The notes beneath the pieces are model-generated. The model was not told where the DNA came from. It was given only the letters and a program-made list of their open reading frames with translations, and made no database searches. Positions 1-64,000 of a stretch of 64,000 bases of DNA are shown one piece after another. The stretch covers positions 13,471,585 through 13,535,584 of the forward strand of contig NC_135169.1 in assembly GCF_041146795.1 (NCBI RefSeq). The letters are read 5' to 3'. A program made the translations under genes and the position numbers. Source of the stretch: Maylandia zebra (Eukaryota; Chordata; Actinopteri; Cichliformes; Cichlidae). Within the stretch, counting starts at the first letter, position 1. The number at the start of each line of letters is the position of its first letter.

Positions 1-156
1 AAGACATTGCAGTAAGAATGTGCTTTTACAAACACTAACTTAAACTTTTGGCATCTTCAGCCAACTTATGTAGCCTAGTCCAAAAATACAGCATATGCTA
101 TAGGTTTTGGTAAAAAACCAAAAAAAAAAAAGGTTGGTTTTTTTGGGTTTTTTTTT

Positions 157-2605
157 TTAGAAATTTGCAATTTCTAATAACTTCATGTAGAGTTCAGTGG
201 CAGACTCCCAGCAGACGGGCTTTTGAAAATGATTTTGCTCCATTACAAAATCCAGATACTCCTGTATGTTTGAGTCCCCACATACAACTACTGACAACCT
301 AGACTCAGGAAAAGTGTCCAGTTCAGATTGTTGAATCAGGAATCCACAGTCCCTGGAGCCGTATCTGTGGTCAATGGAAGACAATTGCATTAATATAGGT
401 TTACACAAAGTAATTATTTGATCATTATTATCCATTACCTGTGGGGTAGGTAGTACAGTTCATTTGGCACGCCTCCTGGACATGAAGCTGTTCTTGAAGG
501 ACGACTCCGATGAGTGTTCCACAACTTCACACATTCATCAAGATCCTTCTGAACAATGTCAGTGAAGCAAAATCTCAAAAGGCACTGATGCTCATGACTT
601 CCATTGAAGTATCCAGCGTCTCGAAGATCCGCAAACAGCTCCAACCAAAACTGAGCCCTACAGAAATTGTTAAAAAAAAATTGTTTAGAAATAGTTTAGT
701 TAGTTTACATGGCATCGTTTCACAACATGTCATCGCATGGCACTTTACAGTTCATTTTAACTGAATCATATATAGACTCCAGTCAGTTTAAATGTTTTCT
801 ATTGAAAGGGATTGCATACAGGCAAAAATCGAAAACATTTGAGTAATGTGCAAAAGTTCATTTATTTTAGTAATTCAAATTAAATGTGAAATTACCAATA
901 TTGACTCATTACATACAAAGTGAGGCATTTCAAGTATTTGTTATAATGTTAATAATTAAGACGTAGAACTTATGAAAAACATGTTCTATTTGTTTGGGTC
1001 CTTTTTGCATAAATTACTGCCTCCATGCAGCGTGGTATGGATGCTATCAGTCTGTGGATGTGTTGAGGTGTTATGGAAGACCAGGATGCTTCAGTAGCAG
1101 CCTTGCGGTCTTAGCCACTACACTATGTGACACCCCTTTCATCCACACTTACATTGGACAAAACTTTCTATTAATGTGCTTTGATAGTCTCTGGGAACAG
1201 CCAACGTCTTTTAAGGTGTTCTTTATGGAGGGTGTCAATTATGTGTTTTTTTCCCCACAGCTGTCAGGACAGCAGTCATGTCCATCCTGTGAGTCGTCCT
1301 AAATTAGAAAGACCATTTAGAGGCTCAGGAACCCTTTGCAGATGATTTGAATTAATTAGCTCATAGTAGAGTGGCACTTTAAGTCTAAAATATTTAACCT
1401 TTTCACAATATTCTGGTTTTGGAGTTGGGTTTTCTTAAGTTCAAAATCATAATCATCATAATTACTAAATGGGCTAAAAATGTCTAGTTTGGCAAATAAT
1501 GAGTATTTAATATCGGTTTTACTTTTTAAGTTGAATTACTGAAATAATAATAATAATAATAATAATAATGGATTGCATTTATATAGCACTTTTCGAGGCC
1601 CTCAAAGCACTTTACAATTCCAGTATTCATTCACTCTCACATTCATACACTGGTGGAGGCAGCTACAGTTGTAGCCACAGCTGCCCTGGGGCAGACTGAC
1701 TATAAATCAACTTTTGCACAACATTCAAATTTGTTACACCTTTAAATATCAGGCAAAATGAAATGTTATATTTACCTTCCTTTTCGATATATGGACCACC
1801 AGGACTCAATTCGCTGGTTATTCGTTGATGAACCAAACATGTGACTGGACTCTCCGCTGAAGTGGTCATCATGATGGTGACGTAGTGCGCACTGAACTGC
1901 AGCCATAATGCCGTTTTCTGTCCCACAGTCAGTTCTCAGTCTCATCGGTACAACACCAAGGCTCCCAACACATGACAAGTAATAGTAAGCTATAACCACT
2001 GGATTATTATTGGTTGGTCCACATTCTAGCCACAAAACCTTGCGTGAAAATCCATCAATGCACCCTGAAATGGCCAAACCGAATGGTTTGAGCTTGTCAT
2101 AACCATCAGCATGCCACATGTAGTTGGGTCCCAGCGAATGATAGGTTCTCCTAATGAATCTTCTGCGTGTTCTCATCTGGCATCCATGAGGATTAAGCTC
2201 CCGGAGTATTTTCATCACATCATCCCTCTTCACTTTAAGATGATGCTTTTGTTTAAGTACCTGCCACATTGTTCGATACCCAAACAATCGCCCAGGTCCT
2301 TGAAGCTCCGCTCTGATTGCGTTAATGATTGTTGTTCTGGAGTGAAAATGTTTTCTTCGGTAAAGTCCAGCATTATTGAGTTTACTTTTAAGACTCCTTA
2401 AACTCATCTTTACACCATGCAAAGTTAACATCATGTCCATGATAACACTATATGAGTGACCTTCGTTGAAATATTTAATGCAGCACTGTAGCTTGTCTGA
2501 TCCTTCGGCCTGGTCTGTGTCCCGCAAAAGCTCCAGAGACCGTCCACAGGAAGCACAAAAAGGGGTGAAGAGGCAGAAGCTAACGCCACAAAACGGACAA
2601 AACAT
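157..2605 (-). CDS. Integrase-core (rve/DDE) protein, three exons
   Basis: Three exons join cleanly on the minus strand: 2605-1776, 657-439 and 364-157, with GT-AG introns of 1,118 and 74 bp. Both junctions fall in phase 2 and rebuild Arg codons. The product is 418 aa. The N terminus is a zinc ribbon (Cys3, Cys6, Cys17, Cys20), followed by an HTH-like basic stretch (about 55-150) and an integrase core with the acidic triad Asp167 (WHADGYDK), Asp226 (RTDCGTENG) and Glu267 (RIESWWS). The third exon gives a conserved-looking C-terminal region (YGSRDCGF...). Many fish genomes carry families of such intron-containing rve proteins; they are thought to come from DNA transposons with retroviral-type integrases (Ginger or IS3EU-like). 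No frameshift or stop was seen, so it may be a live transposase or a domesticated gene. No terminal repeats were identified. The start ATG is chosen because the zinc ribbon begins right after it. Confidence 0.8.
1541..1703 (-). mobile_element. 3' part of a tRNA-derived SINE, in intron 1
   Basis: Read on the minus strand, it runs from a CTGCCCCAGGGCAGCTGTGG segment through TATATAAATGCAATCCA to an (ATT)n tail. The same segment occurs on the plus strand near 58,475-58,612, where a promoter-bearing head is also present. Here only the body and tail remain. Confidence 0.7.
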
Positions 2606-2785
2606 TTTCCATCTATTTTTAGTGCAGCGAGCACGGTCAGGGTAATGAGGAAGCGCTGTGAGGAGTGCGTTTCTCGACGTTTGTTTACATCCCGAATCAC
2701 TTTTCTGAGCTACAAATATGGAGTAAGCCTAATCGTTGTGTCACTTCCGGTATTTCAGACAATCCCTTTCCGTCAAGGATTTTTA
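2606..2785. other. Short spacer between integrase gene and minisatellite
   Basis: This would be the promoter side of the integrase gene. No TATA box, terminal repeat or coding exon was recognised. Confidence 0.3.
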
Positions 2786-3580
2786 ATTTGTTGCGGGTTT
2801 ATTTTAATTTGTTGTGGGCTTTTTGTATTTTGTTGTTGGCTTTTTGTAATTTGTTGTGGGCTTTTTGTATTTTGTTGTGGGCTTTTTGTATTTTGTTGTG
2901 GGCTTTTTGTAATTTGTTGTGGGCTTTTTGTATTTTGTTGTGGGCTTTTTGTATTTTGTTGTGGGGTTTTTGTATTTTGTTGTGGGCTTTTTGTAATTTG
3001 TTGTGGGGTTTTTGTATTTTGTTGTGGGGTTTTTGTAATTTGTTGTGGGCTTTTTGTATTTTGTTGTGGGCTTTTTGTAATTTGTTGTGGGGTTTTTGTA
3101 ATTTGTTGTGGGGTTTTTGTAATTTGTTGTGGGGTTTTTGTATTTTGTTGTGGGCTTTTTGTAATTTGTTGTGGGCTTTTTGTATTTTGTTGTGGGCTTT
3201 TTGTATTTTGTTGTGGGCTTTTTGTATTTTGTTGTGGGCTTTTTGTAATTTGTTGTGGGGTTTTTGTAATTTGTTGTGGGCTTTTTGTATTTTGTTGTGG
3301 GGTTTTTGTAATTTGTTGTGGGGTTTTTGTATTTTGTTGTGGGCTTTTTGTAATTTGTTGTGGGCTTTTTGTAATTTGTTGTGGGGTTTTTGTAATTTGT
3401 TGTGGGGTTTTTGTATTTTGTTGTGGGGTTTTTGTAATTTGTTGTGGGCTTTTTGTAATTTGTTGTGGGGTTTTTGTAATTTGTTGTGGGCTTTTTGTAT
3501 TTTGTTGTGGGGTTTTTGTAATTTGTTGTGGGGTTTTTGTATTTTGTTGTGGGGTTTTTGTAATTTGTTGCGGTTTTTTA
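2786..3580. repeat. 21-bp minisatellite, about 38 units
   Basis: The unit has the constant core TTTGTTGTGGG followed by a T-run and GTA. Nearly all variation is at two sites: GGGC versus GGGG, and GTATT versus GTAAT. Because 21 is a multiple of three, the array stays open in at least four reading frames (plus-strand FCCG(L/V)FV and FCILLW(A/G); minus-strand TPQQ(N/I)TK and KPHNK(I/L)Q). I treat these ORFs as a by-product of the repeat. Edge units (near 2787 and 3565-3590) are degenerate, as usual for arrays that grow in the middle. Confidence 0.92.
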
Positions 3581-3969
3581 ATTTGTTGCGATTTGCACTT
3601 CCCAGCCACCGTAGAAAATAGAGCAACAGGACCGCTGAGTCTTTGACTTTATTTATTTTCTGCTGTGTTTTACTTGCATCTATTTGAAAGAGTGAGTGTA
3701 AACACAAAAAATATTTTATTTTATGTGCTGGAATGTGTAGAAAATAGGTTTAAATGTTAAACTAATTTATTCAAGTCAGAGAATGTTGCATATAATTAAA
3801 TTTTTGCTTGATGCATAAAGTTAAAAGATTAAAACTGATAAAACAAGTTAAAAAAAAAGAGACTTTTCCATTTGATTACATTTTGTATGATGGATTATGC
3901 AGAAAAAGTAGAATTGGGCTGAAAGCTTTATCACCTCTTCAGGTTGTAAATCGTGTTTTTAAAAAGTAA

Positions 3970-4777
3970 TGTTAAGATTCAATATTGAGGAAGGGTACAA
4001 GAGGTGATCGAAGAATAACCACACCGATCCGGCCGGGTAAAGTCAAACGATGATTTTAATGAATACACGCGTGGGAAGAGAACTCTGTACGCAGACAGGA
4101 AGTAGTCTTCGACTTAATCAAAGCATGAACAGATATTTTATAGCATCAGGGTTTATTTACTGACGCCCCTTCATACGTCACAGATACATTTTATACATAG
4201 ATCAGATCAACATCATGACTTTTCACCTAGAAAATCATCTTCTATTTTCATGGCTAGCCCTTCCTGTCTACCTTTCAGTTCTTGTCTTGTTCCTCTTTCT
4301 TGCCGAGACACCAAGAAACGGTTCCTCTTTTACCAAGACAATTTTGCAGTTACAGCCAAACATAACTAACCTCTCCTCTAAATAAATCTAATTTAAAGTG
4401 TGTGTGTGTGTGTGTGTTGACCTCACATGCTCTTTCTTAATTCACCTGTTACACTTCTGACCTTTTACCAGACCAGAAGCTCACTGAGACTATGTGTATG
4501 TCTTCTACTAAATAAATGTTTTAATCAAGAACCTCTACTAAAACCTTAATATAAAATGATAAAGCTATCTGTTACATTGTTAAAGCCTCGTCTTAGCCTG
4601 CGGCTCAAAATAACTTCCTGCTTCTTTCTGCATACAACTTCCTGTCAGCCTGCAACTCAGTCTTTCTGAAAGAGACACTGTCTAAACCTTGGAATGCAAT
4701 ATCCATGCTGCAAATTATATTATTAATGCAATAACAATTATTTAACAATAGCAGTAAAATAATTTCCCTCCTCGACA
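3970..4777 (-). repeat. ERV 3' LTR
   Basis: 808 bp, no difference from the other LTR seen on reading, including the same nine TG units near 4398-4416. On the viral strand it holds a TATA-like CTATAAAA (about 4136-4144) followed by ATTAAA (about 4051-4056), which would give a short R region. Confidence 0.92.
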
Positions 4778-4788
4778 CTCCCCCTTTT
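4778..4788 (-). promoter_or_regulatory. ERV polypurine tract
   Basis: The viral strand reads AAAAGGGGGAG immediately before the 3' LTR's TGTCGAGG. This is the expected place and composition for the plus-strand primer. Confidence 0.88.
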
Positions 4789-5563
4789 GACCTCTGGAAC
4801 ACCAGAGGTCACAATACAGTGTGTCCTCACGCAGACCCTTCTCTGGTGGTCTCGAACCTCGAGATCTCCAGGATCCTCGCCCCTCCTGTGGTCGCCGAGA
4901 TCGGTCTTCTGCAAAGGAAACAAAACACCTTTTCTTGCATCTCCCTAACTTATCCTATCTGGGACTCTTTAATTAAAAGCCTGATCCTAATTATCTTCTC
5001 AACTTATTGACTTGTATTTATGTATACTCTTCAACGTTACTCATCACTTTAAAATTCTTTTAAGCGCTGGTTTCACGTCCAGTTGCTCGCTCTATTTTCC
5101 CTTATCTGATCATCAACATCCTATGCACAAGTTGTCGCTGCTGCAAGTTAATCTACTCCAAAAGAAAACAACCACTTTAATCAATTAAGTTTAAGCATAT
5201 AAGCAATTACTCCTGTATACATTTCATCATAGCTAAATGCTGCCTTGAAACAACTCCTATGTGTTAACACTAACTTAATTTTAAAACCTCACATTTCCTA
5301 TGTTATCACCTGTTTTGGTATAGCCTTTTTATTTCATTTTGCTCCTTTTAATGTAACAATACCTTCTAATTCTAATGTATCAGACTTAACCAAAATATAT
5401 GCTTTCCTTCCTCTTTGGTCCTTCTTTAAGTTCAGTTAAAAGCTAAATGAATTTAAGGCCTTTTGCCTGGAATCAATACTGTCATGTGTGTTTCTTAACT
5501 CTGTGTCTGTAAGCGTGTGCAATCCTTCATGAACTCATATTATCCTCACAGTAGATTGGCTAA
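4789..5563 (-). other. ERV segment between pol remnant and polypurine tract
   Basis: Env should lie here, but there is no open frame of useful length and no recognisable surface or transmembrane motif. With the loss of the integrase C terminus, this suggests one large deletion or replacement across the pol-env junction. Confidence 0.6.
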
Positions 5564-8500
5564 TCATAGCGCTAGCCAAAGGCTCGTGACCCTCCAGAGA
5601 CAAATTTGAGCCACAACTCCTTTAAAAGCACAAAATGCAATATGTATAAAATAGTTATAACTGCACCTGAAATACAAAGTTAACATCATCATAAACATCT
5701 TATGGTCATCAAAGCAATGGGCAGGGCTGCGACCCAATTTAGCCCTGTCTGCGCAAATTTTAGCCAACTTGTTTTTCAAATTTAGGTTCATCCTCTCTAC
5801 CTCTTGCAAATCTTTATTCTTGAAGTGAGTACCATTGTCTGATCTAATTCTCTTGGGAAACCCATGCCTTGGAATGTAATGATTAAGCACTTAATCACGC
5901 TTTTCGCGTCTTCACATTTGGTCGCCCATGCTTCGGGCCATCCAGTCAAAACATCCACACACACCAACAAATACCTCACCCCACCTGGGCCTGTATCAAT
6001 CATGTCGGTATAATCAATCACGACCTCTTCTCCTGGCCTTCCTGGCATGAGAAACTTACCAGCTTCAGGTTTTACTGCTGGCTTTGGGTTGTGTGCCCCA
6101 CAAATTAGGCACGTTCTGGCCTTTTCCAGTATCATCCTTCTCAAATCAGGATGCCACCATCGGCACAAATTTCTCTCCATCTGTTTCACTCCCACGTGAC
6201 CAAGCCCGTGAGCCTCATTCACCTTTTGTTCCGCCAGTTTGGCCGTTAAAGCGGGACGCCCATCTGGCCCCCTCCACAAACCGCCATCTTGCCAGGCTCC
6301 TTTGTTTTCCCACACCCCCTTTTCCTCTGGGGATGTCTCCTCCTGAGCCTGTCTAACTTCTTCCATGCTGTTAGTGCTAACCTCCTCTTCTGGGGTTACC
6401 TGCACCAGTTGTCTCTGTCCTTTGTAGCCCGCTGCTTCCTTTGCGGCTTCGTCAGCTTTCTGATTTCCTCTTGCCACCATACTGTCTGCTTGTGAGTGGC
6501 CTTTGCATTTTATAATACTTACCTCGTCTGGGTCCTCCAGGGCCTTTTTGTGACAGATGGGTGCATTAATGGCCGTTCTGAACCCGGCTCTCTTCCACTG
6601 AGCCAGTTCCACATGAGCTGCTCCAAACGCATATGCTGAGTCAGTGTAGATGTTCACTCTCATGTTTTTAGCCAACCTCAGGGCTCGAGTTAGGGCTATC
6701 ACTTCAGCTCTCTGGGCCGACTGTTGTCCCTCGATTTTTCCTTCAACTTGGGCTTTCTTAATACAGTCATGTGGTTCTCCTGACCCCATTAGGTCTGCCA
6801 TATTTATTCCTTCATGTGTGAATATCAGATTTGGCGCCTCTAAAATTTTGCTGAACCTTTGTTGCGTCAGTGGAGTCATTGTGAATGCCTGTGAGTTCAC
6901 ATAGGCCACTACACTGTGTGTAGTAAGCACTTTCAGTGGGTGTTCCCTCACTATATGTGCTGTTTTCTGAATTATCTTTGCTACTCCTGCTGCGTGTTGT
7001 GTGCATGTGGGATGCCTTACTTCTGTTGAATTTAATCTTATGCTGACATACATAAGTACATCCCTACCTCCCCCTTTTTTCTGAAACAACACACCATTCA
7101 CAACTCCCTTTGTTTCTGAAACATCAAGATAAAATGCCTCATCATAGTTAGGTGTGGCCAGATCTGTGGCTCTTGACAAATCCTGTTTTAGTGAAATGAA
7201 CGCTGTCTCTGTGTCCGGCGTCCAAGGCAATTCAGCCTTCAGATTTCGAACACCAACTTTCTTGATCAAGTCCCTTAAAGGGGCCGTTTTACCCGCATAG
7301 TTCGGAATGAACTGCCTGCTGTAACCTGTCAAGCCAAGAAAGGAAAGCAACTCCTTCACAGTTCTTGGTTTTGGATGTGTCAGAATTTGGTCTCTGTGTG
7401 TGTTCATTAACCCCACTGATCTGTGTGCGATCACCCGGCCCAGGAATGTTACCTCTGGCCGGACCAACTGCAGTTTTTCTTTGCTCACTTTGAAGCCACA
7501 CTCCGCCAATCTGTTCAACACCACGAGCGATGCTGCCGTACAGGCCGCTGCTGACGGGGCTGCAATAAGAAGATCATCAACATACTCTATTAATGTACAG
7601 CCCCCTGGCAGTTGACATGGGGACAATGCCTCTTTCAACACCTGATTAAAAATTCCTGGTGAGAGTGCAAAGCCTTATGGTAGGCGTGTGTACCTAAATT
7701 TGCGGCCTCTGTATGTGAATGAGAAAATGTCTCTGAGTGACTCGTGCAGTGGGAGACAAAAGAATGCATTCGCTAGGTCAATACATGTGAACCACTTTTG
7801 GTCTTCAGTTTTGTGCTTCTATTATGGTCTGTTAAATGGTATGTCATACTTCAGCCGGAACAGGACAGGCGAACAGTTAGCTAGACCCACATCTGTGGGC
7901 CCTGCGGACCACAAAGTACCAGGCAATTTTGAGAGCTCAGCTACTGCATCAGGATGATCCATTCTTTCCCTGCCATGTATTCTGGAGATTTCTTTATGTT
8001 CTAAGATCACTGCATCGTTGGACAAACAAGTTATGCGATATATTTTACATTTTGGTGCATACCAGACATTTGGAATTTGGGTGCCTTGCCAGCATGCGTT
8101 GTCCAGCGCCCGCTTGACCATTGGTCCCAGATCTCTTGGCCCATGACCCTCGTGGACCGCCAATGTAATGTGAGGGGCTGAATCCTCTCCCACATTGTAC
8201 CAAGGCAGTTATTCATCAGTAAATTTCACAGCCGCGGCCACACCTTCTGGTCCAACATAAATGTTATGTGTTTGCACATTCCACGTCTGTCCCTCAAGAT
8301 CAGACTGGAACTGTTCCCGATAGATATCGTTATCTTCCCTATCATAAAAGAGTGTAACGTGGAAAGGATCTCGCGGAGGGGAATAGACGGCCAGGCTCAT
8401 TACCCAGGGTTTCCATAGCTGATAATGTCTCAAAATGCCTTCTTCCACTAGCCTCCCCCAGTAGATTTCGACAGTGGGTTGTTCAGAGTTCTGGACTAGA

Positions 8501-8583
8501 TATTGAGTCTTTGAAGGTGATCCCAGTTTCACAAGCAGGTCCCTGCCCATGAGATTTTCCAGGCACCTGTGAGGACACCACAT
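5564..8583 (-). pseudogene. pol: ERV pol (RT, RNase H, integrase), broken
   Basis: In viral order: a protease/RT linker (8583-7822), RT palm with YVDD (about 7580), RNase H with Glu and Asp motifs (AQRAEVIAL, YTDSAY), and an integrase with an HHCC finger (HGLGHVGVK...CLICG) and core motifs VIDYTD and RSDNGTHF. Breaks seen: a 1-nt frameshift near 8553 leaving the protease frame; in-frame TAA at 8211-8209; stops near 7822 together with loss of part of the RT fingers; TAA in place of Gln in the conserved LPQG motif near 7677; a frameshift near 5885 between the first and second integrase Asp; and loss of the integrase C terminus after about 5760. No polymerase can be made from this copy. Confidence 0.9.
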
Positions 8584-8830
8584 ATTGGTGCTTCAAAGTC
8601 TGTTTTCCCAGCTGTGTCAATGCTGGTTTTGTCAATGGCAGTGTCATCGGAATCCCGGAAAAGCCTACCACATTAACTGTGTGACAGGAGAGTGTTGCAC
8701 TGTCTGGTGTGTCTTTCAATGTTGAGTATGTTGCTCCAGTATCCACCAGGAAGGGCAATTCAGTGCCTTCCACGGTCATCGACAGCATGGGTTCTGCCGT
8801 TCCCACCCTGTTCGGTTTCTCCGGGCTCCG
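8483..8830 (-). pseudogene. pro: ERV protease (pro)
   Basis: It follows gag in the same reading frame, separated only by the TGA at 8833-8831. The active-site motif is FLVDTGATYSTL. The frame is lost near 8553, where a continuing NLMGRDLL flap/linker segment appears in the next frame, consistent with a single-base insertion. Confidence 0.82.
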
Positions 8831-8833
8831 TCA
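8831..8833 (-). promoter_or_regulatory. In-frame gag stop (UGA CGG), candidate readthrough site
   Basis: Gag and protease share one frame across this single stop (8833 and the protease codon at 8806 are 27 nt apart). Gammaretroviruses express pol by suppressing the gag stop. UGA followed by C is a leaky context. I did not work out a downstream pseudoknot. Confidence 0.6.
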
Positions 8834-10486
8834 GTATTGCTCCCCCTCCCAGCCCCAGTCGGCTACTGGGTTCTGGGGGGCTGGTGCTGCATTCGGGTTT
8901 GGAGCTTGATGTGCTCCCCTGTAAGCAGCTCTTTGTCTTGGGCCTCCCCGTGCCTGGGATTGATAGCCTCGCCCCTGATAGTTCTGCGGCGGTTCAGGGC
9001 AATCTCGGGCCCAGTGTCCTTCTGCTCCACATCTCAGACACGCAGTCCAAGACACTCTGCCAGGATTCCCCGGATTCCGAGCCCTTTGTCCTCCCCTCAC
9101 GGATCCACCACGCCCTCTCTGCGGTCCACCGGTCCCCCAATTCCCTACGGGTTGACGCTGCCTTGGTGCATTGGCGGGCCAACGATCATCAGGGTAGAGA
9201 CCCGGATCCTGATCTGGCCAGTCAGGCACAGGATCGGGCTGAGGCCTTGCCACCATTATAGTCTTATTTAGTTCATTCGGTTCTTTTTTCTTCGCATTAT
9301 ATTTTTCGCGAGCCTCACCCAGCTGCAGCCTAAGCAGCTGCGCCTGTGCTTCATCTAACTCTTTCTTTTGTTTGTTCGTCAAATCCTGTTCCTGCTGAAG
9401 TCTGTGGGTCACATGTCTCTCCCACTGCACCGAGTCTGCAACGGCAAAATCTGGGTTCTTTTCCAAGTCAACTGCAACCTGGTTGGGCAGCCCTGCCAGC
9501 ACTGCCGAACGAAACCACGCTCTACTTTCACCCTCCTTCCCCGGATGTATTCCTGTTTCTAACAACCATTGTTCCTTTGCTTTAGCTAAACACTCTCTGG
9601 GTTTCTTTTTGGGATCCCAAATAATTTTTGGAATGGCTCCAAAGTTAGGAGTTGGGTCCTTCTCCCGAACTGCATCTGCTAAGTCACTCTGCACCTCATG
9701 ATATTTCAGGTCATTTGCATATCTGGTTGTTTGAGCTATCTGCTCTACATCTGCTAACCCACCACCCAGCATACAACGTCCGGCCAAAGTGCGAAAGTCG
9801 CCCAGCGCTAATTCTTCTCCTTCCCAATGTTCTCCCTTGGTTATTGGTGGAAGTTGTTTAACCAATGCTTCCAAATCTCTCACCTTATAGGCGCGATAAA
9901 CTGGTTCGTTCTTTGGACCTGCTATTAGAGGCAGACTTAAACCAGGGTCAGGAGCTCCTTGTTCAAAACTCACTCTTCTACTCTTCCTCAACTTTCCTTT
10001 CCCCTTTGAGCTCTTAAATATGGGCTGTCTCTGTGCTTGGTCTGTCTTCACACTTCTTTTCCTCAAAATTAGGCTTGTACTTGGTTGGGGTTCAGCTCCT
10101 CCATCTTCGTCCTCCTCATCGTCTTCTTCTGATGACGTCGCACGGTCTTCATTCTCCTCTTCTGGCCCTCCCTGCATTACTCTCTGCTTTATAACCTCCA
10201 ATGCCGTTAATGCCTCTATGGACGCACGTAGGGCCTCATGCATTTGTCCATACACTTCTCCTTCAGTTTTTAACACCAAGCTCAGAGGTATTTTATCACC
10301 CAGCCCTTTCTGTTGGGATATAATAGGTTTACTTACCTCAACCTCCATCGCTTGGCACTCTTTCTCTGCTGATTTTGATACTCCAGGGGAAGCCAAGCGA
10401 ACAGCTTTCTTAAGCTGTTCGAGCTGATCCTTCAGAGGTTTGCATCCCCTTTTCCTACTAGGTGTCGCACCCGATCTGTCAGCCAT
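8831..10486 (-). CDS. gag: ERV gag polyprotein
   Basis: 551 aa from the ATG at 10,486 (MADRSG...). The open frame extends 16 codons further upstream but without an ATG, and a splice donor lies in that extension. Features are a basic, low-complexity N-terminal half with an acidic run near the middle (EEDDEEDEDGG), a capsid-like region, and one CCHC zinc knuckle (CLRCGAEGHWARDC, about residues 483-496) followed by an RGG/proline-rich tail. It is uninterrupted. The stop is TGA followed by CGG, in frame with protease. Confidence 0.88.
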   Translation of the reverse strand: MADRSGATPSRKRGCKPLKDQLEQLKKAVRLASPGVSKSAEKECQAMEVEVSKPIISQQKGLGDKIPLSLVLKTEGEVYGQMHEALRASIEALTALEVIKQRVMQGGPEEENEDRATSSEEDDEEDEDGGAEPQPSTSLILRKRSVKTDQAQRQPIFKSSKGKGKLRKSRRVSFEQGAPDPGLSLPLIAGPKNEPVYRAYKVRDLEALVKQLPPITKGEHWEGEELALGDFRTLAGRCMLGGGLADVEQIAQTTRYANDLKYHEVQSDLADAVREKDPTPNFGAIPKIIWDPKKKPRECLAKAKEQWLLETGIHPGKEGESRAWFRSAVLAGLPNQVAVDLEKNPDFAVADSVQWERHVTHRLQQEQDLTNKQKKELDEAQAQLLRLQLGEAREKYNAKKKEPNELNKTIMVARPQPDPVPDWPDQDPGLYPDDRWPANAPRQRQPVGNWGTGGPQRGRGGSVRGGQRARNPGNPGRVSWTACLRCGAEGHWARDCPEPPQNYQGRGYQSQARGGPRQRAAYRGAHQAPNPNAAPAPQNPVADWGWEGEQY

Positions 10487-10500
10487 TCTCTGAAACACAG

Positions 10501-10508
10501 ACTTACCT
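10501..10508 (-). promoter_or_regulatory. ERV major splice donor
   Basis: The viral strand reads AGAG|GTAAGT, a near-consensus donor about 20 nt upstream of the gag ATG. This is where a retrovirus would splice to make env mRNA, although env is gone here. Confidence 0.65.
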
Positions 10509-10534
10509 CTTCCAATGGCGTTGGTCGACTCCAC

Positions 10535-12716
10535 CTTCTTGGTCTAGGTCACCCAGACACGCTTAACTTTCAGTTTCAGTCTTCGTCTCGCTGTTCTCGC
10601 AACCACTGGCTCCTCTTCCCCTGCTCGGTGATACACAAAGTTTAACCCAGCCCTTTAGACGCTGTCCTCGCGTTCTCAAGCGTTGACACTCAATCAAAAT
10701 TATTCGCCCTCAAAGTGTTAATATATGACACCAGCAACCCTTATGCGCAACGCGCTCACCTCCGTATACTTACCTCTCCAATAGTTCCTCGGATTAGTGT
10801 TTTTTCATTTATTTTAAACCCATTAACGGCGCTGCGCGTCCCTTATATACTTTACAGCAACACACCCTCAAGGGTCCCTCAACTTGTCCCGTACTAATAA
10901 GTCCAAAACCAAGAAATCACCTTTATGACATTATGTCAAAGCTTTCTCCATGTTGCACAGCCTGCCACAGGTCTAACAAAAAATCGCTGCCCGAGAAGGC
11001 TCCCACATATCAAGGTGGTCGTTTTCACAAACTTCCAGCAGACCCTCAAATAAACAAAAACAACGACCCAGGCAGGCTTCCAGGTCAGCCTCCTCAATTT
11101 CTATGCACACTGAAAACTCATGGGGAGATTCTTCTGTCTCCCCGTGTCCTACACAATTCACCTCCAAATGATCCCCTACAATTGAAATTTCAGTGTGGAA
11201 TGACGCAGAGATTAACATTTCCTTATTTATTCACTATATGTAACCTGAATTTTCTCTCTCTTATCAAATAACAAAGGTTATCTTTACAATTTGTTATTGA
11301 ACTACTAATTAAGTTGCTTTTTATGGTGTCAGTGATAAACCGCCCCTAAAAAGTCCACTTTATTGCGTGCTCATTGAGTTACTCCTATCAAAACTATTTA
11401 ACAAGTTCAATTTACACATACTCATTAATCTGTCACGCTTATTAGTGGCTCATGGTTGCTTAAAGCCTATGTCTGACTTGACCACAGAGTTAGAGCATCA
11501 TTCAATCCTCTCAGGATGACCACTCCACTTACTCTGCATCCAGTCAGCTCATGAATTAACAACCCTTGCAGACTGTAACCCTTTTATTTTTTGTTTATGC
11601 CTTCAAATCCACCTTAAATCTTCTTTACCTAACCGTTGGTTTCAAACACAAACAATTCTTATATTCTATTTTGAAACGCTGTCACCATTCATATATTTAC
11701 AATGTTGTTATTTACTAAGCCAGCATTTTAACCGCAGACATTTATCCACATTTGCAAACAATAGTTATAGAGCTGAATGACACACAAAACCGAAAGCATA
11801 GTCCTCTCATGCGCTCTGCATCAGCTGCCTCATTTGCATGCACACACACTCTTCATCTAAGAATAGCAGCAGGCAGTCAGTGCATTGCTGACTCGACCCA
11901 CAGAGATCTTTTTAATACAGAGACGTCTTATATTTACAACTGCACAGATTTTATGCCTTTTAACACCTACCGAATTTCGAAAAATTTAAGTTAACGGTCT
12001 AACCGATAAAAGTCCAACTTTTTTGTAATCAATTAACCAGTATCTGTCCAACAGTTTCTGGCCTCATCTCTAAAGTCCCTAACTCAATTTAAAAGTGTCC
12101 AACACCCAAGGTCCAACCTTTGCTGCCCAAAAAAGCGCAGATACCGTTCCAAACGGTAAGGAGATTCTAACTCCTAGTTATTCTGGAGTGCCCCAAGCTC
12201 CACAGTGACCAACTGACTATCCCTCTTCGAGGACAATGCATAAGCGTCCTTTGCATTGGCAAGCGTTACCTCTGAGCACTGCGCTTCCTACCAGTCCAAC
12301 TGGCGTTCTTGAGTAATTTATAATACTTTGGAACAACAATAAAACACCCAACAAAGTGTAAGACTGAAGCAGGTCCAACCTTATAACCAAAAAATAACCA
12401 GATTCCCTAACATACTAAACGGTCCAACCGCATTCAATCATTACCAGCAGTCCAACTGCTTTAAATCCTCAGTACTGTCATGACATTCTCATCAAAATCA
12501 AAACAGACATCCACCAGTAACTTCAGTGAGTAGACTTAAATTTTATCATGTCCAATTTGGCACACTTTGGAAATAATTCAACAGGTAGTGCCTTACCTTT
12601 TGGATAAGCCGGCTTATGCCCACTCACTTAGACCACTGGAATTCACGTCTGCCCGTCAGACCACCCAAGACCCCGGATTTCTCCGTCCAAACCTCCAACT
12701 CACCCTCCTCAATAAC
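10535..12716 (-). other. ERV 5' leader, about 2.2 kb
   Basis: Unusually long for a simple retrovirus. No reading frame over about 110 codons looks like a gene. Its PBS-proximal part (11,995-12,460) contains the hairpin array described separately. The rest (10,560-11,990) shows no recognised motif beyond AT-rich stretches and one further palindrome, AAAGTCCACTTT, near 11,350. Confidence 0.6.
11995..12460 (-). promoter_or_regulatory. Array of about 11 short hairpins with a shared UGG loop
   Basis: In viral sense nine perfect stems enclose exactly TGG, always closed by a T-A pair. Plus-strand arm/loop/arm positions: 12008-12022, 12044-12054, 12095-12105, 12108-12120, 12142-12158, 12291-12303, 12371-12381, 12420-12430, 12446-12460. 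Stem lengths are 4-7 bp and the stem sequences differ. Two variants are 11995-12005 (loop TAG) and 12203-12215 (loop TGGTC). Arms that change in step while the loop stays constant indicate an RNA structure rather than a plain tandem repeat. Position near the primer site suggests packaging, dimerisation or translation control; the function is unknown. Confidence 0.7.
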
Positions 12717-12732
12717 CGGACGAAGCCCCCAA
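12717..12732 (-). promoter_or_regulatory. ERV primer-binding site, tRNA-Pro-like
   Basis: Right after the 5' LTR the viral strand reads TT then TGGGGGCTTCGTCCGG. This matches the sequence complementary to the tRNA-Pro 3' end except for one extra T after GGGGGC. Confidence 0.75.
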
Positions 12733-12733
12733 A

Positions 12734-13541
12734 TGTTAAGATTCAATATTGAGGAAGGGTACAAGAGGTGATCGAAGAATAACCACACCGATCCGGCCGG
12801 GTAAAGTCAAACGATGATTTTAATGAATACACGCGTGGGAAGAGAACTCTGTACGCAGACAGGAAGTAGTCTTCGACTTAATCAAAGCATGAACAGATAT
12901 TTTATAGCATCAGGGTTTATTTACTGACGCCCCTTCATACGTCACAGATACATTTTATACATAGATCAGATCAACATCATGACTTTTCACCTAGAAAATC
13001 ATCTTCTATTTTCATGGCTAGCCCTTCCTGTCTACCTTTCAGTTCTTGTCTTGTTCCTCTTTCTTGCCGAGACACCAAGAAACGGTTCCTCTTTTACCAA
13101 GACAATTTTGCAGTTACAGCCAAACATAACTAACCTCTCCTCTAAATAAATCTAATTTAAAGTGTGTGTGTGTGTGTGTGTTGACCTCACATGCTCTTTC
13201 TTAATTCACCTGTTACACTTCTGACCTTTTACCAGACCAGAAGCTCACTGAGACTATGTGTATGTCTTCTACTAAATAAATGTTTTAATCAAGAACCTCT
13301 ACTAAAACCTTAATATAAAATGATAAAGCTATCTGTTACATTGTTAAAGCCTCGTCTTAGCCTGCGGCTCAAAATAACTTCCTGCTTCTTTCTGCATACA
13401 ACTTCCTGTCAGCCTGCAACTCAGTCTTTCTGAAAGAGACACTGTCTAAACCTTGGAATGCAATATCCATGCTGCAAATTATATTATTAATGCAATAACA
13501 ATTATTTAACAATAGCAGTAAAATAATTTCCCTCCTCGACA
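12734..13541 (-). repeat. ERV 5' LTR
   Basis: 808 bp, the same as 3970-4777 in every block compared. Ends are TGTCGAGG...TTAACA on the viral strand. Confidence 0.92.
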
Positions 13542-13661
13542 GTAACTAAGTAATTAATTACTTTTGAAAATAAGTAATCAGTAAAGTAACGGGATTACTT
13601 TTTTGGGGGAGTAATCAGTAATTAGTTACTGATTACTTTTTTCAAGTAACTTGACCAACAC

Positions 13662-14189
13662 TGATGGTCACACCTCTCTGTTTTCATCAAAAACTGTGTG
13701 CTCAAGGGGGGGAAGCTATAAACAACTGAAACGTAAAGCTTGCAGAAACACAGAGATGAGATGAACAGACTTCAAAGTCCAATACAGCACTATATGTACA
13801 CGGAGAAGGGGAAGTGGAGAAAGCCGGGGATAACGAGACACAGGTAAACTAAATTGAAGGATGAGCCAATGAAAGGGTAGCTAAAATCAAGGCACAAGGA
13901 AAATGCAGGAAACCACATAAACAAGTAAACCAAGAGTCAAATAGAATATTTACATAAATAAAACGAAAGTCCAAAAACTTAAAAACATTTGGTCAAATCA
14001 CCCAGGACCGTGATACACTGTATGCTTTTGAATCCATTAGGTTGCGTAAAAGGAGAAATCGTCAGCTGGATAATTACTGGATTTCTACCTGAATGGTGTT
14101 TGAGCCAGAAAACAAGAATCAAACTCAGGCTGGTTGTTGCCACATTCTTTATTTTTTTTTGGCAGAAAGTACAACAATAAAGATAATTG
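13662..14189. other. Spacer 3' of the ZP gene
   Basis: No gene or repeat with clear ends was recognised. Confidence 0.3.
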
Positions 14190-14266
14190 TAGGGCCTCTA
14201 CAATATATAGTGCCTCAAAGCAACTTTTGGTGTGAATTGGCACTATATAAATAAAATTGAATAAAG
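14190..14266 (+). mobile_element. Truncated LINE/SINE 3' end
   Basis: The segment ending GGCACTATATAAATAAAATTGAATAAA is a typical teleost retroposon 3' end; only this end is present. Confidence 0.5.
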
Positions 14267-14455
14267 AAGATGGAGTGAAGTAGTGTTTCTCTGTGTGTCT
14301 GCTGAACACTGTCCTCAAAAACAATGTTCAGCATTTGGTCGGCAACTGGTCATTCAGTCGTAGTCAGCATGGAAACCACTCTTGCCCTCTCGTGATTCTG
14401 TTCGCAGCCAATCTTACTTCTTACACCACTCATTAGATTTGTCACCTGAAGTTAC

Positions 14456-17400
14456 CTAATGAGTCCAGGACATGCCGATGGAGGCTTCACCTTCGTATTT
14501 GGATCCAACAGATCTGCGTCTGCGAGCTGCTGCATTACAATTCTGGATGTTCAAACAAAATACAACTGAATTCACTTCATGTTTTCAGTGTTGTGCTGTG
14601 AGTGTAGTTAAATGAGGATAAAAATGTACAGAACAATATAATCTAGTAATAAACAGGTGTTTAGTTAGAACGTAACACATGCACCTGCTTTACTTAAAGC
14701 ACCAAAATGATTATATATGACCATATATGTTAATGGTGTGCTTTGGAACAATGAATAGATGGTTAGGTTTGTGCATAACAAATCAAGCCCTCCTGTAACA
14801 GGTGGGATGAATAGGTAAAGCTTGCTATGAGTGTTTGACAGTGAGGCCTACCGGTATGCAGCTGGTCTCCTCTTTGGGACACAGGTGGAGTTTGCAGTGC
14901 AGGTAGACTTCACCAGAACCCCCAGTGAACCGGAACATGTTGAACGAAAACAAGGTGGAGGTTCCCAGTCCGTTTTCCTCCACTGCCACTGTCAGGTCAG
15001 CAGGGTTCGCACAGCTTTTCATAACCACGAAAATACACGTTATTGAGGAGCTGATAAAGGTGATCAAAGTGAACTTATGAGTGACTCTGAGTATCTCTCA
15101 CCGTTAATGATCAGATCATGTCTTGGACTGCTGGTAGGTGATGCCTGGTTGGTTGCCCAGCAGGAGTCGCTCACCACAGTGACCATGCTTCCATCCAGCC
15201 CATTAGTCTCCAGCTCTACCCAGATCCTCTGGTTCAGTCTCACTTGACTGTTCAGCTGCACAACTTGTGTCCACCCAGCGTCGGTGTAGGCCTTGATAAT
15301 CAGAGTGTAATTCCAAGCTCCACATGAGATCTTCTGTGCAACGGAGCTGCAGAATGCACACATTTGCACTGTTAACAATGCCCACATTTTAACAAATATT
15401 CAAACAATACCTAGCAGCCACTACAAACCAGTCTCTGATTCTGAAGGTTGCAGTGTTGATGTTCGGCTGACTGTGAACACAGGAGAAGTCGATCTGGACT
15501 TGGTTGTTGCGAGCAGAGATGGGCAGTAATGCGTTACTTGTAACGCGTTACTGTAATCTGATTACTTTTTCAAGTAACGAGTAAAGTAAGGGATTACTAT
15601 TGCAAAATCGGTAATTAGATTACCGTTACTTTCCCGTAGGAACGCTGCGTTACTGCGTTACTAAAACCGTGATTTTTTTGCGAGAATGTCTCATGACAGT
15701 GACGTAAGCAAGTGCGCCGTTGGTGACAACAGCTGTGTGCAGATCGACAATGGATAATATATCGATTGTGGGAGAGAGTATGAGCGTGCAGCGTTTAAAG
15801 TGTGGAAGTACTGACCTTACTTTGAGTTTGATTCCATAAAAAGTGACAAAAACATTAGTGTCCGTTGGGCGTGGGAAGAAAACTTTTTACAGCGAAAAAA
15901 ACCCCTAAACTTCCAAGCAAGCACCGAGTGCGCTACGACGTAATGGGAAACTCACAGAGAAACTCGCGGATTCTTCAACTGACCGCAGCACACCTGCACC
16001 AGGGTAAACCTCCGCCTACCCCCAGTCCTGCTTTACAGGTGAAAATAGAGCAAAAGGACCGCTGAGTCTTTGACTTTATTTATTTTCTGCTGTGTTTTAC
16101 TTGCATCTATTTGAAAGACTGAGTGTAAACACAAAAAATATTTTATTTTATGTGCTGGAATGTGCAGAAAATAGGTTTAAATGTTAAACTAATTTATTCA
16201 AGTCAGAGAATGTTGCATATAATTATATTTTTTCTTGATGCATAAAGTTAAAAGATTAAAACTGATAAAACAAGTTAAAAAAAAGAGCCTTTTCCATTTG
16301 ATTACATTTTGTATGATGGATTATGTAGAAAAAGTAGAATTGGGCTGAAAGATCTATCGCTTTATCACCTCTTCAGGTTGTAAATCGTGTTTTTAAAAAG
16401 TAACTAAGTAACTAAGTAACTAAGTAATTAATTACTTTTGAAAATAAGTAATCAGTAAAGTAACGGGATTACTTTTTGGGGGGAGTAATCAGTAATTAGT
16501 TACTGATTACTTTTTTCAAGTAACTTGACCAACACTGGTTGCGAGTGATGACGTCAAAAGAGTAATTCTGGCTCCTGATGGTGTTCTTATAGATGACGTA
16601 GCTGTTGTTGGTCTGCAGGGTCACATAATCAGATACTAAGCAAGTTCTTCATTGTTTCATCTTTAACATCTGATACCCTTTAAGATGTTGACTGACTGGT
16701 ATAAACTTCAGATGACCAAAAATTTTAGAATTCACAGAGATCAAAGCTTAAACAGCAGGAGATGAAACCCACCGTGACCACCGTCCCACATCTGTTGCTG
16801 CTGTTGAAGCTGAAGGTCACCATGTGGGTGAGCTCGTCCACCTGACCCCTGCAGGTCGGGTAGTTGAGCTGTAAGGCAGAGTAATTGATGTGTTTGTCCT
16901 CCAGGAGACAACCGACCAGAGTGACTGAAGCAGAGTCCTGCATGCAGACCGTTGCATCACCTGAACGTCACAATATCAGTCAGAAAAATCACAATTAGAA
17001 GCTTTCCTCCATTATTCAGCCCTGTTGTCATGGTGATGTCACAACTGTCGTACCCAAAGAGTTGATTTCTTGGTACTTGGAGGAAAAAATGGCCCGACAA
17101 AAGCAGCGAGTGTCACCACTGACCGTCTTCTCACCACAGAACTCGTGATCGCTGCAGGTCCTGTCCTGACAGAAGGCCTCAGAGGCTACAGAGGAACACA
17201 CTGATGTATTATCCTGAAAACGTGGGAGCTCTAAAAATCCACAGTTCAGGTCTTTAACAAAGGAGAGCTTATTAATGTCTTATTAAGGTCTTACAGCAGC
17301 CGGTCTTTGATGTCCAGCCATCCTGAGCGTGGTTGTGTAGACTGCAGGCTCTGGCGTAGGCCTTCAGAAACTGACAGTTGAGTCCATCCACTGCAGGATA

Positions 17401-19026
17401 TTTACACAAAGTGTTGGTGCAGGCGGTTATGTAGGGCTCTGGGTCAATGTCACTGTTACAGGAGGAGAAGGGCGCCTCCTTCAGGAGATTACAGCTGTAC
17501 CACAGACAGAAGAAGAAGTTGAAGATAATAAAATGATAATCTGTAATCAGATGTGTTTATTTTCTATCTGTGCTGCAGTTACATGTGATGTACCACAGAG
17601 ATCAAGGTACAACACAGATGTTTCCTGCCTTGTGGATCAGTCTGCTCTCCGTTCAGTCACACTGGTGCAGTCGATCGTGGTGTCAGCAGGCTCACTGTAC
17701 TGCATCTCACAGCTAGGGGGCGACAAACAACAAAGTTCAGGCTCATTCATACAAACAGAATATCTGCAACAGCAGCAGCAGCAGTCAGAGGGACTCTGAG
17801 CTTGTGATGAGGTCTTACCTGGTGGAGCTGTACTCAGAGAGCCTCAGGTCACTCAGAGACCTGCTGGAGTTTCCACACAGACCCTCCACAGATGAACCAG
17901 CAGGTCCTGCAGAGGATCAGGACAGAATGAGTCAGATCAGCATCAATATTCAAACTGGACAAACACAGAAGAATAAATAACAGCACAGTTTACAGTTTAC
18001 GTTACATGAATTAAACTTTATCTTCTGTACCTTCTAAGAGGATCTGTGCGGTGTAGCCGTCAAAGAAGACAGAAATGTTGAGGTTGGAGAGCGACAGCTT
18101 GGCAGTGACTCCAGTTTGGTCCTGAGAGAGCTGCACACCATGAACCAGCTGAGGCAAACTTTCAAGGGTCAACATGAAGTTGTCCAGCTGCATCACAGCA
18201 GAGATAAAGTGGAGGAAACACTGAGTGAAACATGTCAAACACACAAACAGGCTGATTTCACAGCAACAGCTCTGAAAGAACTGCTTCTAACAGCCCTGAG
18301 AAGAACGATGCGAGGAAACACAGCAGTTTCTTTGCATAACCTAAACTTGCACCACTGACCAACAATCGACCGAATTGTTATGACCATTAATTAATTGCCA
18401 TGAGCACCATTGAGAATCGGGGAATGGCTGCAACAATGTACATGGCAATATGGTTAAAGATGTACCCTTAGCTTGCCTGACGCAGCTTACCCAAACTCTC
18501 CCGCCTTGTTCCAGGTGAATATGAACACCTGGCCCATCTAGACGCAGTATCACGCTGTCCAATAAGCTCACATCTTCATGATGGCGGTCTCTGAAATTTG
18601 CCACGAGGTACAGGTTTGGGATTGACGGAATAGAAACCAGAGAGTAAGCACACCGATCCTTGATGAAGTTGAGTTGGCCGTGGACGTTGATGACAGTTGG
18701 GCCAGTCACAGTACAGGTGGTGTCCACTACACAGCTGATGGAAGCAAAGAAGAAAACAATCAACCACTAACCTCATAAGCCGCTGATGAGGAAGAGACCA
18801 AATACACTAAATAAAAAAAATTAATTAAATTACATTAAAAAAAAATCCCTTAACGCATCAGATCTTTCTTTTAAATATAAATGGGGTTATATTCACGTGT
18901 TGTTTCCTTGACAACGCTCCAGTGGACCACAGCCAATGGTTTCAAGGACTGCAGTTTCAGAGCAGGTGAGTTTGGAGCAGGTTTCTGGATCAGCGCTCAC
19001 CACAGTGTCAGGTTCATATGCAATAC
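14456..19026 (-). pseudogene. VWD-C8-ZP domain protein (alpha-tectorin/uromodulin-like), split by insertion
   Basis: Exons recognised on the minus strand: 19026-18897 (Cys-rich, CSKLTCSE), 18734-18491 and 18187-18031 and 17906-17819 (VWD; TCTVTGPT, VEGLCGNSS), 17712-17649 (CEMQYSEP), 17494-17295 (C8-like; ACTNTLCKYP, ARACSLHNH), 17185-17054 (EFCGEKTVSGDTRC), 16960 to about 16769 (ZP-N; VTLVGCLLED, DELTHMVTF), 16635-15411 (ZP linker, interrupted), 15346-15102 (ZP-C; GLDGSMVTVVSDSCWAT), 15014-14852 (YLHCKLHLCP) and a last exon ending at 14456 with RRRRS, a furin-type site typical of ZP proteins. Such proteins are secreted or GPI-linked and polymerise through the ZP domain. Damage: a 1-kb transposon lies inside the 16635-15411 exon; the donor after 17649 reads GA instead of GT; the 15102/15014 junction does not keep frame; and the last junction (14852 to about 14530) is also out of phase. 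Exons 5' of 19,026 were not found. Confidence 0.82.
15514..16537. mobile_element. hAT-type non-autonomous element, intact copy, inside a ZP exon
   Basis: 1,024 bp, flanked by the 8-bp duplication GTTGCGAG (15506-15513, 16538-16545). The ends CAGAGATGGGCAGTAATG and CAAGTAACTTGACCAACACTG are rich in alternating GTAAC/GTTAC words and pair imperfectly. Removing it with one TSD copy restores an open frame across the ZP exon (VITRN|NQVQIDFSC). Confidence 0.92.
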
Positions 19027-19254
19027 CTGAGAAGTGATGGACGGTTTACTTTAGTTTAAAAACCAACAAGAGCAAGCAGAAAGGCACAGCACTCCCTGTA
19101 ACATCCCAGAGTCAAAGTAATGAGCCTGAGATTCACCAACCTAAGTGTCTGCATCCACTGATATCTTGTATTGTATTCTTGTACACTGTAGTCACCTTGA
19201 TACCACTGATGTAGACTTCCAAGTCCTAAGCAGAACCGCACAAAACTCATGTTA
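19027..19254. other. Region upstream of first recognised ZP exon
   Basis: Only short open frames are present. No signal peptide exon or promoter was recognised. Confidence 0.3.
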
Positions 19255-19470
19255 CACAGCAAAATCTCCAGTGTTAAATTAACACTGGAGAGTGTCTATA
19301 TGGGTGCACACCTCTGAGTGTTAAATACAACACTATTGAGTGTTAAATTAACACTTTGACAGTGTTATATGTTTAAAAGTAACCTAGTCAGTTTTGAAGA
19401 TTAACAATGGCTAACACTGAGCAGTGCTGATTTTCTAACACTGGAAAATAACTCAAAATGTTAGAAATAT
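19255..19470. mobile_element. Truncated end of a TA-flanked, GTGTTAA-rich DNA element
   Basis: It begins TA|CACAGCAAAATCTCC and shares GTGTCTATATGGGT and repeated AGTGTTAAAT words with the 3' end of the element at 28,400-31,811. The other end is missing, probably lost when ERV2 arrived. Confidence 0.6.
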
Positions 19471-19471
19471 T

Positions 19472-19733
19472 TTGCATTATTCTCCTGAATTAGAAGAAGG
19501 TGATAACTATTGCATTTGTTAAACTGATTTGCATTGCATTAGACTGCTGATTTATTGTGAATGAATGATATTGTTTTATGATGCATTATACTGCTGAGTT
19601 ATAAGAAATACTGTTCGCAGAAAGTCATCGCCTTATTTGTCTGATTAGAAGAGAACAGAATATACTGGAGTTTTCTGCCCCATCTCAGCAGGAGGCCGTA
19701 GCTTAGGCGCTGTGTGAGAGAAAGAATGTGAAT
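19472..19733 (+). repeat. Partial left LTR-related repeat of a second ERV
   Basis: About 260 bp match 25,537-25,818 with few differences; the right copy has 22 extra bases. After 19,733 it departs from the right copy and shows a TATAAAA at about 19,765. The first 74 bp of the LTR are absent. Confidence 0.75.
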
Positions 19734-20850
19734 CTCTCAGGCCTGAGAGATTGAACTTTAAAGCGCTATAAAATATTCTTACTGAAAACAGTCGCAAAGT
19801 ATTTTTCTCCATGATTATAATGGGCTTGGGAGAAAGATGGGACATTGATCACATGAGAAGTCCTGAGCCTAAAAGGATTGCAGCGAGTCAATCCAGTCCA
19901 AAAAAAACACAAGGAACTGTTTTCCTTTAAAATGATGACGTCATCTTGCTGGTGATGGAGGCTCGAATAGGTTGCACGTGAGACTCCATTATCAGCAATA
20001 TCTGGTATGAATGTGTGTGGATGTATGCATGTGACTGGACTGTGATGGACTGACGACTAAAAGTTTTAACTGACTTGATACTGAGACAAAAACGGTACCG
20101 ACTTTAGGATTAGTAAATGTCCACAAACAATTCACCCAGCCTGTAAAAGAAGGGTGGATGTTTTGTTTTGCTTCGTTTTGTTTTTGCAGGAACAGAAGGA
20201 TGACAGAGACTAAAGGGGGAGGCTGTAGCTTCACATGAGTGTGAAATGCAGACTTAACCCTTTGGTTGCTAATTTTGAGTTACTGATGTTTGCATTAAGA
20301 AAATTGTGTTTTAGTAGCTGTGTTTTAATTAATGTATCACATTATATTGTTGGGAATGTTAAATGCTAAAGTGAAGAAAAGGTTTGATTTCACTCATGAC
20401 TGAACGTGTTATTATTAACCATAGCAGGCCACTGTAAAGAGTCAATTAACTTTTATAGAGGAAAAAAAAAAGCCAAAAAACCCTCTATTGAGGTCTGTGA
20501 ATAACAGGGGAATGATAGACTTGTCACACTCAAAATGGAGATATGTAATAATAAACACTGGTCCCCGTCTTTTAGGTCCTTTCATTGAAATAGTCAATAA
20601 TTCAGAAAAGTACAGATATAACCGACAGGGGCATGTGCTGAGGGGTGGTGCTGCACAAGAACAAGAGCAAAATAAAGAAAAATATTGTGTTTAGCTTTGA
20701 GAAATTCAAATTAAAATGTACCATTACACTCAGAGGATCAATATGAAATTCGATATATGCTAATTTTGTGTGTGAGTACATGACTGATAACTGTTCTGTC
20801 CTGAGCTTTTGTTTTTACAGCACCCACTTGACCACACCAACAGTTTCTCG
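19734..20850. other. Second ERV, 5' non-coding part
   Basis: No gene recognised. A perfect 18-bp palindrome (TCTCTCAGGCCTGAGAGA) lies at about 19,733-19,750. Confidence 0.35.
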
Positions 20851-21208
20851 CCACCAAAAGGGGGTACTTGCAAAGAATAGGGAGGAATATCATCAAAACT
20901 GGGAAAGGTAAGCCCCGAAGGGGGTGATAACACCATAACTTTCACTTATGGTCAAATTCTCAAAATTTGACCCCAAACTTGAAAAATTCTTCAAACACTT
21001 AGAGACAGAGTGGATAAACATAATGTCGCAAACCACATAAGGATGGAGCATTGGAATTGATAAGATGGTGAAATAACACGCAGGAAAAATATTGACCATG
21101 TTGATTATGTTTATTCCAGTGTACAGAGATTGGCTAATCTGACCAGGAAATGTTATAAAATGGATTGTCGGAACAGTCAGCATTAAAGTCACCATTGACA
21201 GTCCAGAC

Positions 21209-22688
21209 CAAGGTTATTATCGTTAACAAAAACTAACGAAATAACGAAAACTAGAAGTGAAAAAACATTTTCGTTAACAGAAATAAAAATAAAAACAAAA
21301 AAGGAAAACTAACTAAAACTGTAATGAGTGTTCACAAAACTAACTAAAATTAACTGAATTTATAGCAAAATGTGTTTCGTTTTCATTGATGTGTGTGTGA
21401 CATACGATAGTCAAGGGTGAAGATGAAGTTTAGTTTCCAGATTTTTTCTTGCTGTCTCATTATGCCAGCAGGTGGCAGTACGTTAGTCGTGTCATCTGTG
21501 TTGCTGCCAGTGTTGCCAACTTAGCAACTTTGTCGCTATATTTAGCGAGTTTTCAGACCCCTTAGCTAAAAAAAAGACGTGAAAGCGTGTATCACTTTTA
21601 CTCTCAACAAGCAGCGGATGCTGTAACGCAGTCAGTTCTTGTTTTACTGTTTTACTCTTATGCTGTTTTGTGGATCACAAGGTTTAAAACTAGTTATAAA
21701 CACACAAAGTAACTCCACAAGAGTGCCTATTTCGGGTCACTTTTGCCGGTCCAAGCCCAGGTAAAGGAGCAGGGTTGGAATTGTGTCAAAAAAACAAAAA
21801 AACAATAATTGCTAAAAGAAATTTAATTTATAGTTCTAAATAGACTCTAAATGCATTTAGGACGTTTTTTACTCACTTTATGTCTCTTCCACGATGTTAT
21901 TTCTCTCTCCAACAACTTAGGTTACAATGAGATTAGCATGACCAATTATGCAAATTAGGCGATGACGTCATTTAGCGACTTCTAGCGACTTTTAGGACAA
22001 CCAATAGCGATTTTCCTTATTGAGGAGTTGGCGACACTGGTTGCTGCTCCGTCCACGCGCAGACTCAGGTCAGGAAAAGTCGGGAGAAAGCGCCAGAGTC
22101 CAATTTGGGATTACTTTGAATATGACTGTGTTTTGGATAAAGGGGCATTTCTAAAGGGAAAAAACTCCCACAAATCTTAAAGTGCACTTGAAAAGCTCAC
22201 ACCAGAAGGCTAACCTAGCTTACCTTGAGAAGGTAAGGGAGCACACTCAACCCTCTTCCCCAGAAAACAGAAGCTAACCCCAGGCAAGACAGCGTGATGC
22301 ATCCCGAGACAACAGGACGGGGACATCTACATAACTGTGTGAGTCAATTGCCTTCAAAAAGTTTATCAATTCACTTGAACCAAAATTACGACCATCCTGG
22401 TGCTGCAAGAGTTAATAGTCTCAATACCCAAGGATAAGCAGAAGAGCATGACTGATATGATGGAACGGGGATTTCATTACACTTAGTTATTGCAAACACA
22501 ACTAAAGCTATAACTGAAACTAATCAAAACTAAACTGAAACTAAGGATTTTCAGAGAAAAAATAGAAACTAAACTAAACTAGCAAACAATTGGTAAAAAC
22601 TAATTACAACTGACAGGAAATTGAAAATCTGAAGTCGAAACTAAATAAAAATAAAACTAATGAAAATTGCAAAACTATTAAAACCCTG
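21209..22688. mobile_element. hAT-type element with ATTATCGTTAAC end
   Basis: 1,480 bp, 8-bp TSD GTCCAGAC (21201-21208, 22689-22696), ends CAAGGTTATT and ...AACCCTG. The subterminal parts are made of ACTAA/AACGAAA words. It interrupts the decayed retroviral frame and contains another hAT. Confidence 0.9.
21508..22039. mobile_element. Nested short hAT-type element
   Basis: 532 bp, 8-bp TSD GTTGCTGC (21500-21507, 22040-22047), inverted ends CAGTGTTGCCAACT and AGTTGGCGACACTG. The interior repeats TTAGCGAC words. It is younger than the element around it. Confidence 0.92.
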
Positions 22689-22900
22689 GTCCAGACTAAG
22701 ATGGCGTTGGACATCTTCAGGGCGGAAAAGTGTTGGTGTGAACAAGGTGTGGTTTGGCTTGTTGCATATATGTTTCAAGATGATACAGCTCTGGATGAAC
22801 CAGTTACCAGGGCATGGAAGGAGGACGGACTCATTAAATGAGGAGAAGAAATTTTCTGGGATTGGTAACCCTCTGGGTGAGTGGTTGACTAAAAGCATGC

Positions 22901-25462
22901 ATAAAATAAAAGCTATTTTTCATTATTGATTGGTAATAGATTGATAATTGGCCACATTTACAGCTGTATTGACTTGTTGTGGACGTAGTCTACTTCATGT
23001 TTAAGCACTCTAATTAACAGATTGAAAATAGTGACATTAAAGGAAGAGTATGCAGCGCCACCCTGTCAGACGCCAGTGACGGTGGGGCTCAGTGATTAAT
23101 TAGGTGAGCTGCATTCATGGCTGAATCAAAACATAGATTCCCCTGCTGTGGTCAGTGAGGGGAAAACAGGGGGAAGTGAAATTAAAAGAGGCATGGATAA
23201 ACGTTTATGTGTGAAGGTTATAAACGGGATAAAAGGGGGTGTTTTACTGTTATTTTAGCATCAGCATTATTATTACATAAGAATCATATAACAAGCATTG
23301 CATTAAACATTTTTTAAGCTATTGACATTACATTAACATTTGTTTTACAGTGATTGTTATAACCTCAGGTTAATCTTCTATTTACAGGTGTTAGAATAAT
23401 CATATAATCTTTCATTGCAGGTGTAACTATGATCACTTTTATACATATTGCAGTTTGTTGCTCATTATAGAGTTGTGCTGAAGTTAATGAGGGTTAAAAG
23501 CTACAGTCAACGCGATGTTTGGCTGATCTATGGACTGGAGTGACTTCGAGCATAGAAGGCCGCACGCGCTTACATAACACTGATATCATGCTTTTCTTTG
23601 TGCTCTTTTATTCAGTTATATCTTTTGCTAAGTTTTAAGTAGTGGCAGTTGATTAAACAACATTCATTTAATATTACATACCTGATTCCGAGCATTACAC
23701 ACAGATCAACTTAACAATCTGCAAAACCTTGTGGCTGCATTGTTGTGTCTCCATAAGGGACAGTTGGCTCCAGGAGATAAGTGGGAGTCAGTGCCTGTCC
23801 TCGAGGAGGAGAGAATCTTCCTTTGCTGTCTCAGAAATAGTCAACAGGTTCATATTGAAGTGAAGTTCATATTATTACAGGTTTTGTTTCTTGGCAATTC
23901 TGCGGACGCAGGCTCTGGGCAGAGCCAGGAGTTGAACAGATCTAACATGACAATTAAAATGATTTCATTCCCTAACACAGGATGACAGGACTGGAGCAAC
24001 GACACTGGATAGGAGAAAGTCTCATACTTTCTAAGATACGAGGTCACTAACCTTTTCTTTTAATTTTCTAGCTCTGTTGATTTGACACATGGGAATGTGT
24101 CAAAAAAGGGGGGAAGTTGAGTTTTAACATCAAACAAGGATTATATGAACATTTTTATGACTTCATTTGTGTTTTAATGACGTAGGTATAGTAAAGCTTA
24201 AGCTAATAGAGGTTTCCGGACTTTTTTATAGAATCAGTGAGAAGCATAAATCATTATTTCCATGTTTAAGCGTTAATCATTGAAATGAACTGAATAGCGT
24301 TTAGATGATAAAATGCCTGTGTTCATGAGAAGCTGAGTACCACACTGAAGAGGAAACCGTGGGACAGTAGGCGGAAGCAAACACATGAAAACGGGGGGCA
24401 AATGTTAGAATTAAAAATGGCTAATTTGTTTTTGATGTCTTTTGTTAAAATGAGTGGTTTTAATAATTTTCAGACACGCCTTGCAAATGTGCTTATAATG
24501 AGTTGGCACTTGGTCTTTTGAAGGTCATAAGCTTCGTTCGGCGTGATGGTCCGGACTGATATATTGCAGGTATTGACTTTGAGTGCAGAGGGCTAAATGC
24601 AAACACGCTTACACACACATAGGATATGATTAGAATAAGTCCCTGGGACATTCTGAATATTCTAAACCAATTCTGAATCGGCAGAAGATCAGTAGATAAC
24701 AACATTAGATTATTAGGGCTAGGCAGAGAGGTGTTTTGGTTTTCTGTCTCTTACAGAGAAAAGAACAGACACCAGACGAGGTCACAGATATACGAGGATC
24801 CTTCGCAGCAGAGACAGACACAGTGACTGCCGAGACACCAACTGGGTTCAAGTGTCATGGCGCTTGGGCTCCGATTAGTCACCTCAAAAGGATGGATCCC
24901 ATAAACACAGCAATAACCATGAAGGGGTTGGCGGAAATCCAGGAACACCAGACCAGCGAGGTTCGAGAGGCTCTTGGTCAAAAGGGGGACACGTTCCTGT
25001 TCCTTTTTCTGGAGGATACACAGGACCGGAGGATACACAGATCGTTGTTTGAAATCGGGGCAGAATAATCCCCTGATCTGTGCAACGACTGAAGGGTTGT
25101 CTAACCCCTGAGGTTGAAGAAAGACGAGCAGATGATCACCCAACTGGACGACACTGGTAGCTGCAGCAATAAAATAGAGGCTAAAAGCTCCTCGGACAGG
25201 GGTTCTAGTCTGAATACGTCTGGAGGGTATAAGGTAGCACCAAAATAAAGCTGTGGCAGAACTGGGGAGTGTCATCTGTACCTGCTACTGTTGTAATAAT
25301 AGTTTTTCTTGCATCTGAACTGCGCAAACACAGAGGCCATCTCACATATGGTTCACCCAACAGGGGGACAAAGGACCTGAGCGGTAAGAAGAAATGAACC
25401 CGGCCACACTGGATTGCAGGGTGTAGGTGAGCTCTTTATTCTAAAGAGCTCAACAGGGGGAG
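22901..25462. other. Second ERV, 3' internal region
   Basis: No intact frame. The open stretch at 24,736-25,068 has no recognised motif. A polypurine tract, CAACAGGGGGAG, lies at 25,451-25,462, directly before the LTR. Confidence 0.4.
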
Positions 25463-26029
25463 TGTGGGATTATAATATTATTGTATGCCATGTTAGACCC
25501 CTAATTAAAGATTGTGAATTATTATGTAGTTTTGGTTTGCATTATTCTCCTGAATTAGAAGAAGGTGAAAACTATTGCATTTGTTAAACTGATTTGCATT
25601 GCATTAGACTGCTGATTTATTGTGAATGAATGATATTGTTTTATGATGCATTATACTGCTGAGTTATAAGAAATACTGTTCGCAGAAAGTCATCGCCTTA
25701 TTTGTCTGATTAGAAGAGAACAGAACATACTGCAGTTTTCTGCCCCATCTCAGCAGGAGCAGATAAACAGGGAGCCAAGGTCGTAGCTTAGGCGCTGTGT
25801 GAGAGAAAGAATGTGAATGTTTAGGCTTTTATAATTAGGTGGGGGCCACTAGAGGCTATAAGAGTTTGATCAATGCTCCACCATTTTGAGATCTGAGGCT
25901 GTCTGCGTACAGTGTCCATCTCCCACGCGTGTGACCATTAAAATCATTGTTTGACTTAACCCGGCCGGACCAGTGTTTTTCTTTTGGCTTTTCCTCTTGT
26001 ATCCATCCCCAATATTTGAATCCGTAACA
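25463..26029 (+). repeat. Second ERV, right LTR
   Basis: 567 bp with TG...CA ends. It contains a TATA-like CTATAAGAG (about 25,857), an ATTAAA and a U5 block (CCCACGCGTGT...CCCGGCCGGA) that matches the U5 block of the intact ERV. This shows that the two are relatives. Confidence 0.82.
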
Positions 26030-26560
26030 GTTGTTTTCACAGGTGTGCTCTATATCTCAACAATGGCTCATATTAAGACGACAGTCTTTCACACAGGTCA
26101 AGTGCCTCTATGCACTTCATTAGTTTAAATATTTGCCTATTTTACTTCATCTCATATGTCATTGTACTGAATTTGAGCAACCCTAAGCTTAATGCAGATT
26201 ACTTTTAACAACTATCCACCTCAATTAAATCTATGGTCTGGAGCACAGGCTGTTGTCGAACAAGCTAAAGAATAAACATTTTGTGTCAGCAAGGGGTGGG
26301 GGAAAGCCATTCACCAGAGCATATCTTAAGTGCTGCTGATGTGGGCTGGCCTTCTCCACACGCTCTTCAAGGCTGATGTGTTTTCTGAAAACTTCTAACA
26401 TTTGAATCTCTTCCATTTATAAGCCTGCGATTAACCGCACGGCTCAGGTCTGCGTGAAACCCACGCAGCCATGGAGCCGTTGCTCTCTTTTATTTTTATT
26501 TAAATACTTTGTGCTGCCAGGAGCAAAGTCCAGCATAAACGTCTGTCACCCTCTGACACA
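26030..26560. other. Spacer, no gene seen
   Basis: Only short open frames; no repeat ends recognised. Confidence 0.3.
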
Positions 26561-27415
26561 CTCTTGGTTGCTTAGGAATTCATGATAACAACAACAGCTG
26601 CTGACGTCACAGACCACGTGTTCTGCTCCTTACACACTCACACAACAACAACAACAACACAAAAAAGGGCTATTGTCCAGCACAATCTGGACCCCGCGGA
26701 ACTTCTCAATACCCCACAAAGCGGCGGACCCCACAAAGCGGTCTACATTTCTCCCCACTAAGACGGCGAACCAAAAAAGTTCGAACTGCGCAACTCTGCG
26801 ACTTAATGCTTCTGTACAAAAAAACCCCACTGAGCGGCTTTGTACATCGCCCCACTAAGACTGCGAATTTATCCCCACTAAGCGGCCACGGACAACGCCC
26901 CACTGAGCGGCGAAGACGTACAGTTATAGAGTTGGACTCTAAATTTACTCGGTGTTGCTTAGCGTGTAGTATAGCCTCGGATCCCGCCGATCGCCATTCA
27001 TCAAGGAGAGAAAACAGACAGCTCATCCACTGGCCTGATGACAAACTCTCACGTCTTGGGACTTTACTACAGGAACTTCCTGGCTGACGTCAGTCTTTCA
27101 GCGTGTCTCTTCTCCCCTTGGTGAATGTCGACTCCAGGGCTCCGGCTCTCAAAGGACCAATTAATGATAGGTTTGTAGCTTGAACCTATTCGCTGGAACG
27201 TTGAAGACAATATAATTACACAGCAAGCAAGACACGAAGTAGGCAAAGTTCTTCTTGTTACTCATGCATGAGGGAGACCTGCCTGGAGCCAAGTGTCGTT
27301 CCACCACTTGACCTCCGTCAGACTCCCAGCCAGGTTCCCCATAGCACTCCTTTTATTGTGGTTACATGAATATGCATAGGGTCATAACATACGACGGACG
27401 TCTACATACAAACAA

Positions 27416-27418
<3 letters not shown>
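26561..27418 (-). mobile_element. Possible LTR plus leader of another retroelement
   Basis: On the minus strand a promoter-like region (ACAATAAAAGGAG near 27,350) is followed by TGGTCCTTTGAGAGCCGGA (about 27,140-27,158), close to a tRNA-Tyr primer site but with one mismatch and a 2-nt insertion. Downstream, seven degenerate copies of a CGCTTAGTGGGG motif lie between 26,910 and 26,700. No second LTR, gag or pol was found, so this is tentative. Confidence 0.35.

Positions 27419-27473
<55 letters not shown>
27419..27473. repeat. (GT)n microsatellite
   Basis: An uninterrupted run of about 27 GT units. Confidence 0.97.
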
Positions 27474-27474
<1 letters not shown>

Positions 27475-28399
27475 TAAGTGATAAGTTAACAGCGATGCAG
27501 GTGGATGCTTCTCTGGTGTCCTGGATTGTTGATTACCTGACAGGAAGACCACAATATGTACGTCTCCCACAGTGTGTGTCTGACAAGGTAATCAACAGCA
27601 TAGTGGCACCACAGTGGACTGTCCTCTCCCCCTTCCTCTTCACCCTCTACACCACAGACTTCAGCCACTGCACAGAGACCTGCCATCTTCAGAAGTTTTC
27701 TGATGACTCTGCGGTGGTTGGATGCATCAGCAGGGATGATGAAACAGAGTACCGGGCTGTGGTCGACTCCTTTGTCACGTGGTGTGAGCAGAATCATCTG
27801 CAGCTCAACGTGGCAAAGACCAAGGAACTGATCGTGGACTTCAGGAAGACCAGGAAACACTTGACCCCTGTTTCAATCCAGGGGGTCAGTGTTGACATTG
27901 TGGAGGTCTATAAATACCTTGGAGTACACATTGACAATAAACTGGACTGGGCTAAAAACACCACAGCACTTTACAGGAAGGGCCAGAGTCGTCTCTATTT
28001 TTTGAGGTCCTTCAACATCTGCCAGAAAATGCTCAGGATTTTCTACAAGTCTGTTGTGGCCAGTGCGATCCTCTATGCTGTTGCATGCTGGGGGAGCAGG
28101 CTGAGAGTCGCAGATGCCAACAGACTTAATAAACTGATCTGTAAGGCCAGTAATGTTGTGGGGATGGAGCTGGACTCCCTCAAGGTGGTGTCGGAGAGGA
28201 GGATGTTGTCCAAGATAAAGACAATGTTGGCTAACACCTCCCACCCACTCCATGACATGCTGGTCAGTCACAGGAGCACGTTCAGTGAGAGACTGAGATT
28301 ACCGAAAAGCACCACTGAACGACACAGGAAATCTTTCCTGCCTGTGGCCATCTCCCTGTACAACGCATCCACTTAACACACTGTTTACTGCTACAGCTA

Positions 28400-31300
28400 C
28401 ACAGCAAATTCAAAAGTGTTAAATGTTTTGGTGTTAATAGTCTTCTTGCAAAAGTAGAGTTGATTTTACTCTAAGTAGAGTCACATTATTTTAATGTAAC
28501 TCTGAGGTGTAAAATGATAGTAGTTAAAATCGAGTGTTAAAAATGAGTGTTTCTCTGTCAAATCTGGAGGTGTTACAATGGAAACATTAACTCTTGACCT
28601 CTTAACTCTGAACTCCTACAGGGGCTATGACAGCAATAGAGTAAATTCACAGTCATTTTTTCAAAGATTGTTTCAATTATTATCATGAGCTTTTACTTCT
28701 GTGGCTCTTTGGAGCAGGGGCGGAGCGTGGGGGTGGCTTACTGGGCTTAAGCCCGGGTTGTTTTGTCAGAAGCCCGGGGTCTTTTGGAGTGTAATTTTTT
28801 CATAGTTAGATGTCTGGCTGACAACTGTATAAAACAAAAAGTACACACAATATTCGAAGCACATAGTGCACACTGTGGGAATTTACGACTGTGCGTGAAT
28901 CCCCCCTGATATTGGTATGATCCGAGCTCAGGCACTAAGCGACTGAGCGAGGGGGCGGGGCAGCTGCTGCCTGTGAGTGCGCTGTTGGAGAGACGGAGCC
29001 AGCCAACCATACTAAGGAGAGCTTAAGTTTGACCAGGTACCAAAGAAAATCATTCATACCGTACAAATAATGTAAATATGATGGTGCATCACGAAAGATT
29101 GATATCAAACTGATCACTTGACCAATATTACGTTACTTGCTCTTCAAGTGAATCAACAAATGGCGAAATGAAAAGCCGAACAAATGCTATTTTTTTTTAG
29201 AGAGTCTTAGCTTACGTGTGTTTATTTCATATTTTCAGTTCTTACCCTCCCCGACTAAATCGGTTTCAGTTATGTACTGAAATATAAGAATGGACATTAG
29301 AGGGTTCTTTCAAAGAAAAAACTCAGGTAAATGTTATTTTATATATTATGCTTTGTATGTTGTTCAGTATATTTCTATGCAAAACAAGAGGGATTTCAGT
29401 ACACAGCAGGATATTCACATTTGTAACCAGATATTTACATACACTTTAGGGAGAAAACATAAAACATTTTTACTGTACAAGATCAATTTAGAGTAAACTT
29501 TTGTTTTAGATAAATATTGAAATATATTTTGAATTTGTTAAATGTCAGAATAAAGAGAGACAGAGCTTCTATTTTTTATCACTTTCATTAAATTTAGGAG
29601 TACATATACACTACGTTTATTGTTAATTAATAAGAAAACTCCAGAGGATTCCATTCTGAGCTGAAGAAGCTTCTGATAGGTTAGTAGAGTCCATGTGAGT
29701 AAATTGGTGGCACAGCTGTGGATGCATATAAGGCAAAACACAGAGCCTGTTTCTTTGACATGGGAAAATCAAGAGATGTCAACCAAAACACCAGGAAAAG
29801 AACTGTGGAGCTCCATAAGTGTGGCTCAGTTTTGAATACAATTTGGTGCCATTTGCAATTAAGAAATACAGATAGTTTCTCTCTTTACTCTTAAAGTTAA
29901 CAAATATGTTTTTTATATTTATCAATCTAAAAAAATAAACATTTAGTCTGATTTGATCTTACAATTAAAAAAGTGTTTGTGTTTTGATCTGAAGAGTACA
30001 TAAATATGTGGTTTCAACTGTATATTTGATGATTGTCAGCACAAAGAGGGAGAGAGAGGAACAGAGAGGGAGATGGAGAATGAGGACAGAACAGAGGTGG
30101 AACAAGAGCAGGTGAGACACACATGTTACTCAAATGGTTGTTTACCAAAAGTATCACTGTATCATAGGTACTCATGTATCTCGTACCTAGTGTTTCTTTT
30201 TAGGTTTGCTATTTTTCAAATTCTATATTTATTAAGTTATGCAGGCTTGTTTGCACAACAAGGCTAAATAATTATATAAACTTTTCTCAATCTAAATAGT
30301 GGACTTTGGTAGAATTAAAAAAATAAGTGTAGTGCAGGTCTATGATGATTTTTAGTGCTACTATCATCTAGTTCTGATTCTGGTTCTGTCTTGGTTAAGT
30401 CCTCAGTAGTCCTGATTTTGAACTCTTGTAGTCCTGTTTTAATTCCGGATCAGTTCTGGGTCTGGTTGAATTGGGGTTTAGTCCCTGTGTCTTGATACAG
30501 CCCCGATTTTGTTCTGCCTTGCTGCTTAATTAAAAAACTAGTTTAAGGTGTCCTGCACATGTGATATATATTTTTCCCTATATGAAGTCATTCTTTTTTG
30601 AACAAAACTCAAAACAGAGCCTATTAATCTTTCAGTCATTTCTACACCCCCCCCCCTCAAAAAAAAAAAAAAAAAAAAAAATCCCACATGCATACTACCC
30701 TTTAGGGCTAAGCCCCGGGTGTTTCAAATGTCTGGCTCCGCCTCTGCTTTGGAGTTGAGACGAAGCTGTGTGAAAGGCATTAGCCATGTTGCTCGGTGAT
30801 AGCATAATATTCTGTTTTAGCTAGCTGAAAGGTATTGTTTGCGGCAAATACCACAGCCTTGAAAAAAGCTTGCATGTGAATTTTCAGTCAAACTTTTGGT
30901 CAAATACACCTAAAACAATGTCTAGAATGTGAAATGTTGGTATAATGGTGCTACTTGAAGCCTGAAAACGATCGCCCATAAAAAAAAACAAAAAACGAGC
31001 AAACAGCAGTAGCAGACGTCCTGACTGGATTCTACGTTAGCATTTAGATCCCTCCAGAGTTTTGTGCACACGGTTTAGGTAAAAATTAAAAAGGTTGAGG
31101 TTTTACATTTAGTTCAGTATTACCTGTTGCCTGTGTCTTTGTCTTTTGGGAAAATACTTTACACAAGTAATGGCTCAAAGAGGATTCCTTTTTTTTTTTT
31201 TTTTTTACTGTGCTGCAATTGTTTACTGGATTATTTGTGCCATTAATTAGTGTCAACTAATTTTTATTCAATCTCCACACAGGATATGCTTGTGAAGATG

Positions 31301-31811
31301 GAATATGGGGGAGAGCAGAAGTGCGTTGAAGTTCCACAAAGGGATGAATGAAGGACATGCATATTGTATTGAAGAAATGAAATAAAAATTCTAATGAAAG
31401 TGAGAACATGTATACTGTTACATCTTTCAGAAAATGTTTTGAAATTGTGGTGCACAGTTCAGAATAAATGTTTTTCAAAAACCATTGCATCTTTTTAGTA
31501 AATGTTTATTTCCAAAAGAAATTTCTAGAAGTTCAGAACAGTAAAATTCCCGCTTTTTAGAATGAATTAGAAGATAACTCTTAAGTAGTTAAACTAAAAT
31601 ACTCTTTGAGAGTTAATATATAAACTCTTAACACTAAGTGTTAAATTATCAACTCCAGACAGATTTGGTGTTTAACACTAAATCAGAGTTAACGTACCAA
31701 CTCTCCAAAAAGAGTTAAATTAACACTCTCTGGTGTGGACCCATATAGACACTTTAATAGTGTTGAAATCAAATCCGACAGTGTTAATTTGGACATGCTG
31801 GATTTGCTGTG
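28400..31811. mobile_element. TA-flanked DNA element inside the LINE
   Basis: 3,412 bp with TA duplications (28398-28399, 31812-31813) and inverted ends CACAGCAAAT(T)C and GATTTGCTGTG. Both subterminal regions are packed with AGTGTTAA/GAGTTAA words. No transposase was recognised. A 2-kb hAT lies within it. Confidence 0.85.
28715..30746. mobile_element. hAT element with decayed transposase exons
   Basis: 2,032 bp, 8-bp TSD CTTTGGAG (28707-28714, 30747-30754), inverted ends CAGGGGCGGAGC and GGCTCCGCCTCTG. An exon-like start at 29,290 (MDIRGFFQRKNS, followed by GTAAAT) is typical of hAT transposases of the zinc-finger MYM/TTF type. A second exon-like piece with a GTGAGA donor is at about 30,073-30,110. 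The catalytic region is absent. Confidence 0.9.
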
Positions 31812-32020
31812 TACACATGTTTCTTTTTCAGCTATTTATTGATAAGTGACTTTTATGTACATATATATGTGTGTGTGTGTGTGTGTGTATATATTGTGCT
31901 ATTCTTAGTTAGTGTAGTGTATGTCTTGTTAATGTTAGTTTATAATGGAGCACTGTAACAAAAAATAATGTCCCCTAGGGATCAATAAAGTATTCTGATT
32001 CTGATTCTGATTTTCAGTCA

Positions 32021-32631
32021 GATTAGGGTTATATGTTTGTTTGGGTCTTGACAACGCTTGAGATGGGTTTTTCTTTTTAGTTTTATGTGGATGGGGGTAT
32101 TTTATTTAAAGAAACTTGGGGGAGCTGTTTTAAAAATTAACCGTGTACTTGTGGATGAAGACAAAGGCAACTGCGACCCAAGAGGTGAGCTCTTTTTTTT
32201 TTTCAGCATCTAGTCATTGATCTGAAGGATACTTTAGGACACATCACTTATCCTATTTAGCCTATTAACTTTACAACACAGCTGAATCTATAATGCTGAC
32301 AGAAAGAGGGGATAATTGTAAAATGCCAACATGTTCAGTTGTTACATGTTACCAAGCCAAGAAGAAGGAGACAAAGGAGACACTGATACTTGATACAGAC
32401 ACATAGTATAATATAGTAAACACCAGTATGAAATGTAAAATTTGGTTCTAAATTTCTTTGTCTAATGTGTATAATGACACAAAATCACCAGGCAAAATAG
32501 GTACACTCGAATAAGAGGATAACTCTTATTTAACTACATTCAAGTACTGCATAAATAATTTTAAATAGGGCCTAAATTGTAGGTATTTTACAGGAAAGGA
32601 GAAACAAATTATACTGTAATTAATTTTTCAA
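32021..32631. other. Spacer, no gene seen
   Basis: AT-rich; no repeat ends or coding exon recognised. Confidence 0.3.
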
Positions 32632-32714
32632 TACAGTGGTCCCTCACTATAACACGTTTCACCTTTCGCTGCCTTGCTGTTTCGCATGAAATTTTGCATG
32701 CTTTGTTTTTTACT

Positions 32715-33103
32715 GAGCCCCGCAGGGGACATGGGAGAAAAGAAATGAAGATGAACTTTTGCGAGATCTCGCAAAACTTCAAACTGGTGGGTAACAGACA
32801 TCTCCAAAAACGTTGGAGCACCTTTGCAAATATATGATGTCTTGATAAAACAAGCAGATATTTGAAGTGTACACAGCTACATTCTCGCCTGAAAAGGCTG
32901 GCCCACAAAGGACACATTTGGAGCAGCCTTTGAATTGGGCCAGCCTTCGTCGCCTGGGTTGTCAGCTTCAAGCTGGCAGCCTCTGAAGGATGCAGCCTAT
33001 TTTGTGAGATCTCGCAAAACGTTTGCGAGATCCCGAGTTACTTTTGCGAAATCTCGCAAAAGTTCATCTTCATTTTTGTTCTCCCATGTCCCTTGCAGGG
33101 CTC
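32715..33103. mobile_element. Palindromic MITE
   Basis: About 390 bp whose outer 65 bp are inverted repeats starting GAGCCCCGCAGGGGACATGG and running into GCGAGATCTCGCAAAA. The TSD is not certain. Confidence 0.75.
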
Positions 33104-33248
33104 CGTAGTTTTTTCTTTTTCTTCTTCTTTTTTTTTTTCAGCACATTGTGTTCTGCATCCTGATTGGCTGTAGACCAGATAAGAGAGAGATAAGATAAGA
33201 TAAGAAAAAAAAAAAAAAAAAAAAGAAGTTACAGAGCGTGAGCAGAAT

Positions 33249-33280
<32 letters not shown>

Positions 33281-34262
33281 TATATAAATACAGAGACATA
33301 TAAATATACGAAGGGGATAAATAGAATAAATAGGAATAAAAATAAAAATACAAGTGAATTGCACATTTAAAGTATTGAGGTCTATTGCACCGTTGACTAT
33401 TAACAAGAGTATTGCACAAAGGTATTGCACAGTGAAGTGAAGAGGCGCTACAGCTTAGTTGTTCCCCCCTCCTTTGTCCTCCTGTTTCCCCTCCCTCTCC
33501 CCTCCAGAGAGGCGTTAAACAGTCTGATGGCGTGTGGGACAAAGGAGTTTTTAAGTCTGTTGGTTCTTGTCTTTGGGAGAAGCAACCTGTCACTGAACAG
33601 ACTCCTCTGGTTGTTTATGGCCGTGTGCAGAGGATACCCAGCATTGTCCATAATGTCCAGCAGTTTTTTTAGTGTCCTTTTCTCTGCCACTGTCACCAGA
33701 GTGTCCAGCTTCATGCCGACCACAGAGCTAGCCTTCCTGATCAGTTTCTCCAGCCTGGATGAGTCCTTCTTTGCTGTGCTGCTCCCCCAGCACACCACAG
33801 CATAGAAAAGTACTCCAGCAACCACTGACTGGTAAAACATCCTCAGGAGCTTCCTGCAGATGTTAAAAGACCTCAGCCTCCTGAGGAAGTACAGTCGGCT
33901 TTGGGTGTTTTTATACAGGTGCTCTGTGTTGCATGACCAGTCCAGTTTGTTGTCCACCCACAGCCCGAGGTACTTGTACTTGTTGACCACCTCCACCTCC
34001 TCCCCCTCTATCTGAACCGGCAGGGGACCTTCTCTGGACCTCCCGAAGTCCACAACCAGTTCCTTACGGTGTGTTCACACCGAACGCGATGGATGCGAAT
34101 AAAACGCCCCAAACGCCCCTAAATTGACGCGTGTACATTCGCGTCTCAACGCGTGTCCAAGAAAAGTCCATCGCGCGTCAAAATATCATATTTTGACGCG
34201 CGTGAACCGGAAATGTGGGAGGAATGTGGGAGGAAGTTGTGCCAGACCGGTATCTTTGCAAG

Positions 34263-35225
34263 ATGGCAGCTTTCGAGCTAGCGCTTGAAGAGAGAGTCTC
34301 CCTTCTCTATTTACTGTGGAGAGCAGAGCAGCAGCGTAAAAGACGTCCTCGCTGTACCTGGGTCCATCAGGTCCTCCAGAGGCGTGAGCAGTTTGGTGAG
34401 TTTCACCATTTGCTCCAGGAGCTGCGCCTGGATGACGGCCGATTCCAGCGCTATCACCGTCGGCCAGTTTGAGAACCTGCTTTCCCTCGTCGGTCCCAGC
34501 ATCGCCCGCCTAGACACCAACTACAGGCGCTCAATCCCACCTGCAGAGCGCCTGTCCGTCTGCCTGAGGTTAGTAAAAGTATTTAATACGGTAGTCCTTT
34601 ATTGATACCTGTGCTAATATGCTAAACCATCCATTTATACACTGCTATCATGGATGTGCTATGCTAACAGTGAATGCTGTCGGTGTTTACCGATAATATT
34701 CCTAGTGATACTCAGACGGTCTCATCAAGTCCCGATTTAATTCGATTTATGCTGTTATCAGTGTTTGAATGATAGCATGGCTGTGGTGTCATAGGTATGC
34801 TCTCGGTGTTTGCTGATATCAAACTGGTATTAGGACCAATGTGGGTTAATCTTTGTAGTGATACTCACTCCTTTTTTTTATTTAGACCTGGTTTAATTCT
34901 GGGATAGTTGAATATTTGTATATAATCACCGCAGACTGTTTTGGATTATATCTAAAATATATCATGTAATTATCCTTATAATTACAAAATGTTTTATATA
35001 AGAATTATGTTTTGTAATTTGTAATTTTGGAATTTCAATAATGTATTTTGTAACTGCAGTACACATAATACTCATTTTAAACAATTTTGTCCAGGTTCCT
35101 TGCCACTGGGGACTCCTTCAGGACCATCACGTTCAGAGGCTGTCCTGGTGAGGGAGAAGTTCATGGCTCACTTCTCGGCAGAGGGAGCCGTGTCTTGGCA
35201 ACCAAAGGAGTAGCCTGTTTGAAGT
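34263..35225 (+). pseudogene. HARBI1-like transposase, deleted
   Basis: Exon 1 (34263-34568) encodes the N-terminal region (VHQVLQRREQFGEFHHLLQEL, then in another frame NLLSLVGPSIARLDTNYRRS and IPPAERLSVCLR) with a frameshift near 34,455. Exon 2 starts at 35,095 after CCAG with FLATGDSFRTI, then jumps to a C-terminal VREKFMAHFSAEG. The DDE catalytic core between them is gone. Confidence 0.87.
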
Positions 35226-35392
35226 CTGAGTGACTTCCCCACAACGGCTCTTTTAAGAGCCACCCACAAACCTCTAAAGAGTGTTCCTGTCTTTTTAAAT
35301 TTTTCTTAATAAATGGAGCTCTACGCCAAAATAAACTAACCTCTTTTTACTCTGCAACTTGTTTTCACTATGTTCCTGTATACAGTGTGGTG

Positions 35393-35741
35393 CAAAAGTT
35401 TGGGCAACCTTATTAATAGTCATTATTTTCCTGTATGAATTGCTGTTACAGTAAAAAATGTCACTTACATATATCATATAGGAGACACACACATTGATAT
35501 ACACTACATATTTATATTATTTCTCTTTTTTTGTGTTGCCAATTTATGCACCTGCTTGATTTGGTTTAAACAGTTATTGCACACTTTCTGTAAATCCAGT
35601 GAACTGCATTTCACTTCTCAAATATCACTGTGTGTCTCCTATATGATGTATTTAACTGACAATTTTTATTGTGACAACCAACGATTTGTACAGGAAAATA
35701 ATTACTTTTCACAATGTTGCCCAAACTTATGCATCCCACTG
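35393..35741. mobile_element. Tc1-type MITE
   Basis: 349 bp, TA flanks, inverted ends CAGTGTGGTGCAAAAGTTTG and its near-complement ending CATCCCACTG. Confidence 0.88.
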
Positions 35742-36962
35742 TATTAGTATGTTTTGTTATTAGTGTAATATGAAACAAATTCTACTTTTGTCAAGTCGGG
35801 TGCCAATATTTGCTGTGTAGTAGAACAAAGACATTTGTCATTATAAATGTTTATTTGATAAAATATATAAATTCAGTAACAAAAGGACATAAATAACATA
35901 AATATATGAAATCTAACTATTTACAGACAGACAGGAATAAAAAGGACCCAGCTTGGAGTGGAAGAGCCTCAGGGAGAAGGAGGATAAACATAAGAACATT
36001 GTTTCTGCTCTGGAGAGCTGCTGCCTCATCAGAAAACTACTGATCACTAGAAAAATTTGCATTTCCTGCGAAAATGCAGTGTGGATGCTTTAAAGCTGAA
36101 GCTGTATGCAAAAAGTAGCTGAAAAAGCTGAAAAGTTGCAGAAATTGTAAAAACTTTGCAGAAGCAAAGGAACTTTGCTAAAATGGAATAACTTAGCAGA
36201 ACTGCAATATCTTAGAGGAAACATAATACTTGGCAGAAATACAATAGCATAGCAGAACTTAGCAGAAATATTGTAACTTACCAGAAACATAACTTCTCAA
36301 AAATACAAGAATTTAGGAGAAATAGTATAAGATAACAGAAAGAATATATTTAGACAAAAATACTTAAGCATTACAGAAACACTATGATTTAGAAAAATAG
36401 TACAACATAGCAGAAATACTGTGATTTACCAGAGACACTGTGATGAACTATGAATATTGTAATTTTAAATTAAGACTATGTTTTAGCACAAATATTATAA
36501 TTTGGCAGAAATACTATGATAAAGCACAAATACTCTGGTTTAGCACAAATATTATAACATAGCAGAAATACAATTATATAGCAGAAATGCTATATTTAGA
36601 AAGAAAAATATAATATAGTAGAAATAGTATGATTGAGCAGAAATACTACAATATAGCATAATAACAATGATTTAGCAGAAATACTATGATTGAGCAGAAG
36701 TACTAAGATGTAGTAAAAGTACTTTGATTTAACAGAAATACAATTATGGAGGAGTAATACTTTAAAATGGGAGAAATATTGATACACACACACACATACA
36801 CAGAGCCTAAAGGGAAGAGTATTTGTGCCATGGAGTGTTAAGAATGTGAGGTCCATATTAGAAAAGCTGGTAAAATCATAAAAGTTTGCAGAATTGTAAT
36901 AAATGATGAATATGAATTACTGGTCTGTGACAGTGTATTAATTTGTAGGGAAAAAAACATGT

Positions 36963-37037
36963 TGACCAAGGTGGAATCGAACCCACGATCTTTGGCTTGC
37001 AGACCCGTGTCATTACCAACTGCGCCACTGGGAAAGA
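36963..37037 (-). ncRNA. tRNA-like Pol III promoter relic
   Basis: The minus strand has a good A box (TGGCGCAGTTGG) and a perfect B box (GGTTCGATTCC) with tRNA-like spacing, and TGCAAG where an anticodon loop would be. The anticodon and acceptor stems do not pair, so this is a tRNA-derived relic, not a tRNA gene. Confidence 0.4.
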
Positions 37038-37828
37038 GAGGAGCCGTTTTGAAAAACAGGGTGATGAGCAGTCAGAATTAGATCCCGGTGAGAGGCGAAA
37101 AAAGCCGTTTTTTGGAGTTACAAAACGTTGTGTAACTCAAAAACTAGGTGGACTAGAGGCATAATTCTTGTACTGGGTGAATCAGCGGACTTTGGTGTAC
37201 TTTGACTGCGATTTTCATTGCTCTTTGTACAACCGTTGCTGAGATATGACGAGAGAGGAAACGGAAGACCTCAGACATGATTGGCTGGCTGGGAAGCCGT
37301 GCAGGCCCTGATATGTGATATGTGTCTGAGTCCGCACAGAGGATTGGCTGCCTGGCAGAAATATATAGAAATAGTATGATTAAGCATAAATACTACATTT
37401 AGCAGAAATACTATATTAAGCACAAATCCTATAAAAAGCAGAAATAGTATATTAAGCACAAATCCTATAAAAAGCAGAAATACTATATTAAGCACAAATC
37501 CTATTAAAAGCAGAAATAGTATATTAAGCACAAATCTTATAAAATAGCAGAAATAGTATGATTTAGCACAATAGTAATAAGTTAAACAGAAAAATTGGAA
37601 AAGCAAAATGGACAGCTGAAAAAATGCTGAACATGCTGAGGGTCCCTCAAATATACTTGTTAAATGAAAAAAATCAGCAAAAAAAATATATAACAGCCAC
37701 ACAATCAGAAATATGTACACATAAGGAAACACACATGCACAGAGAGACACACACACAAGATCCAATTCAGTCAACCAGTCTAAATATATTGAATTTGAAT
37801 CTTAGAATGAGATCATCCCATTAAAAGG

Positions 37829-37831
<3 letters not shown>

Positions 37832-37917
<86 letters not shown>

Positions 37918-37924
37918 TCACACA
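37832..37924. repeat. (CT)n then (CA)n microsatellites
   Basis: A pure TC run followed by GTCA and a pure CA run. Confidence 0.95.
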
Positions 37925-38064
37925 GGGAGAGAGAAGTAAGTTTCTAGCTCAGTCAGCCATGGAGCTGCTGAATTTGAATCCACCAATCAGAGAGCCTGTG
38001 CACTTTTTCCCGCCAAAACAGGTGCATCTATTTACACACGCAGCACAGAGAGACACAGGATTAT

Positions 38065-38917
38065 CCGGTTGTTCAGTCTGACGTCACTAGCCGTGTCTGG
38101 GTCTAAACTCCGCTGCAGGTCCATATATCAAACGATCACTATGGCATTACTGTGAGTTGAAAAACTGTCTAAAGTCTTTCATCTTTAATAAAATGATCAG
38201 CGTTCTGCTCTACCAGGTGTAACAATTGAGTTTAACATCCAGGCATCCATGAAAACGGAATTTATGACATTTAACGGAGTTAGAAGTTAGCAGGGAGTTA
38301 GCTCACTAGCTTCTATCTAAATACAATATAGCATGTCCTGACTGCGGGGTTTTGGAAACAAATTAAAACGTACAGCTCTGTTATCACTTCCAACATAAAT
38401 GAAGACAGAAAGCTAAACAGCAGTGACGTTTGTAGGGTTACTGAAGTTTGGCTAGCTGGTATATAATGATGTGCTACGTGACCGCTAGCGACACAGCTAT
38501 GTTAGCATAATATAAACAAGCTAACTTTTTTTCCACTTGATAAAAGTTACCGTGAGTGTTCTCGGTGGTCAGGAACAAATGTAATTGCATGGCAGGATGC
38601 TGTAAATGGACCAAACTTCAGCCAGGAGAACAACTGAGATAATCCATCCACAATACGAGGTTAGTCATTCATATACTGCTGCATGGGCTGGGCTGTAGTT
38701 ACATCCTAAGGTTTTAAAAACTGAGCTTAAATAAATGATTAGCGGTAATAAAAGCCGAGGGAGGTCAACAGTGATCGCTGACTGTTTTAGGAGCTTTTTG
38801 AGATCAAATAGAAGAAAATACATAACATTAAACATGTTAACAACACAAATGCCATATTAAACGCAGACTACTTTAGACCCGGAAGTAGGATTCGTCGCGT
38901 CATCACTGAACAACCGA
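38065..38917. mobile_element. MITE with CGGTTGTTCAGT ends
   Basis: 853 bp, inverted ends CCGGTTGTTCAGT / ACTGAACAACCGA and 2-bp AT duplication. The duplicated block at 40,320-40,345 shows the empty site (GGATTATTGCAG), proving the borders. Confidence 0.88.
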
Positions 38918-41639
38918 ATTGCAGTCTATTTCTCATAATGACGACTCCCCTCAAACAAATGACCATAATTTCCTAACCGTAGGGGCTAGAGCGGTCATTC
39001 TTACACCGTTTTGTTCAGAAGAGATGGGGGAATCTTCAAGTGTTGACAATTTATCATTAAAATATGAATTTTTAGAGATATATGACATGGATGACTTGTT
39101 GACTTAGAAGCCACGAATTCCCCAATATGCAAATTTGAATGCCTCAGACCACATATATGATTGGCTGGCTGGGAAGCCGTGCAGGCCCTGATTTGTGGAT
39201 TTGAATTCCTCAGCCCTCAGATATGATTGGCTGGCTTAGAAGCCATGAAGGCCCCAATATGCAAATTTGAATGCCTCAGGACACATATATGATTGAGTGG
39301 GAAGCCGTGCAGGCCCTGATTTGAAAATTTGAATGTCTCAGTCCTCACAGAGGATTGGCTGCCTGGGGACCTGGCAGAAATATATAGAAATACTATGATT
39401 AAGCATAAATACTACATTTAGTAGAAATACTATGTTTTAGCACAAATACTATAAAAAGCAGAAATACTATAATTTAGCAGAAATACTATATTAAGCACAA
39501 ATCCTATAAAAAGCAGAAATAGTATGATTAAGCATAAACACTACATTTAGTAGAAATACTATGTTTTAGCACAAATACTATAAAAAGCAGAAATACTATA
39601 ATTTAGCAGAAATACTATATTAAGCACAAATCCTATAAAAAGCAGAAATAGTATGATTAAGCATAAACACTACATTTAGTAGAAATACTATGTTTGAGCA
39701 AAAATCCTATAAAAAGCAGAAATACTATATTAGGCACAAATCCTATAAAAAGCAGAAATAGTATGATTAAGCATAAATACTACATTTAGTAGAAATACTA
39801 TGTTTTAGCACAAATAGTATAAAAAGCATAAATACTGTAATTTAGCAGAAATACTATATTAGGCACAAATTCTATGAAAAGCAGAAATAGTATGATTAAG
39901 CATAAATACTACATTTAGTAGAAATACTATGTTTTAGCACAAATCCTATAAAAAGCAGAAATACTGTACTATGATTTAGTAGAAAAACTATAAATAATCA
40001 GAAATACTATATTTGGCAGAAATACTATATTTTGCACAAATCTTATAAAATAGCAGAAATAGTATGATTTAGCACAATAGTAATAAGTTAAACAGAAAAA
40101 TTGGAAAAGCAAAATGGACAGCTGAAAAAATGCTGAACATGCTGAGGGTCCCTCAAATATACTTGTTAAATGAAAAAATCAGCAAAAAAATGCACAGGGA
40201 GAGAGAAGTAAGTTTCTAGGTCAGCCTGGGAGCTGCTGAATTTGAATCCACCAATCAGAGAGCCTGTGTACTTTTTCCCGCCAAAACAGGTGCATCTATT
40301 TACACACGCAGCACAGAGAGGCACAGGATTATTGCAGCCTATTTCTCATAGTGACGACTCCCCTCAAACAAATGACCATAATTTCCTAACCGTAGGGGCT
40401 AGAGCGGTCATTCTTACACCGTTTTGTTCAGAAGAGATGGGGGAATCTTCCAGTGTTGACAATTTATCATTAAAATGTGAATTATTAAAGATATTTGACT
40501 TCTAATGCACCATAACTGAGTAGAGCGAAGCAAAAACTGGCTTGACTTGCCCTCAAACAACGCTTTGTAACTTGAAATCTATTTGGAGTATCGATATCAT
40601 TCTTTCACCATAAGAGACAGCAGGCTTTGGTGAACAGTCATGGAAATTTTCAGGTCTCTATGGAAATCCAACAAAAAGTTATGCTGAGAGAAAAAAGTGG
40701 TTCATTTCCAGAGTTTGAAATCTGAAGAAATCTGAGCGACGGACGAATTTCCTACCCTCAAACAAGTCCAACTCATTTCAGAACGGTAATACGTGAGAAA
40801 GAAATTCTTGAATTGTGAGCGTCACGAGTGTCTGAAGATATACCGGGACAAGCCTCATGTCTTAACTTTGCTTCGTTAAGGAGATATGACGATTCGAATA
40901 TGCCTCTCATTACAGAAATGCAGCGGTGATTTTGAACAAACTCTCCATTCACTTTATATGGAGAGTTTTCCGACATTGTGTTGGTCTGAGGAGATTTGCG
41001 AAAGTTCTATGAATACCACAACAATGATAGTGACATTTTCGGAAACCCAGCAAAAATACCTACGTTTTGATGTATAATTTGTGGAAGTTGAGTGAAGATT
41101 GAGCAAGTAGCAAGAAGTTGTTCGGACATGAAGAGAAGACTGCAAAACCTTCAGTGGCACACTGGAAGCCAAGTGCATAGCAACCATAACAACGCATGTA
41201 TTTTGTGAAAAATCACAATTTTGCAACTGAAAACTTTAAGAGGCATAAAGGTAAAACGGTAAAAGATTTGAAAAAGCTGAATCATACCTGAATAGCCCCA
41301 TAATTTGAGAACATTTTAAAGTTTGAATGGTTGTTCTACGTGAAAATATGAGGAAGTAGTTAAGTTTCAGAAACAAGCAAATTTTAGCAGAATTGCAGAA
41401 GTTTCCCATTCATTTCAATGGGACTAATTAAGCTTAATATTTTAAAAAGTATAATAGTGAAAAATACCAAAAGACATAGCAGGAATTAGCAGAAATAGCA
41501 GAATATTTTAAAATTTGAACGGTGAAAATTGGCTGAAAATTGTGGAAGTAGTTAAGTGCCAAAAAGTGTGCGGAAGTCCCAAGAGGAACTCAATAGTGTG
41601 GATGCTTAAAGCATCCACACAATTAGGGTCCAATGTTTC

Positions 41640-43209
41640 CAAATTTAGCACAGCTGTGCTGTTTTCATAAACTGATTTATAAATTTGGAATTTCACGAAT
41701 TCTCGTGTCTGAGGCGGCATGCTCTCCAGAGCAGGAACAAGGCTGAGGAGGAAATGTTCAGTTGCAGACGGGCGTGGCCTCTTTAGGGTCTCCAGGATAG
41801 CCAGCTCCACCGCCGATGGACCGTCCTGGGACCCTTCCCTCGCCCGCCTTCGAGCTGTCCTCCTCTGTGGGCCTGTAAAACACAGAACAAAACACCACAA
41901 AGAAATGAGAAGGCTGCTGCTAGATTTTCATTTTCAAAATTGAAGAAAACCAGGATATGAACAGATTGGTTGTAGATATTTAGTAAAGGTGATCACAAGG
42001 GGATTCAAGCAAGTAAAAAGCTATCAGTGCTTGATGTTCATACCTGTGGGTGCAGCAGCAGGAGTGGAGGGACCAGGGACTGGGGAGTCAGGAGAAGCAA
42101 CATGGGAGGACTCTGCTGCATGATTACTTGACTCTATCAAGACAATATTAAATGTTAACAGGTTGAAGACAATAGTCATAGAGAATATTATATTATTATA
42201 TACTTATTATTATATACAGTGGTCTCTCATTTATTGCAGCACATGAACAGTAGTCACAGTTCTCACAAGTTGATTCTCAAAGTGCAAACCTTTGTCGATT
42301 TTAAAACATATTATGCCGCGCTTTTTCTCCATCTGCGGCGCCACTTTTGTGCGCCTTTTTCCCTCCCCGGTGCAGGTTTTATATTTCCGAATGAGGGTCA
42401 TAGTTAAGAGTGTTTTTGTGCTGTTTTTTTCTATTGGACATGATGGATATCAAAACCAAACATGATAAGTTTGGCAAGCGCAGGAGACACGACACGGAGG
42501 AGATTTATCATTTGGGCTGCAGAATGCAATGCTATACGGTGCAATAAAAACAAAATCAGCGAAAAGGCGAGGCAGTGAACAGCGGGACTACTGTATACTG
42601 TTTATTAATAAACAAAATATATTCCTGTATGACAACACGCATTAATTAACTGCCTACATTAATTCATTGTAAACATACCTTCTGACTGACACTCCCCTGC
42701 TGCCTCTTCGGGCTGTCCCTGGTCCTCGGGGGAGAAGTTCTCCACGGTCCGCACCATATTACCGCTAGTCTCCCGCGGGGTGAGGAAGGGGTCCAGAAAC
42801 CCCATGACCGCGAAGAACTTCCATCTCCTCCCCGATCCTGCTGCCGACCCACTCCTCTTCTCCTTCTCTGCCCTCTTCTCCTTATTATAGGTGTCCCTGA
42901 GGCTCTTCCACTTTCTCCTGCAGATGTCCTCTGAATAAACGCATTATCTGGTTAGCGGAAAGGTATTTGTACAACAGTGGGAAAATCGCGGGACAGTAGG
43001 CAGGCTTGCTAGCTTGCTAGCTTTTGCGCGGCTTCATCGGGTCAGTCTGAAAATTAAAAAGAAGAAGGAATGAACTTACCAGGTTGCCCGATCTCCTCAC
43101 TTATGTGTCTCCAAGCTAGGTCCTTTTTATTCCTGTCTCGGTAAAAATAGTAGCTGGCATCATACAGCTCAGGGTGGTTAGCCACAGCGCTGATTAGCTT
43201 TTCCTCCAT
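41640..43209 (-). pseudogene. Harbinger accessory protein (MADF + BESS)
   Basis: Exons 43209-43080 (MEEKLISAV, a MADF start), 42930-42679 (WKSLRDTYNKEKRAEKEKRSG, MADF end), 42133-42044 (Ser/Pro linker) and 41872 to about 41,630 (BESS motif EHFLLSLVPALE). In PIF/Harbinger elements this DNA-binding partner brings the transposase to the nucleus and the ends. The last exon is cut by the AT-rich element, so the gene end is lost. Confidence 0.87.
42217..42593. mobile_element. Tigger-type MITE in a MADF-gene intron
   Basis: 377 bp, TA flanks, inverted ends CAGTGGTCTCTC and GCGGGACTACTG (imperfect). Confidence 0.75.
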
Positions 43210-44218
43210 ACTGAATGAAGAATGAAGGGCTTTGGCTGGATCTGCCCCTTTGACCTAGGTCAGAGCCACGTCACCAGGCTCCTGATTGGTTGTCGCGGCG
43301 CGATTTGACGCTCGAGTTCAGCTTTTTCCAACTCGAGTGGTAGACGCGAAACGCGCGTATGCACAAAATGCAACACAAAAACTGACGCGCGTGGTTTTAT
43401 TCGCGCGTCAAACGCGCCAGACGCGCTACACTGACGCGCGTTTCACGCGTTTTGGCGTTTTGGCGACGCAAATCTGCTTCCGAATTTTCGCGGGACCCGC
43501 AATCGCGCGTCATCGCGCCTTTCCATTGACTTTACATGTAAACCTGACGCTCTATTCGCGTCCATCGCGTTCGGTGTGAACACACCGTTAGTCTTTGAGG
43601 TGTTGAGTTGCAGGTGGTTTGTGTGACTCCACGCGACAAGGTTCCTCACCAGACTTCTCTACTCCTCTTCCTGATCATCCCAGATACACCCCATGATGGC
43701 TGTGTCATCTGCAAACTTCTGAATGTGGCATAATTCAGAGTTGTAGCAGAAGTCAGAGGTGTACAGGGTGACCATTGTCAATCAATCTCGTGCCGTGTCT
43801 CCTGTACATTACAGAATGTGTCCAGCTTGTCAAGTTTAAATAAATCTTTGATCGCTACCAGTGTGGCTTTGAAGTGCTGTACTGTGTGTTTGTAAGTTTT
43901 CTCGCCAACAAACACAACAATGGCGATGAAACGTTTTGCACCGTCAAAGTCACCTGCGGGTTTCTTTGGTTTCATTCTATAATACTGGACTTATTTTTCT
44001 ACAAAGGTTTGAACTTTGAGAGTGTTTAAACAAGAGAGAAAAGTGTGAAAATGTTCATGCCTGTCTGAGAAAAGTGTATAAAGTGTGTTGTGAGGGGTTC
44101 TATAGCCTTAAAACATCTATAATAATTGTATAAAAATAAAGTTGGCTACTTTGCAGATTTCACCTATTGCGGGTTAATTTTAGAACATAACTATCCCGAT
44201 AAACGAGGGACCACTGTA

Positions 44219-44640
44219 CTAAGTAATTTATTGAGAATTTTTCAGAAAAACAATATTTCCCCATTGGATAAGCAGAAGAGAATGGATGAACGGATAATAT
44301 TTCACCATTTTACTAGGGTGACCAACCGTCCTCTTTTTTGCAGTTGTTGACTTGTAAAAGCCTATCGTTTAAATATGTTAAAGTTTTCTTTAAGCAATTG
44401 TATTATTAAAGTTTTTCTTGACTAAGCCAAATCTTCTCTTTTTTGGAAATCAAATGGAAATCAAAATATGGTCACTCTAATTTTACAAGATAAGTTTGCT
44501 TTACTTTATGGGGTGCAGCCCATATTATTGAGTCATTTAACCTGGACTGAATTCATGGTATTTTACCAGACAGGAGACACTCCTTTCCTGTACAGCTCTT
44601 TTGGTAGTTATGTTTAAACAGTGATTGCGAAAGAAAAAAA
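44219..44640. other. Spacer, no gene seen
   Basis: AT-rich, short frames only. Confidence 0.3.
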
Positions 44641-45005
44641 AATCCATCCATCCGCTTATCCTTTTCAGGGTCACGGGGGGCGCTGGAGCCTATCCCAGCT
44701 GTCATAGGGAGCAAGGCGGGGTACACCCTGGACAGGTCGCCAGTCTGTCGCAGGGCCAACACACAGGGACAGACAACCATTCACTCGCACATTCACACCT
44801 AGTGGTAATTTATCCAATTAGCCTATCCCCACAAGCTGCATGTCTTTGGACGGTGGGAGGAAGCCGGAACCCAGAGAGAACCCACGCAAACACGGGGAGA
44901 ACATGCAAACTCCACACAGAAAGACCCCGGCCTGATGTTGGAATTGAACCCAGGACCTTCTTGCTGTGCGGCAACAGTGCTAACCACCGTGCCACCGTGC
45001 TGCCC
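44641..45005 (-). mobile_element. tRNA-derived SINE
   Basis: On the minus strand the head GGCAGCACGGTGGCACGG continues with A box TGGTTAGCACTGTTG and B box GGTTCAATTCC. The body contains the CATGCAAACTCC and GACTGGCGACC stretches of a very common teleost SINE. It ends near CATCCATCC. Confidence 0.85.
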
Positions 45006-46300
45006 AAGAAAAAAAAAAATCTTAGAATTTCTTAAACATTTCTTGCATTTTTCAACTGTCTTTTTTTCATCAACAACATGAAGTGCAGGTCTTCAGGGCC
45101 AGCTTATGTGATAGGAATTCCGTGGAAAGTGCAGGGTATCAAGCAAGTCCAGGTGATCAATCACTGCTCAATCTCATCATAACAACTTTATTCTCTTAAA
45201 CATTAGATCTTTAAACCATAGTCTAAGTGGATATATCACCTGAAACTTAGATTTGCTCTAAATCTGACCAGGCCTGCTTCAATTCACAACTGAAAAGTGT
45301 CTGTAGTATATTTTTGCCTGTACAGTATAGTTATTTATTTATTATTTTATTTTGTAACAATGGAAAAAAGTATTTACTCCTTTTCTGTTAGCTGACACCC
45401 ATCCTAGAGTAAATAAGTGCAACAGACAGAAGTGGTACCAGCAAGTACAGACAGATTTACACTTTAAAAGATTGAGAGAAACTGTATTGTGATCTAAGGA
45501 GCTTGGAAGGAAAAGCATCTGGACTTCTTTAACCTCCTAGAACCTGGCGTCCACATATGTGAACGTCACATTTTGGGTTGCCTAGACTAAAATATGTAAA
45601 TCATGTAAATTGACAGAGTGAGTGCACAGAGGGCACCAAATTTTTGCAGAGTTGCCACAGACCTCCAAACTTCATGCGGTCTGCAGATCATGTGGATTTA
45701 GTCGTGAACCGTTTACCAAGCAGCGCGACCTGATTTCTGCTTGTCTAGTCTGCCATCTGGTGGAAAAAGGTGGTAAGTGCACGTATGACCGCCTGGGTCC
45801 ACTTTTTTTCTTCTTTGTTTCTGTCTCAAATAAGCAGCTGCTACAAAGAAACCCCCGAACTGCCTCGCTTCTGTGTTTTATCCATGCCGGCTCCCTTACA
45901 GTCCGCCGGGCTTTGAGAAACACGCGCTTTAGGTACGTCCGTTACTTGGCTAGCCGAAGCTGTTAGCTTCCTCAGCAGCTACAACAGACTGCGACGTTTA
46001 CGGTAGAGGGTGTTTGTACTAGCAACCTCGGACGCTGACTTCAGCATTTAGATAAAAAAAAAAGAAGACGATGACGAAGCGGCGACCGCGTTAAACAGCT
46101 AACTAGCTTGAGCCCGCTGGTGAAGTGCGGTTATAAAACAAAGGGATTAGCAATGCTGGCCTCGGAGCTGTAGCAACACCTAATAACGGTCGCAGCTAAC
46201 AGTTTTTACAGTAAACAAATGCTATGACGAAAAGCATTGCATAGAAGTACTAGTATTGTGTTAATCACAGGATAAGTCGCTCTACTTTCCCCTCTGCTGA
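45006..46300. other. Intergenic region upstream of PRELID1
   Basis: 45,890-46,110 is relatively CpG-rich and contains a GTAGAG at about 46,001 that could be the donor of a non-coding first exon of PRELID1. This is only a position-based guess. Confidence 0.3.
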
Positions 46301-46305
46301 TGTGA

Positions 46306-46377
46306 GCGTTGGTGGTCTAGTGGTTAGCATAGCTGCCTTCCAAGCAATTGAGCCGGGTTCAATTCCCAGCCAACGCA
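46306..46377 (+). tRNA. tRNA-Gly (TCC) or close pseudogene
   Basis: 72 nt with a perfect 7-bp acceptor stem (GCGTTGG/CCAACGC), D arm with GGTCTAGTGG, anticodon loop CTTCCAA and T loop TTCAATT. The T stem has one C-A mismatch and there is no T-run terminator within 10 nt, so it may be a decayed copy. Confidence 0.65.
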
Positions 46378-46799
46378 AAGTCATTTCTTCACTAAAGTGG
46401 CAACTTTAGATTCTACTGTTAACAATTGCATATTTAAAAACGTGCTCACCCCAACGGTTTTCATTTGGTGTCTGAAAACTTTTTGTGGTATGAAAACTAA
46501 AGTCATTTAAACACACTGTTAGAATTTAAAGCTACCCGGATTTTCAGGCACTAATGCAGGCACAATCAGCTGTCTATGTCCTGTTAATGGGGACTTTGGC
46601 ACGACTGTCCTATCCTCTCTTGCTTGCCGTGATCAAATTCAGTGAGTGTTCATACCAACGGGACAGGAATTTTATTCTACAAACTTAAACATGAAGAGGA
46701 ACTCATGACACTAAATACAAAATATATTTAAAAAAAATATAACTTGTCTCTTATGTTGTTCCTGCAGCTGCTGAATGAGCTCTGTTAGTACATGCCGAC

Positions 46800-49700
46800 A
46801 TGGGGAGGTATTTCCACAGCGAGGTGGACATTAAGAGCCCGTGGCATCAGGTGCTGGCTGCCTTCTGGCAGCGCTACCCAAACCCATACAGGTAATTAAT
46901 CAGAATCAGAATCAGAAAGGGTTTTATTGCCAAATGTTGAGCAGGTTTACAACATTAGGAAATTGCTGCGGTGCTTCAGTGCAAACATACTGTCATAAAT
47001 TGCGCTTAAATAGACATGAAAAAATAAAAGTAAGAATAAGAATTAAAAGTGCTACGTAGAAAGATATATGCATGAGATATACATGAGATATATACATGAG
47101 AATAAGAATTAAAAGTGCTACGTAGAAAGAGTGCAGGTGGTGATCAGTGCCAAACATGGAATGATGCAGTGAACACAGCGTAGGGTCATGTGTTAGTGGT
47201 GGGAACAGTCGTACGTTTATTGTTCATGTGTCCAACAGCAGAGGGGAAGAAACTGTTCTTATGGCGAGAGGTTCTGGTGCGAATGGACCGGAGCCTCCTG
47301 CCTGAGGGGAGCAGGTCAAACAGACTGTGTCCAGGGTGAGAAGGGTCAGCTGAGATCCGAGCTGCACGCCGCAGTGTCCTGGAGGTGTACAGGTCCTGCA
47401 AAGATGGGAGTCTGCAGCCAATCACCTTCTCAGCAGAGCGCACAACACGCTGCAGTCTCTGTTTGTCCCTGATAGTGGCTCCAGCGTACCACACGGTGAT
47501 GGAGGAGGTGAGGATGGACTCGATGATTGCGGTGTAGAATTGCATCATCGTCCGTGTTGGCAGGTTGAATTTCTTCAGCTGCCTCAGGAAGTACATCCTC
47601 TGCTGGGCTTTCTTGATGACGGAGGTGATGGTGGGCTCCCACTTCAGGTCCTGGGTAATGGTGGTACCCAGGAAGCGGAATGAGTCCATGAATGATTGTT
47701 TCAGTGAATATGCAAAGTCATTTCTCATCAATGAATCTGATATTTTTCCCTTATAAAACAGTGAAAAATGTCACCTTATTATCTAGTACAATAAAAGAAA
47801 AAAAAACACATTAGTCCATTTTCTCCAGACAATGGACAAAGTGGACCAAACTGTCGTGCTTTTATCTTGACTGCATCAACCCTGGGTGTTGTTTGGAGAA
47901 CTTCAGTTTTTTAAACAATAAAAGACATTTTAAAAAAACAGAATGTGTGAGTGTTCTCAAAAAAATAGATCTGTTTTGGTGTACCAGCACCCATGTACTC
48001 ACGGAAGATGTCCTATACCGCGAGGTCACCTCCAGCAACCACCTGCTGTCCAGGCGACTGCTGACGAAGACCAACCGCCTGCCGGGCTGGGCGGAGCGGG
48101 TCTTCTCCATGCACATGGCTCGGGCGGTCTATGTCCTGGAAGATTCTATCGTGGACCCTCAGGCCCACACGCTCATCACCAAGACCTGGAACCTGAACCA
48201 CAACACGCTGATGGTGAGATGCGCTCTGATTAGATCACTGTGGTTAATTAACCCCCCCACCCCCACCCCATGACAGATAGGATAGAGTTCAGATTGATGG
48301 TCTTATTGTCATCAAGCGATTTCTCCCACTTTGAATGGGGCAGTTTGCAGTTTGAGATAACCAATCAGAAAATGGGCACGAGCTGTGAATAGCATGAAAG
48401 CATGAGATCATGGTCATAGATGTAATAGAGCAGACCTTCCCAAAGTGTGGAGCCATTGCAGGGGGGGCGCGGTATGAAAAGGGAGGGAGAGAGAAAACAA
48501 AACTCTTGGACACTGCTAGCACAGGGCGCCCACAGAAATGCAAAGCAGGAGATGAAGCATCGCTGAATATGTTTCCAAACCAACTTCATTCTAAGCCAAA
48601 GACTAGAAAATCTGGCGAAGCATATCTGCCCTTTGGTTTCACCTGCACAAGTGCCAAGTGCACAAGTCTCCCCTGCAGGATTGGTTTTCCCTGCGTTGGG
48701 AGCAGCACTGTGCTCTCCCTATCACGGACAAACAGTATCCCACAGTTGTTTATGTTTTTAAACCCATTTTGCACAGAGAGGCATTTTTTGAAAAATGCAT
48801 TGATAGCAATGTTGAATATTATTACACATACAGTAAAATAATCACACCGTGACGCCTCTGCCTTTCTAAATGGAGGGACAGTAACTGCGTTTGTATATGT
48901 TAGTGTGTAAAACCTGTAGACAGTAAGATTAACAGTATTTTGTCTCTATCTGCCATTCTGCAATTCATCTCATGTAAACAATAACGTGCGCACAGCGTGA
49001 CGTGAAAAAAGGCACATACCTTTGACGTTGCGTGACGAACTCTGTATTCTTCGTCCACACGTAAACGGAAAAAAAGGAGTTTTTAAAAAAATCTCCGTTT
49101 TCGGTGATTCGAAATGCTGTTTATGTGTCAACGAAACAGCTGCGTTTTCAAAAATACCCGTGTAGGTGTGGACGTAGTGTAATAGTTTACTTTCTTACTG
49201 CCTGTAATTTATTGCAAGTTACTTGTATTTGCTTAACCCTCCTGCCATCCTTTAAAAAACTCACACCCATCACCCTAGGGACCATTCTCAGCCACGCCAT
49301 AAAAAGACCATATATCCATATTTTATTCCACTTTAAATTAGCCAACCTTGTAAAACTACTTCTCCCTGAAATATTCATGTAAAGTTTTAATTATATTATC
49401 GTTGTTTTAACCCTTCAAATCCCAGTGTTATTACATGAGCGCCCTGTGTTATAAGCCCCAAAAACCAAAAAACGAAACTAAATATTTCCACAAAAAACCA
49501 GTTGAAGTAATATGTGATTGTCATTATAAGTAGGCCTTTAGATGGACCAAAGATTGGCACCAACATACATTTTGACCTGCCATTATTTTTTTTGCATTTT
49601 TTTTGCAATTTAAAAATTAAAACTTCAAGGCCCTGAGTCTTCATTGACATCCAAGAAAAGAAGAAAAAATAAAATCATATGATGATAATTTGGGGTTGAA

Positions 49701-52700
49701 AAATAGCGTTTATAATGGAAGTCAATGGGCAGAAAATGGTCCCCAGGGTGATGGGTGTGGGGATTTCTGCTGCTCAGCCATTTTAGGCTGATTTAAGGAA
49801 TTCACACTGGAATATTAACATTGACAGGTAAAAACTATCCTGTGGCAAGTTTGGTTATATTCCACTGAACACAGTGGAAATGGCAGCCATTTAACACATA
49901 GCAGTGGCACAAAAAGGTCCCAAGAAGGCAGGAAGGTTAATTGTTTACTAAATGTTTGAGGTGTGAAAGAAACCACAATGGAGCAAAATATGGGCGTGTG
50001 TGGTTGGAGGATGTGTTTGTGCGTGTGCGTGCGTGTTGTAAAACAAAGGCAGCAAAAAAAGTTTGGGAACCACTGTAATAGAGGAACCAGCTGACATGGT
50101 TTGAGCACCTGAATAGGAGATCTCCTGCACATCTAGACTTTGATGGACTAGGTCAGGGGTTTTGGGCATGTCCAGCTGTGAGGAGACCTGTGACAGAAAC
50201 AGGACTGGACTGGGAATGCCTTGCTGGAAAGGCTGGAGATAGTTGCCTAAATGAGGCCATTCTCTCCACTTTTGCTCATCTCAGAAAGGACAAGAAAATG
50301 GATGAATTTGCGGATTTAAAGAACTGCACTGGACACAGGTATAAATGCTTTTTGACTGGAAAACTACAAGGCCTCTTACAGTCTGGTTGGTTTTAACATT
50401 TTCAGTATTTAACTAAGTTCAAATCAAATCACTTTTATTGTCACATCACATGTGCAGGTACATTGGTACAGCACATGTGAATGAAATTCTTGTGTGCGAG
50501 CTTCATAAGCAACAGAGTTGTGCAAAATACAATAATGTAAACAGGCAAAATACAAGAATGGCTGATCTGAAACTAATAAATATATGTACAATATATAATA
50601 GTATATGCATTTCTGGATGTGTATACTAAATATTTTTCTACGTGTGTGTGTGTGTACACATATTTTACAAATTAAATAGAGTAAACAATAAATAAAATAT
50701 ATAAAAATATACAGAGTTGAGACATGTGCAAAACAGTGGCATTGCTGTACAGTATGTAGTGCATAATGTTGAAGTTCCAGTAGTGGAGGTGAGGTGTCTA
50801 TGAAGTGTTCAGCAGTCTGATGGCCTGATGGAAGAAGCTGTCTCTCAGTCTGCTGGTACGGGACCGGATGCTGCAGAACCTCCTTCCTGATGGAAGTAGT
50901 CTGAACAGTTTATGGCTGGGGTGACTGGAGTCCTTGATGATCCTCCCCGCTTTCCTCAGGCAGCGCTTCCTGTAGATGTCTTGGAGGGAGGGAAGCTCAC
51001 CTCCAATTATCCGTTCAGAGCACCGCACTACTCGCTGGAGAGCTTTGCAGTTGTAGGCGGTGCTGTTGCCATACCAGGTGGTGATGCATCCAGTGAGGAT
51101 GCTCTCAATGGCACAGTGATAGAAGGTCCTGAGGATGCGGGGGCTCATGCCGAATCTTTTCAGTCTCCTGAGAAAGAAGAGGCGCTGCTGCGCCTTCTTC
51201 ACTGTTTTGTTTGTGTGTACTGACCACGTAAGATCCTCAGCCAGATGTACACCAAGGAACCGGAAGCTGCTCACTCTCTCCACAGCAGCGCCGTTGATGG
51301 TGATGGGGGTGTGTACTTCTCTGCACCTCCGGAAGTCCACTATCAACTCCTTTGTCTTTGCGACGTTGAGGGTGAGATGGTTGTCTTGACACCAGTGGGT
51401 CAGGGCGCTGACCTCCTCCCTGTAAGCCGTCTCATCACCATTGGTGATAAGAACCACCACTGTAGTGTCGTCCGCAAACTTCACAATGATGTTGGAGTTG
51501 TTAGTGGCTGTGCAGTCGTAGGTGTAGAGTGAGTACAGGAGAGGGCTCAGTACACACCCCTGTGGAGCACCAGTGTTCAGTGTGATGGGGGATGAGGTGA
51601 TGCTGCCCAGTCTGACCACTTGGCGTCTGTCAGACAGGAAGCTAAGGATCCAGCTGCAGAGGGAGCTGCTCAGTCCTAGATCCTGCAGTTTCCTGTCCAG
51701 CTTCGAGGGAACGATGGTATTGAATGCTGAGCTGTAATCTACAAACAGCATTCTCACATACGTGTCTCTCTTCTCCAGGTGTGACAGGGCAGTATGTAGT
51801 GTCAGGGCTATGGCATCATCAGTGGACCTGTTGTGGCGGTATGCGAACTGTAGAGGGTCCAGTGAGTCGGGTAGTGCAGAGCAGATGAAGTCCCTGACCA
51901 GCTTCTCGAAGCATTTGCTTACGATGGGGGTCAGGGCTACAGGTCGCCAGTCGTTCAATGAGGAGATGGTGGAGGATTTGGGTACAGGGACGATGGTGGC
52001 CATTTTGAAGCAGGCTGGGACTACAGACAGAGAGAGGGAAAGGTTGAAGATGTGCGTGAACACTCCAGCCAGCTGAGCCGCGCATGACTTGAGGACGCGG
52101 CCGGGAATCTCGTCCGGACCTGTAGCTTTGCGTGCGTTCACCTTCCTGAAGCACTTCCGCACATCCTCCTCAGACACAGTGTGCGCACTGACGTCATCCG
52201 CGGTGCGCACCCTGTCCGGTCTCATGGTGTTTGCTGTGTCGAATCTAGCGTAGAATACGTTTAGATCCTCACACAGAGAGGCCGTGGTCTGCGGTGTGCT
52301 GGTTTTCCCTCTAAAGTCTGCGATCGTGTTTAGTCCCTGCCACATACTCCGAGGGTTGTCAAACTGTTGCTCCACCCTGTCCCTGTACTCACGTTTGGCT
52401 GCTTTGATCGTCTTCCGGAGTTGGTAATGTGCGTGTTTGTAGTCCGATGTGTTCGCGGAGGCAAAGGCGGTGCTCCGTGCCGCCAGTGCCGCGCGAACAT
52501 CTCCGTTAATCCAGGGTTTTTGATTTGGGATGGATTTAACTGTTCTGGATGGGACGACATCTTCCACGCATTTCCTGATAAATCCACAGACTGAGTCTGT
52601 GTACTCATCAATGTCCCTAGCAGCCACGTGAAACATTTCCCAGTCCGCGTGATCAAAACAGTCCCACAGCGTAGACTCCGATTGGTCCGTCCAACAGTGC

Positions 52701-55700
52701 ACCGCCCTCCGGGTTGAATATAATACTTTTTCCTGTGCTTGAACAGTTTGTGTTTGGAGTAAAAACGGGCTTTTTTGTACATTTTCTACCGTCTCTGCCT
52801 CTAAGACTGTTGTGGAGCGGTGTCTGTTTGAAGAGAACCATGGTCAGCCATCTTGGACCAAATTGAGGAGGGAGGCCTGGATCTCCACAGCTGTATATGG
52901 ACTGGGTCGACCCATACAGGTATACACAAACATACAAATGTTTCAGTCCTAGGGAAAATTGGCCACCAAAACCCAAACTCAACCTACTATCACTTAAAGT
53001 ATAAAGAACACACCAGCTTCTCTTAGTGTATTTCTGATAGAGATTGACAGACCACGTGACCTTCGTGCATTGCTTTGTGGGTACCCGTGGCAACAAAATC
53101 AAAACACTGCATCAAGCGCTAGTATTTCCAGCACCGGTAATCATTAATTCTGTGGTTTTAATCCCTAATTGCATTTTATTTACCCCAAAAACAGTTATGT
53201 ACAAAACGACGGACAACACGGCAGGTCCGTACAAAGACAGACTTGACGAAAAGGCAAAAAAAAAGGACAAGGAAAAAATCAAAGGATTGAAAGGGTCAGA
53301 CCCATACGAGCATACAGAGTGGAGTAAGGACGTTAGCGTGCTGCCCAACTTTCATCACGGACATATTTATTATTGTATGGTCCTAAGTGTGAGTGTATGC
53401 ACTTCACGTTTATTAACTTCAGATCCCTGCAACAAGCCCAGGTCCAGTTTACTTTTGGTGATTTGGACTATTCCATTTCACAGCTGTTGTTACATTTTTT
53501 TTCCCTTTTTCTTCTGTACAGGCCAACGAAATCTGTTTGTAGTTTCAGGTTGTAGTATTACACAACATTTTCAGATCTAATAGAAAAAAAATAAGTGTTT
53601 CATAATTCATTCAATTTATTGTCTTTCTTTATAACTGGCATTATTGTTTCATTCTATTATAGAATCTTACAAGAAAGAGGCAAAATTGTATTCCATTATG
53701 CTTTATTAGCTGCTTCAATAAAAAACAAATCAACAATGCAAAAAACAACAACAAAAAAACAACAACAACAACATTGGAAACCAGCATAGTAGAAAACAGT
53801 TATTCATCACTTGATTGCTTGAAAACAACACTTGGGCACATATATGCGGGATTTTCGTGGCTGTTTTGATCTCGCTCTCTCTTAACCGATCAAATCTGGC
53901 TGTGGTAGCAGCTTTAAACTCAGTATGATCCAGGTTGATAGAGGGTGCTCAGTCTGGATCACATTCCAGCATTTTGCATTGGTTTTCCTACAAAACATAA
54001 CAAACATTAGCCCGCAAAGCCACAGTGAACAAAGCAGCATAGCGCAATGAATTCTATTCAAATCAATATAAGACTTACTTGTAACCTACATCACCAATTA
54101 TGTTATGATAAATTACGTAATAACTACAACAGAAGACTTACTGTTGTGGAAATGCTTGGAGCAGACTAACATGTGAGCTGGAGTGTTCTGAAACGTTATA
54201 TTTGGTCTTCAAATTGCTCCAATCCAGGCCATACGTCAGCTCTTGTTACTTCGGAAACATGGCTTGAACAATTTCTCTTCCATGACGTAATCCCATAAAC
54301 AATCTCTTTACCCGTCGGCTTCCCGTGGCTGTCATGCGACCAGCTATTGCAGTTAATAATACAACAGCTTCTCGCCATTTTTTGTGTTTCTTTTTATCGC
54401 TGTGTGACTGTTTTCATGTGAAAGCATGCGTGCGCTAGTACCTCTTGCCACGAATTCCCAGAATCCTTTGTGGTTTTACCCCAGAATGACATCACATTTT
54501 CAATCTCTATAAAAGATCCCCAGTAATGGCTGGAGGTGTGGTCAACACGAACTTGATAACGGCTGCTTAGTTTGCCTTAATGTTCTGCATGTTTGCGATT
54601 ATAATTTTATTCCATTATTTTTGCAGTTGGGTTGTTATGCTTGTTACATAGCTTCATGTTGGCTTAGCTAATATCTCGGTTACTCCTTGGCAATGCAGGT
54701 CATAAATAAAACCCCTGACTAGTTAGCGAGTTGTTGCTGGGGAAATTCGTTGCAAAGAGGGTGCTGCACCAAAATTCTGTCTGCGATTGGTTTGGTCTCT
54801 TATCAGATTGTCCATTGTCGCCCATAGTTTGCATGGAAGATGCTGACTTGTCTGCAAACACTCAGAACATTGTGAAGTAATACCTCCTGGCTCTCAAGCC
54901 AAGCCAAGATACCAATACCAACTATGTGACACTTCGTCAGTATCTATATACAGCTAACGTATGGTGCGGGTATTTATCTTTGACTAATTCTTTGTCTTTC
55001 TCCGCCAGGAATTCGGTCTCGCCAGGTTTAAAAGTAACCAAGCTAAAGCCATGAGAGGGCTGGAGTACTCTCTCTCCAAGCTACAGAGTAAGTCACAAAT
55101 ACATGCACACACAAATCTGTATTTCACCTCTGAGGGCTTCACCAAAACCTGAAGCTTAATTACCACAAGCTATGTGTTTTTGTACAAAAGTCCTGAAACT
55201 GTAAAAAGAAATCCAGTTAAAACCAAGAAAACAAACGTCAGCCTATCACAAAACCGCTGTTTTTTTCTTTCTTAAAAAGGGAAATCATCATTTAAAAACT
55301 ATGGTTTTTATTTTCTCTGATCATCTTTGTCTAATTTAACTTTTAGAGCATTTCATTAAACGTTGGTCTCAATCTAGTATCAGATTGAGACCAACATTTA
55401 CTGTATTGCACACCTTTGGTGGTGGCTTAGAGTGATGTCAAATTTTTCATTGATTTTTAGATTTGGTCACAGGATTCACATTTTTTTTTATTTATTAAAA
55501 TATGAATAACAAATGTCATATGAGTCTTCTCTTTTGACTTTTTTATGTAGATGTAGTTTAGATCAGCCTGATTTTCGGTCATTAGAACTTAAACCTTAGA
55601 TTGCATATAAAAGACGACGGTACACTCCGGGTGTGAGAACTGTGCATTTTCTTTTCTTGTTTTAAACCTTAAACCTATTTTCAGCTCCATTATGCTCATA

Positions 55701-55865
55701 TTCAGTTTATTTTTCACTTCAGGGCTCAGATCAGTGTGACAGTTCCTCATTTTCTACTTTTATTTATCCACAGCTAGTGACCAGGGAGAGTCATCAGAGA
55801 AGCAAAAGCCCCTCCCACCACAAGCCACGCCGACCCCCAACCAGAAACCCAAACAGTTTGTCTGA
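46800..55865 (+). CDS. prelid1: PRELI domain-containing protein 1
   Basis: Five coding exons with GT-AG borders: 46800-46891, 47988-48213, 52806-52919, 55009-55087, 55774-55865; 603 nt, 200 aa. An acceptor at 46,767 precedes 32 nt of 5' UTR, so there is a non-coding first exon upstream. The PRELI/MSF1 domain spans nearly all of the protein: FWQRYPNPY, HVLTEDVLYREVTS, TKTNRLPGWAE, VLEDSIVDPQ, WNLNHNTLM, REAWISTAVYGL and EFGLARFKSN. The C terminus ends in KQFV, as PRELID1 proteins do, but the Ala/Lys-rich helical tail seen in mammals is short (human is 219 aa). PRELID1 pairs with TRIAP1 in the mitochondrial intermembrane space and moves phosphatidic acid to the inner membrane for cardiolipin synthesis. 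All junctions keep frame and no stop was found. The introns hold an L2 LINE, a hAT, a larger L2 LINE and an ISL2EU-like element. Confidence 0.95.
46903..47700 (-). mobile_element. L2-type LINE, 5'-truncated, in PRELID1 intron 1
   Basis: Encodes only the C-terminal end of RT (FLGTTITQDLKW, YFLRQLKKF, LQRVVRSAEKVIG, LPSLQDLY). The 3' end reads GGCAATAAAACCCTT followed by TCTGAT repeats. Confidence 0.87.
48431..50075. mobile_element. hAT-type element in PRELID1 intron 2
   Basis: 8-bp TSD TAATAGAG (48423-48430, 50076-50083), ends CAGACCTTCCCAAAG and TTTGGGAACCACTG. Older MITE relics (a GTCCACACG-type piece at about 48,990-49,180) and a TTAA element lie within. Confidence 0.88.
49237..49936. mobile_element. 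TTAA-flanked MITE (piggyBac-like)
   Basis: 700 bp, TTAA on both sides, ends CCCTCCTGCCATCC and GAAGGCAGGAAGG; a subterminal ACCCATCACCCT inverted pair supports the borders. Confidence 0.8.
50418..52775 (-). mobile_element. L2-type LINE with long RT frame, in PRELID1 intron 2
   Basis: The frame 52,702-50,798 (up to 634 codons, no ATG at its 5' edge) covers all RT blocks: KATGPDEIPGRVLK, LFVDYSSAFNTI, TGAPQGCVLSPLLYSLYT, VKFADDTTVV and the C-terminal LPSGRR. The endonuclease is missing, so the copy is 5'-truncated. It ends in GTGACAATAAAAGTG, a typical L2 3' end. The RT is unbroken, which suggests a recent insertion. Its 5' edge is only about 30-100 bp before PRELID1 exon 3. Confidence 0.9.
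53039..54508 (+). mobile_element. ISL2EU-like element, copy A, in PRELID1 intron 3
   Basis: Ends AGAGATTGACAGACC and CAATCTCT, with AT duplications (53037-53038, 54509-54510). It contains an exon-like frame starting MYKTTDNTAGPYKDRLDEK with DPYEHTEWSKDV, which copy B shares. Similar segments occur in fish SWIM/YqaJ-type proteins. ISL2EU elements use a 2-bp AT target and often carry YqaJ, which is my reason for the name. Confidence 0.65.
54511..55008. other. Rest of PRELID1 intron 3
   Basis: No repeat with clear ends was recognised; pyrimidine tract and CAG acceptor at 55,006-55,008. Confidence 0.35.
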
Positions 55866-55893
55866 ACCTCAGTAGGAACAACAAGCCCACAAT

Positions 55894-56757
55894 AGAGATT
55901 GACAGACCACGTGACTTTTGCGCATTGCATGCCGGGAACTCGTGGCAAAACAATCCAAGTACCGCATCAAATGCAAGTATTTGCAGCACTGCAAAACGTT
56001 CATTCTCCGGTTCCAATACCTTCTTGCTTTTTCTTTGCCCCCCAAAAAAGGTATGTACAAAACGAAGGATAACAATGCTGGTCTGTACAAAGACAGACTC
56101 GACGAAAAGGCAAAGAAAAGATACGTGGAAAAAAATCAAAGGAGTGAAAGGGTTAGACCCTTACGAGCACACAGAGTGGACAAAAGACGTTAGCGTGCTG
56201 CCCAACTTTCACCACCACCAGTGCATACATTCATGAAGTTTAGTAACTTCAGGTCACTGCAACAAGCCCAGGTACAGTTTACCGACGGATGGGTACAGGA
56301 CCTTGAAATGCACCGTGTAGAACGAAAGACCATCGTACAAACAAAGGTAAGTTTACCAGTCTCACAAATTGTCTTCATAAATACACATTCGTTAACCGTT
56401 TATTAATAGGACCTTTAAGCTCAATGGTAATTAATTAGTAGTGGAAATAATTTCTGGTACGGATTACAGAAATGTAGCAGTGACAATAATATTGTATGCT
56501 GTAATCGTACTGGGCAATTAGTGATACAAAAAACCAAAAAACCTGTTTTATCTGCTTTACCCGTCGGCTTCCCGTGGCTGTCATGTGACCGGCTATTGCA
56601 GTTAATAATACAACAGCTTCTTTCCATTTTTTGTGTTTCTTTTTATCGCTGTGTAACTGATTTCAATTGAAAGCCTGCGTGCGCTAGTACCTCTTGCCAC
56701 GAATTCCCAGAATCCTTTGCGGTTTTACCCTTAAATGACGTCACATTTTCAATCTCT
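55894..56757 (+). mobile_element. ISL2EU-like element, copy B, just after the PRELID1 stop
   Basis: 864 bp, same ends and AT duplication as copy A (55892-55893, 56758-56759). The exon-like frame is MYKTKDNNAGLYKDRLDEK. It starts 28 nt after the PRELID1 stop codon. Confidence 0.72.
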
Positions 56758-57860
56758 ATGGCTCGTTTGAAGAGCAGCACTAAAACGGTGGGGCATCCAC
56801 TCATCCTCAGTTCTGATTGGTGACACATTAGCTGATACTGATTACTTTTCAAAGTCACCAATCAGAGCAATGAACTACAATAATTCCCAGGATTCCTTGG
56901 GACTGATTTAATCATCTTATTAAAGTTTTAGTAATTTTTTTTTTGAAGTTTGCAGTTTGTAATTTGTCAGTTATGTAACGTAAACATGATATTAAGTTAA
57001 TAATTTAAGTTTACGTTGACTTTTCTTATCTTTGTTTTTATATTTTTATATGGAAATAGTGTTTTGTCTTATTTTGTAGAATTCTCTGAATGATTATTGT
57101 CATCTTGGATTTCTTTGGGACCTCCCACAGTAAATGTCTTAAGAGATTTTCTATCAATAGGAACGGGTTTACATCAGATTCAGGTAGTTTAGAATCAGAC
57201 TGTTGTAGAAATGCATGTTTCATAGTATCCATATGCCAGTTTGAGTAGATGTTTGTTTTCTGGTGGTATGGCTCTGATCTTAAAATTCCAATAGATTTAT
57301 GTTCTGGATAATTGGCCAACCCATTGAGACCAAGGGGAAGGTCAGAGTTGAGTTTTGTTTTGTCTCATGCTAAAGAGGATATTGTGTTTTAGATGTAGTC
57401 TTATCCGTTTTGGCTTGAAAAAGGGTTGTCAGTAACCTGGTGTATGTTAATATTGCAGCATGCCAAGCTGCATTATGCAAAATCAACCTCTGGGGCTAAC
57501 AAATAAAGCTAATGTTAAAGCACTGAACACTGCAGTTTCTCTAATATCCACTTCAGACTGGTTCTAAAAGTGACCAAAAGTGAGTCAGTTCCCACAGACG
57601 CAAAATGTCAAACTTTACAACAGAAATAAAGATATTTACAGCCTGCTACAAAAAGATATTTTGGCCATATAAACTGTCCTGCATGTTGGCTAGAAGAGGG
57701 ACATCAGTGTTAAAACTTCTGCCCACTCCCTGTGTGTTCTATATAATATCTATTCACACATCTTGACGCTGAAGGTTCTACATGGTTCTTACATGGTAAA
57801 GTAAGCACCTGAAAATAAAAGAGAAAAAACTTGTGGGTTTCTCTTTGCCCGGATAAAAAG
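56758..57860. other. Region 3' of PRELID1
   Basis: A minus-strand open frame at 57,319-57,038 (93 codons) has ordinary composition but no motif I recognise. No polyadenylation site can be assigned with confidence. Confidence 0.3.
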
Positions 57861-57869
57861 AATTTGTTA

Positions 57870-59240
57870 AACAGCCCTTACTGGATTGACCAATGCTTGT
57901 AATGGGAAAGCCTGAGTGAAGATATAAGAAGGAGAACTGTAGATTAACATGAGTTGGGAAGGTCTGTTGGAGCCATTTCTAAGCAACTGCAGATTCCAAG
58001 ATTATCAGTTCAAGCAGTTTCATCTAAGTACAAGTTATTTGGATGTCTCATTGCTAAGGACTGAAAGAAGAGCCAAACTGTCACTATCAGATGAGAGGAA
58101 ATGGTCAGGATGTTCAGGGATCCCCCAGGCTCAAGCCTGCCATGAACAGGAAACTTCTGGAACACCAGCATCAACGTCGATAGCAAAGTCAGTTTTAAAT
58201 TGCCACGGAATGAGAGGGTGCTGACCAAGAAACAAACTCCTACTCCAAAAATAACACCTTCAAACTCCACTGAAATTTGTAGCTGCCCATATGGACAAGC
58301 CAAATGCATTCTGCAGAACATCTTTATGATGAGACTAGACGACCGGGGCGGCGGGTTGGGAAGCTCATCTATGTAACCGGAAGGTTGCCGGTTCGATGGA
58401 CAAGACACTTTACCTACTGCCTACTGGTGTTGGCCAGAGGGGCTGATGGCGTGATATGGCAGTCTCACTTCTGTCAGTCTGCCCCAGGGCAGCTGTGGCT
58501 ACAACTGTAGCTTGCCTCCACCAGTGTGTGAATGAATGAATAGTGGAATTGTAAAGCGCTATGAGGGTGTCGAAAAGCGCTATATAAATACAATCCATTA
58601 TTATTATTATTAGACAAAGGTTGAACTATTTGGCCAAAATGACAGGTGGTGTGTTTGGAGGAGTAGCACTGCAGCGGCCGTCAAGCATGGTGGTAGCGTC
58701 ATGCTCTGGGGCTGTTTTTACACTATTGCTACTGGTACATTACACAATGTGGATGCAATAATACAGGACTCTCCTTTTTTTTTTTTACTTGACAACGATC
58801 CCAAACACAAACGAAAACTCGATTCAAATGGAAGCACATTCAAAGCACATTAGCTCACATTAGCTAAGCCAGGTCTTTGCGAGGAAACTAACCAATTGAA
58901 ATAAACTCTACCAATTCTGCCATGATGAATGGTCAATTATCCAGCCTGAATTATGCCAGAAGCTTGTTGATGGATACCAAAAGTGTTTGGTTGAGGTCAA
59001 ACCTTCTGAGACATTTAACCAAATACTAGTGAGGATGTAAGTATATATTTAAGTCTTTATGCATAGTTTTCGACCCTGTGTGAATTAGAGAAAATTCCAA
59101 ATAAATTCAAACTTGAGCACCCAGCTCTTATTTTTTAAAGTAATTAAAGATGTATGCTATACCATCATTCCACCATCGAAAAAGGCCAGTTCCAATAACT
59201 TATTTAAAAAAACCAAATTACCATGACATTCATGATGAGT
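57870..59240 (+). pseudogene. Tc1/mariner transposase relic
   Basis: Fragments typical of Tc1 are present: CAAGCATGGTGGTAGCGTCATGCTCTGGGGCTG-type sequence (about 58,684-58,715), ACTTGACAACGATCCCAAACACAAA-type sequence near 58,790, and an upstream portion at 57,950-58,330. Many frameshifts; a SINE sits inside. Confidence 0.75.
58332..58615 (+). mobile_element. tRNA-derived SINE inside the Tc1 relic
   Basis: Head GGGGCGGCGGGTTGGGAAGC with B box GGTTCGATGGA, body CTGCCCCAGGGCAGCTGTGG, tail CAATCC(ATT)n. Complete version of the element at 1,541-1,703. Confidence 0.85.
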
Positions 59241-59772
59241 GTGTATAAACATCTGACCACAACTGTATGTTTAAATGTGGAATGAATGGGTGGTGTCTGT
59301 AACACTAATATTAGTGCACATCTTTTCATTTTTCTAAGCCCGTCAGCTTTTCAAAGCCTCTGAATGTATTGCAGGAAATATTCATTAAAGCTGAAAAGAC
59401 TGGAGTTCAAGCTGAACAGTTTCAGAGCCAAAAAGTAGAAGTAATGAAATTCTGGAAAAACACAGACTGGTTACCACACGTTTTATTTTTCCATCCTTTA
59501 GCAGAAATAGTACAAGTATAAAGGAGATGGATAAAAGCAGCATGTCTCTTGTCTCTGCGAACACTGTCACATTAGGTCAGCACTCGGTTGGTCAGTCAGT
59601 CCATCAAAGTCACCGTGGAAACCACCTGAGAAGACAACCAGAGTAAACTGTGACTGCTGTTCTTTCTGTCACAGACCTTGGCTCCTTTTCACAAATCATA
59701 TCCCAGTTCTTCTGTTGGAATCATCTGTGTTTGAGGATGACCTCTGCCCTGATGCTGGACTGTCAGGTGACG
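59241..59772. other. Region 3' of the second ZP exon relic
   Basis: 59,555-59,625 loosely resembles 14,300-14,390 downstream of the first ZP gene (shared AACACTGTC, TGGTCA-TCAGTC and TGGAAACCAC in order), consistent with duplicated 3' flanks. Confidence 0.4.
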
Positions 59773-59774
59773 TA

Positions 59775-60717
59775 CAGTGGTGTGAAAAAGTGTTTGCCCC
59801 CTTCCTAATTTCCTATTTTTTGTGTATTTGTCACTCTTAAGTGTTTCAGATCATCAAACAAATTTAAATATTAGACAAAGATAACATGGCCCTGTATGAA
59901 AAAGTATTTGTAATTAAATAGAAATTTTCTAACAAACTGAAGCAAGCTAAGAGATCTCAAAAAGCAAAACAACATACCACGATCCAAAGAAACGGCTGAT
60001 AAACAAAGTAGGTGACATCTCTCAGTCTGGAAAGGGTTAGAAGTCCATTTCTAAGGTTTTGGGACTTCAGTGAACCACGGTGAGAGCCATTATCCACATA
60101 TGGACAAAACCTCGAACAGTGATGAACTTTCACAGGCCAGCCTACCAAAATTACTGCAAGAGTGCATCAGCAACTCATCCAGGAGGTCACAAAAGAACGA
60201 TTCTTGACCTCAAGCTGAGATCACGAACAGATGGCCGTATATTCTCACTTGGGTTCTGCAGGAGGACAATCATCCAAAGCACAACAGCAAGTCCACCTCA
60301 ATGGCTTAAGAAAAACAAAATGAAAACTTTGGAGTGGCCAAAGTCAAATTCCTGACCTGAATCTGATTGAGATGCTGTAGCATGACCTCAAAAAGGTGGT
60401 TTAGGCTTGAAAATCTTCCAATGTGGCTAAATTACAACAATTCTGCAAAAATGAGCGGGCCGAAATTCATTCACAGCACTGTACAAGACAGACTGCCATT
60501 TATGGTAAACGCTTCGTTTCAGCTGTTGTTGCTAAGTTTGGCCCGACCAGTTATAAGGTTTAAGGGACCGATCACTTTTTCACACAGGGCCATGTAGGTT
60601 TTTTCCTCTTAAAATTTTAAATTTAAATTCTTTTGATGATCTGAAACATTTAAGTGTGACAAATCTACAAAGGAAATAGCAAATCAGGAAGGGGGGAAAC
60701 ACCTTTTTGAACCACTG
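59775..60717. mobile_element. Tc1-type element with decayed transposase
   Basis: 943 bp, TA flanks (59773-59774, 60718-60719), inverted ends CAGTGGTGTGAAAAAGTGTT and ACACCTTTTTGAACCACTG. The interior has Tc1-transposase-like stretches with many stops. Confidence 0.85.
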
Positions 60718-60976
60718 TATAAACTAGGACATTTTATTCACTCAACAGCTTATCAGGCAAAGTTGGAAATACAAACCCATCAGTTTAGGTGGGCAGAAAA
60801 CTTAACTCCAGTAAAAATTGCTAACATATCTGTAATGTCTCTTTCCACCTCCACCAGTGAGGTTTCCTCAGGCATTTTTCCTCTTTCTGAATTTCTTACT
60901 TAAACTTCACTGTTCTCTTCAGCAATCACCACATAACATATATGATGGTAAATCACAAAAGCTGATTGTACCTTAC

Positions 60977-61054
60977 CTAATAAGTCCAGGACACGCTGAT
61001 GAAGGCTGGAGCTTCAGGTTCATATGTCAAACTGGCAGATCTGCGTACCCGAGC
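60977..61054 (-). pseudogene. Last exon relic of a second ZP-domain gene
   Basis: The minus strand encodes ARVRRSASLTYEPEAPAFISVSWTY then TAG. This parallels the last exon of the 14-19 kb gene (ARRRRSVGSKYEGEASIGMSWTH). The homologous acceptor AG has become TG here, and no upstream ZP exons are seen. Confidence 0.75.
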
Positions 61055-61335
61055 AGGTGTGTTACACGTCTGGAAGTTAAAGACAAAGTCCAGGCTTTAC
61101 AAAACCAAGAGTGATCCATTCATTTAGGACTGAAGCCACTGACAGCAAACATTTCATCTTTTGTGTCAAAACCCTCCAATTATAACATTTTTATTGAATC
61201 TGATGATAGTAGTCTCTGAAAGTCGATCAGCATCTATTATATATGGGTCGATTCATCTTTTAAAAATGATGAATTCCGGTGATAACAATGAACAGCATCA
61301 GAAACAGCATTTTCAAAAGCTGAAGAACCTTTTAA

Positions 61336-62258
61336 CCCTTTAAGACCTACCATAGAACCAAGGCCGCCAAAGCTTACTTTATATTTTTACATGCTGTAGT
61401 GCCATTTTTGGGAGCATTTCAAGTTGCTATACATCAATACAACTGTTATAGCCCAAATTTTAATAATATTTATGCATTAAATCCATATTAACCACATAAA
61501 TTGCAAAAAAGTGCAATAAACTACAGAAAAATTGAACATCGTTTTTGTTTTGTTTTTTTACATATATTTCTACTTGGAGAAATTTAAGAGGTTTATCCCT
61601 CAAAACTTTAAATACAAAAAAGTTGCAAAAATAGTTTACAACCACAGGAAATTTAATTTGAGTGTCTTCATAGTTTTATTTTTGAGATACACCAATTTTT
61701 ATATACTGCAGAAAAATTGAAAAACAATCCTATAATGCAAATTTGCAAAGAAAACAGCATATGCATCAAAATAAACTATTTAAAGCAGCGCAATTTGAGT
61801 TCTAAGCATCACAGAAACTATTCAGAAAAGCATAAAGTCAAACATGACTTTTAAAAACACCAGTATAGGCTTTTAAGGCCTACAAGTAAAAAACTACATT
61901 TTCCGCGAAAATGACGTCACTTCCAGTTTCGGGCAGGTAATGGCGGACATGCGATTGTTCGCGCTGACGTCTATTTCAATGTAGGAAGTGTTACGAACAG
62001 CTGATCGGATTGGCAAAGTGTGTTTCTGGAATATTACATTTTTGTTCCTGCAAGCACTTTTTATGCAATTTTTGCAAAGCTATATGTGGAAAGAAACCGT
62101 GACCTAGCACAAGCTGATGGCATAAGATGTAAGTACAACCCCTCCGGTTTCATATGCAAAACAAAATTATTGTGCTAGCTTACATGGTTCCGGTTCTACA
62201 GGGATTTAAAAATAGTTACGCAAAACGGAGCGTTGCTGCTCCGACCGCCTTTAAAGGG
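61336..62258. mobile_element. TTAA-flanked MITE (piggyBac-like)
   Basis: 923 bp with TTAA on both sides and ends CCCTTTAAGACC / GCCTTTAAAGGG. Confidence 0.87.
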
Positions 62259-62412
62259 TTAATGCTTGATGCACTGCACCCATATCTAACAGCTCGGGCA
62301 AATTAGGAAAAAAATCTATGGTGTCATGGACAAGAAAGTCTACCACAACATTTTAGTGCATTATGGAGTCTCTTCTGGACCGGAGCTGATTAGTCGTGGG
62401 TTCATATTAGAG

Positions 62413-63779
62413 CTGGGCGATAGAACGATAACGATATGTATCGCGATATAACTTTTACTCGATAGAGAAATTAAGCTATCGCGATAGACCTCGCCGCTCT
62501 TGTCCTCTTAAAAAAAAATAAATACAAAAAAAAAAAATAAAGGTCAGCCAATCCAAATTAAGTAGCGCAGAGCCGAACCAATCACAGCCGCAGCGTCACG
62601 TCGCGTGACTTGTTACGTACAGCACAAGTGCCAAGCCGCACGTGTGTTTGTTTGGGAAGCAGCCAGCGGGTAATGGAGCCAGCACGTAATGGAGGAAATG
62701 AGTGTGCCGACTAGAAAAATCAACCGAGCGTGACCGAAGAGAAAACAGATGATGGTTCCAATGCCGGAGAGATTGTCGAACGGAAGAGCCAAAGAAGTTC
62801 CGTAGGGTGAAGGTATTTCGGCTATTTCAAGTCTGACAAAAAACAGAGTAGCATGCACTGTAAATTGTGCCGAAAGCAAGTCTGGAAATACAATAAACTG
62901 GTGCATGCGTCACACTGTGCGCCACGTTATTGTTTCAGTGAAATGAATTTCTACAATACTGTTACTGTTAATTCTACTCTGCAGTGTTTAAATGCTTACA
63001 TATACACAGTTACTGTCCGTCCACACATACGACTCGGGTCTGCTTCTATGCCCCAGCTTTGTTTACTTTTTCCCACCGAGGCTTCTAGACTTCTGATTGG
63101 CCAACATTTCTGCACGGTTAGGAATCTAGCACCACCTGCTGCTTTGGCATGTTCATAGCAGCGTTTTCCTTCATTTCTCCCTTTATGTGTGGACGGGATT
63201 ATTTTTTAAAATGAAAACGGAAAATCTCCGTTTTCAAAAATACCCGTGTACGTGTGGACGTAGCCTCAGTCTCTGACTGGAAGTGCTAATTCGTCATTCG
63301 GCTTTTGTCAGACTAAAGTAACTGTTAAAACTGTTTGAAAAGCTAAGCTATACAACAAGGAGAGATTGAGAATTTCCTTTTAGTTCTCAGTTTATTTGAT
63401 ATTGACAAAAGTTAGTCAGTTTTGTCTGTTCTTCTGTAAAACAAACTAAGATTTATTTTTAGAATTAACATTTTGTTTCTAAGTGGAATTGACAATTTAG
63501 TCTGTTTTGTTTGTTCTATTTTGAAACTTAAACGCTTTAGCGGCTGCCTTTTGTGTAGTTTGCAATATTTGCCTTTATTTATCTGAAAAAGTCTCATGTT
63601 CCTTAAGTACATCTACCCTGTTGAACTTATTATGGGAAATAAATATTTAAATAAAAACAAGCTGCTGATTATTTCACATTTTACTTGTGAGCAACGGCAC
63701 ATTTAAATCTTACAAATAGTTATTTGGCTTATATCGTGATAGATATCGTTATCGCCTGAAATGAAAAAAATATATCGTG
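62413..63779 (+). mobile_element. hAT element with BED-finger relic
   Basis: Flanked by ATTAGAG on both sides. Ends are built from ATCGATA/CGATAT words (CTGGGCGATAGAACG; ATATATCGTG). A frame at 62,853 (MHCKLCRKQVWKYNKL) matches the start of a BED zinc finger of hAT transposases; the rest is gone. A GTCCACACG-type MITE end lies at about 63,190-63,265. Confidence 0.75.
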
Positions 63780-63786
63780 ATTAGAG

Positions 63787-64000
63787 ATGGCATGATACCA
63801 CTTTTTTATGTCCGATACCGATACCGATATCATAAATTTGGATATCTGCCGATACCGATATGAATCCGATATAGTGTTTTTTAATCAACAAAACTGTTTT
63901 TAAATATCTTGCTGCATTTTGTATAAGTTCATACTCAAGTTTAAAACAACAACTACACTAAAGCTATTCTTTTATACCTGTATGCAAAAAAAAATATTTC
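63787..64000. mobile_element. Start of a further element, cut by the window end
   Basis: The ATGGCATGATACCAC start and GATACCGATACCGATAT repeats are the known form of a fish hAT end. The partner end lies outside the window. Confidence 0.5.

Follow-up and report, generated by a model that had tools for sequence, protein, structure and literature searches.

The closest described counterparts of the locus analysed here are the core packaging signals (Psi) of retroviruses, including SL2/SL3 of HIV-1, SL-B/C/D of MoMuLV with UCUG sites and muPsi of RSV, which it resembles in its position in the leader. Few retroviruses have known packaging signals, and these are hard to define because each of them is a handful of unlike structures. 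In the available sections of PMC7599994, short hairpins or linkers of Psi show guanosines to the zinc knuckles of nucleocapsid (NC), and we liken our locus to this arrangement, with Gag as the presumed binder. The known signals contain few distinct hairpins, whereas the present locus has 3-14 near-equivalent triloop hairpins with varied stems, their number differing between copies. A second related kind is packaging-signal-mediated assembly, in which, as in MS2, many stem-loops share a common loop motif within variable surroundings (available part of PMC6281560); the -RGAG- loops of HBV and the stem-loops of STNV belong to the same multi-stem-loop kind in the parts available of PMC7612645 and PMC3593212, respectively. 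Sites of that kind are scattered genome-wide, whereas here they are packed into a leader segment of ~470 nt. The available part of PMC6281560 contains 'retrovir' and 'HIV' in a single place, the title of a cited work on Arc. We partly infer that the array would act like Psi elements and packaging-signal-mediated assembly, as a variant with many equivalent hairpins. Third, one hairpin form of the locus resembles the T-loop of the tRNA elbow in its UUNRA pentaloop core closed by U-A (PMC4810234, in the part available); unlike the T-loop, most of the hairpins are triloops on a continuous helix, C-G closure is possible, and no tRNA was found. Finally, the element is similar to class I (gamma/epsilon-like) endogenous retroviruses (ERVs) of fish in its CCHC gag, its stop before pol and its reverse transcriptase (RT) nearest to XMRV/MLV p80, and differs from them in its 2.2-kb leader with a hairpin array, which is unmentioned in titles or abstract starts there. 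No such array was described in the titles and abstract starts of the open-licence literature searched, which is weak evidence, and in Rfam no family scored above its gathering score over 3900-13700, with one far-below match at 13591-13658, outside the provirus.

The window, by which we mean the whole 64-kb stretch of DNA analysed, carries the array in the leader of a provirus (Table 1). The insertion is young, since its 808-bp LTRs are identical and a 4-bp target duplication, GTAA, flanks it at 3966-3969 and 13542-13545. The top matches of the pol frame among solved structures were RT/RNase H p80 chains, presumably those of XMRV/MLV, and the element was therefore placed in class I, gamma/epsilon-like. 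It has the LTRs, primer-binding site (PBS), gag with CCHC and MLV-like RT of a class I ERV. The leader, measured from the PBS as far as the in-frame ATG of gag (10486), is ~2.25 kb long, in agreement with the 2.2 kb given in the preliminary description. In three pieces of related elements (L209-L211), the reading frame runs on in frame past the gag stop. The frames in the gag-to-pol interval of the window copy are all shorter, and the two that were scanned had no Pfam match. No env-sized ORF was seen in this copy, with no viral-strand ORF of at least 120 aa at 4778-5796. The gag product had no match among PDB sequences, and tblastn confirmed 0 Gag relatives among 482 pattern-matching stretches of IMG/VR. 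A direct repeat of ~360 bp (96% identical) lies on both sides of the provirus (3614-3969 and 16041-16403), a second direct repeat (99%) occupies 13541-13663 and 16415-16537, and an older repeat seems to be the landing site of the provirus.

Table 1 Features of the provirus and of its hairpin array in the window (sequences in viral sense).
Feature	Position	Strand	Basis or remark
Class I endogenous retrovirus (provirus) bearing the array	3970..13541	-	LTR comparison and flank reading
5' LTR, 808 bp	12734..13541	-	Sequence equal to 3' LTR, no difference
Primer-binding site, presumably tRNA-Pro-like	12716..12731	-	Sequence; TTTGGGGGC here in 37 of 40 copies
Predicted splice-donor-like site AG/GTAAGG in 5-bp hairpin AGGTA-AGGCAC-TACCT	12583..12598	-	Upstream of array; exon end 12597
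Hairpin array	11995..12460	-	Palindrome scan and shuffles
Hairpin 1, AGCAGT-TGG-ACTGCT	12446..12460	-	
Hairpin 2, CGGT-TGG-ACCG	12420..12430	-	Other copies: GCGGT/ACCGC, ACGGT/ACCGT
Hairpin 3, AGGT-TGG-ACCT	12371..12381	-	
Hairpin 4, CCAGT-TGG-ACTGG	12291..12303	-	
Heptaloop hairpin, AGGAG-TTAGAAT-CTCCT	12159..12175	-	Near variant; other copies: AGTGG-TTGGA-CCACT instead
Hairpin 5, TACCGTT-TGG-AACGGTA	12142..12158	-	
Hairpin 6, AAGGT-TGG-ACCTT	12108..12120	-	AAGGC/GCCTT in L022
Hairpin 7, GTGT-TGG-ACAC	12095..12105	-	
Hairpin 8, CTGT-TGG-ACAG	12044..12054	-	
Hairpin 9, AAAAGT-TGG-ACTTTT	12008..12022	-	Other copies: AAACTC-AGG-GAGTTT
Hairpin 10, CGGT-TAG-ACCG	11995..12005	-	Near variant; other copies: CGGT-TGG-ACCG or CCGC-TGG-GCGG
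gag open frame, in-frame ATG 10486, one CCHC zinc knuckle, stop-terminated	8831..10534	-	
pol open frame: RT end, RNase H, integrase	5797..7641	-	
3' LTR, 808 bp	3970..4777	-	LTR comparison

The array is real and in excess of chance, its stems covary in two lineages, and its loop changes between lineages. In the window, the scan returned exactly the nine perfect palindromes that the preliminary description had counted, with arms of 4-7 bp around TGG on the viral strand and T-A closure in 9/9; near variants are CGGT-TAG-ACCG and AGGAG-TTAGAAT-CTCCT, the first of which likely explains the left boundary drawn in that description. The earlier statement that such a number is far beyond chance was borne out by 5000 dinucleotide shuffles of the 466 nt, which gave a mean of 0.054 and a maximum of 2. 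No triplet exceeded 3 in any of these shuffles, so that the post-hoc choice of TGG is allowed for. Using the same scan, 12 scattered TGG palindromes were found on both strands of the rest of the 64 kb, and the viral strand of the provirus outside the array has only two more (9561-9573 and 10961-10971). A weaker hairpin excess was seen in the rest of the leader (10536-11895; 11 against 5.4, reached by 7/500 shuffles). A coding role of the array was rejected, with 6-8 stops in each viral-sense frame. As a separate observation, a lone palindrome of the array-unit form, TAGAGT-TGG-ACTCTA, lies on the plus strand at 26927-26941, where there is no array.

The proposed search for related leaders in the same genome found them, with arrays present. 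At least 40 full or partial copies of the leader piece, window included, occur at 82-100% identity in the 962-Mb host genome, a lower bound, as 40 of 293 candidates were scored; 39 fetched copies and the window were analysed. Each of these 40 copies has between 3 and 14 perfect TGG hairpins, and of the 331 in total 325 are closed by T-A and 6 by C-G; the longer arrays contain tandem copies of a two-hairpin unit of ~52 nt. In the 35 distinct leaders, the stem continues for two or more further Watson-Crick pairs at 255/258 GTTGGAC cores, compared with 42/803 on both strands of 80 control contigs, taken from at least 120 IMG/VR stretches matching a GTTGGAC-triple pattern. Over 302 sites, the three pairs outside TTGGA are Watson-Crick in 97, 99 and 98%, with two, three and four main pair types, respectively, and pairing fades from the fourth pair outward; TTGGA and GTTGGAC sites in these counts are non-independent, the copies being related by descent. 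On one contig (C3, 54.1-60.0 Mb), at least 29 near-identical leader arrays have the minus orientation and one has the plus orientation, and this 6-Mb block seems to be a large segmental amplification carrying the array leader.

Covariation was scored for five hairpins of the 3' half in 21 distinct aligned copies, drawn from 29 distinct stretches after eight wrongly anchored ones were dropped (L036 re-entered with other coordinates). Standard pairs made up 99.0%, the score was 0.085 and four pairs were changed on both sides; all three measures were reached by 0/500 shuffles, and sliding the partners by 1-3 columns left 0-1 double-changed pairs. The four double-changed pairs sit in three hairpins; one change is common to four copies and the other changes each occur in a single copy, and 4 of the 24 scored pairs also include cells without a standard pair. 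Examples are AAGGT/ACCTT to AAGGC/GCCTT and CGGT-TAG-ACCG to CCGC-TGG-GCGG. Hairpin 9 and the heptaloop hairpin were left unscored because alignment gaps break both; by eye, AAAAGT-TGG-ACTTTT is replaced by AAACTC-AGG-GAGTTT, and AGGAG-TTAGAGT-CTCCT by AGTGG-TTGGA-CCACT. The view of the array as a small RNA motif repeated many times, its stems co-varying, was thus upheld by the other copies, as well as by a distant lineage described below. These data also bear on the disfavoured and very improbable reading that the array has no function and is a mutational by-product of palindrome-prone DNA or of tandem duplication. Some units are indeed tandem duplicates, and the loop columns are hardly above the spacers in conservation; against it, stem sequences vary from unit to unit and are altered in both arms from one copy to another, and triloop hairpins are not in excess in three stretches of the window used as controls, one of which lies in gag and two of which lie outside the provirus. 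Loop conservation was dropped as an argument (0.917 for loop columns and 0.896 for spacer columns; 35 distinct copies, columns with at least 15 letters), the small difference being due in part to other loops at the same sites in some copies.

The claim that the centre is always TGG holds for the nine hairpins of the window and fails across relatives, in which the loop is lineage-specific (UGG, UUNRAGU or mostly NNG). The array is kept while its loop differs by lineage, and UGG is not invariant. One subfamily (L034, L036, L037, L038 and L042) has 7-8 G-TTNRAGT-C sites with 2-5 Watson-Crick pairs, and L035 equals L034 in sequence over the array region. L034 has 6 TTNRANY heptaloops with a stem of at least 4 bp, whereas none of 1000 shuffles has more than 1. 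UUNRAGU heptaloops and TTGGA loops substitute for each other, partly at the same sites, and a single site may thus be occupied by either the U-UGG-A triloop or the UUNRAGU heptaloop, depending on the copy. Two protein- or promoter-type candidates were set aside. The heptaloops were rejected as B-boxes of a Pol III promoter, since the B-box consensus includes a fixed C, which varies here. The Smaug recognition element is a CNGG loop, so that C is expected before NGG; T precedes TGG in 325/331 hairpins and C in 6.

After G, the triloop and heptaloop forms both have U-U-N-R-A, the core of the tRNA T-loop, and the hairpins could accordingly be T-arm mimics, that is, apical lone-pair triloops U(UNR)A in the form G-UUGGA-C, or G-UUNRAGU-C with a 2-nt 3' insertion, which dock either tRNA or factors that bind it, for instance so as to collect the primer tRNA. 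The heptaloop excess in L034, the interchange of heptaloops and TTGGA loops at one site, and the UUNRA core, G-C closing pair and 7-nt loop of one subfamily agree with this proposal. Position C56 of the tRNA T-loop is not retained, however, and the TGG and NNG triloops do not have that 7-nt loop form. The available part of PMC4810234 gives the T-loop as a pentaloop closed by U-A, with a U-turn. In 6/331 hairpins the closing U-A has become C-G with the stem kept, which fits Watson-Crick rather than reverse-Hoogsteen pairing and argues for ordinary pairing, and many NNG loops of a distant lineage are also closed by C-G. ARAGORN found 0 tRNA genes in 6/6 leaders scanned. Taken as a whole, we regard T-arm mimicry, in either form, as improbable.

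The gag search of the host genome also reached lineages at ~67% and 54-58% identity. For the latter, six leader pieces were fetched, five of which (55-58%) align mutually; the sixth, L207 (54% gag), aligns with none of the other five leaders and has no array. In L199 (450-1150), 7/7 triloops with arms of at least 5 bp end in G (shuffle mean 0.21, maximum 3). NNG triloops with arms of at least 4 bp number 8, 8, 7, 5 and 7 in L199, L204, L205, L206 and L208, which was reached by 0, 0, 0, 2 and 0 of 500 shuffles, respectively, in segments cut by hand to 560-730 nt (L207 whole) after the hairpin places were known. In the uncut L199 leader (251-2230), 13 triloops with arms of at least 4 bp were reached by 25/500 shuffles, and 10 triloops with arms of at least 5 bp by 0/500. 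Across the five aligned leaders, 97.9% of pairs in four hairpins are standard, and seven pairs are double-changed (five in triloop hairpins, two in a longer-looped hairpin), a result reached by 0/500 shuffles and reduced to 0-1 by sliding; the sample of five sequences is small, and clean alignment guided the choice of the four hairpins (three triloop, one with a longer loop), with the structure taken from L199. RNAalifold places the same four hairpins unaided, with a small covariation term (-1.63 of -117.51 kcal/mol). The 67%-gag lineage has four usable leader pieces (L200-L203), a fifth, L198, being without the region. Its triloops mostly end in A, and its NNR counts were reached by 21, 0, 1 and 156 of 500 shuffles, so that the evidence is mixed: a clear excess in two of the four, a weak one in one and none in one. 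L199 also has two long perfect hairpins, AGAGTGGTC-gacaaaa-GACCACTCT at 884-908 and CTCTTCTCT-cgctgtt-AGAGAAGAG at 1368-1392.

The loops of these lineages bear on two further proposals. HIV-1 uses anticodon mimicry for tRNA-Lys, and in a comparable manner UGG loops could mimic the anticodon of tRNA-Pro(UGG) and draw prolyl-tRNA synthetase for primer loading, as the loop UGG and a PBS resembling tRNA-Pro would suggest. L199, with a PBS that we liken to tRNA-Phe, nevertheless has loops such as GCG, GAG and AAG, and not GAA, which makes this mimicry extremely unlikely. The other proposal is dimer linkage or RNA compaction, in which loops meet each other or G-rich partners and join two genomes. 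The known dimer loops of retroviruses are palindromic, and UGG and most NNG loops have no self-complementarity. The position in the leader would suit such a role, and two T-loops can interdigitate (PMC4810234, in the part available); on balance, we consider it quite improbable.

The fold check suggested in the preliminary description came out against the array as a stable whole: 11995-12470 is no more stable than its shuffles (z -0.90; 18/100 at least equal), and the global fold was set aside as support. Folded singly, five of the nine hairpins reach no more than -0.5 to -2.0 kcal/mol, and the in-context mean pairing probability is at most 0.02 at 37 C for two of the nine (CGGT, AGGT) and at most 0.07 at 25 C for three (CGGT, AGGT, GTGT). 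Among departures from pairing in 51 contexts, 13 are G.U, 6 are A.C and 18 are other, and this preponderance of G.U over A.C mildly favours the viral-sense strand.

As Psi is defined, the array is placed in the 5' leader, between PBS and gag. The donor-like site lies upstream of it in 40/40 copies (GTAAG in 36, GTAGG in 4), within AGGTA-N6-TACCT in 36/40, and four distant leaders have AGGTG...CACCT, a both-sided change relative to AGGTA/TACCT; this latter pattern was not found in the other seven pieces scanned, some of which stop short of the site. A donor within a hairpin is also seen in HIV-1, where SL2 itself is the splice-donor hairpin (PMC7599994, available sections). Because the array is downstream of the donor-like site, it would be restricted to unspliced RNA if this donor is used.

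We propose, with a probability of about 0.5, that the array is a set of repeated docking sites for Gag/nucleocapsid on unspliced RNA, that is, a multi-hairpin packaging signal. The array would be an RNA element of the full-length viral transcript, with stems of 4-7 bp whose main task is to display a small loop that contains a purine. One molecule of the virus's own Gag may dock on each loop (mostly UGG in this lineage, UUNRAGU or NNG elsewhere) by the one zinc knuckle in its nucleocapsid domain, where, as in known retroviruses, an unpaired guanosine would be held. Spliced RNA would lack the array and only unspliced genomic RNA would bear it, and many weak, adjacent sites could lead to cooperative and selective packaging of the genome. 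The arrays would grow partly by tandem duplication of the ~52-nt two-hairpin unit, and the units may diverge through compensatory stem changes. What we infer in this proposal is RNA action in the viral sense, use of the donor, Gag as the partner and packaging as the outcome; Gag binding and packaging are ranked ahead of dimerisation and translation as presumed roles. In the available sections of PMC7599994, the NC zinc knuckles of HIV-1, MoMuLV and RSV hold exposed guanosines, which lie in hairpin loops in HIV-1 SL2/SL3 and RSV SL-C, and MoMuLV has several UCUG sites for which cooperative recognition is suggested. Two points in the same sections count against the proposal: MoMuLV NC does not bind hairpins in isolation, its target being a UCUG linker, and exchange of the HIV-1 GGAG loop had no significant effect on packaging. 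The proposal is also weakened by the unremarkable global fold, by hairpins that are marginal alone or not predicted in context, by the near-equal conservation of loops and spacers, by the small RNAalifold covariation term, by the mixed result in the 67%-gag lineage and by the fewer, unlike sites of known packaging signals.

A viral rather than a host partner is favoured because the loops differ among lineages within one host. The alternative with a host partner is a nuclear export or translation element, in which a host RNA-binding protein exports the unspliced RNA or enables gag translation after the 2.2-kb leader. Simple retroviruses need an element of this kind, the leader is long, and the array is downstream of the donor-like site. 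Loops that vary among lineages of one host genome fit a partner that evolves with the virus better, an objection that is softened if the lineages stem from different hosts, and we judge this alternative to be unlikely. Returning to Gag as the partner, the CCHC knuckle is present in 3/3 lineages looked at, and the residues around the cysteines differ. A more far-reaching form of the Gag proposal, which we offer only tentatively, is a modular genome-recognition code in fish retroviruses of this group, made of interchangeable hairpins, in which the loop would be a lineage password read by the lineage's own Gag, keeping the genomes of co-resident viruses apart, and in which arrays would evolve by unit duplication, compensated stem drift and lineage-wide loop replacement. 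If Gag is the partner, the array can be a natural experiment on whether Gag reads stem, loop, number or spacing, and it would tie retroviruses to the multi-site packaging-signal model of icosahedral RNA viruses.

Elsewhere in the window, an ORF at 2645-3646, for which no Pfam family was found, spans 38 in-register copies of a tandemly repeated 21-bp unit. In addition, RT frames at 50798-52702 and 27366-28376, each then followed by a Pfam ALKBH8_N match, presumably belong to non-LTR elements.
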